Below are positions 1-64,000 of a DNA stretch of 64,000 nt, piece after piece. The notes under the pieces are model-generated. The model saw only the letters and a program-made list of their open reading frames with translations. It had not been told where the DNA came from and searched no databases. The stretch is from the NCBI GenBank assembly GCA_015272215.1, contig JACYMD010000084.1:1-64000 (forward strand), in the 5' to 3' direction. Origin of the DNA: Rivularia sp. T60_A2020_040. GTDB lineage: Bacteria; Cyanobacteriota; Cyanobacteriia; Cyanobacteriales; Nostocaceae. The first letter of the stretch is position 1; every line of letters starts with the position of its first letter. The position numbers and the translations under genes were made by a program.

Positions 1-20
1 AGACGTTATATATAACGTCT
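1..20. repeat. 20-bp perfect palindrome, dispersed family
   Basis: The first 20 bases read AGACGTTATA/TATAACGTCT, a perfect inverted repeat followed by CTCTACATT. The same outer arms (AGACGTT/AACGTCT) and the same trailing CTCTACATT recur at 45291 with a different centre (GCACTGC). A looser relative lies at 36769. Arms and flank are conserved while the centre changes in a pairing-preserving way, so this looks like a dispersed hairpin element. Confidence 0.7.
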
Positions 21-99
21 CTACATTACGTCGGTAGACAAACAAAACCCATCAAAATTAATGCAATAGACTACTACACCCTCATAACGTATGTACATT

Positions 100-519
100 T
101 TATGTTTGTGAATCTTGCAATTTTACTTGTTTTCCTTTCTCATCAGTTCGATAAATTAACTCACGCTCTCCGTCGGTAACTACAACTTTCCAACCAGGAA
201 CTATTACTTGAGCGCAAACTGTATCCGATTCGGCTAAACCTAAACAACTATCTCCCCAACTTTGTTTTTCTACTTGAGTTATCCGCAGTGCAGCTACGGG
301 TTTACTCACACGTTTTGTAGCATCGGATAATACTGCGCTTTTGACTTCTGAAGGTAATTCATTCACTGTTGAATCATCTTTTGGAGAAGGTGTTGGAGTT
401 GTTTCAATTTCTGGAGAAGTTGTCTGATTATTAGTACAGGAAGTTGTAGAAAATACTAATAAGCAGATAGTAAAAGCGAGTGTAATTGTACGAAGTAAAT
501 TTAACCAAGGATATTTCAT
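100..519 (-). CDS. small secreted or lipoprotein-like protein, function unknown
   Basis: 139 residues. The N-terminus is a signal peptide: positive charge, then a hydrophobic core near residues 9-24. It ends at TTSC, a loose lipobox, so a lipid anchor is possible but not certain. A Thr/Pro/Ser-rich linker (about residues 30-50) precedes a compact domain with three Cys and a WGDSCLG motif. Proteins of this kind are conserved across cyanobacteria without assigned function. The gene stands alone between the window edge and coaBC. The start is the only ATG before the signal peptide. Confidence 0.7.
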   Translation of the reverse strand: MKYPWLNLLRTITLAFTICLLVFSTTSCTNNQTTSPEIETTPTPSPKDDSTVNELPSEVKSAVLSDATKRVSKPVAALRITQVEKQSWGDSCLGLAESDTVCAQVIVPGWKVVVTDGERELIYRTDEKGKQVKLQDSQT

Positions 520-689
520 TTTAATTTTTTAGAACTAGAACAGTTCTAAATGATTCGTGAATTAGTTTATATTAGTAATATTTTTATTGGTATTTTATAT
601 TAAGTACTAAAATATTTATTTATATAATTACTACTCAGTTAGATACCTGTTCCCTTTTCCCTATTCATTACCTCAATAAGAACAAAAAG

Positions 690-1892
690 TCAAGCTACTA
701 AATCTAATATCCGATGAGCCATTTCCAACTTGGAACACATGGGAATCTCAACTTCTTTCCCTTGCTTATCTATATATATAGCTTTATTCGTATCGCTGCC
801 GAAACCGCTACCAATTTGATCTATAGGATTAGCAACAATTGCATCTAAATTCTTTCTTTGCAATTTCTCATAAGCTGGAGTCACTATATCCCCAGTTTGA
901 GCCGCAAAACCAATTAATTTTTGATGCTGTTGCTTACAACTCGCTAATTCAGCAATAATATCTCCTACACTCTCCAATGGTAAAGCTTCTGGAAGCGCCT
1001 TTTTGGGCAACTTCTCCACACTATATTCCCTTGGCTTTACATCCGCCACAGCCGCAGACATAATAATTACGTCCGCATCTCCGTAATACCGCAACATTTG
1101 CGATCGCATTTGTTCTGATGTCTCTACTTTTATACCGCGCACTCCCAAAGGTATATCCCAACTTACTGCACCACAAACTAAAGTCACATCCGCACCACGA
1201 TGCAATGCCGCACGTGCTAAAGATAACCCCATTTTTCCCGTAGCTGGATTGCCGATAAATCTCACGGGATCTAAATATTCTCGCGTTCCTCCTGCACTAA
1301 TTAATACTCTCTTACCCGTAAAATCTCGTTTTCCCCCAGTTTCTAACAACGATTGTACATAAGCAACAATTTCCTGGGGTTCTGCCATTCTTCCCACCCC
1401 AACTCTGTCACAAGCTAATAACCCTTCGGCGGTTTCCATACCATAAAAACGGTCAAAAATCAAAAGTTTTTGCCAATTCTGCTGTACCGTTTGCTGTTCC
1501 CACATATCAGTATTCATCGCCGGTGCAAGTAATATGGGGCAAGTAGAAGCTAAAACGGTATTTAATAATAGATTATCAGCCATACCATAAGCTAACTTTG
1601 CCAAAGTATTCGCTGTCAATGGCGCAATTAAGATGATATCCGCCCATTCTCCCAACTCTATATGTAGGGGACGAGAGTTAGTTGATTGCCAAAAATTCTC
1701 ATCAGTATAAGCAGGGTGACGAGAAAGAGTCGCGAAAGTTAAAGGAGCAATAAACTGTTGTGCCGAATCGGTGAGAATTGTTCGTACTTCTACCCCAGAT
1801 TTAAACAGAGTAGAAACAACTTCACAAACTTTATAAGCAGCAATACCACCGCTAACACCAATTAGCACCCGTTTCAACTTTGGATTAGACAT
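690..1892 (-). CDS. coaBC: bifunctional phosphopantothenoylcysteine decarboxylase / phosphopantothenate-cysteine ligase
   Basis: 400 residues, the usual length for Dfp/CoaBC. It makes 4'-phosphopantetheine for coenzyme A in two steps: CoaB joins cysteine to phosphopantothenate and CoaC, an FMN enzyme, decarboxylates the product. The N-terminal flavoprotein half shows [10 protein letters not shown] near residue 13, the catalytic-His segment [10 protein letters not shown], and the PAMNTDMWE motif. The C-terminal CoaB half begins near residue 195 with [21 protein letters not shown] and ends with the KK/ALPLE substrate region. The gene is transcribed toward the window start. DUF2555 lies upstream on the same strand across about 170 bp of heptamer repeats. 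Confidence 0.96.
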
Positions 1893-1896
1893 AAAT

Positions 1897-1929
1897 CAAT
1901 TATCAATTATCAGTTATCAATTATCAATT
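1897..1929. repeat. STRR heptamer array (TTATCAA/GTTATCA)
   Basis: About 4.5 imperfect copies of a 7-bp unit (AATTATC with an AGTTATC variant) lie just upstream of the coaBC start. STRRs of this sort are typical of heterocystous cyanobacteria. Confidence 0.75.
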
Positions 1930-2030
1930 TCTCATCGCCACGGTTTTCACTCTGGAAGCTGTAGATTAAAAATACATTTTATTCAACAACTTAAAAACCT
2001 TACTGAGCAAGGACTTTAAATGATATCCGT

Positions 2031-2061
2031 TGATAAGTGATAACTGATAACTGATAACTGT
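2031..2061. repeat. STRR heptamer array (GATAACT)
   Basis: About four copies of TGATAAC/TGATAAG units end next to the stop codon of the DUF2555 gene. The unit is close to the reverse complement of the array at 1897. Confidence 0.75.
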
Positions 2062-2062
2062 A

Positions 2063-2275
2063 TTACGCTTCGTCGTAGGGTTCCAAATCCAAAAGGTGGA
2101 TATAAGATTCTACTAATTCGGGACGTTGAAACGCGATAGCTCGCAGTAAATGCCAATCATTCAAACCTTCAAAAGCATTACTGTAGTTATCTTGCTCCAA
2201 TCTAGTAGCCAAGTTATCCACTTGCTCTGGAGTCATGGTGGCAATATCGGTTTTAGAAATTGTCAAAGTCTTCAT
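2063..2275 (-). CDS. DUF2555 family protein
   Basis: A 70-residue acidic protein with no membrane segment. The stretch MTPEQV..LA.RLE.DNY.N.FEGLNDWHLLRAIAFQRPELVE matches my memory of the cyanobacterial DUF2555 family almost end to end. The function is unknown. It lies upstream of and co-directional with coaBC. A purine-rich GGGGCT stretch upstream of ATG could serve as ribosome binding site. The overlapping open frame on the opposite strand (2150-2332) lacks any family resemblance. Confidence 0.85.
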   Translation of the reverse strand: MKTLTISKTDIATMTPEQVDNLATRLEQDNYSNAFEGLNDWHLLRAIAFQRPELVESYIHLLDLEPYDEA

Positions 2276-2429
2276 TTTTTAGCCCCTCCCGTAAGTAGCA
2301 ACACCATCCAGCCTGGGTTTAACTGTGTTTGACGCAGCCACCCAACCTATAATACTCATTAGTAGACGCAAATTACATGAATTTTCTTCCGGAAATTTAC
2401 CGTACTTTGTAAAGCTTTTGTAACCTTAA

Positions 2430-3065
2430 TTAAGTAAGGTTGCTGATAACGAAAGTACGTGCGACATCCAGCATTTGAGAACTAATTTGGTGTTCTCCAT
2501 CAAATTCATGATATTCCAAAGGAACTGCTTTTAATTCTAATGCATCCCGTGTTTTTTGAGCCGCTTGTAAAGGTACAACTCGATCTTGTTTCCCGTGCAT
2601 GATTAACACTGGGGGTAGAGAATTTGTAGCCGGAGTTGCAATATTTTGGATATCTGAATGTAAATACCCACTCATGGAAATTAATCCGGCTATTGGCAAC
2701 TTTAATCCTACATCTAAAGTCATTGCTCCTCCCTGAGAAAAACCACTTAAAATTGTTCTTTTTAAGGGTATCCCGGTACTATTTTCTAAGGATTGCAGGT
2801 AATCAATTAGCAATTTGCGACTTTCTTCTAACCCTTCATACATATTATTTCTGCTCAAGTCGTACCATGCTCTACCCATAGGAGAATCAGGATGAGGAAA
2901 AGGCGCATCAGGGAATACAAAATGATATTCCGGTAATTGTAAAAAAGGTACTATCGATGCTACATCTTCTGCATTAGCACCCCAGCCGTGTAAAATTACA
3001 ATTAATCCTTTTGCTATTTCCGGAATTTTTGGCGGTATGTCGATCGATTCCAAAGCATTAGCCAT
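2430..3065 (-). CDS. alpha/beta-hydrolase, carboxylesterase/phospholipase family
   Basis: 211 residues, typical for the small-esterase (Abhydrolase_2, YpfH-like) family. The oxyanion region HGWGANAEDV lies near residue 26, the nucleophile elbow GFSQGGAM near 109 (Ser), the catalytic Asp in MHGKQDRVVP near 159, and the catalytic His in EFDGEHQI near 190. All triad residues are present, so it should be active on soluble esters or lysolipids. No signal peptide is visible, so it is cytoplasmic. It is a single gene divergent from purH. Confidence 0.88.
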   Translation of the reverse strand: MANALESIDIPPKIPEIAKGLIVILHGWGANAEDVASIVPFLQLPEYHFVFPDAPFPHPDSPMGRAWYDLSRNNMYEGLEESRKLLIDYLQSLENSTGIPLKRTILSGFSQGGAMTLDVGLKLPIAGLISMSGYLHSDIQNIATPATNSLPPVLIMHGKQDRVVPLQAAQKTRDALELKAVPLEYHEFDGEHQISSQMLDVARTFVISNLT

Positions 3066-3205
3066 CAGTGATCAATTAATCAATCTGTAGTGGGTCTACA
3101 GTAGTCTATAGCAAAAAATGGGATGCACGTAAGGTATATGTCGGGTTTTTATGACTGTTATAAGTGTGTTACGGATAAGCTAAAAAGCAGCTAAATTATA
3201 TATTT

Positions 3206-3234
3206 GGGCGGGCAGGGATGCCCGCACTACAAGA
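3206..3234 (+). repeat. dispersed hairpin GGGCGGGCAGGGATGCCCGC + ACTACAAGA
   Basis: A GC-rich stem (GCGGGC/GCCCGC) with loop AGGGAT is followed by ACTACAAGA. Related elements with compensating stem changes occur at 11634 and, inverted, at 42756. The family is described in the findings. Confidence 0.6.
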
Positions 3235-3290
3235 ATTACTCCCCCGAACCGCTTTAAGATTACCTTTCACCCATGGAGGGTGCGGTTCAT

Positions 3291-3366
3291 CTCTTTTTAC
3301 CTCTTTTCTCTGTGTTCTCTGCGTCTCTGCGGTTTCTTAATCGGTAATCTTCTACCGCGAAGGGAG
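3291..3366 (-). repeat. ~75-bp dispersed repeat, copy A
   Basis: Read on the minus strand, this copy runs from CGCGGTAGAAGATTACCGAT through GAAACCGCAGAGACGCAGAG to AGAGGTAAAAAGAGA. It matches copy B at 26291-26366 (inside a coding region) over about 75 bp and a split copy C at 49832-49957. It sits in the 478-bp gap upstream of purH. The rest of that gap shows only AT-rich leader sequence and the hairpin at 3206. Confidence 0.8.
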
Positions 3367-3543
3367 TAGAATAATTTAGGTTATGTGATTTAAATGCACA
3401 ACAACTTATTTATGCCAAAAAGCCGACGAATATGATTGGTGAGGAATACTCAGGTTAATCGTTAATATTTATTAAATGCCAACTTTGGTCTAAAATATTC
3501 TTTTGCAAGCTCATAAATTCAAATTGCAGGAAATTTATCAATT

Positions 3544-5088
3544 ATGGCGCGTCTCGCACTGCTGAGTGTATCTAATAAAACAGGTTTAGTCGAATTTGCT
3601 CGAAGTCTCCAAGAAGAGTTTAACTTTGAATTTATCAGCAGTGGAGGTACCGCTAAAGTTTTACAAAATGCCGGATTAACTGTTACTAAAGTTGCCGATT
3701 ATACAGGCTCACCGGAAATTTTGGGTGGACGGGTGAAGACTTTACATCCGCGAATTCATGGCGGTATTTTAGCACGACGAGATAATTCTCAGGATATTAC
3801 GGATTTGCAAGATAACCAAATTCGTCCGATTGATTTGGTGGTTGTAAATCTTTACCCTTTTACCGAAACTATTGCTCAGGAGGGTGTTACTTTACCCGAA
3901 GCTATCGAACAAATCGATATCGGTGGTCCGGCAATGTTAAGAGCATCTGCAAAGAATTTTACCTATCTTACAGTATTATGCGACCCGCTACAATATACAG
4001 AATATTTACAGCAGTTACGTCAAAATCACGGTGAAGTTTCTTTAGAATTTCGTCAACAGGCTGCTTTAAAAGGATTTTTACATACTTCTGAATACGATCA
4101 AGCCATTTCATCTTATTTAAGCAATCAAGTTTCTCAAAATCAAGAAACAAAGCAACAATTTAGCATTTCTGGAACACAAGTACAATCACTACGATACGGA
4201 GAAAATCCCCATCAAAATGCTGCTTGGTATTATACAGGAACGGCTAAAAGCGGATGGGCTGCTGCAACTAAATTACAGGGAAAGGAACTCAGTTATAACA
4301 ATTTAGTTGATTTAGAAGCCGCTAGACGCATCATTACAGAGTTTTCTGATACTCCCGCAGCAGTAATCCTCAAACATACTAATCCTTGTGGTGTAGCTTT
4401 GGGAAATACTCTGTTAGAAGCTTATCAAAAAGCTTTTAATGCTGATTCAATTTCTGCTTTTGGCGGAATTGTCGCTTTAAATCAACCTATTGACGCAGCG
4501 ACAGCAACCGAATTCACAAAAACATTTTTAGAATGCGTAGTTGCACCAGGTTGTGAAGACGATGCTCAAGAAATTATTGCCACTAAATCCAAACTGCGGG
4601 TATTGATACTACCAGATTTACAAAGTGGAGCTAAAGAAGCTATTAAAGTCATTGCAGGTGGTTTTCTCGTGCAAGCCGCTGATGATATTTTAACCGAGAC
4701 TAATAAATGGCAAATAGTCACCGAAAAACAGCCCAATCAAAAAGAAATTGCAGAATTACTTTTTGCATGGAAAGTTTGTAAACACGTTAAATCAAACGCT
4801 ATTGTTGTCAGTTGCGATCGCACTACTTTGGGAGTGGGTGCAGGGCAAATGAACCGAGTTGGCTCTGTGAAAATAGCCCTCGAACAAGCGGGAGAAAACG
4901 CAACAGGGGGATTTCTTGCTAGCGACGGATTCTTCCCTTTCGATGATTCAGTTAGAACCGCTGCTGCTGCCGGAATTAAAGGAATTATTCAACCGGGGGG
5001 AAGTTTAAGAGACCAAGATTCGATCCAAGCTGCTAACGAACTAGGCTTAACAATGGTGTTTACTGGCAACAGACACTTTTTACATTAA
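3544..5088 (+). CDS. purH: bifunctional AICAR transformylase / IMP cyclohydrolase
   Basis: 514 residues, the standard PurH length. It carries out the last two steps of de novo IMP synthesis: formylation of AICAR from 10-formyl-THF, then ring closure. The N-terminal cyclohydrolase (MGS-like) domain covers about residues 1-195 with ALLSVSNKTGL and VKTLHPRIHGGIL. The transformylase domain follows, with YGENPHQNAAWY near residue 215, the KHTNPCG motif near 278, and the C-terminal FPFDDSVRTAAAAGI...IQPGGS. All motifs are intact. It is a single-gene unit followed by the two Yfr2-like RNA candidates. Confidence 0.97.
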   Translation: MARLALLSVSNKTGLVEFARSLQEEFNFEFISSGGTAKVLQNAGLTVTKVADYTGSPEILGGRVKTLHPRIHGGILARRDNSQDITDLQDNQIRPIDLVVVNLYPFTETIAQEGVTLPEAIEQIDIGGPAMLRASAKNFTYLTVLCDPLQYTEYLQQLRQNHGEVSLEFRQQAALKGFLHTSEYDQAISSYLSNQVSQNQETKQQFSISGTQVQSLRYGENPHQNAAWYYTGTAKSGWAAATKLQGKELSYNNLVDLEAARRIITEFSDTPAAVILKHTNPCGVALGNTLLEAYQKAFNADSISAFGGIVALNQPIDAATATEFTKTFLECVVAPGCEDDAQEIIATKSKLRVLILPDLQSGAKEAIKVIAGGFLVQAADDILTETNKWQIVTEKQPNQKEIAELLFAWKVCKHVKSNAIVVSCDRTTLGVGAGQMNRVGSVKIALEQAGENATGGFLASDGFFPFDDSVRTAAAAGIKGIIQPGGSLRDQDSIQAANELGLTMVFTGNRHFLH

Positions 5089-5181
5089 AATTACATTGAG
5101 CAGATTATACCATAAAAATTGAGAATTTTTGCAAATTGTTGTCTAAAATGCTTTTCATTTCAACAAACTAGTGCTAATCTA

Positions 5182-5262
5182 TATTTGTGTGTGTGTGAGG
5201 AGCAAAGTGAAAAGCGTTTGGGGTGGAAACACGGCAACACTCCCAAGCGCTTTTTGCTTTTT
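5182..5262 (+). ncRNA. Yfr2-like small RNA candidate, copy 1
   Basis: An extended -10 (TGCTAATCT, 5172-5180) precedes an 80-nt unit. It contains GTGTGAGGAG (5193-5202), a hairpin whose loop holds GTGGAAACACGG, and a terminator-like right arm CCCAAGCGC followed by a T-rich tail. GGAAACA in a loop is the signature of the cyanobacterial Yfr2 family. GTGTGAGGAG is the exact complement of the Yfr1 core CUCCUCACAC. A near-copy follows at 5353. No protein is needed to explain it; the open frames across it are incidental. Confidence 0.55.
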
Positions 5263-5352
5263 AATTTTATTAGTCATTTGAGCAAGATCAGTCCAATTTT
5301 CAAACTGTCACCCAACATACTTGTGTATTCATAGATGTAATGCTAAGGTATG

Positions 5353-5433
5353 GTTGTGTGTGAGGAGCAAGTGATAAACGAAAAGCGTTTGGGGTGGAAA
5401 CACGGCAACACTCCCGAACGCTTTTTGTTTTTT
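5353..5433 (+). ncRNA. Yfr2-like small RNA candidate, copy 2
   Basis: This unit repeats the order of copy 1: TGCTAA upstream, GTGTGAGGAG (5358-5367), then AAAGCGTTTGGGG, GTGGAAACACGGCAACAC, and CCCGAACGCTTTTTG with a T run. The right arm differs from copy 1 at one stem position (CGAACGC against CAAGCGC) yet still pairs, as expected for a conserved RNA fold. The terminator hairpin ends near 5433. Confidence 0.55.
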
Positions 5434-5494
5434 CAATATTCAGCAACCAGTATTTATAATTACCGTCGCCATAATTCCCCATCTCCCAACCTCT

Positions 5495-5830
5495 TCAATC
5501 TTCATCCAAAGCGGGGAAAGCTTCGTCAATAAGCCATAATCGATCTTTATTTTCAACAAACCAAATCCGAGTTTCGGGAGTTAGCTTTCCCCAGATATAC
5601 TCAACAGGGATGTGAGGGGAAGAATATTGAAACTCCTCACCGAGTAATCGCAGATTGGAAGCAATCGCATCGGGAATACCAAAATCATTCCAATCGATTT
5701 CTCTTTCAATTCCACTAATTCCTTTGCTGGGATCAAAAACCAATTGTGCAGTTCTAATCAAGTCAGCAAAGTGTACTGGCTTTAATCTGTAAAGTTCTTC
5801 AATTCCTAGTGCTTCGTTATTTTGAGACAT
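5495..5830 (-). CDS. conserved hypothetical protein
   Basis: A 111-residue soluble acidic protein with no motif I can name. It is rich in aromatic residues toward the C-terminus (EYIWGKLTPETRIWFVENKDRLWLIDEAFP). A GTG two codons upstream is possible, but ATG at 5830 has AAGAGT at a good distance and is preferred. It is a single gene. The length and steady codon use suggest a real gene of unknown function. Confidence 0.6.
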   Translation of the reverse strand: MSQNNEALGIEELYRLKPVHFADLIRTAQLVFDPSKGISGIEREIDWNDFGIPDAIASNLRLLGEEFQYSSPHIPVEYIWGKLTPETRIWFVENKDRLWLIDEAFPALDED

Positions 5831-6042
5831 GAACACTCTTAGCAGTGAATATTTACCGTTTTATAGAATTTACTGCAAGAGATTTCCCGATTTTAATTTT
5901 AATCTATTACTTATATTTTAACCTAGAACAGCAATATTCAATCAACTGATATAATAACCGAAATTTTTGGGAATCCTAAATTTATAGATTGAATTTATCT
6001 ATCAAGTTTACATATTGCTGGCAGTTTCTTAGTGGTGACTGT

Positions 6043-6303
6043 ATGCCGATTACATTAATTTTGATTATAATTATTGCAGTTATTTTTACGTTATTAATTA
6101 ATAGAAACCGTCGTCGTGTTGGAAATGGCAATTTGCTGTATCGATCCGATGGAGGATGCAAAGCACTGCGACACAAGTTATCGCAAAAGGTAAATCGGGA
6201 TGTTGCCGAAAGATTGATTCGTTTAGAGAAACGTCAACACCCCGGAAAATCGGAACGCTGGTATCTAGAAAAGGTAATTTACGATTTACAGCGCGGACGT
6301 TGA
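6043..6303 (+). CDS. small membrane-anchored protein, function unknown
   Basis: 86 residues from ATG 6043. One N-terminal membrane helix (PITLILIIIIAVIFTLLI) is followed by a basic cytoplasmic tail ending HPGKSERWYLEKVIYDLQRGR. The frame is open further upstream, but residues before this Met do not look like a continuation and the helix directly after Met is typical. Similar tails are common in small conserved cyanobacterial proteins. No function is known to me. Confidence 0.6.
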   Translation: MPITLILIIIIAVIFTLLINRNRRRVGNGNLLYRSDGGCKALRHKLSQKVNRDVAERLIRLEKRQHPGKSERWYLEKVIYDLQRGR

Positions 6304-6419
6304 AATCCTAAGTCGTTGTTTTCTAACATATGATTCTGTGCAAAGCTGAGTAACTATCAAATGGCATAATTAACCAGCAATTGAATTTCTCCATCGCACG
6401 TTTGTTAGGTACTTAAATA

Positions 6420-6932
6420 TCATCCAACCTTTACATTTTTCCAATCTGCTCGACTCAGTTGATAAACGAAACAGTCATCATCACCAAACCATCGTTGCTC
6501 GACAAAATTAAAGCCAAGACGTTCATAGAATCGGTGAGCGCGAGTATTGTTGGCAAGTGGATCGATTAATATAGCTGTCACAGCCGAGTCTGCGAAACAT
6601 TGGTCAATTGCCATCTGCATCATTTTTGTTCCATAGCCTTTGCCTAAATCGGTTTCTTCTCCAATCCAGATATCAATAGCGCGAAGATTCGCCGTTACAT
6701 CACCCCAATAATGGCTATCCTCCCGTGCCGGATCGATAATTTGGATAAATCCAATGGGGCGATCGCCTTCTATGGCAATCAATTGCTCCCTCCAATCGGG
6801 GGTGCGCTTAAGTTCCACCTCCCAGCCCCAATCATCGTTAGGATCTGAGGCAATTACATGAGGTTGCTCATCCCAGTGTCGCAGTAGTTCCAAATCATCG
6901 AAAGTCGCGGGACGCAGGTTAATCATAATCAT
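6420..6932 (-). CDS. GNAT acetyltransferase, AAC(6')-like
   Basis: 170 residues. Features of the GNAT fold include LRPATFDDLELLRHWDEQPHV at the N-terminus and the acetyl-CoA loop in DLGKGYGTKMMQMA near residue 95. DPLANNTRAHRFYERLGF near 123 is typical of aminoglycoside 6'-N-acetyltransferase-type enzymes. The true substrate cannot be told from sequence. Two Met codons (6932 and 6926) compete as start; the difference is two residues. It is the first of several accessory genes here. Confidence 0.82.
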   Translation of the reverse strand: MIMINLRPATFDDLELLRHWDEQPHVIASDPNDDWGWEVELKRTPDWREQLIAIEGDRPIGFIQIIDPAREDSHYWGDVTANLRAIDIWIGEETDLGKGYGTKMMQMAIDQCFADSAVTAILIDPLANNTRAHRFYERLGFNFVEQRWFGDDDCFVYQLSRADWKNVKVG

Positions 6933-7136
6933 TCTATCGGTTGATTATATTTAATAAGCTTTATATTACAATGCAACACAAGTAACTTATCATGGTGTCG
7001 TTGGGCAGGAAAAATGCTTAAGAAGCTTATAGAACTAAGAAAGATGTACTTCAAGCTCATTTTGTAAATCGTTAAGTTGGATAATTTTTATTTTCCTTGC
7101 TTTGATTTAGAGAAAGAATTTTTAAGTACATCGTAA

Positions 7137-7541
7137 CTACTTTGTATTCGCGATCGCTCTTCCCATATATTCCCACAATGGGCGATCGCCGATACCCCGA
7201 CTAGCTGTTTCCACTTTTTCCTGCTGATACATAGTATTCAAGGATTGCTCGATTCCGGGATTTCCACCAGTAAATTCAGCAATCAATTCTTGCCAACGTT
7301 TAGCTATATTTTGCACCGATTCGCTAGTTGGATCTGTACCTTTTTCCATTTCTGCACGCGCTTGTGAAAAACCAAGTTGTCGCAGGGATATGATTTGCTG
7401 CAACCGGACAATATCAGCTTCTGCATACAAACGATAATCAGCCTCTGTGCGTCCAGATGGTGATAGCAATCCAATTTCATCGTAGTAATGTAAAGTCCGA
7501 ACTGAAATGCCCGTTTGTTTGGCAAGTTTTCCTATTTTCAT
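7137..7541 (-). CDS. MerR regulator of TipA type with internal deletion
   Basis: The N-terminal winged HTH (MKIGKLAKQTGISVRTLHYYDEIGLLSP) is intact. The C-terminus resembles the end of a TipAS domain (AEMEKGTDPTSESVQ, FTGGNPGIEQSL, LWEYMGRAI). Full-length relatives are about 240-260 residues; here the HTH runs straight from RQLGFSQ into ARAEMEKG, so roughly 100 residues are missing in frame. That region normally holds the long dimerisation helix and the start of the effector fold. It may be a non-functional or repurposed regulator. The start could also be 7562. Confidence 0.75.
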   Translation of the reverse strand: MKIGKLAKQTGISVRTLHYYDEIGLLSPSGRTEADYRLYAEADIVRLQQIISLRQLGFSQARAEMEKGTDPTSESVQNIAKRWQELIAEFTGGNPGIEQSLNTMYQQEKVETASRGIGDRPLWEYMGRAIANTK

Positions 7542-7815
7542 CGTAGTAGATTGTATATTCATACCATAATTGATTTGATAAAAATTTCAAGACAACTTGA
7601 TACTAAACCCTGACGTTACGTTAGAGTCAAGGGGTTTGAAAATATTGGGATTCAATTAATAGTATTTATAAAAATCTGTACATTAGCTCGCCATGTTATA
7701 CAGGATTCGTTTCCTTACCCTTATAGATGAGTTTTTTTATGGGAAATGCTATATCAAGCGCTTTTCGTTCCACCTGCAACTAAACCGTTTCCTAAAGAAA
7801 TAATTTACTAACCTG

Positions 7816-8355
7816 TTAACTTTGCTTCTGCAAATATTCTTCATATTCAACTTTGAATTCCCGTGCATTTTGAAAATCAACAGAAAGCTGTGAAAGTGCT
7901 TCCACAATAGCAACTTTATCTGTTTGTGCTAAAGCGATAATTCCGGGTTTTTCAAGGATACGAAACTCGTTGTGGTCGTGAAAAGTAATCGTTACAATCG
8001 TTCCCAGTGAATCTTCTTTTGTTGACTTGATGGTACTCCACATCCAACGCTGTTGGTTCGTTTCTTCTTTGTTTCCCCATTCTCTGGATATACTAAAATC
8101 GCCAGGTAATCTAGGTTCTGGATACAAATTAACCTGTTTTAACTGCATATGAATGGGTCTAAATAGAAAGTTTAAATAAACTCCATAAGCCATATCTCCG
8201 GCTTTATCAAATACACGCAATAATTTATCGTTATGTTTTTCTATTACGGTTTGCCAGTTTGCAGCGATGTGATTTTCAATGCATTGACTAATTGTAAAAA
8301 TATCGCTGTTCTTGTTTTCTGTCAAAAACTCTTGTAATAATTTCATGGTTGACAA
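7816..8355 (-). CDS. hypothetical protein
   Basis: A 179-residue soluble protein with no recognised domain. Visible elements are a tryptophan-rich centre (REWGNKEETNQQRWMWSTIKS) and a strand-rich segment (DSLGTIVTITFHDHNEFRILEKPGI). The gene starts 138 bp from the end of the AraC gene and runs in the same direction, so the two may be co-transcribed. No function is proposed. Confidence 0.6.
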   Translation of the reverse strand: MSTMKLLQEFLTENKNSDIFTISQCIENHIAANWQTVIEKHNDKLLRVFDKAGDMAYGVYLNFLFRPIHMQLKQVNLYPEPRLPGDFSISREWGNKEETNQQRWMWSTIKSTKEDSLGTIVTITFHDHNEFRILEKPGIIALAQTDKVAIVEALSQLSVDFQNAREFKVEYEEYLQKQS

Positions 8356-8492
8356 TCTTCCAATTCAGTAGACTTTTAATTTTGACTTATCATCAATGAA
8401 AAAGATTGTAAAAAAATGACCAGCGATTTCTTTATAGTACAAGAACAGGGATTTATCCGTAAAATCAGTTTGTATTCCAAAATCATCTGACC

Positions 8493-9305
8493 TTAATCTG
8501 GTAGTAAAATATGACAGGGATGCAGACCCCTTTGTTTGAGATAATCTGTAGGGGTGTAACCAGCAAAACTGCGAAAATCGTGAATAAAATGTGCCTGGTC
8601 GAAATAACCACAAGTTAAAGCAATATCATTCCAATTAACATATGTTTTTCCAGCCGAAAGAAAAAGGATTCGTCGCAAACGTTGAATACGACAAAACAAT
8701 TTGGGCGTTAATCCCACACAATCGCAAAATAATTGTCCAAAATAGCGGTTACTAATCCCAATTTTATTTATTACTTCCTTAACCGTAGGGATGGATGACT
8801 TTTGAAACTCACGTAATCCAAAATCAACAATTGGATATTGTGTGCGTGGCTGCATCATACTTAAAAGAAAACTTTCCAAAATCAAAAAACGAGTTTTTAC
8901 TGTTGGGGTTTTGAGGAGGTTTTCCCGTAATTGTTCGGCATGAAAACTCCACAATTCATCTAAGGATATTACTTGGTTATATAACTCTCTTGCGGGAAGT
9001 TGAAAAAACGGAACACTACCACCTGCTTGAAAACGCACACCCATAACCGATATCTGACTATGGTTGTCGATGATAAAGGTTTGGGAATGGATTCCACATA
9101 TTCTCATGCTGCTTGTACTACCGCATTCCCTACTATTGCGATCGTACAGAGGTATTATATCTTGCTGGAGATTGATAATTAACTCCATCGAGCCAATCGG
9201 CAACAAATTCACCCGTGATGAAGGTAGGTTATCACCTTCGCTCAGCCATAAAAATTTGACGAACTCGGATAAAGGCAGTCTTGGAATATAAGTATGGTAA
9301 ATCAT
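8493..9305 (-). CDS. AraC-family transcriptional regulator
   Basis: 270 residues. The N-terminal part (YHTYIPRLPLSEFVKFLWLSEGDNLP...) matches the DUF6597-type sensory region seen in many AraC proteins. The C-terminal third holds two HTHs, with the second ending in the AraC signature: NDIALTCGYFDQAHFIHDFRSFAGYTPTDYLKQ. The first HTH contains the segment KEVINKIGISNRYFGQLFCDCVGLTPKLF. The ligand is unknown. It is divergent from the methyltransferase at 9450, which is a plausible target. Confidence 0.88.
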   Translation of the reverse strand: MIYHTYIPRLPLSEFVKFLWLSEGDNLPSSRVNLLPIGSMELIINLQQDIIPLYDRNSRECGSTSSMRICGIHSQTFIIDNHSQISVMGVRFQAGGSVPFFQLPARELYNQVISLDELWSFHAEQLRENLLKTPTVKTRFLILESFLLSMMQPRTQYPIVDFGLREFQKSSIPTVKEVINKIGISNRYFGQLFCDCVGLTPKLFCRIQRLRRILFLSAGKTYVNWNDIALTCGYFDQAHFIHDFRSFAGYTPTDYLKQRGLHPCHILLPD

Positions 9306-9449
9306 AGTTTTTCCATATTTTTAGAATGAAACACACTTGTTGATACAATTTTAGATTTGCAATGCAAAATCCAGAATTTAATTGTGTCTGTTTACTCCAT
9401 TTTTGATTAAATTAGGTAAAGCAACAAAGCATAACAGAGGAAATCCATA

Positions 9450-10187
9450 ATGGAAGAAATGGGTTCAAACTTCTATAATAATGAGACGGTATTTGCTACT
9501 TATATGCGCCATCGCCAAGGCGCAGACACGCCCAATGAAACCCTCGAAAAGCCAGTAATCTTAGAGCTTGTTTACCCCATTACTAATAAACGTATTCTCG
9601 ATCTTGGCTGTGGTGATGCCGCGATTGGAAGAGAATTTCTTGACCACGCAGCAGCAAGCTATATTGGTGTTGAAGGTTCACACAAGATGATTGAGACTGC
9701 CATCCAGACGCTTAATGGTACATTAGGTGAAGCTATTCTACAGACGATTGAAGATTGGGCTTATCCATCCATAGCGTTCGATATCGTGTTGGCAAGGCTT
9801 TCGCTCCATTATATTGCTGACCTTTTGCCAGTTTTTACCAACGTCTTCCGAACACTTATCCCTGGAGGAAAGTTTGTCTTTTCGGTTGAGCATTCCGTAA
9901 TTACTTCATGCCATCGTGGTTGGAATGCTGGGACACTCCGCCAAGATTGGATTGTTGATAACTATGTTTTGACCGGATTACGGGCTACTAACTGGTTGGG
10001 TGGCACCGTAAAAAAATATCATCGCACCATTGAGGACTATTTTGATCTGCTTCAAACCGTAGGATTTCGGATTGAGGCTTTACGTGAAGCGCATCCACAG
10101 CCCCAGCACTTTCACGACACAGAAACTTATGAACGACGCAAAAGAATCCCACTCTTCCTCATCCTTGCTGCACGAAAGCCAGAGTAA
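9450..10187 (+). CDS. class I SAM-dependent methyltransferase
   Basis: 245 residues. Motif I is ILDLGCGDAAIGREFL near residue 48, the acidic loop is YIGVEGSHKMIETA, and motif IV is FDIVLARLSLHYI near 111. The post-motif region is LIPGGKFVFSVEH, typical of UbiE/Methyltransf_11 enzymes. The start is supported by AGAGGAAA upstream of ATG 9450. The substrate cannot be inferred. It is divergent from the AraC gene across about 145 bp. Confidence 0.88.
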   Translation: MEEMGSNFYNNETVFATYMRHRQGADTPNETLEKPVILELVYPITNKRILDLGCGDAAIGREFLDHAAASYIGVEGSHKMIETAIQTLNGTLGEAILQTIEDWAYPSIAFDIVLARLSLHYIADLLPVFTNVFRTLIPGGKFVFSVEHSVITSCHRGWNAGTLRQDWIVDNYVLTGLRATNWLGGTVKKYHRTIEDYFDLLQTVGFRIEALREAHPQPQHFHDTETYERRKRIPLFLILAARKPE

Positions 10188-10189
10188 GC

Positions 10190-10285
10190 ATTCGCTAGAA
10201 TTTGAGGCTCGTCAATACTTATACCGTACTTGGATGCGATCGCAACTGATGCAGCAATGGCACGAGCAGTAGAATCTTGAACCAT
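10190..10285 (-). pseudogene. remnant of an aminoglycoside-phosphotransferase-type gene (N-terminus only)
   Basis: A short open stretch beginning MVQDSTARAIAASVAIASKY and continuing GISIDEPQILANAYSGF resembles the first ~35 residues of APH/choline-kinase-type proteins, which usually open with a similar helix and DEP.IL motif. Nothing downstream resembles the kinase: the reading frame runs into the end of the methyltransferase on the other strand. It is most simply a truncated remnant. The identification rests on a short match. Confidence 0.3.
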
Positions 10286-10364
10286 AAAAAACAAAGTGTT
10301 TATCTGTATACTACAATAAACTACAAACATAGTTATTGCCTTTGCCTACTTGATTTAGTTTCAT

Positions 10365-10895
10365 TTAAGTGTTGTGGTAAAAGTGTAATACAAGATGCTC
10401 CAGATCAAAATACTTGCCGTCAATAAATAAAGCATTCCGCTCTAAGCCAAAAGGCTCGAAACCGCGAGACTTGTAAAGCAACGATGCTGTCAAATTGTCT
10501 GCGGTGAGTGCGAGGACAATCTGCCGCACGACACCAAGTTCTCGAACATGGGATAATGCTCGATCGAGAAGTGCTGCACCAACACCTCGACGGCGAAATT
10601 CAGGCAAAACATACATACTCCACAGAGTTCCTATGTGAGCGCGTTTCGGACGATTTTCGCGGGAAAAGCCGAGCATCCCAATTAGGCGATCGCTGTCATC
10701 GAAAGTACCAAAAATACCACTGTTCAAATTATCGTGAGCGCGAAGTCTGGCAGTAAAATCGGTTAACGTCAAACAAGACTCCTGTTCGTAACTCGAAGCA
10801 AAAGCTGTAGGTGACTCAAATAGCGCTTGCAGTCGCAGTTGACGATAAGCTGATACATCCTGTGAGTTTAAAAATTGGATTTTCAATTTACTCAT
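10365..10895 (-). CDS. GNAT-family N-acetyltransferase
   Basis: 176 residues. The N-terminus KIQFLNSQDVSAYRQLRLQALFESPTAFASSYEQE is the common opening of RimI-like GNATs. The acetyl-CoA binding loop is PEFRRRGVGAALLDRAL near residue 97. The C-terminal LYKSRGFEPFGLERNAL completes the fold. It could acetylate a protein N-terminus or a small amine. No signal sequence is present. It runs in the same direction as the MBL-like gene upstream, 28 bp apart, so the two are probably co-transcribed. Confidence 0.85.
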   Translation of the reverse strand: MSKLKIQFLNSQDVSAYRQLRLQALFESPTAFASSYEQESCLTLTDFTARLRAHDNLNSGIFGTFDDSDRLIGMLGFSRENRPKRAHIGTLWSMYVLPEFRRRGVGAALLDRALSHVRELGVVRQIVLALTADNLTASLLYKSRGFEPFGLERNALFIDGKYFDLEHLVLHFYHNT

Positions 10896-10923
10896 GCTCG
10901 AAATAATAGTTTTTCAGCAGTTT

Positions 10924-11610
10924 CTATTTTAATGATGCGACTAATTCCCGAACACGCATTACATCCTCTGAATTAACCAGAGGTTTTCCGTGAGCAAGTA
11001 CAATTACTGGGTCATTATTAAGAGCATCAATCACAGCTTGAGTTAATAACTGTACATCTGTACACAAATATTTCAAGTACACGCGATTAATTTTGAGTCC
11101 CGGTGCGCTACCAGTTAGCCAAAATAGAACCTTGGCGAGAAAGGCGGACGGTAGCGATATAAAATTAGATACCAGTTCATCCAGATAAACGATTGGTCGT
11201 CTGCCGTAATTAACAATTGCCAGAGTTCCACCCTTTACCGTTCCTGGAACCTCTCGAAACTCAACTTCTGGTGTAGAGGGTAATTTTGATAATGGAGCAA
11301 ATGGACGTAATCCTAAAGAATTCAATTGTTTCAATGCGGCAGTTGGTGCGTATGATTGAGCATCAGGATAACGAGCTTGCCATTCAGCTTGACCCAGGTA
11401 GTGTCCGGAATGAGGTGCAATCAGTGCGGTAACGCAACCTTTATTGTCAATCGCAGCAAAATCATCTGCGGACATTTGAGTTGGGGGACTAATTACGGCT
11501 AAATTGTATTCATCTAGAAGAACGAATAAAGCATTTACTTGACTGTAACCAGGAACGCTATACTCGTGTACCCAGACTCTTGTGTCTGCAATTACTTCTT
11601 GCCAAGTCAT
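10924..11610 (-). CDS. MBL-fold-like protein (DUF4336-type), metal site lost
   Basis: 228 residues. Layout resembles metallo-beta-lactamase-related DUF4336 proteins: an early strand pair (VNALFVLLDEYNLAVISPP), then TALIAPHSGHYLGQAEWQARYPDA and a late APGLKINRVYLKYL. A classical HxHxDH motif is absent (only HSGHYLG remains), so catalysis is doubtful. The terminal sequence VIVLAHGKPLVNSEDVMR could hold the last metal ligand region. A decayed partial copy of this gene lies at 15428. ATG is preceded by AAGGAGAAATT, a good ribosome site. Confidence 0.6.
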   Translation of the reverse strand: MTWQEVIADTRVWVHEYSVPGYSQVNALFVLLDEYNLAVISPPTQMSADDFAAIDNKGCVTALIAPHSGHYLGQAEWQARYPDAQSYAPTAALKQLNSLGLRPFAPLSKLPSTPEVEFREVPGTVKGGTLAIVNYGRRPIVYLDELVSNFISLPSAFLAKVLFWLTGSAPGLKINRVYLKYLCTDVQLLTQAVIDALNNDPVIVLAHGKPLVNSEDVMRVRELVASLK

Positions 11611-11633
11611 AAATTTCTCCTTATAGATGGATT

Positions 11634-11662
11634 GGATGCAGGCAAGATGCCTGCATTACAAG
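11634..11662 (+). repeat. dispersed hairpin, ATGCAGGC/GCCTGCAT + TACAAGA
   Basis: The stem ATGCAGGC/GCCTGCAT with loop AAGAT is followed by TACAAGA. It is a relative of 3206 and 42756: the stem sequence differs but pairs, and the loop and tail are kept. Confidence 0.6.
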
Positions 11663-11704
11663 ACTTTTGTTTAAATTGGACAAGAAAAAGCATTTTCTTC
11701 CGGT

Positions 11705-12124
11705 TCAGATATTCCTAGGTGGTGGCATTTTGTCGAACTTGGGTAAATCTGGATTCATACAATCCCAAGGTTGAGCGCTGGCTGTGTAAATATCCATCAT
11801 TGGTTGGAATTTACTAGGGTCATCAAGACAACCTGCTGTAATACCCATAAACTCAGTAATTGATGGTTTGCTAAATAGCCAAGAACCACAGTTCGGACAG
11901 AAGCCACGACTGATAATACTGCCACTATCACTCGTTACATCGAAATATTTCACATCTCCGGTAATAGTTACAGCATTACGAGGTACGAGCATCCCAGTCG
12001 CAAATGCACTACCTGTTACTCGCTGACAATCCCGACAATGACAATTAACCATGACAATAGGTTCTGCTGTACATTCATAGCGGATATTTCCGCACATACA
12101 ACCACCAGTAAAAGGTATTTTCAT
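11705..12124 (-). CDS. GFA family (CENP-V/glutathione-dependent formaldehyde-activating-like) protein
   Basis: 139 residues, the usual GFA length. The zinc-binding cysteines are all visible: GGCMCGNIRYEC near residue 8, VNCHCRDCQRVTGSAF near 27, and RGFCPNCGSWLF near 74. The fold binds Zn; true formaldehyde activation is not demonstrated for most members. ATG is preceded by AAAGGAGATAC. It sits between the MBL-like gene and TetR, all on the minus strand. Confidence 0.88.
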   Translation of the reverse strand: MKIPFTGGCMCGNIRYECTAEPIVMVNCHCRDCQRVTGSAFATGMLVPRNAVTITGDVKYFDVTSDSGSIISRGFCPNCGSWLFSKPSITEFMGITAGCLDDPSKFQPMMDIYTASAQPWDCMNPDLPKFDKMPPPRNI

Positions 12125-12156
12125 AAAAGTATCTCCTTTAATAATTGTCAGTTATG

Positions 12157-12741
12157 TTACTTACAAAATTCCGCGATCGCTTCTGCCTTAACCGCATCGA
12201 GGGGAAAACTTTGAGGATAAGTGGAAAACATCAGCATGATCCCTTGAAGTGTTGAAGAAAAATAGAGCGATCGCTGTTGGGGATTTTTCCCCCCTAACTG
12301 ACTAAATATTTCCGTCTGCACTTCAAACTGTCTAGCTTGTTCATCCATTAATTTCTGACTGTATTTCGCCACAATCGGATCGAGCTTGGGCTGACTAAAT
12401 AGGTTCAGATAAAACCGAAATACTTCTGGTTTCAACCGCACATCGTCTAATGCCCCTTCTATAATCTGCCGAATTTGTGCCGCAGGTGTTGATTTTGTTA
12501 TAGCCGTATTCATTACAACTAACACATCATTAATCCGGATATCTACTAGTGCAGCTAACACCTCCTCTTTACTCTGAAAATAGTGATACAACAACCCTTT
12601 GGAGATTTGCGCTTGTTTGGCAATCTCTTGAATTGACGTAGAATAGTAGCCCTTTTCACAAAATAAACTCAACGCCGTTTTGAGTATTTGTGCCTGGGTA
12701 GCGCGACGAATGCGATCGTTTTCGGCTGGTGTACGGGGCAT
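12157..12741 (-). CDS. TetR/AcrR-family repressor
   Basis: 194 residues. The N-terminal HTH (ILKTALSLFCEKGYYSTSIQEIAKQAQISKGLLYHYFQSKEEVL) is a textbook TetR domain at residues 19-62. The C-terminal ligand domain is not diagnostic. It lies 32 bp upstream of the GFA gene on the same strand, so the pair probably forms one unit that the repressor may control. The inducer is unknown. Confidence 0.9.
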   Translation of the reverse strand: MPRTPAENDRIRRATQAQILKTALSLFCEKGYYSTSIQEIAKQAQISKGLLYHYFQSKEEVLAALVDIRINDVLVVMNTAITKSTPAAQIRQIIEGALDDVRLKPEVFRFYLNLFSQPKLDPIVAKYSQKLMDEQARQFEVQTEIFSQLGGKNPQQRSLYFSSTLQGIMLMFSTYPQSFPLDAVKAEAIAEFCK

Positions 12742-12974
12742 TATTGTTGCTTGTTTAAGGATTTATAATTAGGCTCGACAAGAAGTGTGAGCGCCTTAGA
12801 TAAAACCCCAATTCTCATGAGCATTAAGCTCCGCTTCTCGCGGCAAGTATTATTCACCTTTTTGAAGGTGTTTTGATCAAACTGCTTGTCGCTATACTCA
12901 ATATTCTAGTTTATGACTGACCGCAAAGTCAATGAAAACATCAAAGATTTACGATTAAAGTTGTCAAAGGATAA

Positions 12975-13613
12975 TCAGAAATTTTCAAATGCGCGATGTA
13001 TCACCCGATAGTGAAGTACCAAAACACCGTTGCCATAAATTGTGCTATTGGTAAGCTGAAGAGATGTTTGTTTTATAACCCCTGCAAACAGTGAAATTCC
13101 TGAACCCATTAAAAATGGATTTACTTTCAATATTAATTCGTCAATCAAATTTTTCGCAAAAAAGGTACTAGCTAAATTTGCACCACCGCATAACCAGATA
13201 TCTTTACCAGTCTCACGCTTCAAGTTTTTTACGAATCCAACAGCATCATTAGAAATAAGTTCAACATTTACATCAGGACTTTCATTTATACTGTGTGAAA
13301 AAAAGATACTGTTTCATTTGCGGGTAAGGATTTGTGATACCCACCTTTGAACCGACTTCGTAGGTTTTACGTCCCATTAAAACAATATCAAAATGCTTAT
13401 TTTGTGCTTGGATACCCATTGCATCCCGAAAAGGTGCGGGAAAAGTTTCAGGGTAATTTTCTATTAAACCTGTAATATGCTCACCTTCCTGGAGAAAGCC
13501 AGCGAATGAGTCATCTTTGTGAGCAATAAACCCATCAACGCTGCAAGCTACGTAAAGTCTGCCGGGTAGAGTACTCCACCGGCGAGCTTTACGTAATACT
13601 TGAGTTCGCGCAT
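12975..13613 (-). pseudogene. RibD-type dihydrofolate-reductase-like protein, doubly disrupted
   Basis: The translation can be rebuilt as MRELKYYV-ACSVDGFIAHKDDS...ETFPAPFRDAMGIQ...KHFDIVLMGRKTYEVGSKVG...QMKQYLF-SHSINESPDV...DIWLCGGANLA...LILKVNPFLMGSG, a complete RibD_C/YyaP-like reductase of about 190 residues. Two lesions break it. The first is a 41-bp insertion (34-bp palindrome plus 7-bp duplication, 13549-13596) after codon 8. The second is one extra base in an A7 run at 13298-13304. Only the last third (12975-13223) remains as an open frame. The homopolymer lesion could be a sequencing error; the palindrome cannot. Confidence 0.85.
13549..13596. mobile_element. 34-bp palindromic insertion with 7-bp target duplication
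   Basis: The direct repeats TACGTAA lie at 13549-13555 and 13590-13596. Between them are 34 bp (13556-13589) that form an imperfect palindrome around GAGTACTC with GCCGG/CCGGC arms. Deleting one repeat plus the palindrome restores an uninterrupted reductase N-terminus, so this is an insertion and not original sequence. Confidence 0.75.
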
Positions 13614-13670
13614 ATTGATCGACTATACCTGTTGGTTTTGTGGTTGTGTCTGTAATTTGCGTCGATTATA

Positions 13671-14144
13671 TTATATTGCGACTCTGCTGATCGCGATCGC
13701 GAGTGATATTGTTGCTGCAAGTGCTGCGATGGTGCGGACATGGTTCCAAAACGTCCAGTTAACAAGGTAGTTAGCCCAGATTGCGTCATCAGTACTACCT
13801 GGTTCAACCTTTGCCAGTACTTCATTCATCGGCACATTGAAGGCAATTGTTACTCCTAATGTACCGACTAAATATAATAAACTACCCACAAGCAAATATA
13901 CCGCACCGGGCTGATGCCATTTTGAAAGTAAAGAGATTAAAAGAAAGATGCAAGCTACAGCTGTTCCCAAAAATACCCCCATGAACAACGGATTAATTAC
14001 TGTAATATTAATTGCTTGCATAGCAGTAATACCCTGATTTGGTTGAAGTCGAGCCAAAGCAGTCATTACAAAAGTCGAGAAAGCGAAAAACACTCCAGCT
14101 ATCAATCCGCAACCCAGTACAGCGAAAAGTTTCAATGCAAACAT
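13671..14144 (-). CDS. DUF1772 / anthrone-oxygenase-like membrane protein
   Basis: 157 residues with four hydrophobic segments: near residues 5-27, 50-70, 80-100 and 128-150. The opening GCGLIAGVFFAFSTFVMTAL and the later TWNHVRTI-like segment (NWTFWNHVRTIAAL) are the signature of DUF1772. Members include fungal anthrone oxygenases, but most bacterial ones are uncharacterised. The gene stands alone, between the broken reductase and the DUF1579 gene. Confidence 0.8.
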   Translation of the reverse strand: MFALKLFAVLGCGLIAGVFFAFSTFVMTALARLQPNQGITAMQAINITVINPLFMGVFLGTAVACIFLLISLLSKWHQPGAVYLLVGSLLYLVGTLGVTIAFNVPMNEVLAKVEPGSTDDAIWANYLVNWTFWNHVRTIAALAATISLAIAISRVAI

Positions 14145-14256
14145 GAAATTTCCTAGAGATTACTGAAAAAAAGCAGAGGGAAGATAGTATATGTTTGTAC
14201 ATTATTTTTGTACATTTTTACCCCCTGACTTCTTTTTAATACACTATGCGATGCTT

Positions 14257-14763
14257 TTACTTCCGTCGATAGTGCGCTGTCATAAATCTTTGCCATTTCC
14301 CATCATCCCCCAGGACGTGGGATGTTAAAACCCGATAATCATCAGTCTTAAACTCGATTGCATCTCTGTACTTTGCCATCTTTCCTTCACCACTCATCGC
14401 AGGTCCTTCGGAATCAAGATTTAGAACATTTTGGGTTGCATCTAATTCGCCATCATATAGCCAAAGATGGGTCATCATTGAGCCAATCCATGTACCTACA
14501 TAACGCTTTGTCTGAGGATTATAACCAATTGTCACCATCGTTGTGGCTACACCACATCCCGGCATATCTCCCTGTCCCTCAGCCACAATCCAGAGTCCAT
14601 CGAGCGACCGCACGTTCTCTGTTCCTGTAGCCTTTTGGGGAGAATCTTCCTGTTCTACTTCAATCTCATAAGTCCACTCACCAACGAGCTTGGTCAGCCA
14701 TTGATGTTCCTGTTGCGGTTCAATCTTGATTGATGACTCTTGTTGTACTGTGTTTGTCTCCAT
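14257..14763 (-). CDS. DUF1579 family protein
   Basis: 168 residues from ATG 14763, which is preceded by TAGGAGACAAAGC; the frame opens 13 codons earlier but without a ribosome site. Family features are the N-terminal QEHQWLTKLVGEWTYEIEVE, then DGLWIVAEGQGDMPG and GYNPQTKRYVGTWIGSMMTHLWLY. DUF1579 proteins form a lipocalin-like barrel of unknown function. It lies 44 bp downstream of the VOC gene on the same strand, a likely two-gene unit. Confidence 0.82.
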   Translation of the reverse strand: METNTVQQESSIKIEPQQEHQWLTKLVGEWTYEIEVEQEDSPQKATGTENVRSLDGLWIVAEGQGDMPGCGVATTMVTIGYNPQTKRYVGTWIGSMMTHLWLYDGELDATQNVLNLDSEGPAMSGEGKMAKYRDAIEFKTDDYRVLTSHVLGDDGKWQRFMTAHYRRK

Positions 14764-14806
14764 TGCTTTGTCTCCTATTTTTGTATGAAAAGCCAGGTAC
14801 ACTTAT

Positions 14807-15256
14807 CTAGATTTTTTCTTTGCTATTAAACAATTCATTAATTCGCTTGTCTATTTCTGCGGATGAGACATCTTCTTGGTGAGTCGCAATCCACCAATGA
14901 TTTCCGGTTGGGTCTTTTATTCCCGCAGCACGGTCGCCGTAAAATTCGTCTTTTGGTTCCATAATGGAACTACCACCTGCTCGCAATGCATTCTCATAAG
15001 TTGCGTCGGCATTTTCAACATACAGGTGAATCATACTTGGCATTGCCTTAATCTCACCCCAAGCTTCGCTCAACATGATCATTGAATCGCCAATTTTCAC
15101 CTCAGCATTCATGATAGTGCCGAATGGATGCAGGGTACGACGAATTTCCTGGGCTGCAAATCCCCGCTTGAGAAATTCGATTAGGGTTTCTGCTCCTTGC
15201 ACAATCAGGTAAGGTGTAACAGTACGATAACCTTCAGGAATCGGTTGAACTGCCAT
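14807..15256 (-). CDS. VOC-superfamily (PhnB/glyoxalase-like) protein
   Basis: 149 residues. The start YRTVTPYLIVQGAETLIEFLKRGF is the PhnB/YdcJ-type opening. The metal-ligand and fold segments GTIMNAEVKIGDSMIMLSEA and AAGIKDPTGNHWWIATHQEDVS are present. Such proteins are often annotated as glyoxalase or bleomycin-resistance-like, but the substrate is unknown. Good RBS: AGAGGTAAAA before ATG. Confidence 0.85.
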   Translation of the reverse strand: MAVQPIPEGYRTVTPYLIVQGAETLIEFLKRGFAAQEIRRTLHPFGTIMNAEVKIGDSMIMLSEAWGEIKAMPSMIHLYVENADATYENALRAGGSSIMEPKDEFYGDRAAGIKDPTGNHWWIATHQEDVSSAEIDKRINELFNSKEKI

Positions 15257-15427
15257 AATTTTTACCTCTGTCTAATAGAACAAATGTATTGTATATCCAT
15301 TGAATTAAATTGTCCACGTAGTTAAACCTGCAAAAACACCTCAAGATAGTCAAAATTGAAGTTTAACTCTGTAATTACACTTATTTCCTTGGGAATGTAG
15401 GGTTTGGCTTTAATAAGCTAGCGAATA

Positions 15428-15530
15428 AATCGGGGACTAATTACGGCTCAATTACAGTCTTCCTGAGAAACAGCATTCATAGTCAATTTGACTGTACCAG
15501 GCATTTGTATCTGTGATTGCCTCAAAATAA
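15428..15530 (-). pseudogene. decayed partial copy of the MBL-like gene at 10924-11610
   Basis: About 100 bp aligns to 11485-11590, within the 5' part of the MBL-like gene. Both have GGGGACTAATTACGGCT. Further on they share AATAAAGCATTTACTTGACTG against GCATTCATAGTCAATTTGAC, then GTAACCAGG against GTACCAGG. The frame is broken by several changes. The remaining part of the 328-bp gap (15257-15584) shows nothing else I can support. Confidence 0.5.
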
Positions 15531-15584
15531 ACCATAACTCTCTTATTCGCTTGCTTTTATTCACGAAAAATAGCAGCTTTAATC

Positions 15585-16814
15585 TCAACTTTTACCCGAT
15601 ATTTTTTGAATTTGCTGAGTAAATTTATCAGTTTCAGAACCTAATTGCTGGGCTAATTCTAATCCTTTTTGAAAAGCTGCGATCGCTAATTGATTTTCTT
15701 GACGCTGGAGATGAATTTTACCTAGAAGTTCGTAAGCATTCATCATGCCGTAAAAATTAGTAGCTCGCTGTTCTGCTTGTAGTAAAATCTGACTAGTTTG
15801 TAAAGCATCTTCTGTTTGACCGTTCGCAATATGTAAGGCAATTAATTTTTGTAAAGCTTCGGCAGCACGTACATATTGCTGCAATTCCCAAGCCATGGTA
15901 TAGGCTTCTTGGTAGTTTTGAAAAGCTGCATCTAACTGTTCGGGATTTTCCTTTGCTAAAGCTTCGTAATTTGAAGCCATTGCTAATTTTAATGCTGCTA
16001 ATTCTGTAACTTTATTTTGTTGACGGTAAACTAATGATAACTTTTGACGTGTATTTATAGCTTTTTGATGCTGTTTTGTGCGGTCATAAATGTAAGCTAA
16101 ATCCTTTAAAGATTCTTCAATATCGTTAATATTAGAAACCTGATTAAGTAATTGTTCGTAAGTCGTTGCAGCGGCTGGATAATCGAACCAATCAAGATGA
16201 ATTTTCGCAATAGTTTTCAGCGTATCTACCTCCTTGACAATATCCGAACTTTCTCGGACAATAATCAAAACTTGGTTATAAACTTCCACAGCTAAAGATG
16301 GCGATCGCACTTGAAGATAAGCGTCACCTAAAGCCTGTAATAGCTGTAAATCAGTTGTTTGTTGAGATTGCTTTTGAATTGCCTGTAATCGCTGGGTAAT
16401 ATATCTGATTTGTTGGCGATCGTTTTTGGTGTAAGCAAATCCACCAACTCTTGCAAGTGCTTGAATTTCTGCTAATGTACCTAAATAACGACGCAAGCGT
16501 AATTCTCGGTTCCAAGTCGTAAATGCTCCTTCGGTATCACCTGCTTGCAATTTTGCGGTTGCTTCTCGATCGAGTTGATCTAAAGCCTCTGACAAAAAAC
16601 TTTTTTCCTGTTCACTTAGGGATTGTTGATTCGCTGAAGTTGGTAATAATGGGTCAGGTACGGTAATCTCTAAGGGAGAAGGTGGAAACTTTTTCGGTGG
16701 TCTGGGTTTTTTTTCTTTGGCTAATACTAAGGAAGTCCACAGCAAACAGATTGTCAAAGTTGTAGCAATAATACTTAAGCGTCGTAAATTGAGCATTTTC
16801 TGAGAATAAACCAT
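15585..16814 (-). CDS. secreted tetratricopeptide-repeat protein
   Basis: 409 residues. A signal peptide (SIIATTLTICLLWTSLVLA, residues 14-32) is followed by a Pro/Lys-rich stretch (KEKKPRPPKKFPPSP). Consecutive helix pairs with TPR spacing then run from residue 75 to the end. Examples are EGAFTTWNRELRLRRYLG, PSLAVEVYNQVLIIV, PAAATTYEQLLNQVS and NQLAIAAFQKGLELAQQLG. It is likely a periplasmic protein-interaction scaffold. The partner is unknown and it stands alone. Confidence 0.85.
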   Translation of the reverse strand: MVYSQKMLNLRRLSIIATTLTICLLWTSLVLAKEKKPRPPKKFPPSPLEITVPDPLLPTSANQQSLSEQEKSFLSEALDQLDREATAKLQAGDTEGAFTTWNRELRLRRYLGTLAEIQALARVGGFAYTKNDRQQIRYITQRLQAIQKQSQQTTDLQLLQALGDAYLQVRSPSLAVEVYNQVLIIVRESSDIVKEVDTLKTIAKIHLDWFDYPAAATTYEQLLNQVSNINDIEESLKDLAYIYDRTKQHQKAINTRQKLSLVYRQQNKVTELAALKLAMASNYEALAKENPEQLDAAFQNYQEAYTMAWELQQYVRAAEALQKLIALHIANGQTEDALQTSQILLQAEQRATNFYGMMNAYELLGKIHLQRQENQLAIAAFQKGLELAQQLGSETDKFTQQIQKISGKS

Positions 16815-16979
16815 AGGAAATCACAATTAAAAATTATCAAAACTATTCAACAACAACTAATTCTCTGACGAATATCTTTGACAAATTCTCCATTAATTTT
16901 TTAAATGTACTGGCGTATTTGTGGTGATTTTATCAAACTTAGTTAAACAAGCGGATGTTTACTTGGTAATATACGCTTA

Positions 16980-17164
16980 TATAGGAATCCGGTTTGATTT
17001 TTGTATGCCCTTCGGGCACGCTACGCCTTCGCGTAGCGTGGCAAAGCCTTAATTATTTGTGTAGGGAGGCTTTCTTGCTGTCTTGCTTTCTTGCAAGACG
17101 CTTTCATGATTCTATTCGATTAAAGTATACTGAGTTTTTTCAATTTTCAAGTAGGATTCCTATA
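16980..17164. mobile_element. 185-bp MITE-like element with TATAGGAATCC terminal repeats
   Basis: Perfect 11-bp inverted termini TATAGGAATCC (16980-16990) and GGATTCCTATA (17154-17164) end in TA dinucleotides, as expected for elements that target TA (IS630/Tc1 type). Inside at 17007-17049 is a strong double hairpin GCCCTTCGGGC plus CACGCTACGCCTTCGCGTAGCGTG. No transposase is encoded, so it would be non-autonomous. It occupies the gap before cpcT. Confidence 0.6.
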
Positions 17165-17208
17165 GCTGATATATAAATAATTTCATCCAAATATCCAAAA
17201 TTTAGATA

Positions 17209-17802
17209 ATGACTCACTCCACAGATATTGCAACCTTAGCTCGCTGGATGGCTTCTGACTTTAGCAATCAAGAACAAGCTTTTGAAAATCCTCCTTTTTT
17301 CGCTCACATTCGAGTATGTATGCGTCCTCTACCTCTAGATTTATTGTCTGGAGTCAGTTTTTATGTAGAGCAAGCTTACGATTATATGCTCAATGATCCC
17401 TATCGGGTTGCAGTGAATAAGTTAGTTGATGCGGGAAATCATATCGAAATTGAGAACTATAGAGTTAAAAATGCGGAAAAATTCTATGGTGCATCGCGAA
17501 ATTTAGAACTTCTCCAAACTTTAGAGCCAAATGACTTAGAAAAACTATCTGGCTGTAACATGATTGTAGAATGGACTGGTCACAGTTTCAAAGGAGCGGT
17601 AGAACCAGGTAAAAGCTGCATTGTATTTCGTAAAGGAAAAAATACTTACCTTGACAGCGAATTTGAAATGGATGCAGAGAAATTTATCAGCAAAGACAGA
17701 GGAAGAGATTTAGAAACTGACGAGCATATTTGGGGTTCAGTCGCAGGCCCATTTCATTTTGTCCGCTGGCAAAGTTTTGCAGACGAAGTAAAAATTAAAT
17801 AG
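17209..17802 (+). CDS. cpcT: CpcT/CpeT-family phycobiliprotein chromophore lyase
   Basis: 197 residues, the typical length. CpcT attaches phycocyanobilin to Cys of the phycocyanin (or phycoerythrocyanin) beta subunit in the cytoplasm. The family signature is seen in LARWMASDFSNQEQAFENPPFFAHIRVCMRPLP and FYVEQAYDYMLNDPYRVAVNKLVD. The lipocalin-barrel strands end in GSVAGPFHFVRWQSFADEVK. The gene is alone but convergent with the Icc-like gene. Confidence 0.92.
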   Translation: MTHSTDIATLARWMASDFSNQEQAFENPPFFAHIRVCMRPLPLDLLSGVSFYVEQAYDYMLNDPYRVAVNKLVDAGNHIEIENYRVKNAEKFYGASRNLELLQTLEPNDLEKLSGCNMIVEWTGHSFKGAVEPGKSCIVFRKGKNTYLDSEFEMDAEKFISKDRGRDLETDEHIWGSVAGPFHFVRWQSFADEVKIK

Positions 17803-17809
17803 TCGTTCA

Positions 17810-18604
17810 TTATCCGTTGGCTGCTAACTCTACAGTGTGAAAGTAGGGAACTCGTTCAACCGAGCTTTCCCAAGTTCCATTCGGATAAAGTTTCATCAAG
17901 CGGAATCCTGGGGGTTTTCTCTCAAGAGCCAATTTTTTGCTTCCTGGCTGAAACTGAATGCAAGTTGAAGGAGTTCCCAAATAATCAACTCCTCTTCGCT
18001 GAGTGTAAAATTCTTGGTGTATATGACCAAATAATACTAATTTAACTTGGGGATATTTGTCCAAAACCGCAAAAAATTCTTCGGAGTTTTGCAATTGGCT
18101 TTTATCTAACCAGCGAGAATTTACCTTAAACGGAGGATGATGTATTGCTACTGCTGTTGGTTTATCAACAATTGTACTTAACTGTAAATCCAGCCATTTT
18201 AAAGTTTCCTGACGCAAATAACCATGTACTTTACCAGCGACAGAGGAATCTAACAATACAAAATTCCATCCCCCACGTTCAAAACACTTGCGTCGAGAAA
18301 CCAGCCCCATATTTAACACTTCACTCATTGTCGCGTAATTATCGTGATTTCCTGGTAGCCAATAACTAGGAAGAAATAACGAACTGATCAAATTTTGTAG
18401 ATTGGAATAAGATTGCGGGGTACCGTCACCCGATAAATCCCCCGTCAATAATAATAAATCAAGCTCCTCTCGAAGTTTTTTTAAGCGCTCGATAACTGCA
18501 TGGAAAGAATCCATCGTTGGGATTCCCAAGAGTTGTTGCTGTTCTGACGCAAATAGATGCATATCCGTTACTTGACCGATGGTTATCGGATAAACCTGCT
18601 TCAT
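17810..18604 (-). CDS. Icc/CpdA-type metallophosphoesterase
   Basis: 264 residues from ATG 18604. All metallophosphoesterase motifs are present: TDMHLF near residue 14, GDLSGDG near 54, GNHDN near 84, AIHHPPF near 155 and GHIHQEF near 193. The class III cyclic-nucleotide phosphodiesterases share this layout, so a cAMP or nucleotide diester substrate is likely but not proven. A TTG at 18640 lies right behind AAGGAG but too close to it, so the ATG is preferred with moderate confidence. Confidence 0.87.
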   Translation of the reverse strand: MKQVYPITIGQVTDMHLFASEQQQLLGIPTMDSFHAVIERLKKLREELDLLLLTGDLSGDGTPQSYSNLQNLISSLFLPSYWLPGNHDNYATMSEVLNMGLVSRRKCFERGGWNFVLLDSSVAGKVHGYLRQETLKWLDLQLSTIVDKPTAVAIHHPPFKVNSRWLDKSQLQNSEEFFAVLDKYPQVKLVLFGHIHQEFYTQRRGVDYLGTPSTCIQFQPGSKKLALERKPPGFRLMKLYPNGTWESSVERVPYFHTVELAANG

Positions 18605-19169
18605 CTTTGATGATACCAATCTAAGAGTCTTAATATCCAATTCTCCTTGTTAGTCATAACTTACTTATGTGATAGTAGCTAATGTTTTTTTAGCAACATA
18701 CTTATACAGCCAAGCTTCTTTTTTGTTAGGTAATGTATATTTACTTATTTGTGATTTTTTTTAAGTAATAACCGAGAGTAAGCTTTAACATCTTATACTA
18801 ATTTGGCTTTTTTGAATGTTTTTCATCTATCCTAAGACATAGAAAAATATTTTTTATGCTTTACAGTACTTATGCCTTAAGAAGTATAAATACTGTTTTT
18901 ACGAAGAAAAATATGTATTCTACATAACCGAAAATCCTAGCATAGATGTAGGTTAATGCAAGTCTGGACGGATAGCGTAAAACATGGTAATGATTTTGCT
19001 CTAAGGTTAAAGGTTGTAAGTTGCTACTCCCTATGTAAACGAAATATTTAATTAAATGTTGTCAGCAGTATTTAAATACAACCGTAAGAATTTAAAAGTC
19101 TTTAATAAAATAATCTACGGGGGGTAGATTTTTAGATAAAATATTGGTAAGATAATAAATCGTAAATGC
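18605..19169. other. AT-rich intergenic region upstream of tRNA-Cys
   Basis: 565 bp without a supportable gene. It has several T-rich hairpins and a possible promoter for the tRNA: TAGATAAAATATTGG at 19133-19147, 23 bp from the mature 5' end. Nothing else is called. Confidence 0.5.
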
Positions 19170-19241
<72 letters not shown>

Positions 19242-19544
19242 TTGTTAATATTCCGTTGTTTCCCCCTCCACAAGCACCTTCTAGCTTCGAGGAGTGGATT
19301 CTTCCTTTGTACCATTTTAAGTCAAATTGGGTAGAATCAACCCACGATTTTAGGCACAAATTTAGTCCAAGTTTTAGCTACCATTTAAAAGTTGAGGAAA
19401 ACTACTCATCTGAGTGCTGCGTATTTATCCGTTTGAAATTGGGTGACATCTTCTATAAAAAACAGTCCCTTAAAAACTTTGGGGTAAATTTTTATGGTTT
19501 CTTCTACACGAATCTTCAGCCAAAAAATATCTTGAAATTCTTTT

Positions 19545-20429
19545 ATGGAAAAGTATAGAAGACGGCAGTTGATAAGAGCAGGTAACGAAATCGTTCAACT
19601 TGCCTATCAGACAGAAGTTGACCTACCACAGATACTAGATAATTCCGAACAAAAAATTTTTCAAATTTCCAATCAAAGACTTTGCTCAAATATCGAACAT
19701 AACAGTACAATCGCCCTTGCTGCTTATAAAGAGATAGAAGAAGTTAATCCCATCTATTCAACAGGATTCAGTCAATTGGATGAATTGATAGTGGGATTTG
19801 AACCAGGTACGCTGACTATAGTTGCAGGTAGACCATCAATGGGTAAAAGTGCCATCTCTTTATGTCTTGCACTCCAGATGATATTAAGCCATTCTCTTCC
19901 CGTAATATTTTTTTCTTTGGAGATGACTAAGGAGCAATTGGAGTATCGCTTATGGAGTTTAATCAGTATTGCTTCCGATTGTAAAAATTGTGACCTGATT
20001 CCGATACAAAGCGATCGCATTCGCAGACACCGGGCTTTTATGGAAGGCTTGGCTGATTGGGAATTTAGCAATATAACTAAAATTGTTAATATTGCCTCAA
20101 CTCTGCCACTCTACATTAGCGATCGCAGAGGAATTACTGTTTCTGATATTGCTCACGAATGCCGTCAAATTAAAACTAAGAAAGGAAAAATAGGTTTAGT
20201 GGTAATTGATTACCTACAGATGATGGCGGAAGATTCAAGTGCTAATCGCAGTTATGAATTAGGGGGAGTCGCAAGGGGACTTTACAAAATGGCAGGCGAT
20301 TTAGAAGTTCCCGTATTAGCACTTTCACAAATTAATCGGGCTGTCGAAAGTAGAATAGTTAAACGTCCAATAATGAGCGACCTTACAAGTTCCTTTTCAT
20401 CCAAAACTATTTCATATACAATAACTTAA
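19545..20429 (+). pseudogene. DnaB-type replicative helicase fragment
   Basis: 294 residues starting within the DnaB linker (YRRRQLIRAGNEIVQLAYQTE) and covering most of the RecA-like domain. Walker A is AGRPSMGKSA near residue 93, followed by FFSLEMTKEQLEYRL and the Walker-B region LVVIDYLQMM near 217. The Q-loop sequence LALSQINRAVESR is also present. The N-terminal primase-binding domain is absent, and after RPIMSDLTSS the protein runs into the start of the duplicated cassette (20386). It has lost both ends, so hexamer function is doubtful. Confidence 0.85.
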
Positions 20430-20452
20430 GAATAATTAATCTGGTGCTTATA

Positions 20453-20644
20453 TTACTTCCTTTTGACTCTTTTAATAAAATAAAAACTACCAACTGAACC
20501 AGTAAATCCACTCATCAATAAATATACAATATTTTTATCGTTAATACCAAATATTTTAGCGGCGAGATTACCTATTAAGACACCTACCAAAGCGATTAGT
20601 AGAAGTACTAGCGTATGGAACCATGTCTCGTTGGTAAATTTCAT
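20453..20644 (-). CDS. small two-helix membrane protein (cassette copy 1)
   Basis: 63 residues. The N-terminus KFTNETWFH precedes helix 1 (LVLLLIALVGVLIGNLAA); helix 2 is NIVYLLMSGFTGSVGSFYFI, and the tail KRVKRK is basic. ATG follows TGAGGTCAATACGTT. No family is recognised. A paralogue with identical ends but different core is encoded by cassette copy 2 (20988-21182). The Lys-rich tail suggests the C-terminus stays inside. Confidence 0.6.
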   Translation of the reverse strand: MKFTNETWFHTLVLLLIALVGVLIGNLAAKIFGINDKNIVYLLMSGFTGSVGSFYFIKRVKRK

Positions 20645-20987
20645 AACGTATTGACCTCAACATTAAGTAAGTGGACGAGAATATTTGTAAGTATATAACT
20701 AAAATTTTGATACCATAATCGCGTTGTAATTTTATAACTAATTTTGTCTAATCTGCACGACGAGAACACCACGATTACTTTGGTTTATTATACATCATTC
20801 AGAATTTACCGGAAAAAGCAAATTGTTTTCTTCTATTTTTGATCGACGTAACAATGTATTTGTAAAATAATTCAGAAGAACCCATTTCATCTTCTGTAAA
20901 TGAATAAAATAACTCTATAGCAAGTTCTTTTTCATCCAAAACTATTTCATATACAATAACTTAAGCATAATTAATCTGGTGCTTATA

Positions 20988-21182
20988 TTACTTCCTTTTG
21001 ACTCTTTTGGTAAAATACAAACCAACCGGAAAACCAACAAACAAAGGTATTAGCAAGGTTACAAGATTATCTTCCTTAATACCAAATACCTTTTCAAGGA
21101 TGAATTTACCTATGAAGGCACTCACAAAAGTAATTAGTACGAGTGCTATCATATGGAACCATGTCTCGTTGGTAAATTTCAG
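20988..21182 (-). CDS. small two-helix membrane protein (cassette copy 2), start codon changed to CTG
   Basis: 64 codons. It keeps KFTNETWFH at the N-terminus and KRVKRK at the end; between them lie IALVLITFVSAFIGKFI and NLVTLLIPLFVGFPVGLYF. Aligned with copy 1 the middle is only about 40% identical, with one extra residue (E in LEKVFG). The codon aligned to the copy-1 ATG is CTG, behind the same ribosome site (TGAGGTAAATACGTT). It may use CTG, start at the internal Met 11, or be silent. Confidence 0.45.
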   Translation of the reverse strand: MKFTNETWFHMIALVLITFVSAFIGKFILEKVFGIKEDNLVTLLIPLFVGFPVGLYFTKRVKRK

Positions 21183-21573
21183 AACGTATTTACCTCAATA
21201 TTAAGTAAGTGGACGAGAATATTTGTAAGTATATAACTAAAATTTTGATACCATAATCGCGTTGTAATTTTATAACTAATTTTGTCTAATCTGCACGACG
21301 AGAACACCACGATTACTTTGGTTTATTATACATCATTCAGAATTTACCGGAAAAAGCAAATTGTTTTCTTCTATTTTTGATCGACGTAACAATGTATTTG
21401 TAAAATAATTCAGAAGAACCCATTTCATCTTCTGTAAATGCTTTTAGGTGAACTTATTGAATGATAAGAATATTTAATGATTTGATAGTTACTATTAAAT
21501 AATCGAAAGCATCCTAATTATGAAAAATGATTTGGGGGTGCTGCTGCCATTTTATCAAATAAAATCTAAATAA

Positions 21574-21900
21574 TTTAGACATAATTTGAATTTTACTCCC
21601 AAGCCAAGCGTACCCGATTTTGGCGGTTTGGATTTGTTCAAGAAGTTTATAGAACAAGCAAAGTTGGATTTTTCGATTCAAGCACGAAAGAATAATATTC
21701 CTCTTCCCAAGGGATGCTTGTTGGTGGGACCACCTGGAACTGGTAAAACTCTTGCAGCAAATGTTTGCGCTCTGATGCTAAATTTTCTTCTTGTGAGTGT
21801 GGATATCGCAGCGCTTATGAGCGGGGGTGCAATTTATTTAAAACGCACGTTGGAGAGGGTAGAAGCTTGCGCTCCTGTGGTGCTTTACTTTGAACAGTGA
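21574..21900 (+). pseudogene. AAA+ ATPase fragment (Ycf46/FtsH-like)
   Basis: An open frame of about 105 residues with no ATG, starting DFGGLDLFKKFIEQAKLDFS. It contains Walker A GPPGTGKT near residue 49 and VSVDIAALMSGG, then ends at VVLYFEQ where Walker B (normally LYFDE) should be. Resemblance is closest to Ycf46-type AAA proteins, in which a GGL...F...A/K helix precedes LPxPKG. It lacks both N- and C-terminal parts. Confidence 0.7.
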
Positions 21901-21917
21901 AACAACAACGAATAGCA

Positions 21918-22265
21918 TCAAACTGCTCGCATTAATGAAGCAGATTCAGTTTTTGTCTGGTTTTCTACTAAAGAGTTCGCAATTAAGGTCAATACCTCGG
22001 ATTTGCGGTCAACCGACATGGAACTAATTAGCGATCGCAAATCAACCGCATCTAACATAGATTCCCCATTTATACAGGAAAAGTAATAAATCTTTGCTTC
22101 TGTTGGCAGTGCAGCTATCAAACTAAAAAGAGTCTCAGCCATCAAATCTTTACCTTTCCTGAATTGGCTAATCTGACACTCTTGTACTCCACTACTAAGC
22201 GCCAACGATTTAGCAGGAATGCCAAACTTTTTCAATGTCTGATTAAAAGCTTCTCTGTAATGCAT
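21918..22265 (-). CDS. XRE-type HTH protein
   Basis: 115 residues. Helix-turn-helix spans about residues 12-48: FGIPAKSLALSSGVQECQISQFRKGKDL has the spacing of an XRE/Cro HTH in which the recognition helix is VQECQISQFRKG. The C-terminal half (SMSVDRKSEVLTLIANSLVEN) is helical and may dimerise. It may be a mobile-element or plasmid-type regulator given its position among gene fragments. No ligand domain is visible. Confidence 0.75.
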   Translation of the reverse strand: MHYREAFNQTLKKFGIPAKSLALSSGVQECQISQFRKGKDLMAETLFSLIAALPTEAKIYYFSCINGESMLDAVDLRSLISSMSVDRKSEVLTLIANSLVENQTKTESASLMRAV

Positions 22266-22547
22266 CTTTACATAATAAATATAATTTTTGCTTGTTTAAT
22301 TCTATAATTCTATAATTAGCCCAATTCATAAGGAGATGTTCGTGAATAATTTAATGCTACCAGATTAATCGGACAGCGGCTTTATATTCCGACTTCGTAA
22401 GGAACTTTCGGTGGTTTTTGTAGTAAATAATTCAAAATCATTACGGACGCTACTTAGTAATAAAAACTTGAATTAAATATGGCTTGAGAATCAAATGTGC
22501 TTGCTCCGGGCTTGTAAAGGATTTAGTTGCTTTGAGGATATAAAAGA

Positions 22548-23441
22548 ATGACCACACTTTTTGATATTGAACTATATCACCAACCTGAGATACAAGGCTA
22601 CAAAAGCGATTGGGACGGAGCTTTTTATGACCCCGCTTGGGATGAACCCGATGGTTTCCCTAAAACTTTACAGAATAAAGTTGTTGTAGATAGCGATTAC
22701 TCTACCTCAACGGACTCTTTGAACGAGGGTAAGAAAAAAACCTCAGATTGTTGGTGTGTACCACTTCAAATTGTTGAACTTATAGTTCGGGTGTTGGAAC
22801 AAATCAACCTCGAACTGTTAACCAGTAGTACTCAACTTGAAAAACAATCACCATTAGTACTACCTGTTGAGCGAACCAGTAGTACTCAACTTGAAAAACA
22901 GTCACCATTAGTACTACCTGTTGAGCGAACCAGTAGTACTCAACTTGAAAAACAATCATCATTAGTACTACCTGTTGAGCGAACCAGTAGTACTCAACTT
23001 GAAAAACAATCATCATTAGTACTACCTGTTGAGCGAACCAGTAGTACTCAACTTGAAAAACAATCATCATTAGTACTACCTGTTGAGCGAACCAGTAGTA
23101 CTCAACTTGAAAAACAATCATCATTAGTACTACCTGTTGAGCGAACCAGTAGTACTCAACTTGAAAAACAATCATCATTAGTACTACCTGTTGAGCGAAC
23201 CAGTAGTACTACTCGAAGAAGCTGCGGCGAAGGTACGGGCAGAATACACTGGAGAACTATTACTAAGAAAAGCGGTAAACAATACCAACAGGCTTGGTAT
23301 GATTGGCAGCTAAAAAGTGGTGAAAAAACAATTTATAAAAGCACTTATATTTCCAAAGGGATATTATCCCAAGTGCAACAACTGGAGTCACACAAAGCAC
23401 CAGTAAAGGAAATTTTGCAGTTATTAGGAATAAAGCTGTAG
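22548..23441 (+). CDS. hypothetical protein with seven 18-residue tandem repeats
   Basis: 297 residues in three parts. The acidic, aromatic N-terminus (about 1-91) starts MTTLFDIELYHQPEIQGY. Seven repeats of TSSTQLEKQ(S/P)(S/L)LVLPVER follow (92-217), then a basic C-terminus, IHWRTITKKSGKQYQQAWYDWQ...YISKGILSQVQQLE, ending APVKEILQLLG. The C-terminal type is common in Nostocales proteins of unknown function and looks nucleic-acid related. The gene may have been built by repeat expansion between two conserved ends. Its 3' end overlaps the antisense protease remnant by 97 bp. Confidence 0.7.
   Translation: MTTLFDIELYHQPEIQGYKSDWDGAFYDPAWDEPDGFPKTLQNKVVVDSDYSTSTDSLNEGKKKTSDCWCVPLQIVELIVRVLEQINLELLTSSTQLEKQSPLVLPVERTSSTQLEKQSPLVLPVERTSSTQLEKQSSLVLPVERTSSTQLEKQSSLVLPVERTSSTQLEKQSSLVLPVERTSSTQLEKQSSLVLPVERTSSTQLEKQSSLVLPVERTSSTTRRSCGEGTGRIHWRTITKKSGKQYQQAWYDWQLKSGEKTIYKSTYISKGILSQVQQLESHKAPVKEILQLLGIKL
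22821..23198. repeat. seven tandem 54-bp repeats
   Basis: Unit of 54 bp starting ACCAGTAGTACTCAACTTGA, repeated seven times with a partial eighth at 23199. The first two units differ from the rest at one or two bases (CACCATTA against CATCATTA) while the remaining five are essentially identical. Each junction holds the inverted pair AGTACTAC/GTAGTACT. The unit is a multiple of three, so the frame is kept; the complement is also open. Confidence 0.95.
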
Positions 23442-23881
23442 AATTTATAGGCTTGCTTAAAATCTGGTACGCATTCTGCTAAACGCCGCACCAACCAACG
23501 CTGAATTCTTTCTTCCCCCGTCTGAATTAAAAAAGCTCCTTTACATTTTTCAATTGCACTTTTAAACTCTTGCTCCTGCTGTTTACAGTCCAATAAACAT
23601 AAAAGTTCTGCTATCTTTTGATTAGAAGATGGCTCTGTAACTAATGGTTGAACAACCGGAATACTATTTGTCTCCGAGATGCATGATTCTAAATCGCACC
23701 AACATTCTCTCAAAACTTCAACCGGAATCATGAACGCTGCTTTTACTTGTTTGCGCTTTTCGCTTTCAGCAGGTTCTGCTGCAACCATGATTCCAGCAAC
23801 CCCATTTAAACTCTCAACCCATACTGGTGCGCCACTAAAACCACCTTCTATATAATAATCACTTTGTTCTAGAACAATCAA
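23345..23881 (-). pseudogene. fragment of a trypsin-like protease with iSTAND-like domain
   Basis: The open frame begins (TTG) inside a trypsin domain, YYIEGGFSGAPVWVESLNGVAGIMVAAE, with the GxSGAPV nucleophile Ser intact. A linker and short helical domain (KIAELLCLLDCKQQEQEFKSAIE) and the opening of an iSTAND-like NTPase remnant (GAFLIQTGEERIQRWLVRRLAECVP) follow. It then reads into the antisense strand of the repeat gene. The upstream catalytic His and Asp are missing. Such protease-effector fusions belong to bacterial conflict systems; this one is broken at both ends. Confidence 0.65.
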
Positions 23882-24152
23882 TCAGATAGTGATAATAGTG
23901 AATAAATCGCCATCGAAATAATTCAGAAAAACCCTACTAAAATCTTCTCTAGTAGGGTTCTTTATGGAGTTTAATGGTTCATATACTGTAAATAAATACA
24001 AATCATTCACAAAAGTGCATATCTAAGCCAATATTATCCCCATATTATGTGATGTAGAGGGATGCAGTCCCAAGAAAATTCATCAAAAATTCTCTGGTGC
24101 TGCTTCGGTATTAATACCATATTTTCCCTGTCGTAAAGTAATTTGAATTACC

Positions 24153-25631
24153 ATGACATCACCAACAAAATATTGGCAAATGCAGATACTTCCCATCGGG
24201 GAAGATGTTAAACTCAAACACTACAGGGAAATCTCTAAGGCAAAAGACTTTTTTAAAATACAATTCCCTGACTTAATCGGTAACTGTGTACTATCGAAAG
24301 ACGAAAATCAACAAGTTCAAACTATTTTATGGAAACTATTTCACTCAACTGATGATATTTACCAAAGTGCGATGGCGGGACTTTGTTTACGTTGCTATGT
24401 CTCTCACCGGATTCTCATTTCTTGTAAAACTATTCCTCACATCTACAATGTCAATGCCGAAAATCTGTTTAATTATACCGATTTACTACCTTTGGTTTTA
24501 AACGATGATGGTAAAACCCTAATAATTATAGATACTAAGACAAAAACTCAATATAAGTTGAATCATGATGATGGGAAAATGCAAGCGATCGCAAAAGGTG
24601 GAGAATTTTTTAGTGTTGATATTTTGCGGAGATTTAATCCCGATTTAGGTAACAAGGAAAGCTTAGATAATTGGACTACCAGACTCACCCGTCAAAATGA
24701 AAATATCAAATCATTTTTATGGGAGTTTGGGTTAGCAACTCCCAGTGATTGGGGATTACTATGTAAATTGGGTTCTCGTTCTTTATCACAACTACTCCCA
24801 ATGGAAGATCAAGAAATTATCAAAGCTTTTCAAACAGTTTACCAGCGAGATAGACTCAAAAATCGACAAAAAGGACGTTGTTTAGAACCAACACCAAATC
24901 AATTACAGGAAATATTGGATTTGTTACAAAAAATTAATTTAAATTTTTCTCCACAGCAGTTAATTGTACGTTTAAAATATATTGCAGAAATATTGCGTCA
25001 AGACTGGCTTTATAGAAAAACTGGGTATACTAAAACTGTATCCACAGAAGTATATAATAATCCGACTAATGATTATTTTGACAACCCAAATTTACCTTAT
25101 TATATAGACAGTAACCCGGAGGATGTAGAATTAGAACAATTACAAGAAACTTGTCAAAATTTATTTGAGCAAACGTTATATCAAATAGTCGGGGAAGTAA
25201 TTCAGCAGCGTGTTCAAGAGTTGCAAAAAAGTAAAGGTTATAAAAATTTTGCTCAACTATTTCCTGAAGGATTACGACTTTATTACCAAGAAAATAAGTC
25301 ATTGAATGAAATTAGCAAAATTTGGAATATTGATTGGAGTAAAGCCAGACGAATTTTTCAATTAGAAAACTTTTTGGATATAGTACAGTATAGAACTGAA
25401 GAAGTTTTTTTAGATAATCTTTTAAAATCTTTCAATGAATCCCGAACAATGAAAACTTCTCAAGAACCAGATTATCTCAAAAATATCACCAGTGAAATTA
25501 GAGAATTTGTCTGGAATAAAACATTTAAAAAAGCAAAATCAGAACTATTAGCTGGTAAAAAAAAGATAAAAAATAGCTTATTTGCTCAAGTTATCAGCAT
25601 TTATTTTAATGATTTGCGTGAGGGAGGTTAA
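24153..25631 (+). CDS. uncharacterised protein with sigma-region-4-like HTH
   Basis: 492 residues, soluble. The C-terminal third contains SLNEISKIWNIDWSKARRIFQLENFLD (about residues 388-415), whose helix-turn-helix spacing resembles sigma-70 region 4. Upstream helical regions (SLSQLLPMEDQEIIKAFQTVYQRDRL, residues 215-240) could be equivalent to other core-binding segments, but I see no standard sigma region 2. The family is common in Nostocales beside DUF1822, as here: the next gene starts 69 bp downstream. An atypical sigma-like or DNA-binding regulator is an inference. Confidence 0.65.
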   Translation: MTSPTKYWQMQILPIGEDVKLKHYREISKAKDFFKIQFPDLIGNCVLSKDENQQVQTILWKLFHSTDDIYQSAMAGLCLRCYVSHRILISCKTIPHIYNVNAENLFNYTDLLPLVLNDDGKTLIIIDTKTKTQYKLNHDDGKMQAIAKGGEFFSVDILRRFNPDLGNKESLDNWTTRLTRQNENIKSFLWEFGLATPSDWGLLCKLGSRSLSQLLPMEDQEIIKAFQTVYQRDRLKNRQKGRCLEPTPNQLQEILDLLQKINLNFSPQQLIVRLKYIAEILRQDWLYRKTGYTKTVSTEVYNNPTNDYFDNPNLPYYIDSNPEDVELEQLQETCQNLFEQTLYQIVGEVIQQRVQELQKSKGYKNFAQLFPEGLRLYYQENKSLNEISKIWNIDWSKARRIFQLENFLDIVQYRTEEVFLDNLLKSFNESRTMKTSQEPDYLKNITSEIREFVWNKTFKKAKSELLAGKKKIKNSLFAQVISIYFNDLREGG

Positions 25632-25700
25632 ACTAATAATTTGCATCAAATATACATCATTCATTCTATCTTTTCTCAGATAATTCATTCAAGAGGCAAT

Positions 25701-26894
25701 ATGACAAACTCACGTATTTATCAATTAAAAAAACAACAGCAAAAAATCAACTTGTCTCCAAAATTTGTTTGGTTAGAAGCAGAAGATTTTGATGATGCAC
25801 GGGCAATTATTAAAGATAATTTGAGCCAATTATCTGAGGAAAGTCAATGGCAAATATATTTAAAAGCATTAGGACAAATTGGTTTTGAAAAGTATGTGAA
25901 AGAAAGAAATCCCAGCATCAAAATTAAACAAGATAATAGTATTAATCTAATTAATGATGTTTCTTTTCTTTGGATTAATGATTTTCGTCTGTGTTTAATT
26001 ATCGTTGATAACTTGGTTGATGATTTCATCATTGTGCCAAAGAAATTCATCACCTCAGCCGAAATAGCTGCTCATTTTTATGTCTTGTTAGAGGTATTAG
26101 AAGAAGAAGAAAAATTAAATATTTATGGCTTTTTGCGTTATGATGAGCTATTTAAATATTCTCAAGATTCTCAATCAGTAGATTTCAAATCTCAACCAAA
26201 TGAAAATTTTCAATTACCACTATCTTTAGTTGATACAGAGTTAAATAACCTCTTGCTATACACTCGTTTTTTAGAGCCTTCTGCGATTACTCTCTTCGCG
26301 CTAGAAGATTACCGATTAAAAAACCGCAGAGGCGCAGAGAGCGCAGAGGAAAGAGGTAAAGAGAGATTAATCATTTTAGACAGTAATAACACAGTATTAG
26401 AAACTCTAAGTGAGGTAAAAAGTCAAGTCGATAAAGTATTAGTAAATCTGAGTAAATGGTGGGATGATATATTTGAAGAAGGTTGGCAATCTACAAGTTT
26501 GGTTGGGATTAAAGTTTTAAATAATCCGATGTGGGGTTATGTGAGAAATAACGAAAATTCACATAAGTTTTCTATTTCACGAACCAAGTTTTTTGATTTT
26601 GGACTATTACTGCAAAATCAAACTTTAGCTTTAATTATAAATCTTCAACAAGAAGAAAATGGAGAACAAAGTGTACTTGTACAAGTTCTTCCTCATCAAG
26701 CAGAATATTTACCACCCGGTTTGAATTTGAAAATTACTCTAAATCCTAATAGTATTGATTCCATCAGTCAGGAAGTCAGTGCAAGACAAACTGATAACCT
26801 GATTCAATTAGAGTTTACCGAAGAATCAAATAAAGAATTCAAAATTGAAGTTAGTTATCAAGATACTGTGTTTACTCAGGAATTTATTTTGTGA
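25701..26894 (+). CDS. DUF1822 family protein, with a dispersed repeat in its coding sequence
   Basis: 397 residues from ATG 25701, which has AAGAGG at 6 bp; the frame opens at 25641 by TTG but that is less likely. The N-terminal block FVWLEAEDFDDARAIIKDN and the central LPLSLVDTELNNLLLYTRFL fit DUF1822. The C-terminal half is strand-rich (SLVGIKVLNNPMWGYVRNNEN...). About residues 200-220 read RLKNRRGAESAEERGKER, encoded by copy B of the 75-bp repeat. The function is unknown. Confidence 0.8.
   Translation: MTNSRIYQLKKQQQKINLSPKFVWLEAEDFDDARAIIKDNLSQLSEESQWQIYLKALGQIGFEKYVKERNPSIKIKQDNSINLINDVSFLWINDFRLCLIIVDNLVDDFIIVPKKFITSAEIAAHFYVLLEVLEEEEKLNIYGFLRYDELFKYSQDSQSVDFKSQPNENFQLPLSLVDTELNNLLLYTRFLEPSAITLFALEDYRLKNRRGAESAEERGKERLIILDSNNTVLETLSEVKSQVDKVLVNLSKWWDDIFEEGWQSTSLVGIKVLNNPMWGYVRNNENSHKFSISRTKFFDFGLLLQNQTLALIINLQQEENGEQSVLVQVLPHQAEYLPPGLNLKITLNPNSIDSISQEVSARQTDNLIQLEFTEESNKEFKIEVSYQDTVFTQEFIL
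26291..26366 (+). repeat. ~75-bp dispersed repeat, copy B, within coding sequence
   Basis: It carries CGCGCTAGAAGATTACCGAT, then AAAACCGCAGAGGCGCAGAG and AGAGGTAAAGAGAG, matching the reverse complement of 3291-3366. It is translated in frame as a Arg/Glu-rich peptide (NRRGAESAEERGKER). Confidence 0.85.
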
Positions 26895-26914
26895 TAAATA
26901 TTAACTGCAAACTG

Positions 26915-27526
26915 TTAATTTCCAGCATCAAAAATCTGTTGTGCAGTCAGATTTAGTTCTGGGAAAGCACAAGACACAATTTGATCATTCCCTCGGAATA
27001 AAGTCACCTGATATTCATTATCAACCAAGTTATAAATAGATAAAGTTGGTTGTTTCGGTTTGCCGATAAATTTGTTGCCACCTAAACCTAAATAATCGAC
27101 TATCCAATATTCGGGTATGCCGATTTCTTCATATTCACCTAGCTTATGATAATAATCATCTCGCCAGTTTGTGGAGACAACTTCAACAATTAGGGGAATG
27201 GAAACACCCAGCTGTACGGTGGAATATTTTGTCCATAATTCTTCGGATTTTAAAGCAGGTTTGTTCAACACTAATAAATCTGGAGAATAGGCAGATTCGC
27301 TACTAACTGATTGTACTAATGCTGTTTTGGGGATAAAATAAGGAAGTTTTAACCTTGTATATTCAATTACTATCGGTGTAGTTAAAAAACCGATTACCTC
27401 TTCGTGTTCGCCGATTGGTTGTGACATTTGAACAACTGTCCCATTATGCAATTCATCGCGTCCGTTTTCTGGTTTTGTTTCCAGAAATTCTTGTACTGTG
27501 ATTAACTTGGTTAATGCTTGAGTCAT
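26915..27526 (-). CDS. Uma2-family (DUF820) PD-(D/E)xK nuclease-like protein
   Basis: 203 residues, the family length. The restriction-like core is visible: SAYSPDLLVLNK (Asp, near residue 80), IPLIVEVVSTNWRDDYYHKLGEY (Glu and Lys, near 109-124), then IPEYWIVDYLG. Uma2 proteins are hugely expanded in cyanobacteria and linked to mobile or orphan roles; their targets are unknown. ATG follows AAAGGATTTATT. It is convergent with the DUF1822 gene. Confidence 0.9.
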   Translation of the reverse strand: MTQALTKLITVQEFLETKPENGRDELHNGTVVQMSQPIGEHEEVIGFLTTPIVIEYTRLKLPYFIPKTALVQSVSSESAYSPDLLVLNKPALKSEELWTKYSTVQLGVSIPLIVEVVSTNWRDDYYHKLGEYEEIGIPEYWIVDYLGLGGNKFIGKPKQPTLSIYNLVDNEYQVTLFRGNDQIVSCAFPELNLTAQQIFDAGN

Positions 27527-27608
27527 AATAAATCCTTTTTTGAACGTATTATAAAAGTTTTCATTGCCAAGGGCGATACTCTGCGCTCACCAATATCTAA
27601 TTCCCATA

Positions 27609-27989
27609 TCAACTATCCCAACCGAGAATTTCGCAAATTTCTTGTGCTAATGTTAAGGGACTGAAGGGTTTGGCGATCGCTGCTTTGATTCCTAAATCTG
27701 TGTAGCGACTACTTTCGGTATTTTGCACTTTAGCTGTAAGTAAAATTACGGGGATTGTGTTAGCGTTTGAGTTTTCTTTAAGACATTTAAAAGTACTAAT
27801 ACCATCCATATCAGGCATCATTACATCTAAAAGAATTGCATCTGGTTTTTCTGTTTCGGCTTTTTGAATTCCTTCAATTCCCGAACTTGCTGTGATTACT
27901 TCCCACTTTGCAGTAGTTTGTAAACAAATTTTAATCACTTCCTGAATATATTCTTCGTTATCAACTACTAGTATCTTTTTTCCTGTCAT
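27609..27989 (-). CDS. single-domain CheY-like response regulator
   Basis: 126 residues from ATG 27989 (TTG at 28001 also in frame). Receiver hallmarks are the acidic pair in KILVVDNEEYIQ (Asp 9, with Asn-Glu-Glu following), the phospho-acceptor in AILLDVMMPDMDG, the Thr in PVILLTAK, and the Lys in IAKPFSP. No output domain is present. It starts about 150 bp downstream of the hybrid kinase and runs in the same direction, so it is a likely phosphotransfer partner. Confidence 0.9.
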   Translation of the reverse strand: MTGKKILVVDNEEYIQEVIKICLQTTAKWEVITASSGIEGIQKAETEKPDAILLDVMMPDMDGISTFKCLKENSNANTIPVILLTAKVQNTESSRYTDLGIKAAIAKPFSPLTLAQEICEILGWDS

Positions 27990-28141
27990 TACTAATACCA
28001 AGAGATTATTTTATTTAAATAAATGATGATTTTTAGTTATTAAGTAGGTAGGCGTAATTAAATGTAAGATTAAACCTCACTCTTTCCCCTTCCCCGCTTG
28101 CTCAGAGGGTTCAGGTTTTATATTTAATTTAACCCACTTAT

Positions 28142-31100
28142 TTAACGACAATTACGTTCATTATTACCTCCATTAATTGGCAAAGTAAAATAAAAGGTAC
28201 TCCCAACTCCCATGATACTTTCAGCCCAAATTTTTCCACCGTGCATTTCTAGGATACTGCGACAAATGGCTAAACCTAAACCCGTACCTTCATGATTACG
28301 GGAATCTGAAGAATCTACTTGTTGAAAGCGCTCAAAAATGACTTCTAGTTTATCTTTGGGAATACCGCATCCGCTATCTTTAACTGTAAATAATATTTCT
28401 GAATCTTGCTCAAAAGCTGTTAACCAAACTGTATCACCCACGGAAGAGAATCTAATTGCATTACTTAGTAAATTTGTCAATACTTGAATAATGCGATCGC
28501 CATCTACTTCTACATCTACTTCTACATCTAATTCTAATAGAATTGGTGAATTTTCTACTGATAGTTTAACTTGGGCTTTATCGGCTAAAGTTTGTGTAAT
28601 ATGTATTGCTTGGACAATTAACTCAGAAACATTATATATTTGCTTGCACATCGTCACTTTCCCAGACTCGATGCGTTCGATATCGAGAATATCACTAATC
28701 AGTCTTACCAAGCGTTCAGTGCTATCGGTAGCAATTTGCACTAACCGTTTACCATCTTCAGAGTTTGCTGCAATTAAACCAGTAGCCAGCATTCCTAAAG
28801 AACCATGAATTGAAGTTAAAGGGGTACGGAGTTCGTGAGAAACTACTGAAACAAACTCATTTTTCATGCGTTCAATTTGTTTGCGGTTGCTGACATCTTG
28901 TAAATAAACTGTATAAATTATCTTGTCGTCTAATTTTAAGGTTGAAATCGACGCTTCTGCGGGAAATAGGCTGCCATCTTTGCGTTTACCGTAAATTTCG
29001 CGACGTTCACCTATTTTTCGAGATGGAGTAGAGGATTTACCAAAATTGGCTACATGATGACGGTGAGCTTCTACTGAAGGTTCGGGTAAAAGTAAATCTA
29101 AAGGTTTTCCGAGTGCTTCTTTTTGAGAATAACCGAAAATTCTTTCAGCACCTTGATTAAATAAAGTAATCCGCTGATTGCTATCAGTAGAAATGATTGC
29201 ATCGGAGGCAATTTCTACAATCCCGGAAAATTGGGCTTGCGCTTGCTGACGTTCAGTTAATTCTAATTGTAAGCGTTCGTTCATCTCTACTAATTCTACA
29301 GTGCGTTGTGCGACTCGATTTTCTAATTCTTCCTTGGCTTGACGCAGAGATGTTTCGATATGTTGTTTTTCGATGGCACCGGAAAGAACGTTAGCAATGG
29401 CTTGTAAAAAATACACGTCATCTTGGTTAAAAATGCGTTTCTGAGGACTATATACACCTAAAACACCATAAGCACTGTCAACCCCGAAAATTGGTACGCT
29501 TACACCGCTAATAATGCCGTATTCTTCAAGTAAGGTAGGGCTGTTAAATCGGGTTTCTTGGCGCAAATCTTCAATAATTACGGGTTCTTTTGTCAGCAAA
29601 GAATTGCTAGTTAGGGAATCATTGAAACTTAACAGCGCTTGTCTGACTAATCCTTCGTCCCAACCAATTCCCGCACGTAGTAACATGACATTACCTGATG
29701 GTAATATTTCTAAAATATGACAAAATTCGATATTTAAACTTTGAGCAATTAGGGCAACAGCTTCATCCATCAAAGCAGATATATCTTGATTTAATAAAGC
29801 TAATTGTCCCAATTGTGCAACACTTGCTTGCTGCTCAACTTTGGCTTTAAGTAACAGATTAATTTGTTCTCTTTGTGTTTCAATTTGTTTTTGGGTTGTG
29901 ATATCTCGCGTCACAGCCAATTGCATAAATTGACCATTTTCTGGATTAAGTAAAGGTACCCCATGAGTTTCTACAATTCGATGACTACCTTTGAAGCCGA
30001 TAATTTCAAATTCTAAAGTCTCTTTATTCCCACTACAAACACTTCTGTTGAAATTTTCAAAAGCCTGACGATATTCGGGGGAAATTACAGCATAAATATT
30101 TTGACCAATTACAGTTTCGTCGGCTTCAATCATCGCTAAACCTGCGGGATTCATTCCTAATAAAGTTCCTTCTGCATCAACTAATTTGATACATTCAGGA
30201 GATGCATTAAAAATTGTTTGCCAGCGTTCCGATTCCATTTTATGACGTTTTTCCCGTTCTTTTGTCATGCGTCGAATTAAATTAATTCTTTCCAAACGAT
30301 TAACAATTCGGGTAACTAATTCTGGCCCCACAATTGGTTTGCTGACAAAATCATCTGCACCAACATTAAAAACTTGATTTACAGTTTCTGCTTCATTATG
30401 AACCGTTAAAAACAATACTGGTAGAAGACTCCAGCGCAAATGATTGCGAACTTGATTACACAGTTCAATCCCATTAAATCCTGGCATTTCTATATCTAAA
30501 ATTAATAAATCTGGTTGGATTTCTTCTAAGGTTTGCCAAAATTTTTGTGGTTCTGCTAATGTTTTTACGGTGATTCCCCAATATTTAAGTAAATTTTGTA
30601 AGACTTCCAAAACTTTTGGATCATCATCTACAGCTAATACTGTTGCTTGTGCATTCTCTAAGTTTTTAATTAATTGCAACGCAGTTTCTAAAATTTCTTC
30701 TGAACAAGCAGATTTTTGCAATATTCTATTGTCCTCATTGTCAATTAATGAGATTTCTCTACTTGTGTCTACTTGTTGAGATAAGTTTGGAAATATTTTT
30801 TTAGATGTTTCTTGAGATAAGTTTTGAGATAATTCTTGAAATGATTTTTCAGATAATTCTTGAGATAAAATTATGACTGGAATTGACGGTTTACGATTTT
30901 TAAATTCTGCTAATAAATTTAAACCATCATTTTCTCTTAAAATAGAATCATCAATTATTGCTAGATTTGGATGTTCTTGGTAAAGTTGTTTTCTCGCTTG
31001 AGAAATGCTGTTTACAGTAGCAATATTTAACTTAAAATTAATTGCTTTTTCGATAAAATCTCTGGATATTTCTTGATGTGGATCAACCACTAAAAGTAAA

Positions 31101-32203
31101 GGATATTCCGAAGTTTGTTGATGTTTATTCTCCGATGTAATTGAAATTGGTGATGGTAGATTAATTTCAATCATTAAAGCATTTACCCAATCATTAAATT
31201 GTCGAATTTCAGTTTGATTGAAAACCTGATTTGCTTTGAGTAAAAGTTCAATTTTACGCGCTAATTTAGAACCCTTCGCAAAACCAAAAGTTCCTAGAGA
31301 ACCAGCCAAGGTATGAGCTTCTGCGACTGCTTGAGAATGCAATTCCTGCGTCAAAGATTGATTATTTTCTAATGCTTGCGCTGCTTTCAACAATACATTT
31401 ATCTGCCCAGATACACGCCCTTTATATTTTTCCCAAACTCCAGCAATCGCAGCAAGAGTTTGTGCTTTAGTTACTTGAGAACTCGATGCTTCTTCCTCAT
31501 TTTCTTGTTCTATTGTCTTCCTTTCCCCTTCAATGGGCTTTAAACGATACCCAATACCATATACAGTTTCGATTAAATTACCAGGCGCTCCTGCCGCTTT
31601 CAGCTTCATTCGTAATCCTTTGATATGAGTACGAACTGCTTCTTCAGAAGGAATATCTTCATAAGACCACAAATGCTCTAAAATCATTCCACAACTGAAT
31701 ACACGGCGACTATTACGTAAAAATAATTCTAATAATGAATATTCTTTAGGAGTTAAAGATAAATTTTTTGTATTATAATCTACTTCGCAACTGGTAGGGT
31801 CAAGACGCAAATTACCCCATTCTAATACAGTAGGTAAATTGACATTTCCTCTACGTAATAACGCTCGAATCCGCGCAACTAATTCTTCTTCATCAAAAGG
31901 CTTGACTAAATAATCATCTGCTCCAGCATCCAAACCAACAGCTTTTTCATGGGAACTATTGCATCCAGTCACCAGCATAATTGGAATCAACAAGTTATGA
32001 GAACGGATTCGTCGGCAAAGACTAATACCATCGAGTTTTGGTAAAGTTATATCTAAAATAATCAAATCGTAATCGAAAGCTTCAACTAAATCCCAACCCG
32101 CTTCTCCATCGGCAGCAACTTCAACTGCATAATTTTTATTAGTTAGCACAGCACTCAGCGCTTCAGCAACAAGTTGATCATCTTCTACAATTAGAATTTT
32201 CAT
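28142..32203 (-). CDS. giant hybrid histidine kinase with OmpR-type output domain
   Basis: 1353 residues, no membrane segment. Domain order: receiver 1 (about 1-118, Asp 51 in LIILDITLP), OmpR/PhoB winged HTH (about 130-226, ending TVYGIGYRLKP), and HPt (about 255-345, His 297 in AEAHTLAGSLGTF). Next are a degenerate receiver 2 (about 370-460), receiver 3 (about 525-645, Asp 570 in LILDIEMP), PAS (about 665-785), GAF (about 815-960) and PAS (about 985-1110). HisKA (His 1123 in VVSHELRTPL) and HATPase_c end the protein. Sensor, relay and DNA-binding output are thus in one chain. Its upstream region is shared with the USP gene and contains the 17-bp motif. It is a candidate regulator of the motif-bearing genes, by inference only. 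Confidence 0.9.
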   Translation of the reverse strand: MKILIVEDDQLVAEALSAVLTNKNYAVEVAADGEAGWDLVEAFDYDLIILDITLPKLDGISLCRRIRSHNLLIPIMLVTGCNSSHEKAVGLDAGADDYLVKPFDEEELVARIRALLRRGNVNLPTVLEWGNLRLDPTSCEVDYNTKNLSLTPKEYSLLELFLRNSRRVFSCGMILEHLWSYEDIPSEEAVRTHIKGLRMKLKAAGAPGNLIETVYGIGYRLKPIEGERKTIEQENEEEASSSQVTKAQTLAAIAGVWEKYKGRVSGQINVLLKAAQALENNQSLTQELHSQAVAEAHTLAGSLGTFGFAKGSKLARKIELLLKANQVFNQTEIRQFNDWVNALMIEINLPSPISITSENKHQQTSEYPLLLVVDPHQEISRDFIEKAINFKLNIATVNSISQARKQLYQEHPNLAIIDDSILRENDGLNLLAEFKNRKPSIPVIILSQELSEKSFQELSQNLSQETSKKIFPNLSQQVDTSREISLIDNEDNRILQKSACSEEILETALQLIKNLENAQATVLAVDDDPKVLEVLQNLLKYWGITVKTLAEPQKFWQTLEEIQPDLLILDIEMPGFNGIELCNQVRNHLRWSLLPVLFLTVHNEAETVNQVFNVGADDFVSKPIVGPELVTRIVNRLERINLIRRMTKEREKRHKMESERWQTIFNASPECIKLVDAEGTLLGMNPAGLAMIEADETVIGQNIYAVISPEYRQAFENFNRSVCSGNKETLEFEIIGFKGSHRIVETHGVPLLNPENGQFMQLAVTRDITTQKQIETQREQINLLLKAKVEQQASVAQLGQLALLNQDISALMDEAVALIAQSLNIEFCHILEILPSGNVMLLRAGIGWDEGLVRQALLSFNDSLTSNSLLTKEPVIIEDLRQETRFNSPTLLEEYGIISGVSVPIFGVDSAYGVLGVYSPQKRIFNQDDVYFLQAIANVLSGAIEKQHIETSLRQAKEELENRVAQRTVELVEMNERLQLELTERQQAQAQFSGIVEIASDAIISTDSNQRITLFNQGAERIFGYSQKEALGKPLDLLLPEPSVEAHRHHVANFGKSSTPSRKIGERREIYGKRKDGSLFPAEASISTLKLDDKIIYTVYLQDVSNRKQIERMKNEFVSVVSHELRTPLTSIHGSLGMLATGLIAANSEDGKRLVQIATDSTERLVRLISDILDIERIESGKVTMCKQIYNVSELIVQAIHITQTLADKAQVKLSVENSPILLELDVEVDVEVDGDRIIQVLTNLLSNAIRFSSVGDTVWLTAFEQDSEILFTVKDSGCGIPKDKLEVIFERFQQVDSSDSRNHEGTGLGLAICRSILEMHGGKIWAESIMGVGSTFYFTLPINGGNNERNCR

Positions 32204-32531
32204 AGATTCTGGCGCTTGAAATTCAATAAAGGTTTAGAATTGATTTTTTTTAATGTTTTTTAATGTTTTTTAATTGATTTTCATATTTTCATAAAGTGTC
32301 AACTGTTTTGCTATTTTTATTTTAGAATAAAAGATAAATCCAGATTGACTTTTATGAACAAATATAATTTTTATTTAAGATTTTATTGAAAATTTTCTGT
32401 GATTTTTTTAACATTTTTTTAATATTCTTTTAATTATTAAAATTTTTATTTTCGGGAGCATAATTTGAGGATAAAACAGCTAAAAATTAGTTTAAGAATT
32501 ACTTGAATATGTTGATCAATTCTCAAGATGA

Positions 32532-32548
32532 TCCTCACAAGTTCCTCA
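32532..32548 (+). promoter_or_regulatory. 17-bp direct-repeat motif, upstream of USP
   Basis: TCCTCACAAGTTCCTCA on the plus strand is the reverse complement of TGAGGAACTTGTGAGGA. The half-sites TGAGGA are 11 bp apart. It ends 91 bp before the USP start and lies about 330 bp from the hybrid-kinase start on the other strand. Confidence 0.8.
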
Positions 32549-32639
32549 AATTTATAATTTAATTTTAATATTGAATGGTTTACTAACAGCGTTGCAATCA
32601 AGATATTAATTTTCTGATTCTTACAGAAGAGGTAGAAAT

Positions 32640-33170
32640 ATGTTTAAAAAAATTTTAGTTGCCATAGATGATGGAGAAACTAATCAACATATCTTAGATG
32701 AAGCTATCTCTTTAGCTTTAGCTGCCGATGCTCAACTAATACTTACCCATGTGGTACTCCCCTTCAATGAAATATATCCCGATCCAGGTTATATTGCTGC
32801 CCATGGTTATCATCCTACAGTACATGGTGAAACGGCAATTAGTTACCATATGCAAAAATTGCAGGCTTTAGAACAACAAGGTATGGAATTGTTACAATCC
32901 TTTGCGAATAAAGCTGAAACGAATGGTGTCAAGACTGAATTTATTCAAGCTACTGGTTCTCCAGGATATATGATTTGTAATGTTGCTCGTAGTCGAGAGG
33001 TTGACTTGATAATAGTCGGTCGTCATGGAAGGACAGGATTGAGTGAGTTTTTCTTGGGTAGTGTTAGCAATTATGTATTGCATCATGCACCTTGTTCTGT
33101 TTTGACAATCCAAAAACCAGTTTATCAAGAAACAACTGATTCTTTGCTCATGGAAGCAGCTTTGATGTAA
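32640..33170 (+). CDS. universal stress protein A family
   Basis: 176 residues. Opening KKILVAIDDGETNQHILDEAISLALAADAQLILTHVV is the UspA fold. The ATP-binding segment is VGRHGRTGLSEFFLGSVSNYVLHHAPCSVLTIQ (GxxGx9GS pattern, about 130-160), so it should be an ATP-binding type. AAGAGGTAGAAAT precedes ATG. The motif at 32532 suggests co-regulation with Hsp20 and the N-ATPase cluster. Confidence 0.92.
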   Translation: MFKKILVAIDDGETNQHILDEAISLALAADAQLILTHVVLPFNEIYPDPGYIAAHGYHPTVHGETAISYHMQKLQALEQQGMELLQSFANKAETNGVKTEFIQATGSPGYMICNVARSREVDLIIVGRHGRTGLSEFFLGSVSNYVLHHAPCSVLTIQKPVYQETTDSLLMEAALM

Positions 33171-33216
33171 TTTGATCATATTTGGTAACACTTGATATTA
33201 ACCATATACACCTTTC

Positions 33217-33322
33217 ATATCATGTCCGCTAAAAAACTTGTAATCAAGGGAAAAGGGAACAGGGAATAGGGGTGGAGAAAGTAGAGAGTAGGGAATAATA
33301 ACGAATCATCCGGACATGATAT
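33217..33322. repeat. inverted repeat pair ATATCATGTCCG ... CGGACATGATAT
   Basis: 12-bp perfect inverted arms (33217-33228 and 33311-33322) enclose a purine-rich stretch with GGGAA-type repeats. The same 12-mer arm occurs at 53768-53780. This looks like a small MITE or its remnant. Nothing else is seen in the 360-bp gap (33171-33530) except the motif at 33401. Confidence 0.55.
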
Positions 33323-33400
33323 CAATTGTTTAGGGGGATTAAATCAGTTTACTGATAACAGTTAACTGTTAACTGACAGTTGAATCATAAATTTAAAACT

Positions 33401-33417
33401 TGAGGAACTTGTGAGGA
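33401..33417 (+). promoter_or_regulatory. 17-bp direct-repeat motif, orphan copy
   Basis: TGAGGAACTTGTGAGGA is a perfect match to the USP motif in inverted orientation. No gene starts within 250 bp on either strand: the USP ends at 33170 and the methyltransferase ends at 33531. It could drive an unseen RNA or be left over from rearrangement. Confidence 0.6.
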
Positions 33418-33530
33418 GAAGCCAAGCAGTAATTAAATCAGTCGTTATACAATTGATATCTCCTAACTCCGGTGGTGTTAACTCCTAATGATGATATTGG
33501 CGATCGCTTGCGATCAAACTAAATTTGTTA

Positions 33531-34664
33531 CTAATTACGAACCATCAAATACTGACCATTACCATTGTATTCTCCTTCGCAAGTCGCAAAAATCGTTCCT
33601 AGCATAAGTAAATAAAAACGCCATATCCTCCGGAATTTCTCGTAGTTCATACCATAATCTAGAGATTTGATAGTCTCTTGATAATGGTCAAATCTTTGTA
33701 ACCAAATTGTCAAAGTTTTATGATAATTCATCCCATTTATATACCATTGTTCGACTGTTTTTAAATCACGATTATGGCTCGGAATCGCATCATAATTCCA
33801 GTAACGACCGTGAGGGAAAATATACTTGTGTGTAAAACCCGACGACATATTATTGGGAATACGGACAGTAATAATATGAATGAATACCTTGCCATCACTT
33901 TTGAGAAAAGATGCTAATTTTTGCAGGGCATTTGTGAGATTTCCAATATGCTCAAACACTCCGATTGAAAGAATTTTGTCAAATTTCTGAATAAATTTTA
34001 CTTCGTTAAAATCACCTTCGTAAAGAGTGAATCGATCCGAACTCAGGTAACTCTGAGGGTTTTGCATTTTGTGACGTATATACTCGCATTGTCGATGACT
34101 TAAATTCAGCCCTGTAAACCGTACATTGGGGAACTTCGACATTATGTAATTAGCCACACAACCCCAACCACAGCCTAAATCTAAAATATGGTCGCCGTCA
34201 ACTATCTCTAGTCGCTCAATGACTCGATCAATCATGTGCATCTGGGATTGTTCTAAATCCGTAGCTCCATCTTCCCATAATCCCATACTGTATTTCGGAT
34301 AAATAAGTTGCCAATCCCCCAACATCAGATTCAGCATCTCTTGGGGTAAGTCATACTGTATCTTCATCAGTTTTTGTGAAGATTCAGCTAGAGAATCTGA
34401 TTCCTTTAATACCCACTGGTAAGGAGCTAGTAAACCAGGACAATGTTTAAATAAAATAGGCATCGATGTGTGCAATAGCCCTCGAAACATTGAATCCGGT
34501 ATTTCTAAACCATTAATATAAGCGAATGCTAATGCCATTTGAGTCCTATTAAAAACTCTAGCTATTGTTCGTGTAGCTTTATAGGCAATTGGACTTTTGA
34601 GAGACATATCTCCCATAATGGGAATATACTGTTGGATATCTGAAAATACATTAGTAGAAGTCAT
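33531..34664 (-). CDS. cyclopropane-fatty-acyl-phospholipid synthase-like methyltransferase
   Basis: 377 residues. The SAM-binding core starts near residue 153: VDGDHILDLGCGWGCVANYIM, then VRFTGLNLSHRQCEYIR and YEGDFNEVKFIQKFDKILSIGVFEHIG. The C-terminus GFTHKYIFPHGRYWNYDAIP matches the CFA/mycolic-acid cyclopropane family. It would add methyl or methylene groups to lipids or act on another lipophilic acceptor. A weak motif-like sequence (ACTTGTGAAG) lies 45-60 bp upstream at 34709-34725. Its leader is 200 bp or longer and appears structured. Confidence 0.85.
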   Translation of the reverse strand: MTSTNVFSDIQQYIPIMGDMSLKSPIAYKATRTIARVFNRTQMALAFAYINGLEIPDSMFRGLLHTSMPILFKHCPGLLAPYQWVLKESDSLAESSQKLMKIQYDLPQEMLNLMLGDWQLIYPKYSMGLWEDGATDLEQSQMHMIDRVIERLEIVDGDHILDLGCGWGCVANYIMSKFPNVRFTGLNLSHRQCEYIRHKMQNPQSYLSSDRFTLYEGDFNEVKFIQKFDKILSIGVFEHIGNLTNALQKLASFLKSDGKVFIHIITVRIPNNMSSGFTHKYIFPHGRYWNYDAIPSHNRDLKTVEQWYINGMNYHKTLTIWLQRFDHYQETIKSLDYGMNYEKFRRIWRFYLLMLGTIFATCEGEYNGNGQYLMVRN

Positions 34665-34737
34665 TTGATTTATCTCTAATTAGATTACAATTGTTGTTTA
34701 TCGCTGAATATCACACTTGTGAAGTTATGCCCTTTAC

Positions 34738-34852
34738 CCAGAGTGATTTTCAGGTTCATGCCTGTAAACTCATCTGTGGAGGCTCTGAATTATTTAGACT
34801 GGATTCAAGACGACAGCCCACAAAAAAGCCTTTCTAACCTCCAGGCTGGGAG
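34738..34852. other. structured leader upstream of the methyltransferase
   Basis: Plus-strand CAGAG (34738-34743 region) pairs with CTCTG near 34786, enclosing a hairpin CAGG-TTCATG-CCTG. On the minus strand AGCCTGGAGGTTAGAAAGGCT followed by a T run (34852-34822) is terminator-like. The order on the minus strand is terminator first, then the paired element, then the gene. It may be a leader regulatory RNA. I see no known riboswitch consensus. Confidence 0.3.
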
Positions 34853-34900
34853 CTAGACTAGATAAGAGTTTTAACTTAACATAATTGTATAAAAGAAAGA

Positions 34901-34966
34901 AGTGCAAAGAATGTATCACCAGAATAGCTGCCCCCAGCTAAAACAAACATATGCATTCTTTGCACT
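34901..34966 (+). other. nested hairpin, possible structured RNA
   Basis: A 13-bp perfect stem (AGTGCAAAGAATG at 34901-34913 with CATTCTTTGCACT at 34954-34966) encloses a second hairpin TAGCTG-CCCC-CAGCTA. It lies in the 660-bp gap between the methyltransferase and atpG and does not correspond to a known element. No T run follows, so it is unlikely to be a simple terminator. Confidence 0.4.
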
Positions 34967-35236
34967 CATAGAAATAGAAAGGAACTTCTAAGAGGAACAT
35001 CTTCAAAAAAACCAGATTTAATCAACAAGTTCAGAAGCAATTTTATTACTGTTTATTACGATTTTAATTACACCTCCTCTGATAGCTAATAAATTATTGT
35101 TTTTTCTAAAGTATGATTTAAGCAAAGATTATCCCTCAGAATAGTACCATTCAGGTATTATCCAAAAGAGATAGCAGTTTCCAGAGAGCAAGCCGGATTG
35201 TTTAAACTGCTATTCATCAAAATTACCCCAAGAATA

Positions 35237-35253
35237 TGAGAAACTTGTGAGGA
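35237..35253 (+). promoter_or_regulatory. 17-bp direct-repeat motif, upstream of atpG
   Basis: TGAGAAACTTGTGAGGA (half-sites TGAGAA and TGAGGA, 11 bp apart) ends 71 bp before the atpG start. Confidence 0.75.
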
Positions 35254-35324
35254 AAACTCAAAATATTCAAAAAAATCGATTTTTTCAATAAATAGGTTTT
35301 TTCGCAACAATCAAATTAGAAATC

Positions 35325-36221
35325 ATGAAAAGTCTAGAAGCATTAACCGCACAAATTGATAGTATCAAAGACTTACAATCTGTTGTCAAAACGATGAAAG
35401 CATTAGCGATGGTTAGTATTCGTCAGTATGAGATAGCAGTAACAGCACTTGCAGATTATAACCGCACCGTTGAAATGGGGTTACAGATATTGCTTCGATA
35501 TCGTTACTTTAGTGAACAACCCCTGTTCACGAATCAGAGAAAAACTGGGACTTTGGGTGTAATTATATTTGGTTCAGACCACGGTTTATGCGGTCAATTT
35601 AACGAACAAATTGTATCTTTTGCTCTCGAACAACTGAATCAAAAACAGATAAAATCAGAAAATATTATGATTGCAACAGTCGGCGCACGCTTAATTCCTT
35701 ACTTAGAAGCAGCCAAACAACCAATATCCGCGCAATTTGCTGGAGCCAACTCCGTAAAATTGATTACACCAATAGTGCAGGAAATACTGTTGACAATTGA
35801 AAGTTGGCAATTTCCTTCATTTGAACAAATAATTCTTTTTTACAATAAATCCTTATCTAATGCATCATATCATCCTCAAAGTGTACAGCTTCTACCCATG
35901 AATGCTGAATGGTTGCAAGGCTTGGAAAAGCAACCATGGCATTCCGAAGGACTACCAAGCTTTACAATGGATTGGGATCAATTATTTTCAGCCTTGGTTC
36001 GTCAATATCTCTTCGTTTCGTTGTATCGAGCCTTTGCAGAATCTCTTAAGAGTGAAAATGCTAGTCGTCTTTCCTCTATGCAAGCTGCACAAAAGAATAT
36101 TGAAGAACGTTTAACAGAACTGAGTTCTCAACATCAAAATCAACGTCAAAGTTCCATTACATCAGAGCTTCTTGATATTGTTTCTGGTTTTGAAGCTTTG
36201 AACAATAGGGCAGATAAATAA
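35325..36221 (+). CDS. atpG: N-ATPase gamma subunit, detached from the operon
   Basis: 298 residues. It is the central rotary shaft of an F-type ATPase. The N-terminus shows KSLEALTAQIDSIKDLQSVVKTMKALAMVSIRQYE (normally ..RI.S....KIT.AMKMVAA.K), and LGVIIFGSDHGLCGQFN gives the G.DRGLCG-like motif. The C-terminal helix is LYRAFAESLKSENASRLSSMQAAQKNIEE. In N-ATPase operons gamma is normally last, after atpA. Here the nearest other subunit gene is about 900 bp away on the opposite strand, and gamma has its own leader and motif. Confidence 0.9.
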   Translation: MKSLEALTAQIDSIKDLQSVVKTMKALAMVSIRQYEIAVTALADYNRTVEMGLQILLRYRYFSEQPLFTNQRKTGTLGVIIFGSDHGLCGQFNEQIVSFALEQLNQKQIKSENIMIATVGARLIPYLEAAKQPISAQFAGANSVKLITPIVQEILLTIESWQFPSFEQIILFYNKSLSNASYHPQSVQLLPMNAEWLQGLEKQPWHSEGLPSFTMDWDQLFSALVRQYLFVSLYRAFAESLKSENASRLSSMQAAQKNIEERLTELSSQHQNQRQSSITSELLDIVSGFEALNNRADK

Positions 36222-36366
36222 ATAAGTAAATAATCATACAATAAAAACCTGTGGTGATTCTTGTATCTTACAATGCTCAATCGTAAATCTCAGTGATATA
36301 ACTGGAATTACAATAAATTTTAAATAACTATTAAGTAAGTATTGTTTTTTGCATAGACATATTAAT

Positions 36367-36383
36367 CCTCACAAGTTTCTCAG
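36367..36383 (+). promoter_or_regulatory. 17-bp direct-repeat motif, upstream of the PG-binding gene
   Basis: TCCTCACAAGTTTCTCA, reverse complement of TGAGAAACTTGTGAGGA, ends 81 bp before the start codon at 36464. The spacing and orientation equal those at the USP gene. Confidence 0.75.
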
Positions 36384-36463
36384 ATTTATTTTTTAACTTA
36401 AAAACATCATCAAACATCATCAAATAATTTAATTTTGTTAAATATAATCGGGAGAAATCAATT

Positions 36464-36724
36464 ATGTCAGTTGAAACACAATCTGTAACTGCATCTTCTT
36501 GTAGCCTACCAGTTTTACGTATTGGTTCCCTGGGTGAAGCTGTAACGCTTCTACAACAGCTTTTGGAATCTCAAGGTTATCGTACCAGTGGAGTTGACGG
36601 AAACTTTGGTCCAAAAACAGAGCAAGCGGTGAAAAAATATCAAACTAATTTTGGCTTAGTAACAGATGGTATAGTTGGAAAAAAAACTTGGTATAAATTA
36701 GGCGACCGGCTAATTAACCCTTAA
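36464..36724 (+). CDS. peptidoglycan-binding (PG_binding_1) small protein
   Basis: 86 residues, one domain: LRIGSLGEAVTLLQQLLESQGYRTSGVDGNFGPKTEQAVKKYQTNFGLVTDGIVGKKTWYKL is an almost complete PG_binding_1 fold. There is no signal peptide, so export is uncertain; similar free domains are frequent in cyanobacteria. RBS GGGAGAAATCA. It lies between atpG and the end of the N-ATPase operon, with its own motif. Confidence 0.85.
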   Translation: MSVETQSVTASSCSLPVLRIGSLGEAVTLLQQLLESQGYRTSGVDGNFGPKTEQAVKKYQTNFGLVTDGIVGKKTWYKLGDRLINP

Positions 36725-36768
36725 TCTGAATATTAAGTCAATATCTACCATCATAAATAGCATCAAGA

Positions 36769-36798
36769 GACGTAGCAATACGCCCCGTCTCTACGTTG
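36769..36798. repeat. palindrome AGAGACGTAGC.. / CGTCTCTACG
   Basis: GAGACGT and CGTCTC arms are related to the AGACGTT family at 1 and 45291. It lies between the converging PG-binding and DUF1816 genes and may serve as a bidirectional stop. Confidence 0.45.
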
Positions 36799-36816
36799 CT
36801 AACCGCGATCAAATCA

Positions 36817-37110
36817 TTATTCTTCGTAGATAGTCAAAGTTTTGGGTTTACACTTCTTAACAGAAGTCGAGATTCCCAAAGCTTTTTCCTCAATCAAATC
36901 TTCCACATAACCATCTTGATTAAGTTTAGCTTCTTGAGGATTATCAAAAGGACCGAAGTAATAAATACACTTGGGTTGATCGGTTTTAATTTTTATCCAA
37001 TACGGTGTATTTGAATTATTGAAAAAAGGAAGATTTTTGAAAAAAGAAAGATTATTGAAAAAAGAAAGATTATTGAAAAAAGAAAGATTATTTAAAAGAG
37101 GAAGATTCAT
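36817..37110 (-). CDS. DUF1816 protein with repeated N-terminus
   Basis: 97 residues. Residues about 35-97 (TPYWIKIKTDQPKCIYYFGPFDNPQEAKLNQDGYVEDLIEEKALGI...KCKPKTLTIYE) match DUF1816, a small cyanobacterial family. The N-terminus is an unusual low-complexity run of NNLSFF repeats, encoded by 18-bp direct repeats and not found in typical members. RBS CAGGAGTAAAATTTGCC. It starts 8 bp after atpA, in the position normally held by atpG. Confidence 0.8.
   Translation of the reverse strand: MNLPLLNNLSFFNNLSFFNNLSFFKNLPFFNNSNTPYWIKIKTDQPKCIYYFGPFDNPQEAKLNQDGYVEDLIEEKALGISTSVKKCKPKTLTIYEE
37021..37095. repeat. 18-bp direct repeats in DUF1816 N-terminus
   Basis: TGAAAAAAGAAAGATTAT is repeated nearly exactly about three times with diverged copies at both edges. 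It encodes NNLSFF in frame. Confidence 0.8.
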
Positions 37111-37118
37111 GGCAAATT

Positions 37119-38681
37119 TTACTCCTGAATTATTTGTCTAGCTATTTTTAAGATTGCTTGATATTCTTCGTCTGTTAATTTTTCACCCGTCTCAATACTT
37201 TGACAAACAGATGGTAATTCTCTCCTCATTGTTTGACAAAGTGCTTTACTTACCTCATCAATCTTATTTAGAGGTACTGTATCAAAAACGCCACTAGTTA
37301 CCGACAAAAGTACCGCTATTTGTTCGGCTACTTCCAGGGGTTGAGATTGCGGTTGTTTGAGTATTTCTCGCACTCTTCGTCCTCTAATCAGAGTTTTTCT
37401 GGTTTGTTCGTCGAGTTGCGTACCAAAGCGAGAGAAAACTTCGACTTCCTCAAATTGAGAATAAGAAAGTCGTAAATCTCCTGCCACAGCACGGTAAGCA
37501 TTTAATTGAGTTTTTCCGCCTACTCGCGAAACTGATTTACCTACATCTATAGCGGGAAAAATAGCTTTTTGAAATAAGTCTGGAGACAGATATATTTGAC
37601 CATCTGTAATAGAAATTAAGTTAGTAGGAATGTATGCTGAAATATTCTGCGCTTGTGTTTCTACTATGGGTAAGGCAGTTAGGGAACCACCCCCATATTC
37701 ATCCTTGAGATGGGTTGAGCGTTCCAATAACCGTGAATGAATATAAAAAATATCTCCCGGATAAGCTTCTCTACCAGGGGGACGACGAAGCAATAACGAC
37801 AGTTCTCGATAAGCCCTGGCATGATGGGTAAAATCATCATAGATAATTAATACATCGTTTCCTTGTTCCATAAAATACTCAGCCATCGTTGTTGCTCCGT
37901 AGGGAGTAACATACTGCAATCCTGGAGAGTCTTCTCCAGAAGCAACTACAACAATTGTGTATTCCATTGCTCCCTGCTGTTGGAGAGTATCAATTAATTT
38001 TGCTACCGCAGAAGCACGTTGTCCGATAGCACAATAAACACAGACAACATTTTTACCTTTTTGATTGATAATCGTATCGAGGGCGATCGCAGTTTTTCCT
38101 GTTTGTCTGTCTCCGACAATCAACTCTCGCTGTCCTTTACCGATAGGAATAAGAGCATCGACTACCTTTAAACCAGTTTGTAAAGGTTCCGTCACCGGGG
38201 CGCGGTTGATAATTGGTGGGGCTTCTCGTTCTAAAGGACGGCGTTTGGTAACTTCAATACTTGCTTTCTCGTCTAAAGCATTACCCATGACATCAACAAC
38301 TCTGCCTAAAAGTGCCTCTCCTACTGGTACATCCATCACTCGATGAGTCCGGTAAACTTCATCACCTGCTTGTAAATGATCGCTTTCCCCTAATAGAATC
38401 ACGCCAATTTGATCGGAATCTAGATTAAAAGCAATTCCTAATAAAGGTGCTTTGATGGTGGTTTGAGGAAAATACAGTAATTCATCCGCTTTCACACTGG
38501 GTAAACCAGATACATAAGCAATACTCCGTCCGACAGATTTTACTACACCAATTTCCTGAATATTTATCGGGGGATGATAACTATTTAATACTTTTTCAAA
38601 AGTTAAAAATGTATCATCTATAACCGATTGTAATATTGGGTATTGGGCATTGGACATTGGCATATTCTCTTTACTAATCAT
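37119..38681 (-). CDS. atpA: N-ATPase alpha subunit
   Basis: 520 residues. Non-catalytic nucleotide-binding F1 subunit. Walker A GDRQTGKT near residue 178, [36 protein letters not shown] near 275, and the Ser/Arg-finger region [12 protein letters not shown] near 350 with [10 protein letters not shown] near 380. Start overlaps the atpF stop by TAATG. It is much closer to N-ATPase alphas than to the usual cyanobacterial AtpA (for example [24 protein letters not shown]). It lies in the 3' part of the operon. Confidence 0.93.
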
Positions 38682-39457
38682 TAGTCTTTACCTGAAATGG
38701 GAATAATCCGCAGATTTTGTTGAAAGCGTGATTCTAATGTCTGTAAATAATCATCTAAATTCCAGGAAATTACATATGCTGCTAATTTGACTTGAATACC
38801 ACAAATTAAATCGGGTGAAGTCTGAAACTCTAAAGTATTATTGCTCAAAACTGCGATTGGTAAAGCCTTGATTATTTTTTGCCGATTTTCTGGAGATATT
38901 TCAAAACTGCTTTTAATGATTATCGGTTGATGGGAATATTGGAGAGATTGAGTAATTGTTTGTTGTTGATTTTGATCAATATTTTGCAAGCGTTCACAGA
39001 ACTTAAAAATCATTTGCTGTTCTAAATTTGTATCTGCTAAATCTTGCAAAGCCTGACGTGCAATTAGGTTAGTTTGCTTTGCTATTTGTTCTCTCAAGGA
39101 ACGGATAAAATCTGAATGTTCTTGTAAAAGTGCTTCTCTCCATTTTACCTGCATCTCTTCTACTTCCTGACGTGCTTTAATTAAAAGTTGTTGATGTTCT
39201 TGCTCAACTTTTTCGAGCATTTGGGTTGTTATCGCTTCTTCTTGCTGCTTTAATTCCTGTTGCTGCTGACGATAACTAGTCGCTTGCCGTTGTGCTTCTT
39301 CTTGAGCAATTTCAGCATCTTGCCATTGCTTATCAATCATTGCTTGCCGTTTTTTAATTGTTTGCATTATCGGCTTATATAAAAAGCGTTGAAGTAAGAA
39401 AACTAGAATCAGGAAATTGATGATTTGAGCGATAACCGTAAACCAATTTATTAGCAA
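38681..39457 (-). CDS. atpF: N-ATPase b subunit, extended form
   Basis: 258 residues, much longer than ordinary b (about 160-180). An N-terminal helix ([29 protein letters not shown]) is the membrane anchor, then a long helical stalk (about 35-140) and a C-terminal extension with [23 protein letters not shown]-ATPase operons lack atpH, and their b subunit is extended to cover the delta function; the sequence fits that. It overlaps atpA and is 4 bp from atpE. Confidence 0.88.
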
Positions 39458-39460
39458 GGT

Positions 39461-39730
39461 TTAGCCTCCTTTAAAATGATCCCAAAAAGGATTGACAAAT
39501 AATAAAATCATCGTCACCACAAAGCAATAGATAGCAGTGGATTCAATCATTGCCAAACCGACGAAAAGCGTGCGCGTAATGACATTAGCCTTATCTGGTT
39601 GTTGTGCAATCGCACCTAAAGCCCGAGCAACAGCTATTCCTTCACCCAAAGCAGGTGCAATCGAACCAATTGCGATTGTTAACCCAGCAGTTACAATCGA
39701 TGCCATACCAATTAAACCAAGATTATCCAT
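39461..39730 (-). CDS. atpE: N-ATPase c subunit, predicted Na+-binding
   Basis: 89 residues in two helices. The ion site shows Glu 30 in PALGEG and Glu 63-Ser 64-Thr 65 ... Tyr 68 (MIESTAIYC) in helix 2. The E-S-T...Y set corresponds to the Na+-type c-ring consensus known from Ilyobacter, with a second carboxylate (Glu 30) replacing Gln as in N-ATPases. This predicts Na+ transport. The polar loop is ARALGAIAQQPDKANV. Confidence 0.93.
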   Translation of the reverse strand: MDNLGLIGMASIVTAGLTIAIGSIAPALGEGIAVARALGAIAQQPDKANVITRTLFVGLAMIESTAIYCFVVTMILLFVNPFWDHFKGG

Positions 39731-39803
39731 AATTGAATTATTAATTACTAGTGAATCAGATAAACATTTAATTCCTAACTCTTAATCTAAAATCTAAAAT
39801 TAT

Positions 39804-40481
39804 TTAATTTTTTTGTCCTTGGGTGCTAGTTGCAGAAGCAATATATACCATTGCCAACATTGCAAAAACATATGCTTGAATTAGTCCGAATACCAATCCT
39901 AATGCTTGCATGACAATTGGGAAAAATAACGGAACTAACGATAAAAGAATCGCTACAAGCATGGTACCGCTCATAATATTACCGAACAATCTCACAGCTA
40001 AGGCTAGAGTACGAGAGAACTCTCCGATAATATTAAATGGCAACATAAATATTGTGGGTTGAATGTAATTTCTTAAATATCCGAAAAAGCCGCGCTTCAT
40101 AATGCCAAACAACGGTACAGCGACAAATACGCACAAAGCTAAAGCCGTTGTTGTGGAAAGAGAACCTGTTGGAGGCTGATATCCGGGTATAATTGTCAGG
40201 GTATTTGAAACCACAATAAACAGAAATAAAGTACCAATAAACGCGATATATTTTGTAGTTTCTTGTTGACTTACTTCATAAATTTGGTTATCAATTGCTT
40301 CGACGATAATTTCTAATAAACTTTGCCATCTAGATATCTTTGGGTGTGGGGATAAATTGCGAGTTACCAACCAAGATACTATTACCAAAAATGCCATTAC
40401 TACCCAAGTAAATACAATCGTGGCATTTAAAATAAATGTACCAGATTGCCAATAAATAATATTGTCAGGACTAATTTCCAT
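39804..40481 (-). CDS. atpB: N-ATPase a subunit
   Basis: 225 residues from ATG 40481 (a TTG two codons earlier is also in frame). Five or six membrane helices. The essential Arg is in FSRTLALAVRLFGNIMSGTMLVA near residue 165, and the last helix is GLVFGLIQAYVFAMLAMVYIASA. It forms the ion half-channels with the c ring. It is 14 bp downstream of atpR and upstream of atpE. Confidence 0.92.
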   Translation of the reverse strand: MEISPDNIIYWQSGTFILNATIVFTWVVMAFLVIVSWLVTRNLSPHPKISRWQSLLEIIVEAIDNQIYEVSQQETTKYIAFIGTLFLFIVVSNTLTIIPGYQPPTGSLSTTTALALCVFVAVPLFGIMKRGFFGYLRNYIQPTIFMLPFNIIGEFSRTLALAVRLFGNIMSGTMLVAILLSLVPLFFPIVMQALGLVFGLIQAYVFAMLAMVYIASATSTQGQKN

Positions 40482-40495
40482 GGTCAAAAAATAAG

Positions 40496-40786
40496 TTAGT
40501 GGTGAGTACTAAAAGAATGCTTCGGTTTCCAGCGTCTGATTAAAATACTGCGTGCTAAAACAAAACCTAATAAAGCAATAAGTAATTGTTGCCAACTTCC
40601 ATCCATAATTAAATAAAAGCCAAGTATGGCAATACTTAAACGACCGATTAAACTACCTACAATTAATAATATCGGTTTTTGTGTTGTCGGTAGTTGTCTA
40701 ACTGTTACCCATAAACTGCTAAAGTAAAATACTCCAATGACAAAACCCAAGGTTAAAGCTAGTAATAGATGCATAACATAATTCAT
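40496..40786 (-). CDS. atpR: N-ATPase AtpR small membrane protein
   Basis: 96 residues from ATG 40786, preceded by AGGAGGAGTAAAA; the upstream open frame is the end of the antiporter gene and is not used. Three helices with the AtpR signature LGFVIGVFYFSSLWVTVRQLP near the N-terminus. AtpR is found only in N-ATPase operons and probably helps c-ring assembly. Conserved spacing (2-bp gap) to the antiporter stop codon suggests translational coupling. Confidence 0.88.
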   Translation of the reverse strand: MNYVMHLLLALTLGFVIGVFYFSSLWVTVRQLPTTQKPILLIVGSLIGRLSIAILGFYLIMDGSWQQLLIALLGFVLARSILIRRWKPKHSFSTHH

Positions 40787-40788
40787 TT

Positions 40789-42012
40789 TTACTCCTCCTG
40801 AAATGATATTTTGGTTAGTAAATAATTCAAAAAAATCGGTACCATAAGGCTGGTTACAGCACAAACAACAACCATTGCAGCAAATACATCAGGAGGAACA
40901 GCCCAATCTCCTAATAATAATCCTCGCTGCATGACAATCATGGAAATTTCTGCTCTAGGAATCATGCTAAAACCAATGAGTGTCGCACCAGTCAAACCTG
41001 TAGCAAAAAAGGCTGGAATTCCGGCACCAATTACTTTGCTGATAACTGCGGCTATCAACAGAATTGAGCCTATTGCCAAACCTGTATTCAATGCACGGGG
41101 ATCAATATTTAAGCCAATACCAATAAAAAAGAATGGTGTGAATAGTTCGTATAAAGCTCCGAAGGATGCATCCATTTTCACCGCTTCAGAATCGCGACTA
41201 AATAAAAGTCCGGCGAAGAATGCGCCGATAGCTGCTGAGAAGCCCAAAAACCCAGCAAGTGCAGCAATTATAAAGCCCATTCCAACTACTTCTAACATGG
41301 GATCGGGTGCCTTTTCGATTTTGCTAAAAAATTTTGTCAAGTGTATTTCAACATAACGTGAAAATAATAAACACAAACTACCAAAGAAAATTGCGTTGAT
41401 AAAAAAGATTTTGGATGTCAGCGCAACAGTTGAAAATAAAGATACTGTAGTACCATCGTGCAAGGAGGGAGCAGCGGCAAATAGCAAAGCCATTAAAATT
41501 ACGCTAGCAATATCATCCATCTCCGCCACATCCAGTAGGATTTCACCATTGCGAGAACTAATCGCGTTTTTCTCACGCCAAACACTCACTGATACACCCA
41601 CACTAGTCGCAGTAAAGGCTGTAGCAATAAATAAACTAGGAATCAAAGCTATTTTTAATAAAAAATAAGCGGTAACAAAACCAAAAATACCACTAATTAA
41701 AACATCACCAATTAAAATTCCCAGTGCTTTGGGTAACTGACGTAGCAATCCTAATAAATCACTTTCCAACCCGACTCGGAATATTAGGGAAATAATCCCT
41801 AATTCGGCGAGAAACTCAAAAATTTCTTTGGCTTCTACTGATAGAAAATCCCATTCCACATCTGCAAGCTTTAATAAAAATCCTAATGTTAAATAGCCAA
41901 TCAATGCTGGAATTCCAATTTTCGCGAGTAAAGACTTTATTAATATGGCAAGAGTAAGAGCTACACCCATTAATAAAATCACTAAGGGTAAAGTCTGCGC
42001 TGATTCAATCAT
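40789..42012 (-). CDS. CPA2-type cation/proton antiporter embedded in the N-ATPase operon
   Basis: 407 residues from ATG 42012, overlapping the atpQ end by ATGATTGA; the TTG at 42045 would add 11 residues inside atpQ. About 12 hydrophobic segments, including LIGYLTLGFLLKLADVEW, LPKALGILIGDVLISGIFG and SAAIGAFFAGLLFSRDSEAV. LLDVAEMDDIASVILMALL carries the paired Asp (DD) expected of electrogenic Na+/H+ exchange. It sits between atpQ and atpR, where a classical operon has no gene, and would recycle or supply Na+ relative to the pump. The specificity is predicted. Confidence 0.88.
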   Translation of the reverse strand: MIESAQTLPLVILLMGVALTLAILIKSLLAKIGIPALIGYLTLGFLLKLADVEWDFLSVEAKEIFEFLAELGIISLIFRVGLESDLLGLLRQLPKALGILIGDVLISGIFGFVTAYFLLKIALIPSLFIATAFTATSVGVSVSVWREKNAISSRNGEILLDVAEMDDIASVILMALLFAAAPSLHDGTTVSLFSTVALTSKIFFINAIFFGSLCLLFSRYVEIHLTKFFSKIEKAPDPMLEVVGMGFIIAALAGFLGFSAAIGAFFAGLLFSRDSEAVKMDASFGALYELFTPFFFIGIGLNIDPRALNTGLAIGSILLIAAVISKVIGAGIPAFFATGLTGATLIGFSMIPRAEISMIVMQRGLLLGDWAVPPDVFAAMVVVCAVTSLMVPIFLNYLLTKISFQEE

Positions 42013-42307
42013 CACCACGTTCTCGTTGAATCCAATACCAAGCATTTATACAACCAAAAATAACACCAACAAACAACAACATCAAAGTCCAAGAATATTG
42101 ACTTGGGAAGCGAGTATCAATCCAAACCCCCAACCCTATACCTAATAAAGTCGGAATTGCGATCGACCAACCAACAATACCAAACATTCCCAAACCAAAC
42201 CAAACAGTGTGATTTTCTTCTTGTCGTGCTTGTAATTTACGTTTTGATTTGACGTTTATTTGTTTCTCAAAGTCTTCCCAAGGTTCATGAGGCTTCTTAG
42301 ATTTCAT
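42005..42307 (-). CDS. atpQ: N-ATPase AtpQ (AtpI-like)
   Basis: 100 residues. Two membrane helices, VWFGLGMFGIVGWSIAIPTLLGIGLGVWID and YSWTLMLLFVGVIFGCINAWYWI, follow a charged N-terminus (HEPWEDFEKQINVKSKRKLQ). This matches AtpQ/AtpI-like subunits of N-ATPases, thought to aid c-ring insertion. It overlaps atpC by 4 bp (ATGA) and the antiporter by 8 bp. Confidence 0.88.
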   Translation of the reverse strand: MKSKKPHEPWEDFEKQINVKSKRKLQARQEENHTVWFGLGMFGIVGWSIAIPTLLGIGLGVWIDTRFPSQYSWTLMLLFVGVIFGCINAWYWIQRERGDD

Positions 42308-42696
42308 GTTTTTCCTCCCACTTTTAGGAAACTGCGTATAAAACTAGCTTCTAATTTTGCTAATGCGCTACGAGTCATCTGTTCTCTTTCATCTAAAAAA
42401 AGAAACTCTTGTTCCACAGTATTTTTCAAAGTTTCCAAATCAGTTCCCCTAACAGCATTTCGCACCGACACCAACACCTCAGAACCACATTTCACCAAAA
42501 TTCCTTCATCTACCGCCAGAAATAGTTCTTCCCCCTGTTCGGATTCAAAAAACAACAATCCCGGAACCAATCCAGCCACAAAATCAACATGATTTGGTAA
42601 CAGACAAAAAGAGCCATTTTCAGCTTCAGCTGTAATTTTACTCGCCGCTTCATCTATTAATACTTCTGTCGGTAACAATACTTTAAGTTTCATCAT
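42304..42696 (-). CDS. atpC: N-ATPase epsilon subunit
   Basis: 130 residues. The N-terminal beta sandwich has LKVLLPTEVLIDEAASKITAEAENGSFCLLPNHVDFVAGLVPG and the C-terminal helices follow. GSFCLLPNHVDF is the expected G.F...P.H.D motif. ATG-ATG at the start allows 42696 or 42693. The gap to atpD upstream (144 bp) is filled by a dispersed hairpin and heptamer repeats. Confidence 0.9.
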   Translation of the reverse strand: MMKLKVLLPTEVLIDEAASKITAEAENGSFCLLPNHVDFVAGLVPGLLFFESEQGEELFLAVDEGILVKCGSEVLVSVRNAVRGTDLETLKNTVEQEFLFLDEREQMTRSALAKLEASFIRSFLKVGGKT

Positions 42697-42755
42697 AATT
42701 TCAGAGTTAGTACCACCGGAGTTAAGAATTAGGAGTTATGAGTTAGAAAATAAAT

Positions 42756-42778
42756 CGTAGTGGGAGCATCTTGCTCCC
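42756..42778 (-). repeat. dispersed hairpin GGGAGCAAGATGCTCCC + ACTAC
   Basis: On the minus strand GGGAGC-AAGAT-GCTCCC is followed by CACTACG. It has the same loop and tail as 3206 and 11634, with a different stem that still pairs. Confidence 0.6.
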
Positions 42779-42786
42779 TAGCTGTT

Positions 42787-42840
42787 TCCCAATTCCCAAT
42801 TCCCAATTCCCAATTCCCAATTCCCAATTCCCAATTCCCA
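42787..42840. repeat. STRR heptamer array (CCCAATT)
   Basis: About eight perfect copies of CCCAATT end one base before the atpD stop codon (42841). The array interrupts the operon between atpD and atpC. Confidence 0.9.
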
Positions 42841-44232
<1,392 letters not shown>

Positions 44233-44305
44233 TCATGATTTCAAAGTTTTGTTACACAACTTTTGATTGACCTCACGTATTACTTTGAAAAGGGTTTTCA
44301 CCTAT

Positions 44306-44521
44306 TTAAAGTTGTTTTTTGTGATTTTTCAACTGTTTCCAAAGTTTTTTAATTTCTTGATACGCTTGTTCTGGCGAAACTTTTCTATTAGTTTCAAGGT
44401 GACAAATATTGCTGATTTTTTGAGTGAATTCTTGGAGATTAGCATCAAATACTAAATTTTATGGTTTGACTTCTCCATAATAAGAAGAATGAGGATATAG
44501 AAAATCAGATTCATCAGTCAT
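44306..44521 (-). pseudogene. DUF7219-like gene interrupted by an in-frame TAA
   Basis: 72 codons from ATG 44521 (AAGGAGATAGCT upstream) to a TAA at 44306. The translation reads MTDESDFLYPHSSYYGEVKP, stop, then NLVFDANLQEFTQKISNICH...KVSPEQAYQEIKKLWKQLKN. The only break is TAA at 44461-44459, where the intact paralogue at 53838 has Lys (EPKNVVFNANLQEF). Everything after the stop stays in frame and conserved, which argues for a recent single-base nonsense change (AAA or CAA to TAA). Confidence 0.85.
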
Positions 44522-44580
44522 AGCTATCTCCTTGTATGATATCGGCTTGCTCGTATACAAAATAGATTAAATCACAAATC

Positions 44581-44597
44581 TGGGGATTTTGTGAGGA
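44581..44597 (+). promoter_or_regulatory. 17-bp direct-repeat motif between DUF7219 and the kinase gene
   Basis: TGGGGATTTTGTGAGGA (half-sites TGGGGA and TGAGGA, 11 bp apart). It lies 60 bp before the DUF7219 start on the minus strand and 156 bp before 44753. It is the most diverged copy, and as the nearest motif to the N-ATPase operon may drive it. Confidence 0.6.
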
Positions 44598-44752
44598 AAA
44601 AATAAATTTGTTGCGGCAGATAACACCTTCACAATTTCCCCATAATCTTTTTTTACTATAAAGAAAGATTATGTTAACGTAAAATCAAAAATATCGTCAT
44701 CATCAATAACAAATTAACAATGTTTTTTACTTAATTTACATTTAGATAGATT

Positions 44753-45235
44753 ATGAAATTCCAAATAGTTGCAGTAGAAATTCCGGAAGATTGTAACATT
44801 ATCATTGGTCAAAGTCATTTCATTAAAACAGTTGAAGATTTACATGAGGTAATGATTCAACAGGTAACACAAGTTAAATTTGGATTAGCTTTTTGTGAAG
44901 CATCAGGAGATTGCTTGGTTCGGCTGTCGGGAAATGACAAATTCTTACAAAGAGTTGCTCAAAAAAATGCTTTAGCGGTAGCTTGTGGACACTGCTTTAT
45001 CATCTTACTTAAAAATGCTTATCCGATGAACTTTCTTAATACTATTAGACAAGTTCCTGAAGTTTGTACTATTTACTGTGCTACTGCTAATCCGGTAGAG
45101 GTAATTGTTGTAGAAACTGCTCAAGGGAGAGGTCTTATTGGCATTGTTGATGGATTTTCTCCCAAAGGTGTAGAATCTTCTCAAGATATGATAGAACGCA
45201 AAGATTTTTTACGTCAGATTGGATATAAACTTTGA
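44753..45235 (+). CDS. adenosine-specific kinase family (DUF355) protein
   Basis: 160 residues, the standard family length. Features: IPEDCNIIIGQSHFIKTVEDLHEVM, KFGLAFCEASGDCLVRLSGND, HCFIILLKNAYPMNFLNTIRQVPEVCTIYCATANPVEVIV, and GRGLIGIVDGFSPKGVE. Proteins of this kind bind or phosphorylate adenosine; the bacterial function is scarcely studied. It sits between the N-ATPase operon and Hsp20, and the motif at 44581 is upstream. Confidence 0.85.
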   Translation: MKFQIVAVEIPEDCNIIIGQSHFIKTVEDLHEVMIQQVTQVKFGLAFCEASGDCLVRLSGNDKFLQRVAQKNALAVACGHCFIILLKNAYPMNFLNTIRQVPEVCTIYCATANPVEVIVVETAQGRGLIGIVDGFSPKGVESSQDMIERKDFLRQIGYKL

Positions 45236-45290
45236 TTTATCTGATTTAATAAATTTAATCAAATTCTTGGTAAGAATTTAAATATATAAA

Positions 45291-45311
45291 AGACGTTGCA
45301 CTGCAACGTCT
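45291..45311. repeat. palindrome AGACGTTGCA..TGCAACGTCT
   Basis: A 10-bp stem around a single C. It belongs to the family seen at position 1 and at 36769. It lies between the converging kinase and hsp20 genes and is followed by CTCTACATTA, as at position 21. Confidence 0.7.
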
Positions 45312-45344
45312 CTACATTATTATCTGTTAACAATTAACATTTAA

Positions 45345-45824
45345 TTATTTGACATCGATTTTCACGGTTTTATGTTTCTCACCTTCAAGTTTGGGTAAAT
45401 TAAGGCTGAGAATACCATTTTTGTATTCTGCTTGCACTTTGTCATTTTGAACGTGAGAAGGTAAAGGAATGTTTCGCTCAAATCTACCGTAGTGGAATTC
45501 CGAGCGTACCATACCTTTTTCTTCTGTCTTTGTTTCCGATTTGCGTTCTCCGCTAATAGAAACAGAGCTTTCTGTGACTTCAACACTCAAATCTTTAGGT
45601 TCCATTCCTGGTATTTCTAATTTGAGCCGAATATCCTCAGCAGTTTCTTCCATTTCTGCCGATGGTATATAGTTAAGTGCAGAACCTCCGTTACCGCTTG
45701 GTATCAACCGTTCCATCAAGCGATTCATTTGCCGTTGCATTTGATCTACCGTCCACATTGGCTCTCTAGAAAAAGGTTGCCAAGTTTCTATTTCTTGAAA
45801 AGGTTCCCAACGAGTAATTGGCAT
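45345..45824 (-). CDS. Hsp20/alpha-crystallin small heat-shock protein
   Basis: 159 residues. The alpha-crystallin domain spans about 50-155, with SAEMEETAEDIRLKLEIPGMEPKDLSVEVTESSVSISGERKSE and the FHYGRFERNIPLPSHVQNDKVQAEYKNGILSLNLPK signature. It forms oligomers that hold unfolding proteins. RBS AGGAGGCAAAGTC. The 17-bp motif is 71 bp upstream of its start. No CIRCE-type inverted repeat is seen. Confidence 0.95.
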   Translation of the reverse strand: MPITRWEPFQEIETWQPFSREPMWTVDQMQRQMNRLMERLIPSGNGGSALNYIPSAEMEETAEDIRLKLEIPGMEPKDLSVEVTESSVSISGERKSETKTEEKGMVRSEFHYGRFERNIPLPSHVQNDKVQAEYKNGILSLNLPKLEGEKHKTVKIDVK

Positions 45825-45894
45825 GACTTTGCCTCCTACGGATTTCTTATTTCAAGGTTTTGAAATCTTTCACTTTCAGAGTAGAAAAAAAATT

Positions 45895-45911
45895 TGAGGA
45901 AGTTGTGAGGG
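45895..45911 (+). promoter_or_regulatory. 17-bp direct-repeat motif, divergent hsp20 and P-loop genes
   Basis: TGAGGAAGTTGTGAGGG (half-sites TGAGGA and TGAGGG, 11 bp apart). It lies 71 bp upstream of the hsp20 start (minus strand) and 79 bp upstream of the P-loop gene (plus strand), so one site may serve both. Confidence 0.75.
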
Positions 45912-45989
45912 AATGAAAACGATTATCATTCACATATGAGTTACAATTAGCGGAGTAACTTATGGTTTCTAAATCTCAATGAAGTTTCT

Positions 45990-46769
45990 ATGACTATACC
46001 TTTAATTAAGGTTGTTGCTGGTCCTGCGGGTTCGGGAAAAACTGCTTGGATTCATCAGCAAATCCAAGATAGAAAATCTGTAGATGATGATAATATCATT
46101 TATTTCAGTCCCGGTACTGGAAAAGTTTCTATAGATAAAAACCGAATTGCTGCTGATTTTCCGGGAATACAGGTTTTCAGCGACACTCAAGAAGTTGAAT
46201 TACTCAAGCGAATACCCGAAGCGAAAGCGGTTTATATAGAATTGGGTTTTTACTTGGATTTAGAAAGTTTATCACCAATATTAGATGGTTTATCTTACCG
46301 TACTCTAGCTGTTTTACCACCGCATTTCAAAGATTCTGAATATCACGCTTGGGCTGATGAGATTATTTCAGGAATACCAATTAAAAGCGATTCATCTAAC
46401 CATTTATGGAGAGTTGGAACTGATACTCAGGTGATTGATGAAGATAGTTTAGAAGAGTTTTGGTATGAATTAACTCATGGTGCTTATGGTAATGTTAGCC
46501 GTGCTAAGGCAATTTTTGATGTTAATGATGGTAGAAGTATTTACTGTGATTTTGTTGCGGGTATACCCCAAGCCGGTTTTTTAGAATTAAATTTACCTCG
46601 TCATTTGGAAGGTAGACCACAGCGTTTTAGTGGTATTGAAGTGGTGGGAGAAAGTTTGGATGAAGTGATGCTCAAGCAAACTTTATCTGATTGTTTTTTA
46701 TCAGATTTATTAGTTAAGCAGTTCCAACAACAAGTTAAACAGATGTTATTAGAAGGTATGGAAGTATGA
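45990..46769 (+). CDS. CobW/COG0523-like P-loop protein lacking the metal motif
   Basis: 259 residues. Walker A is VAGPAGSGKTAWIHQQI (residues 9-25). The CobW-type body is shortened and the CxCC metal-binding motif is absent. The C-terminal region resembles a CobW_C domain (SRAKAIFDVNDGRSIYCDFVAG...QRFSGIEVVGESLDE). A homologue lies at 52893. The start of the next gene overlaps by 4 bp (ATGA). The role may be NTP-dependent, in metal or stress handling, but this is inference from context. Confidence 0.7.
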   Translation: MTIPLIKVVAGPAGSGKTAWIHQQIQDRKSVDDDNIIYFSPGTGKVSIDKNRIAADFPGIQVFSDTQEVELLKRIPEAKAVYIELGFYLDLESLSPILDGLSYRTLAVLPPHFKDSEYHAWADEIISGIPIKSDSSNHLWRVGTDTQVIDEDSLEEFWYELTHGAYGNVSRAKAIFDVNDGRSIYCDFVAGIPQAGFLELNLPRHLEGRPQRFSGIEVVGESLDEVMLKQTLSDCFLSDLLVKQFQQQVKQMLLEGMEV

Positions 46770-47575
46770 AAATAGCTGTTATTTCATGTATTCACGGTAA
46801 TATTGCCGCTTTGGATGCTGTTTTATTAGATATAGAGCAACATTTTGCGGAAAAAATCTTTTGTTTAGGGGATTTAGTTGGATATGGTCCTTATCCTAAT
46901 GAAGTAGTGGAAAAAATCCGTTCTTTGGAAATTCCTACCTGCGGTGGTTGTTGGGATGAAGATGTGGTTGAGGGTTTGAATGCTTGCGATTGTAGTTATC
47001 CTTCTTTATTAGCAGAAAAACGCGGTATTATCGCTCATGAATGGACTAATAAGCAAATAACACCAGAAAATCGCGATTTTTTAGCTCAATTACCTCATAT
47101 TCTTCAAGAAGATAATTTGGCTTTTGTTCACGGTAGTCCCCATAGCAACCACGAATATTTATTACCAGAACTCGATGCATTTGTGGCATTAGAACGAGTA
47201 ATTTCATCAGGTGCAGATGTGCTTTTTTGCGGTCATACTCACGCACCTTATTTCCGTAATTTAGATTCTGGTCAGTTAAAAGTTCGAGTGGAAAGCAAAA
47301 ATTTATCTGAAGAAAAGAGCTTTACAGCAAGCTTGAAAAAGATTATTAATGCAGGTTCAGTGGGAGAACCAAGACATGGGCGACCTAATGCAACTTATGT
47401 GATTTATGACACTGATAATCAGGAAGTAATATTGCGAGAAGTTGCTTACGATTACCAAAAAACCTGTGCAGCAATTATTGAAAAAGGATTACCACCTATC
47501 TTTGCTTGGCGTTTATCACGTGGTATAGAGTTCGCTGAACGTGCAGATGATCCAACTCATGTTTGTACTCGGTGA
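46766..47575 (+). CDS. metallophosphoesterase with Cys substitutions at two metal-ligand positions
   Basis: 269 residues. Motifs are ISCIHGN (Cys 8 where the family has Asp), GDLVGYGPYP (Asp 36), GGCWDED (Cys 62 where Asn of GNHD is expected), FVHGSPH near 118, and FCGHTHAPYF near 157. The remaining ligands (Asp 36, His 10, HGS, GHTH) are intact, so the site is rebuilt rather than dead. Thiol ligands suggest a softer metal such as Zn or Co. The start overlaps the P-loop gene by 4 bp. Confidence 0.8.
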   Translation: MKIAVISCIHGNIAALDAVLLDIEQHFAEKIFCLGDLVGYGPYPNEVVEKIRSLEIPTCGGCWDEDVVEGLNACDCSYPSLLAEKRGIIAHEWTNKQITPENRDFLAQLPHILQEDNLAFVHGSPHSNHEYLLPELDAFVALERVISSGADVLFCGHTHAPYFRNLDSGQLKVRVESKNLSEEKSFTASLKKIINAGSVGEPRHGRPNATYVIYDTDNQEVILREVAYDYQKTCAAIIEKGLPPIFAWRLSRGIEFAERADDPTHVCTR

Positions 47576-47602
47576 TTGGGAGACAAGGGGATGGGGAAAA
47601 AT

Positions 47603-47666
47603 TAACTGTCAACTGTCAACTGTCAACTAACTCCCTAATCTAAAATCTAAAATCTAAAATCCAAAA
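47603..47666. repeat. two STRR arrays (AACTGTC and TAAAATC)
   Basis: Three AACTGTC units (47603-47624) and about four TAAAATC units (47638-47666) fill the gap between the two phosphoesterase genes. TAAAATC-type units recur at 49990-50020. Confidence 0.85.
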
Positions 47667-47671
47667 TTACG

Positions 47672-48430
47672 ATGATGAAGTGGGCAATTTTAAGCGGTAT
47701 TGAAGGTAATTTGACGGCTTATGAAGCGGTGATGACGGATATTAAACGTCAAAGTCGTTATATCGAGGCTTTATATATTCTAGGGGATGTGGTTGGACCG
47801 ACTCCGGAATCTGAGAAACTAGTAGAACTTTTACATAATTCACATAATTCACAGTCTGGGTTATCACCATTAGTTTGTAAGGGATGGTGGGAGGAGCAAT
47901 GTTTGATACTGCATGGTTTATCTGCAACTTCAGAACCTACTGATTTATTGCAAAAATATGGTGGTGAGACAGTAAAATTACTATGGAATAATGTTTCTCA
48001 TCATACTGTGGAGTGGATACGAAATCTCGATTTTGGCTTTTTTGAGTTGGATGCTTTACTAATTCACGGTACAACTGTATCTGTAGATGAAGCATTAACC
48101 CCGGAAACTTCTCCAGTTATAATTTTAGACCGAGTAGCGCGGATGCAAGCTAATATTTTATTTTGCGGTCGTTCTGGTCTAACTTTTCAATATAATTTAG
48201 AAGCTGGTTCAATTAACACGGGAATAACTACTCTTGATAGTCAAGTACCTAATCAAACTATCAACGTAACTCCCCGGATGGTGGTAGGTGTCGGTAATGT
48301 GGGGAGAAAGCCAGGGGAAGCAACTTATACTCTTTACAATCCTAATAATAATCAAGTGGAATTCAAGACTGTTTACTATGGAGTAAGTAAAGGTTTTGGG
48401 ATGAAAAAAACAACTGCTAATTCTAATTAA
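47672..48430 (+). CDS. degenerate metallophosphoesterase paralogue
   Basis: 252 residues. It aligns throughout to the preceding gene but the active site is eroded. The first motif reads SGIEGN (Asp to Gly, His to Glu), the second GDVVGP (Asp kept), the third KGWWEEQ (Asn-His-Asp lost), then IHGTTVS, and FCGRSGLTF replaces the GHTH motif. Catalysis is very unlikely; it may be a regulatory partner of the active paralogue. The start ATGATG gives two near-equal choices. Confidence 0.75.
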   Translation: MMKWAILSGIEGNLTAYEAVMTDIKRQSRYIEALYILGDVVGPTPESEKLVELLHNSHNSQSGLSPLVCKGWWEEQCLILHGLSATSEPTDLLQKYGGETVKLLWNNVSHHTVEWIRNLDFGFFELDALLIHGTTVSVDEALTPETSPVIILDRVARMQANILFCGRSGLTFQYNLEAGSINTGITTLDSQVPNQTINVTPRMVVGVGNVGRKPGEATYTLYNPNNNQVEFKTVYYGVSKGFGMKKTTANSN

Positions 48431-48452
48431 ACGTGAGTTCGACGATATTCAC

Positions 48453-48518
48453 AGAAGTCGGGTTTTTATTAGTCTGAAAGTGGGTGTTACAGATATTTAT
48501 CGTAAAAACCCGACTTCT
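48453..48518. repeat. ~66-bp inverted-repeat element, copy 1
   Basis: AGAAGTCGGGTTTTTA at the left and TAAAAACCCGACTTCT at the right are nearly perfect inverted ends (16 bp). It lies at the end of the degenerate phosphoesterase and next to the coaR stop. Two more copies lie at 49681 and 49765. Confidence 0.85.
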
Positions 48519-48522
48519 ACAG

Positions 48523-49638
48523 TCAACAGTTAACATCTAAATGACAATGACAATCAGGTTTTTCAATTAATGACTCCATCAAAGTGTTAAGCGCGACTGC
48601 GGCTAATAAACCGCCGCCAATAGTGCCAACAGTGGTAATATAATCTACATCAGAAGACATTAACCGACGTTTGGCTGCTGGAGCATGACTAAAACCCATG
48701 GGCATTCCGATAATTAATGATGGTTGTAACTGCTTTTGTTGGATGAGTTTCAATGCAGATATTAATACTGATGGTGCGTAACCGATAATTAAAATACAAC
48801 CAGGAGTTAACTTTTGCAAACCCTCACGCCATTTTTTATGTTGCCAAAATTTATTTTCAGCTTCTGTTGCACTGTAAATATGAGGGTCATTCATCAAAAT
48901 ATTGACTTTTGCGCCTAGATGTGCAATGCGGGTATGATCGAGAGCTGCGAAAACTGGGGGAACATCTACGACTATTTCACAGTTATTTTGCAGAGCATTT
49001 CTGGCTTCTGCGATCGCACTTTTACTCAAGCGGATAAAATCTACTAAACTAACATCACCACAAGCTAATACTAGTTTTCCTAGTAAATCTCTTTCGATTT
49101 CGTTTTTATTCGAGAAGTCGGGTAATAACTGTTGTAATGATTCGTCAAAGTCTTCTGGATGAGCATCACAAGCTGCATCTAAACCGTACCACAGTTGTTC
49201 TAATTTGTGATTACCCAAGGTTGATTCTATTTCTATTTGTCGTAATTCGGCGAGTGCTTCTACTTGGATGTGTTGACAATGTTGATCTCTACCTAATAAA
49301 CTTTCTAAAGCAGAGGCTGTTTTTCGCAATCGGGATAATTGTTCGATCACAGATTGATATTGCTGTTGTAGTTGAGTAGTTAAGCTATCAAAATTGTTTG
49401 ATTCGGGATGACTTGTTAATAATTTTTGAATATGGTCTAGTTGAAAACCCTGAGATTTTAATGCAACAATTTTTCGTAAATGTTGCACAGTTTTATCTGT
49501 GTAAAGGCGATAATTAGCTTCAGAACGTTTAACTTCGGGCAATAAACCTAATTTATGATAATGTCTGACCATCCTCGGTGTCAAACCACCACCAACTTAT
49601 TGAGTTAGTTGTTTGATTGTTAGTTCTTTGTTTTTCAT
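48523..49638 (-). pseudogene. coaR: CoaR-type MerR/precorrin-isomerase-like cobalt regulator, interrupted by an in-frame TAA
   Basis: The full frame from ATG 49638 reads MKNKELTIKQLTQ, stop (TAA at 49599-49597), then VGGGLTPRMVRHYHKLGLLPE. This is a MerR HTH with one nonsense codon at position 14. Downstream, a long coiled-coil is followed by a CobH/CbiC-like domain (GLDAACDAHPEDFDESL...PSLIIGMPMGFSHAPAAKRRL). The C-terminus is DCHCHLDVNC, which holds the Cys-His-Cys needed for cobalt sensing in Synechocystis CoaR. Starting at TTG 49584 would lose the first HTH helix, so DNA binding would probably fail. Confidence 0.85.
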
Positions 49639-49680
49639 TTTTTAAGAAAGGGAACAGTTAACAATTTTCCTGGGGGAGTA

Positions 49681-49743
49681 AGAAGTCGGGTTTTACAATA
49701 AATATCCGTAACACCACAACATACTCATAAAAACCCCACTTCT
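49681..49743. repeat. ~63-bp inverted-repeat element, copy 2
   Basis: AGAAGTCGGGTTTTAC ... ATAAAAACCCCACTTCT, uninterrupted. It shares the inner sequence CAATAAATATCCGTAACACC and ACAACATACTC with copy 3. Confidence 0.85.
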
Positions 49744-49764
49744 ATGATTATCGAGTGGGAGGTA

Positions 49765-49975
49765 AGAAGTCGGGTTTTTACAATAAATATCCTTAGCACC
49801 ACAACATACTCCCTTCCCACCCTAAAATGAGCTTTCTCTCTTTATCTCTTTCCTCTGTGCTCTCTGCGCGGCAGTTGCGACAACGGAGGGAGCCTCCGCA
49901 ACGCACGCCTTGTCTCTGCGGTTTTTTTCAATAATCTTTCAGTGGAAAAGGAGTAGTCATAAAAACCCGACTTCT
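49765..49975. repeat. inverted-repeat element copy 3, split by another repeat
   Basis: The left arm (49765-49811) and the right arm (49957-49975) match copy 2 but are separated by about 145 bp. That insert is copy C of the 75-bp repeat (49832-49957), which itself is split by a palindromic repeat near 49868-49911 (CAACGGAGGGAGCCTCCGCA). Confidence 0.75.
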
Positions 49976-50024
49976 ATAATTATGGGTTCAATCCAAAATC
50001 TAAAATCTAAAATCCAAAATTGAT

Positions 50025-50056
50025 TTGACATTGACATTAATGTCAAGGTTTAGAGT
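50025..50056 (+). promoter_or_regulatory. coaT promoter with CoaR-type operator
   Basis: -35 TTGACA (50025-50030) and -10 TAGAGT (50051-50056) are separated by 20 bp, longer than the usual 17. The spacer begins with a perfect 16-bp palindrome TTGACATTAATGTCAA (50031-50046). Long spacers with a dyad are the hallmark of MerR-controlled promoters, and CoaR is such a protein. Confidence 0.75.
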
Positions 50057-50087
50057 GGAAATCAAAGTTATTTTGTGATTTCCCAGT

Positions 50088-52025
50088 ATGACTAGTTATT
50101 TGTTGAGAAAAACTGATTTTAGAAAATTAATCTCAGAACATCCAGATGCTGTAGCAGCAATTATTTGTGCTGTACTCTTAATCTTGGGTTGGTTGTGTTT
50201 GCTGTTTAGTTGGATTGGATTAGCTTTACTGATTCTGAGTGCAGCTTATGTAATTGGAGGTTACGAAAGTGCTAAGGAAGGATTGACTACTCTATTTAAA
50301 GAAAAAGAATTCGATGTTGATCTATTGATGATAGTAGCAGCTTTGGGTGCAGCATTTTTAGGACTTTGGCGAGGGGAATATCATTTAATTGTTGATGGTG
50401 CGGTGTTAATTCTGATTTTCGCTATCAGTGGTGCATTGGAAGGCTATGCTATGCAAAGGACAAACAATGCTATCAGCAGTTTAATGGGATTGACTCCGGA
50501 TACTGCTAGGGTAATCTTACATGGTGAAGAAAAACAGGTTGCGATTGATAAGTTAGCTATAGATGACAAATTATTAGTTAAACCGGGAGAGTTAATTCCT
50601 ACTGATGCTTTAATTATCGAAGGTGCGAGTAATCTTAATGAAGCTTCGATTACCGGAGAATCCTTACCTGTGGAAAAAACTGTGGGGGATGAAGTCTTTG
50701 CTGGAACAATCAATGGTACAGGAGCATTGATTATCAGAGTTCATCAACCACCGGAAAGTAGTTTGATTCAAAGGGTAATTCGTTTAGTACAGCAAGCTCA
50801 AACCGAAGCACCACCATCTCAAATCTTTGTGGAAAATTTAGAACGCAATTACGCCAAAATAATCGTAATATGCGGTATTTTATTAGCTACTTTACCACCA
50901 TTTATTTTTAATTGGGACTGGGAAACGACTATTTATAAAGCTTTAATTTTTCTCGTAGTCGCTTCTCCCTGTGCCTTAATGGCTGCTATTATGCCTGCAT
51001 TATTATCGGGGATTGCCAATGCAGCGCGGGGTGGTATCTTATTTAAAGGTGGAGCAGTTTTGGAATTAGTTGGTAAAGTTAAGGCGATCGCCTTTGATAA
51101 AACTGGAACTCTCACCACCGGAGAACCCCAAGTTATGGAAGTTATCACCATTGATGGGGAAAATGTAAATCAAGTTCTCTCGGTTGCTGCTGCTGTGGAA
51201 GTTTATTCCGAGCATCCCATTGGTAAAGCAATTGTCAAAGCTGCTCAGAATAAAAATCTTACCTTAACATCTGCTAATAACGTTGTTTCTCATACAGGTT
51301 TTGGTATTAGCGGTAACTTAGACACAGAGACACAGATAAAAGTTGGTAATGCTAATTTTATTCAATCAGATTCTCAGTTACCACCGGATTTAGTGGCAAT
51401 TAGTAAAAATCTAGAAACACAAGGTAAAACAATCGTTTGGGTTGCCAATAACCAGAAAATATTCGGAATTATCGCCATTGCAGATACAATTCGTCCTGAA
51501 GCTATAAAAACTATTCAGCACTTAAAAAAACTCGGTATTCAAAACATGATGATTTTGAGTGGCGATCGCCAACTGACAACTAACTATATTGCTCAACAGT
51601 TAGGCATTTCTGAAGTTTATGCCGAATTACTCCCCGAAGATAAAGTAACCGTTATTCGTCGTTTAAAAAGGCAATATCAAACAGTTATAATGGTCGGCGA
51701 TGGTATAAATGATGCTCCAGCTTTGGCGACAGCATCAGTGGGAATAGCGATGGGAACTACAGGTAGCGATATCGCCTTAGAAACAGCAGATATCGTATTA
51801 ATGGCTGACCATTTAGAAAAATTAATTGTCGCAATTACTCTCGGTCGTCGTGCTATCATGGTCATCAAACAAAATATTGTTTTTGCTCTGTGTAGCATTG
51901 GTTTACTATTAATTGCTAATTTTACAACTGGTATCAATCTTCCTTTGGGAGTTATTGGACATGAAGGCTCTACAGTATTAGTAACTTTGAGTGGTTTACG
52001 GTTATTAAGAAACAGCAAAGTTTGA
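50088..52025 (+). CDS. coaT: CoaT-type cobalt-exporting P1B-4 ATPase
   Basis: 645 residues. Six to eight membrane helices. The ion motif is SPC (Ser 293-Pro 294-Cys 295 in VVASPCALMAAIMPALLSG), characteristic of the P1B-4 cobalt group; CPC types carry Cu or Zn. The A-domain motif TGES is in ASITGESLPVEK, the phosphorylation site is Asp 337 in FDKTGTLTTG, and the hinge is MVGDGINDAPALATA. No N-terminal HMA domain is seen. Expression would be controlled by coaR, which is damaged here. Confidence 0.92.
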   Translation: MTSYLLRKTDFRKLISEHPDAVAAIICAVLLILGWLCLLFSWIGLALLILSAAYVIGGYESAKEGLTTLFKEKEFDVDLLMIVAALGAAFLGLWRGEYHLIVDGAVLILIFAISGALEGYAMQRTNNAISSLMGLTPDTARVILHGEEKQVAIDKLAIDDKLLVKPGELIPTDALIIEGASNLNEASITGESLPVEKTVGDEVFAGTINGTGALIIRVHQPPESSLIQRVIRLVQQAQTEAPPSQIFVENLERNYAKIIVICGILLATLPPFIFNWDWETTIYKALIFLVVASPCALMAAIMPALLSGIANAARGGILFKGGAVLELVGKVKAIAFDKTGTLTTGEPQVMEVITIDGENVNQVLSVAAAVEVYSEHPIGKAIVKAAQNKNLTLTSANNVVSHTGFGISGNLDTETQIKVGNANFIQSDSQLPPDLVAISKNLETQGKTIVWVANNQKIFGIIAIADTIRPEAIKTIQHLKKLGIQNMMILSGDRQLTTNYIAQQLGISEVYAELLPEDKVTVIRRLKRQYQTVIMVGDGINDAPALATASVGIAMGTTGSDIALETADIVLMADHLEKLIVAITLGRRAIMVIKQNIVFALCSIGLLLIANFTTGINLPLGVIGHEGSTVLVTLSGLRLLRNSKV

Positions 52026-52150
52026 TATTGATTGAGATAATTTATTTGTTTCCGAAATCATCACTATTATTGAGTATACAAATACTTGACTCAATTAAGT
52101 AATTTAACTAGCATGAGTCTATTGTTATTTAAGTATATTCACCACGCAGA

Positions 52151-52627
52151 ATGAATAAATCAGTTACCGCTTTTACCCTATTATTGCTGACAAGTTTCAT
52201 GGCGATTGCGCCCACCGTTGCACAAGCTGGAATTTATAAAGGAAAGTGCTTCAACCAGCTTGAACGAGACATGGATAGCTGTAATGTAACTATTGATAAT
52301 AACAATATCCGTGTAACAATGAAGTCGGATAGTAATCAAACGGCTAATCAAGTAATTCCAGGAAGCTCCATTAAAAAAGTTGAACGAAGCAAATCTGCAA
52401 AACGTCTGGGCAAAACTGCTATTTGGACTACTCTTGCATTTGGCCCTTTAGGTTTATTACCATTAGCCTTCAAAAAGAAGCAGATGACATATGTTGTTGA
52501 GTACAATGATGGTAATCAAGCAAAGGGAGCTGTTTTTACTATTAGCCGTAGTCAAGCACCGTTAGCTGATATTGACTTTACTAATCTTGGTAAAAAAGTT
52601 GTAGATTTAGACGCGATACAAGAATAA
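52151..52627 (+). CDS. secreted protein of unknown function
   Basis: 158 residues with an N-terminal signal peptide (SVTAFTLLLLTSFMAIAPTVAQA). Two Cys (near 32 and 42) could pair. A hydrophobic stretch (AIWTTLAFGPLGLLPLAF) is flanked by Lys-rich segments. The C-terminal part (MTYVVEYNDGNQAKGAVFTISRSQAPLAD) is strand-rich. No function is assigned. It follows coaT by 125 bp on the same strand. Confidence 0.6.
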   Translation: MNKSVTAFTLLLLTSFMAIAPTVAQAGIYKGKCFNQLERDMDSCNVTIDNNNIRVTMKSDSNQTANQVIPGSSIKKVERSKSAKRLGKTAIWTTLAFGPLGLLPLAFKKKQMTYVVEYNDGNQAKGAVFTISRSQAPLADIDFTNLGKKVVDLDAIQE

Positions 52628-52630
52628 TTT

Positions 52631-52688
52631 ATAGTTTGTGGTTTGTAGTTTGTAGTTTGTAGGTTGGGTGGAACATCGTGAAACCCAA
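52631..52688. repeat. TTTGTAG heptamer array plus GTTGGG/CCCAAC hairpin
   Basis: About four TTTGTAG/TTTGTGG units are followed by GTTGGGTGGAACATCGTGAA with complement CCCAAC (52681-52686 region). This type of hairpin is common between cyanobacterial genes. Confidence 0.6.
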
Positions 52689-52892
52689 CATCACCATATC
52701 AAGTAAAACTAATAATCGATCGCAATATTTCATTAGATATATCCCGACTAAACAACAGGCTTAATTCATACAGCATTATAAGTAGTTAGGCTTGGATTAT
52801 TTACATAATTACTCGTGAGTTATATAAGCCCTGACTCTTCCCTTTTCCCTCCCCCCAACGAAATGTTTAATTTATTTAGCTTTTAGTTGAAC

Positions 52893-53642
52893 TCAAAATT
52901 CTACAATACTATATGTAGCTATATAAATTTTGTTGATAATTCGTTGTAAAAGTGCTTCATTTAAAGAAAAACCTACTATTTCTAAACCACTAAAACATTT
53001 TGGTTCACCATGTAAATAAGGCACCAAATCTAAATTTAAAAAATCGATGCATTCTGTACCATTAACAAAATCAGCATAAATTATATTGCCATCTTCTAAA
53101 TGAAAAATTCCTTTAGCACGCAGAACTTTTCCATAAGCATTACCAATAATTTTATGCCACAATTTATTGAACTTCTCTCCACAAATAATCTTACCAGTAG
53201 TTGATATCCGCAATGTCTCCATTTCCCAACTAAAAGCTGTGATTGCTGCTCCTGTAAGTACTTCTTTCGCCCAAGAATGCCATTTACACCGCTTATATCC
53301 TGGCGGTAAAATTGCCACCGGATAGTAAGGTAAATCATTTAAAAGCTGATCAATATAACTTAATCCCAAATTATTCGCCAATTCAATATAAGCTATATCT
53401 GCTGAATCTAGTTCCTTGAGAAAAGCAGCTTTCTGATTATCACAAAAAACATTAACCATAGGAAAGTCAATACTAATTCTTTTTTGGTCTATTTGAACTT
53501 TTCCTGTACCAGCTTTTAAATATAGTATCTTTTTATAATACTGAGGAACAGCTTTTATTAAACAAGCTATTTGTTGATAAATCCAAGAAGTTTTACCACA
53601 ACCAACATAACCACCAACCACAATTATTTTATCTTTGTCCAT
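52893..53642 (-). CDS. CobW/COG0523-like P-loop protein, paralogue 2
   Basis: 249 residues. Walker A is VVGGYVGCGKTSWIYQQI. The body matches the gene at 45990 throughout: YLKAGTGKVQIDQKRISIDFP against FSPGTGKVSIDKNRIAADFP, AILPPGYKRCKWHSWAKEVLTG, and RAKGIFHLEDGNIIYADF. It again lacks the CxCC motif. It is downstream of the intact DUF7219 gene (53838) in the same direction, separated by 195 bp. No 17-bp motif is seen nearby. Confidence 0.7.
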   Translation of the reverse strand: MDKDKIIVVGGYVGCGKTSWIYQQIACLIKAVPQYYKKILYLKAGTGKVQIDQKRISIDFPMVNVFCDNQKAAFLKELDSADIAYIELANNLGLSYIDQLLNDLPYYPVAILPPGYKRCKWHSWAKEVLTGAAITAFSWEMETLRISTTGKIICGEKFNKLWHKIIGNAYGKVLRAKGIFHLEDGNIIYADFVNGTECIDFLNLDLVPYLHGEPKCFSGLEIVGFSLNEALLQRIINKIYIATYSIVEF

Positions 53643-53705
53643 TCTATATTTATTACTTGAATTTATTAGTTGAATTTTTATTGTTTCTCAACGAGATATT
53701 TTCCC

Positions 53706-53780
53706 AAACGCATTTACCCATCACCAACTACCGATTACCAGCCCTCACAGACAGTAGGAGTGTTTAACCGGACATGATAT
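53706..53780. repeat. ~75-bp dispersed repeat (CGCATTTACCC ... ACAGACAGTAGGAG)
   Basis: It shares ACGCATTTACCC, ACAGACAGTAGGAGTGTTTA and A/CCGGAC with 57227-57296. Its end CCGGACATGATAT also matches the arms at 33217. Confidence 0.6.
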
Positions 53781-53837
53781 GATGCCAGATTTTAATCAAA
53801 ACTAAATCATTTATTAAACTAGCAAGTTTTAATAATA

Positions 53838-54080
53838 CTAGCTATTTTGTTGAGAACTATTACTAATATTTAGCTCCTTTTTAGAATGCTTTAAGCGTTT
53901 ATAAGCTGCTCTGATTTGCTGATATGCCTTACCAGCAGATATTTTTCCGCCAGTTTGCAAGTTAGCAATATATTCTACAGTTTGAGAAAATTCCTGTAAA
54001 TTAGCATTAAAGACTACATTCTTTGGTTCTAAATCTCCCCGGTAGAAACGGCGAGGGTATAAAAAATCGTGTTTTTCCAT
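53838..54080 (-). CDS. DUF7219 family protein
   Basis: 80 residues, no membrane segment. HDFLYPRRFYRGDLEPKNVVFNANLQEFSQTVEYIANLQTGGKISAGKAYQQIRAAYKRLKHSKKEL is a complete DUF7219 protein. A second copy with a nonsense codon lies upstream of atpD (44306-44521). The family is cyanobacterial, small and uncharacterised. It is adjacent to a P-loop gene here, as the other copy is near one. Confidence 0.8.
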   Translation of the reverse strand: MEKHDFLYPRRFYRGDLEPKNVVFNANLQEFSQTVEYIANLQTGGKISAGKAYQQIRAAYKRLKHSKKELNISNSSQQNS

Positions 54081-54552
54081 ATTCAGCCTTTTGTAATTAA
54101 TCTCAGAAATTCTGCCTTCTGTTTTGTTAACTTAGGGTTGAATGGTGATTATAATTCATGGTTTTCACCGATTCGTGGCAGGTTTCACCATACTCTAGAA
54201 AACCTGTGTAACTTCAAATAACCATCCACAGTTCTTAATCTAATCATAATTTGCAATAAAATTGTGTATATTTAGTACAGTATTAATAATAAATTGCAAT
54301 AAATACATTCTAATTGTATTTATAAATACATTTTATTGAATAAAAGCATCGTAATAACTACATTCGGCAACCAATAGACTTAGTTATTCATCTGCTTCAA
54401 ATGCAACACCTTCATATAGCGATCGCAATCTCAAATTCATGACAATAACATCGAAGAAAGCAATTGTTAGAAACATCGCCGATGATTTTTGGTAGATGGA
54501 ATCTTAAGGATAATGTTGTATGCTTATGCGTGTTTGTCTACAATAAATAGTC
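54081..54552. other. intergenic region with no supportable gene
   Basis: 472 bp, AT-rich. It holds a TAATTGTATTTATAAATACAT palindromic stretch and one HIP1-like GCGATCGC. It presumably contains the promoters of the divergent DUF7219 and 54553 genes, but I cannot assign them. Confidence 0.4.
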
Positions 54553-55002
54553 ATGAAATTTCTACTCAGTGGTGTAATTGTAACTTTAGGGCTGTTACCT
54601 TTGAGCGTACAAGCACAACAGCAATCCTTCGACACTCAAGTTGCCAGAATGGTAGAAGCATTACGATTGGCTGCACCAAAAACAGGTTCTGCAAATGATG
54701 GATATTACAGCGAATGGCAAGTTAAACCAGCAACTTTGAAAAGTTGGTCAAAATCTTGTCTGAAAAAAGAAGTTTCACCAACAGAGTTTGAAAACAATCC
54801 GCAATTAGCACGTCAAGTTGTTAGTTGTATTACACAACGAGAATTAAAAGGACAATTGGAAGCTACCAATAATAATGAAACACAAGCCGTGCTTGGTACT
54901 GCCTGTTGGTGGATGACTGGTAAATACAAAGGCTGTGATAGTGGTTTCAGTGCAGATTATGTGAAAAAAGTTTTGGGTTATTATCAAAAACCAAGTAAGT
55001 AA
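54553..55002 (+). CDS. secreted protein of unknown function
   Basis: 149 residues with a clear signal peptide (KFLLSGVIVTLGLLPLSVQAQ). The mature part has four Cys, arranged as SKSCLKKEV, VVSCITQR, GTACWWMTGKYKGCDSG; two disulphides are possible. No family is recognised. It stands alone, with a MITE-like element just downstream. Confidence 0.65.
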   Translation: MKFLLSGVIVTLGLLPLSVQAQQQSFDTQVARMVEALRLAAPKTGSANDGYYSEWQVKPATLKSWSKSCLKKEVSPTEFENNPQLARQVVSCITQRELKGQLEATNNNETQAVLGTACWWMTGKYKGCDSGFSADYVKKVLGYYQKPSK

Positions 55003-55011
55003 ATTTTGTTA

Positions 55012-55179
55012 AGAGGATGTTTTAAAAGTCTAATTTCATACTTAAGCTGGCGACTAGAAGTCGCTGCTACACGAACAAAACTCGCCGTAAGACGGGTTAA
55101 AATTCATTAGTCCACCGTAAGGTGGATTTTGCTTTTGTAGTAGCGGTTTAAACCGCCGGATACTTTCAAAACATCCTCT
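55012..55179. mobile_element. ~170-bp MITE-like element
   Basis: The termini AGAGGATGTTTTAAAAG (55012-55028) and CTTTCAAAACATCCTCT (55163-55179) are inverted with one mismatch. Inside are several hairpins, including GGCGACTAGAAGTCGCTGCT and GTCCACCGTAAGGTGGAT and CGGTTTAAACCG. No coding capacity is present. Confidence 0.6.
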
Positions 55180-55399
55180 AAGCTCGACTTTATCCAAAAT
55201 TAGCGACTAACTTTTGTTTTTTATTTATGGGGAACCCTAATTACGGTCTTCCCAGCGTGTCCCGCAGGGACATATTACGTATTACGAATTACGAATTAAG
55301 TAAGTTGGCAGAAATAAACAGAACTATGTTACAGAATGTAAATTAGCATTAAACTCTTACTCCGACTGCCTTGTCCCAATTACAATTTTCAACGCCAAC

Positions 55400-56485
55400 C
55401 TACTTATATTCACTTTCGGCAACCGTTTCTAATTCCTGCTCATTCACAATCATAAAACTACCATCTCGCCAATTATCAGCGACGCTTTTAATAAAACTAG
55501 CTAAGGGAATAGCAATTAGTAATCCTAACACTCCTAAAAGTTTTGCTCCTATTAATAATGAAATAACTACCCAAACAGGATTTAAACCCGTAAAATTGCT
55601 TAAAATACGCGGCGCAATAAAATTATAATTAAATTGGTCTATAGCTACTGCTACACTTAAAACTTCTACTCCCAACCAAAAGTTTTTCAAGCCTACTAAT
55701 AAACTTACTAAAGTAATCCCGATACCCGTACCGAAGGGAAATAAAGCAAAAAATCCAATCACCAACGCGAACAATAAATTTAAAGGAACTCGCAATCCTA
55801 CAAAAGCTAAGGTCAACCCGGTTGCAAGTATAGTCGCTAAAGTCGCTTGTCCAATAAAATAATTCTGGAAATCTTCCCGCAAAGAATCGCTTACCTGTTT
55901 GGCAATATGTTGCGGCAACCATTTGAGAATTCCTTCCCAAACGCGATCGCCATTTAAAATCATGTACAAAGTTAAAACTGCTGTCAACAAAATGTTGAGA
56001 ACGCTGCCGATTGTATCGAAGGCTAAGCCGATTATTCTACCGCTTAAACTTTGAATTCGACTCGATATTTTATCAAGCAAATCGGGAAGTAAACCACTAG
56101 GGTTAATTGGTAACTGTTGAGTTGCAGCCCAATCTTGCAGAGCTTGTAACTGTTGTGTACCAGAGTCAATCCAAGCTGGCAATATATTTATCAGTTCGTT
56201 AACTTGTTCGATAATTAACGGCAGCACTGTAATTCCAAAGCCGACGAGTATTACAACCGCCAACAGCAGCACTCCGACTGTTGCTAAATTGCGTTCTACT
56301 CCTCGTCGTTGGAAAAAACCAATTGGGTATTCTAAAACAAAAGCTAGCAGAATTGCAGCAATTACAATACTTACCAAGGGTTGAAGATATTTGATAACTC
56401 CAAGTAATACCCAAATATTCAAAATAAATAAAGGAAAAGCCAATCCCAAGCTTAACCATCGCGGCAATTTAAAAGCTGATTGCAT
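55400..56485 (-). CDS. AI-2E/PerM-family membrane permease
   Basis: 361 residues from ATG 56485 (TTG at 56503 is an alternative). About seven to eight hydrophobic segments; the central ILILTAVLTLYMILNGDRVW and the C-terminal LNPVWVVISLLIGAKLLGVLGLLIAIPLASFIKS are diagnostic of the AI-2E transporter superfamily. Members export autoinducer-2 or Na+, or have unknown substrates; the role here is open. Confidence 0.87.
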   Translation of the reverse strand: MQSAFKLPRWLSLGLAFPLFILNIWVLLGVIKYLQPLVSIVIAAILLAFVLEYPIGFFQRRGVERNLATVGVLLLAVVILVGFGITVLPLIIEQVNELINILPAWIDSGTQQLQALQDWAATQQLPINPSGLLPDLLDKISSRIQSLSGRIIGLAFDTIGSVLNILLTAVLTLYMILNGDRVWEGILKWLPQHIAKQVSDSLREDFQNYFIGQATLATILATGLTLAFVGLRVPLNLLFALVIGFFALFPFGTGIGITLVSLLVGLKNFWLGVEVLSVAVAIDQFNYNFIAPRILSNFTGLNPVWVVISLLIGAKLLGVLGLLIAIPLASFIKSVADNWRDGSFMIVNEQELETVAESEYK

Positions 56486-57226
56486 AGCACCGTGAGTCCA
56501 CAATAGTTATTAGTTTATTGTGGTTTTGACTTATTAAACCAGTTCAAAGGCATACTTTTTGCTTTAGAAATTGCCAATTGGGCATGGAACAATCATCATT
56601 CGTCGCGTTTTTAGTATAAGTATTTGTAAGACCCTGACAAATTTTGATCAAAACCCGATTTCTCTTCCGGCATTAAAGATTCTTCAGAGATAGTTTTTTT
56701 TAAGCGTCAAATTCACGTTTTATCTGTTTTTCTATATTCACAAAATAGATTAATTGTCAATCCAAGTATTTATGAACCATCTTTTTAGTATGATAAATCA
56801 CAATAGAATTTACATTGCTTCACATTGACTTGGGCTATTTTTCAGTAGTTGATCAATCTTGTAGTATGTAAAAGATGTAAATATCAAGTTAATTGCTATC
56901 TAATAGAGGGTTTATTAGTCAAATTTATGAAAAGTGTTAAAAAGTAAACAAACTGCTTCCCTAAGCATATAAAACGTATATTACACCAAAATGGCTTGTA
57001 ATCTCGTTAATTAATTGAGAATTCTGTCAATAAAAAATTTTCTGTAAACTTGAGTAACGGGTTTGTGAAGGAATATGAATACAGAAATTTAATCAGTTAA
57101 GGCATTTTGGAAAAGTTTTGATTATGTTAAAGAGATTTTGGGTTATTGATTATTAGAGTCGAAAGATTGCGATAGGCGAAGCCTTGCCCTTAGAGATTGC
57201 ATAACTGGCAACTTGGGTTACTGACT

Positions 57227-57296
57227 CAACGCATTTACCCAAAACCAATTACCACCAGCCCTTACAGACAGTAGGAGTGTTTAAACGGACGTTATA
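57227..57296. repeat. ~70-bp dispersed repeat, second copy
   Basis: CAACGCATTTACCC, then ACAGACAGTAGGAGTGTTTA and ACGGACGTTATAT. It matches 53706-53780 with a few substitutions. Confidence 0.6.
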
Positions 57297-57333
57297 TAAT
57301 TGAGCTTTTGACGTTAAATAGTCTAATAATGTT

Positions 57334-57362
57334 AAAAGCCCAGCCATAAAGACTGAGCTTTT
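57334..57362. terminator. AAAAGCCCAG / CTGAGCTTTT hairpin
   Basis: AAAAGCCCAG pairs with CTGAGCTTTT around an 8-nt centre with one mismatch. It is A- and T-flanked, so it could terminate in either direction. No adjoining gene is close. Confidence 0.35.
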
Positions 57363-57510
57363 GATAATTAGCGGGGCCATAGTTCCCCAGTTTCGTTATA
57401 AAAATTGGCTATAATTTGTCAAGCTGATTATTACTTCCACACCATTTATATCTATTCCGGAAGAAATCGAAATTATTTTTTGAGAGTTGTTAGGAATTGA
57501 AATTATATTC

Positions 57511-57575
57511 CTAATTACCAATTACCAATTACCAATTACCGATTACCGATTACCGATTACCGATTACCGATTACC
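57511..57575. repeat. STRR heptamer array (TTACCAA, TTACCGA)
   Basis: About nine units, with variant TTACCAA on the left and TTACCGA on the right. The array runs into the 3' end of the NUDIX gene: its last five codons (VVIGNR region) and stop are made of repeat. Confidence 0.9.
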
Positions 57576-58003
57576 ACTTTCATAAAATCCAACAAAATCT
57601 GCTGATGTACAGAACCTAGAGGTCTGACTTCTTTTGCGACTGCTGAATAACAGTAACCGTTGCGAATATCTTCGGGAGTAAGTAAACCCATATCCCAACC
57701 TTCAGTGAGAACTAATTGATTTAAATCAACTTCTAGAGGTGCGTGAAAAACGTGACGTACTGCCGTTTCGGAGTTATAACAACCAAATTGATCAATTTTT
57801 GCAGGTAGAGTATAGTTAATTTCTTCTAAAACTTCTCGTCTGACTGCGACTTCTGGAGTTTCACCGGGTTCAATATGTCCGCCGAAAAAAGCCCAATAAC
57901 CGGGATAAACAATGGTGGGGATATTATCGCGCAACTGCATTAAAAATTTGTTGTCTCTATATAGGATTGCAATTGCAACGTGATGAATCTGTTGATTATT
58001 CAT
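57557..58003 (-). CDS. NUDIX hydrolase
   Basis: 148 residues. The NUDIX box is [24 protein letters not shown] (residues 42-64), with the catalytic glutamates present. It opens with a strand-rich [21 protein letters not shown]. It would hydrolyse a nucleoside diphosphate linked to some group; the substrate is not predicted. The C-terminus is encoded by the heptamer array. Confidence 0.9.
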
Positions 58004-58046
58004 AAATAATTACAATTTATATTGGTCAAAATACTGTCTTTAATTA

Positions 58047-58448
58047 TTACTTTTCTTCTAAGTAAAATTCTCCTAATTCTGCTCCAGATATGGGAATACT
58101 TTCGTATCGAGGTAATCCCTTAAATACAACTTTATCTCCTAATTTCCAATCTTTTTGATTAGTTAGCAGCCAAACTTTGCCAGTGGAGTCACCGATCTGA
58201 TACATTTGTTGTTCTAACAAAGGTACTTTTCTTTCTACCTTGCCTTGAACATACACAGGAGTATTGTTGTTTTTTTGGGGTTTTAGTTCGCCGATCGCAG
58301 TCACATTTACGCCAATGGCATTAATACCGTATTCGCTCAAATTATTGCAACCGAGTAGTCCCGATAGCATTAAAGGAGCTAATCCCAAACGCAATATCCA
58401 TAAATTCGGGAAAATTTTTGTTCTAACTCGTTGCATTGTAGGCACCAT
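58047..58448 (-). CDS. lipoprotein of unknown function
   Basis: About 133 residues from ATG 58448 (Met at 58436 is equally possible). A long hydrophobic N-terminus (LWILRLGLAPLMLSGLLGCNNLSEYG) carries a good lipobox, LLGC, so it is likely a lipoprotein. The rest has strand-rich OB-like character (VKVERKVPLLEQQMYQIGDSTGKVWLLTNQ). Upstream frame is open for 28 more codons but has no support. Confidence 0.6.
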   Translation of the reverse strand: MVPTMQRVRTKIFPNLWILRLGLAPLMLSGLLGCNNLSEYGINAIGVNVTAIGELKPQKNNNTPVYVQGKVERKVPLLEQQMYQIGDSTGKVWLLTNQKDWKLGDKVVFKGLPRYESIPISGAELGEFYLEEK

Positions 58449-58621
58449 ATTCCGAAATTTAACTATCAGTGCTTGGTTCGTCGTAATTTTTAGATACATA
58501 GTTCCCAATAATACCAAATTCTTTAGAAACAAAATCTATTCTCGCTTCACGGCAAACTATCTGAGAAGATAAATAATGTGGTGAATGATGCCGTGACCTA
58601 TTTACGTTATAAAATTTGCTC

Positions 58622-59503
58622 ATGGAAACAAAAACAGCAAAACTGCTTGATGGTAAAGCTTATTCGTTAAAGATTCACGAACAACTTAAATCGGCGATCG
58701 CGCAATTAGAATCTATAGTGGGTCGTCCTCCAGGTTTAGCGGTGTTGATGGTTGGTGATAACCCCGCGAGTGCTGCTTACGTCCGCAACAAGGAACGAGC
58801 TTGTGAATCGGTGGGTATTGCTTCATTTAATCGACATTTCCCGCACTCTACTAGTTTTAGCGAGCTTCAGTCGGTTATTCATAGCTTAAATGATGACGAA
58901 CGAGTCGATGGGATTTTAGTACAGTTACCCCTTCCCCCAGAATTGGATAGTGTGGCTCTATTACACGAAATTGCTGCCGAAAAAGATGTTGATGGACTGC
59001 ATCCGCTAAATTTAGGAAAATTATTAAGAGGTGAACCGGGTTTACGTAGCTGTACTCCTGCGGGGGTAATGCGTTTGTTACAGGAATATTCTATATCTCT
59101 AGAAGGAAAACACGCAGTAGTATTAGGACGTTCGATTTTGGTTGGTAAACCAATGTCGATGATGCTCTTAGAAGCAAATGCCACCGTTACTATTGCTCAT
59201 TCCCGTACCCAAAACTTACAAGAGATTACCCAAAATGCCGATATTCTCATCGCTGCGGTAGGGATTCCCCAATTAATTACTGCCCAAATGGTGAAAAAAG
59301 GCGCAGTTGTGGTAGATGTGGGGATAAACCGCATTACTGATCAAAACGGCAAAAGTCGGTTAATCGGTGATGTCAATTTTGAGGAAGTTGCAACCGTCGC
59401 CAATTTCCTTACCCCAGTTCCCGGTGGTATCGGACCAATGACTGTTGCCATGTTGTTACAAAATACAGTTAACAGTTATCAGGGAATAGGGAATAGGGAA
59501 TAG
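58622..59503 (+). CDS. folD: methylenetetrahydrofolate dehydrogenase/cyclohydrolase
   Basis: 293 residues from ATG 58622. It interconverts 5,10-methylene- and 10-formyl-THF. The catalytic Lys is in [12 protein letters not shown], the substrate loop is [13 protein letters not shown], and [10 protein letters not shown] and [11 protein letters not shown] follow. The NADP-binding region [17 protein letters not shown] and the closing [19 protein letters not shown] are intact. The last residues (YQGIGNRE) come from a heptamer array rather than the ancestral end. Confidence 0.95.
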
Positions 59504-59535
59504 GGAATAGGGAATAGGGAATAGGGAATAGGGAA
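59482..59535. repeat. STRR heptamer array (GGGAATA)
   Basis: Nearly eight perfect GGGAATA units begin before the folD stop codon and contribute its last four codons. Confidence 0.92.
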
Positions 59536-59579
59536 CTAGTTATTAGTTGAGTCAAAACAGGAAAATAAGGTGATTTAAA

Positions 59580-60515
59580 ATGGTTACAGCAGATAATTTA
59601 CGGAAAAATTCACCCGAATCGAAAAAATTAGAGTTCGATTTACCGGCTTATCTCAAGGAACGACAAAAGCTTGTAGAAACTGCTTTGGATAAATCGATTG
59701 AGATTGTTTATCCCGATAAAATTTATCAAGCAATGCGTTATTCCCTTTTAGCTGGAGGTAAGCGCTTGCGTCCGATTCTGTGTCTTGCTACTTGTGAAAT
59801 GACTGGTGGAAATATCGAAATGTCTTTGCCGACAGCTTGCGCGTTAGAGATGATTCACACCATGTCTTTGATTCATGATGACCTGCCAGCGATGGATAAC
59901 GATGATTACCGTCGGGGTAAATTAACCAACCACAAAGTATATGGCGATGATGTGGCAATCTTAGCCGGGGATGGATTATTAGCTTACGCTTTCGAGTATG
60001 TGGCAACTCATACTCAAAATGTACCACCACCCCAAGTTTTACAGGTAATTTCTCGTTTGGGACGTGCAGTCGGTGCTGCGGGTTTAGTCGGTGGTCAAGT
60101 TGTAGACTTGGAAATGGAAGGAAAGACAGATGTTCCTTTGGAAACGTTGAATTTTATTCATAATCATAAAACAGCAGCCCTTTTAGAAGCTAGCGTCGTT
60201 TGCGGCGGTATATTAGCTTCCGCATCCCCAGAACAATTACAAAGATTGTCTCGTTATTCTCAAAATATTGGACTTGCATTTCAGATAGTTGATGATATTC
60301 TGGATATCACCGCCACCCAAGAACAGTTAGGTAAAACTGCGGGTAAAGACCAAAAAGCGCAAAAAGTTACCTATCCCAGTCTTTGGGGTCTGGAAGAATC
60401 CAAAAAACAAGCACAATTGCTCGTTGAAGCAGCAGTTGCCGAATTAGAAACCTTTGGAGAGCAAGCTAAACCTTTAATTGCCCTCGCGTACTTTATTACT
60501 AGTCGTAATAACTAA
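59580..60515 (+). CDS. crtE: geranylgeranyl diphosphate synthase
   Basis: 311 residues. Builds C20 (or C15) prenyl diphosphate for carotenoids, chlorophyll phytyl chain and quinones. First Asp-rich motif [14 protein letters not shown] near residue 99; second, DDILDITAT, near 239. [12 protein letters not shown] near 59 and the GGQVVDLE region are typical. Annotated as farnesyl/geranylgeranyl synthase in most cyanobacteria. It follows folD by 76 bp and may be read through from it. Confidence 0.93.
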
Positions 60516-60608
60516 TTCAATTTTTTAGATTTGGGATGTTAAGTAGTATCCCACACTTCCTCACCCACGCAACCGCTGCTAATATTAGCCTAATTTAACC
60601 GTAATACC

Positions 60609-61064
60609 ATGCAAGACATAGGTAATATATTTAATAATCACGTGCTACTGGTTGCCTTAATAGCTTGTTTTGTCGCTCAGGCTTTAAAGCTCCTAATTGA
60701 GTTAATCAAAAACGGTAAAGTGAGTGTGAGTGTTTTAGTAACAACTGGAGGAATGCCCAGCGCTCACTCAGCCTTAGTAACTGCCTTAGCTGCTGGTGTT
60801 GGACAAACTATCGGTTGGGCTTCCCCCGAATTCGCTTTAGCTGCTATTTTCGCCATCATTGTGATGTACGATGCTGCTGGTGTCCGTCAAGCTGCCGGAA
60901 AACAAGCTCGCATCCTCAATCAAGTCATTGACGAAATGTTTCACGATCATCCAGAAATAGCCGCCGAACGTCTTAAAGAATTACTCGGACACACACCCTT
61001 TCAAGTCATAGCCGGTTCAGCTTTAGGTGTTACCATTTCTTTGTTAGCTCAAGCAGCCTATTAA
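60609..61064 (+). CDS. DUF212 divergent PAP2-family membrane protein
   Basis: 151 residues with about four hydrophobic segments. Signature VLVTTGGMPSAHSALVTALAAGVG, then IVMYDAAGVRQAAGKQA and FHDHPEIAAERLKELLGHTPFQVIAGSALG, exactly DUF212. It is related to acid-phosphatase PAP2 proteins; the substrate is unknown. Conserved next to crtE/folD in many cyanobacteria. Confidence 0.92.
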   Translation: MQDIGNIFNNHVLLVALIACFVAQALKLLIELIKNGKVSVSVLVTTGGMPSAHSALVTALAAGVGQTIGWASPEFALAAIFAIIVMYDAAGVRQAAGKQARILNQVIDEMFHDHPEIAAERLKELLGHTPFQVIAGSALGVTISLLAQAAY

Positions 61065-61299
61065 AGTTATGAGTTATGAGTGAGGAGTTAGGAGTTAGTA
61101 CCACCAGAGTTATGAGTTACGCCTAATGTGAATTAAAAACGTTGCTTATCCTACAAGAGTTTTGAAGCTTGTTTAAATCTCAGATTTTTAATTTATCAAT
61201 GTAATGATAATGGTTTGAGCGCTTAATTCACATTACTACGTGAGTTATGAGTTATTACTAACAACTAACTACCAACAACTAAGTATCAACAATTAACAA

Positions 61300-61953
61300 C
61301 TAATTGGGCAACTTTACAGCAGAACGCAATAACATCACCTTTTGACTATCAACAATGATAGCAAAGAAACCGCGTTTTGAAAGTTCTTGTAAGGTTTCAT
61401 AGGCTTCTTTTTGGTTATTAGTGTAATTAGCTAACAAGTAAGGTCTTTTTCCGTAAGCGACAAAACCGACATCTCCTTTAACTGCTTTACGAACGTCAGA
61501 TACTAATTGAGGACGATTGTAATAATCGACTAATACAGCGTAACCAGTTCCCAAATTTCGAGGTTTGTAACTTACTGTACTTACTTGAGTGGGTGTTGGT
61601 GTTTCTGTAGGTTTAGTAGTGATTATTGCAGATAAACCAGCAGAATCTTTGATATATCTTGCCCAGCGATTGGCATCGTCAATATTTTTAAATCCTCCGA
61701 TACGGGTAACAATATCGCTAAGGTATCTACAAGTATTTGTGTTAATTTTTGCGGGTAAAACTCGCTTTAACTGAGTTTGATTGTCTGTTGTGGGACTAAC
61801 TACTAATAACAAATATTCACCACCTTTGGGAGCTTCACAGGTGGGAGGGTTTTGTTGGGCATTTACAGAATTCATTCCGCAAAATAAACCCATTGTTGAT
61901 AATATTAAAACACTTGGTAAACTTTTAAATTTACCTAAAATAGCTGAATTCAT
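61300..61953 (-). CDS. secreted SPOR-like protein
   Basis: 217 residues from ATG 61953, which follows TAGGAGAATACAATCG; a GTG at 61977 lies before that site and is unlikely. Signal peptide SLPSVLILSTMGLFCGMNSVNA. Two repeat-like modules follow: YLLLVVSPTTDNQTQLKRVLP...GGFKNIDDANRWARYIKDSA and YAVLVDYYNRPQLVSDVRKAV...YETLQELSKRGFFAIIVDSQ. Both have the SPOR pattern, but peptidoglycan binding is not certain. Confidence 0.75.
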   Translation of the reverse strand: MNSAILGKFKSLPSVLILSTMGLFCGMNSVNAQQNPPTCEAPKGGEYLLLVVSPTTDNQTQLKRVLPAKINTNTCRYLSDIVTRIGGFKNIDDANRWARYIKDSAGLSAIITTKPTETPTPTQVSTVSYKPRNLGTGYAVLVDYYNRPQLVSDVRKAVKGDVGFVAYGKRPYLLANYTNNQKEAYETLQELSKRGFFAIIVDSQKVMLLRSAVKLPN

Positions 61954-61982
61954 CGATTGTATTCTCCTAAAACTCACACCAC

Positions 61983-62025
61983 AGTTATCAGTTGACAGTT
62001 GACAGTTGACAGTTGACAGTTATCA
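61983..62025. repeat. STRR heptamer array (GTTGACA)
   Basis: About five GTTGACA units with GTTATCA variants at both ends, upstream of the SPOR-like gene. Confidence 0.88.
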
Positions 62026-62092
62026 GTCCTCTTTCGGGCGTGTATGGTGGGAAATCAGATAGGGAGCATATTAATAGATAACTGTTAACTGA

Positions 62093-62422
62093 TTAAGAAA
62101 CTGAAGCAAGAGATGCTAAAGCATCAGGAATTTCTGATGAAGGAGCTTGAAATTCACCCGTTGCGACATATTCCAATCGTAATTTCAACCAAGTAATAAA
62201 TTGAGGATTGATGGAAATAACCGCTGCTGCTGGTTGGGGACATTTGGCTTTGACGGATGACATTTGACTGGTTTCTAGAAAAGCTGGTTGCTTCACTAAC
62301 CAAAAATCAATCTCTTTCTCTTGTTCGTGGTAATAGCGAGTACGTTCCTTTAAAACTTCCTCTAAAGGTTCTTCTTCCAATAAAAAGCGTTGAGAAGCCA
62401 GTACGTAATAGTATGTTTGCAT
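62093..62422 (-). CDS. ycf54: Ycf54, Mg-protoporphyrin monomethyl ester cyclase partner
   Basis: 109 residues from ATG 62422 (AAAGAGTGAAA upstream). TYYYVLASQRFLLEEEPLEEVLKERTRYYHEQEKEIDFWLVKQPAFLE is almost diagnostic of Ycf54. It is needed for AcsF/CycI cyclase in chlorophyll synthesis, so it acts at the inner membrane or thylakoid. Its position next to the SnoaL-like gene is common in Nostocales. Confidence 0.94.
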   Translation of the reverse strand: MQTYYYVLASQRFLLEEEPLEEVLKERTRYYHEQEKEIDFWLVKQPAFLETSQMSSVKAKCPQPAAAVISINPQFITWLKLRLEYVATGEFQAPSSEIPDALASLASVS

Positions 62423-62508
62423 TTTCACTCTTTGTGGATTAAATTAATTAACTAACTGAACTGAACAAAATTGAGGACACAGCATATAGTACTGCGTCCG
62501 GGTCAAGT

Positions 62509-63294
62509 TTAATTAGAAGAATTGAAACCGGCAGCTAATTTTTTAAATGGACAGCTAGTTGCTAGCTGTGGTGAAGTTTGCTGCTTTTCTCTACCAAAGA
62601 AAAATCTTTTAATTATTGCCCAAAATGATTTATCCTCACTTCCATGCTTTCCACCACTCGTCAGCTTGGCAAAAAACTGACTATTATCAAAATAGTGTTC
62701 CACATTGATGATTTTCAAGTCATCGGTAACGCGGGCTATACTCATTCCTATTATCTCCACAACTTCCCCTGTAGGAGCATAGTCTTTATATGAACCGTTA
62801 AAAGTTCCCCAATGCCGCCATTTAAATGTAACATTTGGTGGAGAACTGTAAACTTCTAACACTTCCCATAAAAATCCTTTAGGAAATGCACTGCGAAACA
62901 ACCTTCCTGATGATTGAAAGTTTTCCTCGGAAGCTTTATATTGTTCTGTCTCGCCAATAAATAAGTTATAAGTTCCCGCTGCGGAAACATCCTCGGCGGT
63001 AAATTCCTCACCACCATTACTACTCATACGAAACTTATCTTTGACAACCGATAACCACTGTTGTGGATTGGTTTTAAAGGAAGCTTCTAACTCAAAGGTT
63101 CTGACTAAGTTTTCTACAATTGCTTCGAGAGAACCCATATTATGATTGGCTTGACTTTCGGAAGCTAAACCTTGGTTCGATTCGGAATAGTCGGGAGGAT
63201 TTCCACCCCGCCATTCATTATCGATGCTACTGGCAATTACTTTTTCTCTTTCTTGTACCCACACTGGTAAATTCTGAGATTCGGTTGCGCTCAT
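62509..63294 (-). CDS. SnoaL/ester-cyclase-like protein with Cys-containing tail
   Basis: 261 residues. An N-terminal linker of about 50 residues precedes the fold. The NTF2/SnoaL core is around residues 100-210, with WLSVVKDKFRMSSNGGEEFTAED, FPKGFLWEVLEVYSSPPNVTFKWRHWGTFNG and YAPTGEVVEIIGMSIARV. The tail ends SCPFKKLAAGFN. It may bind a hydrophobic molecule; no catalytic residues can be named. It is transcribed together with ycf54. Confidence 0.7.
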   Translation of the reverse strand: MSATESQNLPVWVQEREKVIASSIDNEWRGGNPPDYSESNQGLASESQANHNMGSLEAIVENLVRTFELEASFKTNPQQWLSVVKDKFRMSSNGGEEFTAEDVSAAGTYNLFIGETEQYKASEENFQSSGRLFRSAFPKGFLWEVLEVYSSPPNVTFKWRHWGTFNGSYKDYAPTGEVVEIIGMSIARVTDDLKIINVEHYFDNSQFFAKLTSGGKHGSEDKSFWAIIKRFFFGREKQQTSPQLATSCPFKKLAAGFNSSN

Positions 63295-63365
63295 ATCACA
63301 ATTAACAGTTAAAACTTAACAGTTAATAGTTAACAGTTAACAGTAAAGTACTTACTGCTCACTGC

Positions 63366-64000
63366 TCACTGTTTACCGTTGATGATTTGCTTCATTTCTC
63401 GCACCGCTCTTTCCATACCTACTAAAGCTGCTCGACTCACGATAGTATGACCAATATTAAGTTCTTCCATGCCCTCAATACAAGCTACCGGATAAACATT
63501 ATTGTAAGTTAATCCATGTCCCGCATTTACCCGCAATCCGGCTTTGATTGCCTGTCTACAACCTGATGCTAATAATTTTAACTCTTGACGTTTACTTTTT
63601 TCGTCTTTGGCTTCTACATACTTTCCTGTATGCAATTCAATAAACTTTGCTTGTACCTTGACAGAAGCTTCAATTTGTGTATTGTCAGCATCAATAAATA
63701 AACTGACGGGAATACCAGCACTTTGCAACTTATCGACTATGTTGGCAATTTTATCAACTTGACCGACAATATCTAAACCCCCTTCCGTGGTGACTTCTTC
63801 GCGTTTTTCCGGAACTAAAGTCACATAATCCGGTTTAATATCAAGAGCGATCGCCAACATTTCATCAATAGCTGCCATTTCTAAATTAAGATGAGTTCTG
63901 ACGGTTTCCCGTAGTATCCGCACATCTCTGTCTTGAATATGTCTTCTATCTTCCCGTAAATGTACGGTAATTCCATCCGCCCCACCCAACTCAGCTAGTA
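63366..64000 (-). CDS. pdxJ: pyridoxine 5'-phosphate synthase (partial, N-terminus outside window)
   Basis: About 211 residues in the window; the coding frame is open to base 64000, so the N-terminus lies beyond the edge. It condenses 1-deoxyxylulose 5-phosphate and 3-amino-1-hydroxyacetone phosphate to make PNP (vitamin B6). Features: [22 protein letters not shown], the Glu/Lys region [46 protein letters not shown] near the end, and [14 protein letters not shown]. Confidence 0.95.

Follow-up and report, generated by a model that had tools for sequence, protein, structure and literature searches.

A cyanobacterial promoter family with tandem 11-bp repeats in the -35 region and its probable OmpR-type regulator

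The 17-bp motif that recurs in a 64,000 nucleotide stretch of DNA from Rivularia sp. T60_A2020_040 (here called the window) appears to be the operator part of a family of activator-type promoters, in which the repeats take the -35 position. Our explanation as a whole, to which we assign a probability of roughly 70 per cent, is that these promoters are of the sigma-70 type, depend on an activator and are controlled by an OmpR-type regulator, with loss of oxygen or energy as the putative signal. It relies on promoter architecture, direction, gene content and the co-occurrence of recognition helix and promoter, all as read from the sequence.

With up to three mismatches allowed, the 64-kb window contained exactly six matches to TGAGRAACTTGTGAGGA (Table 1). 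In 100 dinucleotide shuffles of the window the mean was 0.27 matches and none of the 100 reached six, which confirms that the six copies described in an earlier, sequence-only reading are real. The positions given there were correct except for 36367, which is 36366. It also holds at this threshold that the window has no further copy; a weaker match reported at 34709 falls outside it. In the Rivularia genome the motif had 50 matches with up to three mismatches and 18 with up to two, against 18 and 1, respectively, for the reversed pattern.

On the opposite strand the motif reads as two 11-bp repeats, TCCTCACAAGT-TCCTCAaATTT, followed by a -10 box at fixed spacing. The half-sites, TCCTCAcAAgT and TCCTCAaATtT, are placed in tandem in the -35 region, 11 bp apart, and a TANNNT box begins 11 nt past the 17-mer in all six window copies. 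Because the box is at one end in every copy, the direction of transcription is fixed; it runs opposite to the orientation in which the motif had been written, and the target changed for three copies. In activation of the PhoB/OmpR type, 11-bp direct repeats (Pho box type) replace the -35 element. The resemblance to this regulator type noticed in the tandem half-sites was borne out by the sites: two such half-sites end about 11 bp before the -10, and the candidate regulator has a Trans_reg_C domain. In contrast, the half-site and the recognition helix are different, and the window regulator forms a single protein with an Hpt and a kinase of its own.

Table 1. Features of the window, with matches to TGAGRAACTTGTGAGGA given as start, strand and number of mismatches
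Feature	Position	Strand	Match	Remarks
CheY-like receiver adjoining kinase	27609..28001	-		possible phosphate shuttle, as RfpC
Hybrid kinase, 1353 aa, predicted regulator	28142..32203	-		receiver-OmpR winged helix-Hpt-receiver-receiver-PAS-GAF-PAS-HisKA-HATPase
Promoter 1	32532..32565	+	32532, -, 0	TCCTCACAAGTTCCTCA + 11 nt + TAATTT; 74 bp before usp
usp, universal stress protein	32640..33170	+		Pfam Usp; target of promoter 1
Promoter 2	33384..33417	-	33401, +, 0	perfect match; -10 TATGAT; runs leftwards to usp 3' end
SAM methyltransferase (CMAS, cyclopropane-synthase-like)	33531..34664	-		Pfam CMAS; target of promoter 3
Promoter 3	35220..35253	-	35237, +, 0	-10 TAATTT; methyltransferase 555 bp away; other end 71 bp from atpG
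atpG of N-ATPase	35325..36221	+		Pfam ATP-synt
Promoter 4	36366..36399	+	36366, -, 0	-10 TAACTT; 64 bp before peptidoglycan-binding gene
Peptidoglycan-binding protein, 86 aa	36464..36724	+		Pfam PG_binding_1; target of promoter 4
N-ATPase operon (beta, epsilon, AtpZ/I-like, Na/H exchanger, a, b, alpha)	37119..44229	-		behind promoter 5
DUF7219-like frame (name from the sequence-only reading)	44306..44521	-		remnant with in-frame stop; behind promoter 5
Promoter 5	44564..44597	-	44581, +, 3	weakest copy; -10 TAATCT; 42 bp before DUF7219-like frame, 334 bp before atpD
Hsp20	45345..45824	-		Pfam HSP20; target of promoter 6
Promoter 6	45878..45911	-	45895, +, 2	-10 TACTCT; 53 bp before hsp20

The same arrangement was seen at exact sites elsewhere, counted in the best 80 of 117 stretches (L071-L187) with 7 non-cyanobacterial loci excluded. 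Of 79 exact cyanobacterial sites among the matches listed, 70 had TA where the -10 is expected and 52 had the complete TANNNT; in chance matches from other phyla the -10 was at the set place in 0 of 7. Rivularia sites that had been found without using the -10 contained TA in 15 of 18 cases at up to two mismatches (background 8%) and in 1 of 12 when fetched at three mismatches. Seven of the 79 sites were too close to the end of their locus for a test of direction, leaving 72, and gene starts were taken by a simple ORF rule, not from a gene caller. An ORF of at least 80 aa starting within 350 bp was present on the -10 side only at 43 of these 72 sites among the matches listed, on the other side only at 1, on both sides at 15 and on neither at 13; with ORFs of at least 120 aa the corresponding numbers were 41, 5, 10 and 16. 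The idea that the copies serve genes in both orientations is not supported.

It is very improbable that the motif is a dispersed or mobile repeat, or a promoter copied along with duplicated gene blocks, with no regulon behind it. C127 does have some of the window genes in a second, rearranged copy that includes the motif, and many motif sites are situated in islands. However, flanks outside the promoter are not conserved among the matches listed, for which reason a dispersed repeat was rejected, and unrelated genes of many genera have the promoter in common, together with its -10 box and direction rule. No near match to 32400-46000 was detected on plasmids.

Applied to the window, the direction rule (43 versus 1) aims the copy at 44581 at the DUF7219-like remnant and the N-ATPase, not at the gene at 44753, an adenosine-specific kinase; the copy at 45895 at hsp20, not at the P-loop gene; and the copy at 35237 at the methyltransferase, away from atpG. 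From the original list of targets, usp, the peptidoglycan-binding gene, DUF7219-like/N-ATPase and hsp20 were retained, and the P-loop gene was lost by the -10 side rule. The evidence on atpG, also on that list, is divided: promoter 3 points away from it, but in G003 and G007, genomes of the same genus, an outward-pointing copy is kept 64-69 bp from atpG, and no gene was found downstream of that copy. The N-ATPase genes found were those for beta, epsilon, a, b, alpha and the Na/H exchanger, with atpG apart on the opposite strand. Promoter 1 has kept its position before usp orthologues in four genomes (G001, G004, G006 and G007), a promoter without mismatches precedes the orthologous methyltransferase in three of them (G001, G004 and G006), and the order promoter-then-Hsp20 recurs at Hsp20 genes of other loci. 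Genome-wide matches were not randomly distributed and orthologous promoters were conserved, and the regulon proposed in the sequence-only reading is regarded as real. An ordinary nearby target is missing for two of the six window promoters, which counts against our explanation. The 33401 copy, described as an orphan, has no clear gene behind its -10 side; its product may possibly be a non-coding or antisense RNA. Rfam gave no match anywhere in 32000-46500, the stretch behind promoter 2 included, and folding was slightly better than in shuffles there (z -2.5) and behind promoter 3 (z -2.1), a weak effect.

The extended promoter, that is the repeats plus the -10, was present in 121 of 291 cyanobacterial genomes with 768 matches, as compared with 8 matches in all for the reversed control. 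Behind exact copies, among the matches listed, were genes for PFOR, HoxE, a hydrogenase protease, pyruvate-formate-lyase activase and acetate-CoA ligase, and also for an Acg oxidoreductase, USP, Hsp20, CBS proteins and an altered D1 (D1 variant); in this survey 3 of 79 sites had no downstream ORF, leaving 76. In the Rivularia genome N-ATPase, pyruvate kinase and CBS-CP12 were among the neighbours of the sites. By gene content, the promoter family seems to serve an anaerobic or dormancy-like, fermentative and protective regulon.

In mycobacteria, an Acg/Rv3131-family oxidoreductase, USPs, Hsp20 and CBS proteins belong to the DosR/DevR dormancy regulon under one two-component regulator; DosR itself is of the NarL type and has a different operator. 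The likeness is one of content only: the same four kinds of gene stand behind the cyanobacterial promoter, which holds for the family taken together but not for a single genome. The cyanobacterial candidate regulator, in contrast, is OmpR-type, and hydrogenase, PFOR and N-ATPase come in addition. The same fermentation genes are known from Synechocystis, where hox and nifJ are controlled by SigE, cyAbrB2, LexA and Rre34, with microoxic induction (PMC11368403); the accessible part of that paper describes no TCCTCA repeat and no AVRTH regulator. Literature searches for the motif letters and the regulon returned nothing on this regulon among the matches listed, and for the motif letters none with a cyanobacterial title. 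OrrA was also considered; neither 'binding site' nor any of five comparable terms occurs in PMC13131328.

The regulator of the promoters is most likely the OmpR domain of the window hybrid kinase, whose start lies 328 bp from the first motif copy (330 bp had been claimed). Residues 1-230 comprise Response_reg (PF00072) at 3-113 and Trans_reg_C (PF00486) at 146-221, the nearest solved relatives of this part are DrrD, RegX3, MtrA and RpaA, and the recognition helix is EEAVRTHIKGLR. A close orthologue of the kinase as sole regulator was rejected, family f32 and genome G229 having up to 31 promoters and no such orthologue; the recognition helix was therefore tested. AVRTH[IV]KG[LV]R occurs in 75 of the 291 genomes, and at least two promoters were found in 68 of these 75, versus 27 of the 216 helix-negative genomes (odds ratio 68, P 1e-35; permutation within families, 465 versus 304, sd 22, 0/20000). 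The AVRTH helix is kept in island-linked regulators with just 52-57% overall identity. When loci were fetched by regulator only, 8 of 32 regulators with the helix had a site with up to three mismatches within 700 bp of their start, as opposed to 0 of 26 without it (P 0.006). This adjacency in other genomes and the co-occurrence over 291 genomes back the suggested link between the motif and the neighbouring kinase. All eight linked sites face away from the regulator gene and give no indication that the kinase is autoregulated; autoregulation was rejected for this reason.

The correspondence has exceptions. Three helix-positive genomes (G161, G267 and G312) have no promoter, G161 in spite of a regulator with 71% identity, and 9 helix-negative genomes have at least four; on pMB02 of Acaryochloris 'Moss Beach' the helix accompanies a hydrogenase/N-ATPase island, and no promoter was found at up to three mismatches within the 40 kb examined. 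The window kinase may not be the only regulator at work, since the Rivularia genome encodes another one with this helix (C63, 237 aa). Co-occurrence, moreover, is not binding, and genomes contain many OmpR paralogues, up to 237 first-look candidates. The motif might thus be bound by a different OmpR-type protein, or by an alternative sigma factor with TCCTCA as its -35, but we consider this unlikely. The control helix TVKAHIK is also somewhat associated with the promoter (20/31, odds ratio 4.5; stratified 158 versus 86, sd 16, 0/20000), an association that is absent among AVRTH-negative genomes (4/15 versus 23/201, P 0.10). An 11-bp spacing between half-sites is typical for OmpR/PhoB dimers but not for a single -35 hexamer, and the -10 is ordinary; on these grounds the sigma factor was rejected. 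The covariation of the AVRTH helix with the promoter and the parallel with RfpB also favour the OmpR domain of the kinase.

RfpB is the genetically proven activator in the RfpA/RfpB/RfpC system of far-red light photoacclimation (FaRLiP), as reported in PMC4658448. The two systems share a receiver-winged helix regulator, an extra receiver, a histidine kinase and a CheY-like partner, and RfpB of Fischerella NIES-4106 shows 65% identity over residues 1-222. FaRLiP operons have a promoter of the same shape, TCTTCATWAGTTCTTCA + 11 nt + TANNNT, with TCTTCA half-sites where the window family has TCCTCA, and the recognition helix of RfpB is EDTVTAHIKGLR as opposed to EEAVRTHIKGLR. Loci L248 and L303 possess the RfpB helix, which the window kinase does not. 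Unlike the window system, RfpB works with a phytochrome sensor and on photosystem and phycobilisome genes. The window kinase, with usp and N-ATPase as neighbours, is outside the FaRLiP photosystem cluster; the FaRLiP-type copy of this genome is on C121 (L248), and a 622-aa relative there was rejected as the regulator since it sits in that cluster and has the other helix. We regard it as an evenly balanced proposition that cyanobacteria have a widespread but patchy counterpart of the DosR dormancy regulon, run by a family of OmpR-type phosphorelay regulators with the helix AVRTH and the operator TCCTCACAAGTTCCTCA, and that RfpB is a paralogue of these. In RfpB the recognition helix would have changed to TVTAH together with a shift of the half-sites from TCCTCA to TCTTCA, the promoter design being otherwise unchanged. 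A single design would then have been redirected, either from anaerobic survival towards far-red photosynthesis or in the opposite direction.

In the mechanism we envisage, the operator would belong to sigma-70-type promoters that need an activator, presumably being activated rather than repressed. A phosphorylated dimer of the OmpR/PhoB type would bind both half-sites along the same face of the DNA, keeping RNA polymerase in place at the -10 box. The dimer acting in the window would most likely be formed by the N-terminal OmpR part of the hybrid kinase, with input from the Hpt, receiver and kinase domains of the same protein, and perhaps from the neighbouring CheY-like protein, in an order of phosphate transfer that is presumed. 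Given the anaerobic, fermentative and protective gene set, the window N-ATPase included, we infer loss of oxygen or energy (darkness with anoxia) as the signal. In the window kinase the PAS/GAF domains would sense it, whereas split versions would use CBS domains; split and fused forms carry the same domains.

With promoter family and OmpR-type control unchanged, the signal could instead be adenylate charge, redox, darkness, metals or desiccation, the anaerobic genes being just part of a general energy-stress set, a possibility that we rate as less likely. The CBS domains of the split kinases are in line with it, as are the neighbours of the Rivularia sites named above, and plasmid versions of the regulator stand amid heavy-metal ATPases and phosphoketolases, three of them carrying one or two promoters each. 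Genes for PFOR, HoxE, hydrogenase protease, glycyl-radical activase and the D1 variant, however, poorly fit metals or desiccation. In Chlorogloeopsis PCC 6912 an anoxic atmosphere in the light caused nearly no transcript change, as reported in PMC10830646; this lack of a strong oxygen response favours another signal and counts against the oxygen-loss explanation. In Acaryochloris marina the plasmid ATPase genes rose just slightly in microoxic conditions (PMC5295598), an observation that also counts against it.

Oxygen or energy loss nevertheless remains the signal that we favour. To our knowledge, how fermentation, hydrogenase and survival of anoxia are switched on in cyanobacteria outside Synechocystis is poorly known. 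If our explanation is true, the anaerobic regulon could be read off any cyanobacterial genome from one operator, the spacing to the -10 and the recognition helix. It would name the regulator to delete and provide a ready inducible promoter for work on hydrogen or fermentation. It would also offer a candidate operator for RfpB and, in AVRTH/TCCTCA and TVTAH/TCTTCA, a natural pair of paralogues for testing how the specificity of OmpR-type regulators changes.

All six copies of the 17-bp motif that the sequence-only reading had placed in the window were recovered at the positions claimed, against a mean of 0.27 in shuffled sequence. The strain's own genome contained 18 copies at up to two mismatches (one for the reversed pattern), and contigs C59, C53, C30, C63 and C75 carried many of these in small groups. 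In a first sample of 41 genomes, most members of family f1 were rich in the motif (G013, G020, G023 and G024 were poor), and other families of the same order had counts near those of the control. When public bacterial and archaeal genomes were scanned for exact copies, at least 117 stretches were returned. Of the 80 listed, 73 were cyanobacterial, and Nostoc, Calothrix, Leptolyngbya, Chamaesiphon, Acaryochloris and Pleurocapsa were among their genera.

Alignment of 79 cyanobacterial exact sites among the matches listed revealed flank conservation on one side only: an A/T tract adjoins the 17-mer, and the conserved flank has adjacent T (95%) and A (92%) with an A (76%) four places on. Read on the opposite strand, the sequence is TCCTCACAAGT TCCTCAaATTT nnnn TAnnnT, a -10 box after two 11-bp repeats. 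The motif is one half of a promoter, noted in reverse by the sequence-only reading. TA stood at the set place in 70 and TANNNT in 52 of these 79 listed sites, and TA in none of seven chance matches listed from other phyla. When own-genome sites were located without use of the -10 box, TA was present in 15 of 18 with at most two mismatches and in 1 of 12 three-mismatch sites fetched (background 8%). All six window sites, both weak copies included, have TANNNT.

Direction was determined from ORFs of at least 80 aa starting within 350 bp of the 72 exact sites with enough flank among the matches listed. ORF starts lay solely on the -10 side in 43, solely on the other side in one, on both sides in 15 and on neither in 13. 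The direction originally given to the motif was thus wrong, and window targets were therefore assigned on the -10 side. With this assignment usp, the peptidoglycan-binding gene, the DUF7219-like frame with the N-ATPase operon, and hsp20 were retained from the targets first proposed, and some others were lost.

Promoters and associated features in the window
Feature	Position (strand)	Target or content	Distance
Promoter	32532	usp	74 bp
Promoter	33401	reads leftwards, no clear gene	
The 33401 promoter, a perfect copy	33384-33417 (-)	no gene behind; reads into inverted repeat	
Stretch with long inverted repeat	33175-33376	z -2.5	
Repeat-like parts	~33220-33330	match many places in genus, as a dispersed repeat would	
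Promoter	35237	CMAS-like methyltransferase	555-bp leader
The 35237 promoter, pointing outward from atpG	35220-35325		64-71 bp from atpG (three genomes)
Promoter	36366	peptidoglycan-binding gene	64 bp
Promoter	44581	DUF7219-like frame, then N-ATPase operon	42 bp
DUF7219-like frame	44306-44521 (-)	head of N-ATPase operon; interrupted by in-frame stop	
Promoter	45895	hsp20	53 bp

The methyltransferase was taken as the target of 35237 because a promoter without mismatch precedes the same gene by 265-756 bp in G001, G004 and G006. These genomes and G007 also keep the kinase with the adjoining divergent usp and the site aimed at usp. In G003 and G007 promoter copies lie 64-69 bp from atpG, a possible target, likewise pointing away, and no gene is visible downstream of the outward-pointing copy. 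The other two loci retaining such a promoter beside atpG are L313 and L322. Locus L035 (own contig C127) is a rearranged partial copy of window genes (N-ATPase and methyltransferase pieces), in which a promoter copy precedes a phosphoribosyltransferase-like frame.

The 76 ORFs behind exact cyanobacterial sites among the matches listed were clustered. Commonest (8 ORFs) was a small cysteine-rich protein of 66-83 aa, MNxCPCCxxxLLxH...FCxxCWQ/I (loci L033 6391-6630, L091, L095, L110, L113, L115, L125, L130 and L138), with no Pfam match in the two representatives searched. It was followed by USP (7), PFOR and a 74-aa unknown protein (4 each), and a Blh-like phosphatase/sulfur-transferase-like protein, hydrogenase maturation protease and acetate-CoA ligase (3 each). 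Pairs included a D1 (psbA) variant, HoxE, glycyl-radical activase, FeoB-like GTPase, CBS protein, others, and one that by resemblance we take to be phosphoribosyltransferase-like; 28 ORFs were singletons. In family searches representatives of HoxE, PFL-activating protein, Acg oxidoreductase, PEP synthase and the hydrogenase-protease superfamily scored above cut-offs, those of acetate-CoA ligase and psbA narrowly below, and that of FeoB (a 206-aa frame) far below. Ordinary D1 has FQAEHN and HERNAHNFPLDLA; the variant behind an exact promoter at L081 and L103 has FQGDHN and HAPNVHNFPLVLS, so its manganese-ligand places are altered. Variants of this kind are called 'rogue' or 'sentinel' D1 and are presumed to halt the evolution of oxygen.

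At up to three mismatches the extended pattern had 768 matches, spread over 121 of the 291 genomes in the class; the reversed-pattern control had 8 matches in the same 291. The distribution is patchy: none of the 35 f21 genomes has it, the 33 genomes of f42 hold 13 matches (7 in a single genome), and single genomes carry up to 31 (f32) or 28 (f43). The promoters of f32 and G229 are crowded into stretches of some 20-400 kb.

In the window kinase a receiver and an OmpR winged helix are followed by Hpt, further receivers, PAS, GAF, PAS and kinase domains, all within a single chain. Searching with its first 230 residues found close orthologues in many promoter-bearing genomes, and none in f32, G229 and G275, which have many promoters. 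Island-linked relatives in such orthologue-less genomes are 52-57% identical and retain the recognition helix [ED/N]AVRTH[IV]KG[LV]R. The DNA pattern of this helix was present in 75 of 291 genomes. At least two promoters were found in 68/75 helix-positive and 27/216 helix-negative genomes (odds ratio 68, P 1e-35), at least one in 72/75 and 49/216; shuffling helix labels within families gave 304 (SD 22) versus 465 observed (0/20000). A control helix of paralogues, TVKAHIK (31 genomes), was also associated (promoters in 20/31, odds ratio 4.5; stratified, 158 vs 86, SD 16, 0/20000), and part of this signal comes from large genomes with many regulators. Among AVRTH-negative genomes the control association was not significant (4/15 vs 23/201, P 0.10), and that of AVRTH persisted in control-negative genomes (52/59 vs 23/201). 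This co-occurrence bears out the regulator class proposed by the sequence-only reading. Exceptions are three helix-positive, promoter-free genomes (G161, G267, G312) and nine helix-negative genomes with at least four promoters. Since six of the nine (G076, G097, G125, G163, G212, G287) encode a close regulator relative (E <= 1e-98), the recognition helix may possibly vary there.

In loci fetched by regulator rather than by site, a site within 700 bp of the regulator start accompanied 8/32 helix-positive and 0/26 helix-negative regulators (P 0.006), and all eight were oriented away from it. On Acaryochloris plasmid pMB02 the regulator is flanked by an N-ATPase operon and hoxEFU, amid hypABE, USP, CBS and adenosine-kinase genes; no promoter at up to three mismatches was found around it, which counts against the assignment. 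In f32 and G229 the parts of the window kinase are encoded separately, by one gene for a receiver-OmpR-Hpt-receiver protein (614-616 aa) and another for a CBS-PAS-GAF-PAS kinase; a CheY-like frame lies near the split genes in L251 and L263. On contig C63 the strain encodes another pair, likewise split, in which the regulator (237 aa) has the AVRTH helix and the partner is a 1058-aa CBS-PAS kinase. Plasmid-borne relatives (L299-L302) lie among heavy-metal ATPase and phosphoketolase genes; these plasmids have one or two promoters each, L300 and L302 one extra at 3-4 mismatches.

RfpB, the regulator of far-red photoacclimation (FaRLiP), activates its gene cluster, as proven by deletion (PMC4658448); 'promoter' and 'binding site' are absent from the accessible part of that article. 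RfpB of Fischerella NIES-4106 is 65% identical to the window kinase over the first 222 residues but differs in its recognition helix, EDTVTAHIKGLR. FaRLiP clusters of this strain and of our genome have TCTTCAT[TA]AGTTCTTCA-type sites, 4-5 mismatches from the TCCTCA pattern, with the -10 box at the same spacing. Because helix and half-site both differ at constant spacing, they appear to change together within one promoter design, a correlation from few cases. The variant pattern was found in 12/291 genomes, adjoining a FaRLiP-like psbA in 4/12 loci and an allophycocyanin-like gene in 2; the remainder are mostly near CheY or kinase genes, and L334 resembles a member of the TCCTCA set. A candidate RfpB operator, TCTTCATWAGTTCTTCA plus -10 box, was seen at far-red photoacclimation operons in L248, L303 and L327-L333.

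Promoter architecture, direction, spread, gene content and helix co-occurrence were established from sequence. Mechanistically, a regulator dimer would occupy both half-sites, within the -35 region, and recruit a sigma-70-type polymerase; a phosphorelay would presumably start at the kinase and reach the OmpR receiver by way of receiver and Hpt. The signal may be loss of oxygen or energy, for which published data give neither proof nor clear support. In the accessible parts of the reports, Acaryochloris marina plasmid ATPase genes rose slightly in microoxic conditions (PMC5295598), almost no transcripts changed in PCC 6912 under light and an anoxic atmosphere, the cells themselves producing oxygen (PMC10830646), and SigE, cyAbrB2, LexA and perhaps Rre34 control the same fermentation genes in Synechocystis (PMC11368403). 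The OmpR-type AVRTH-helix protein is a strong candidate, on genomic association, for the regulator of this promoter family. The regulon itself, as first proposed, is real and wide, its promoter is well-defined and its physiological theme is coherent.
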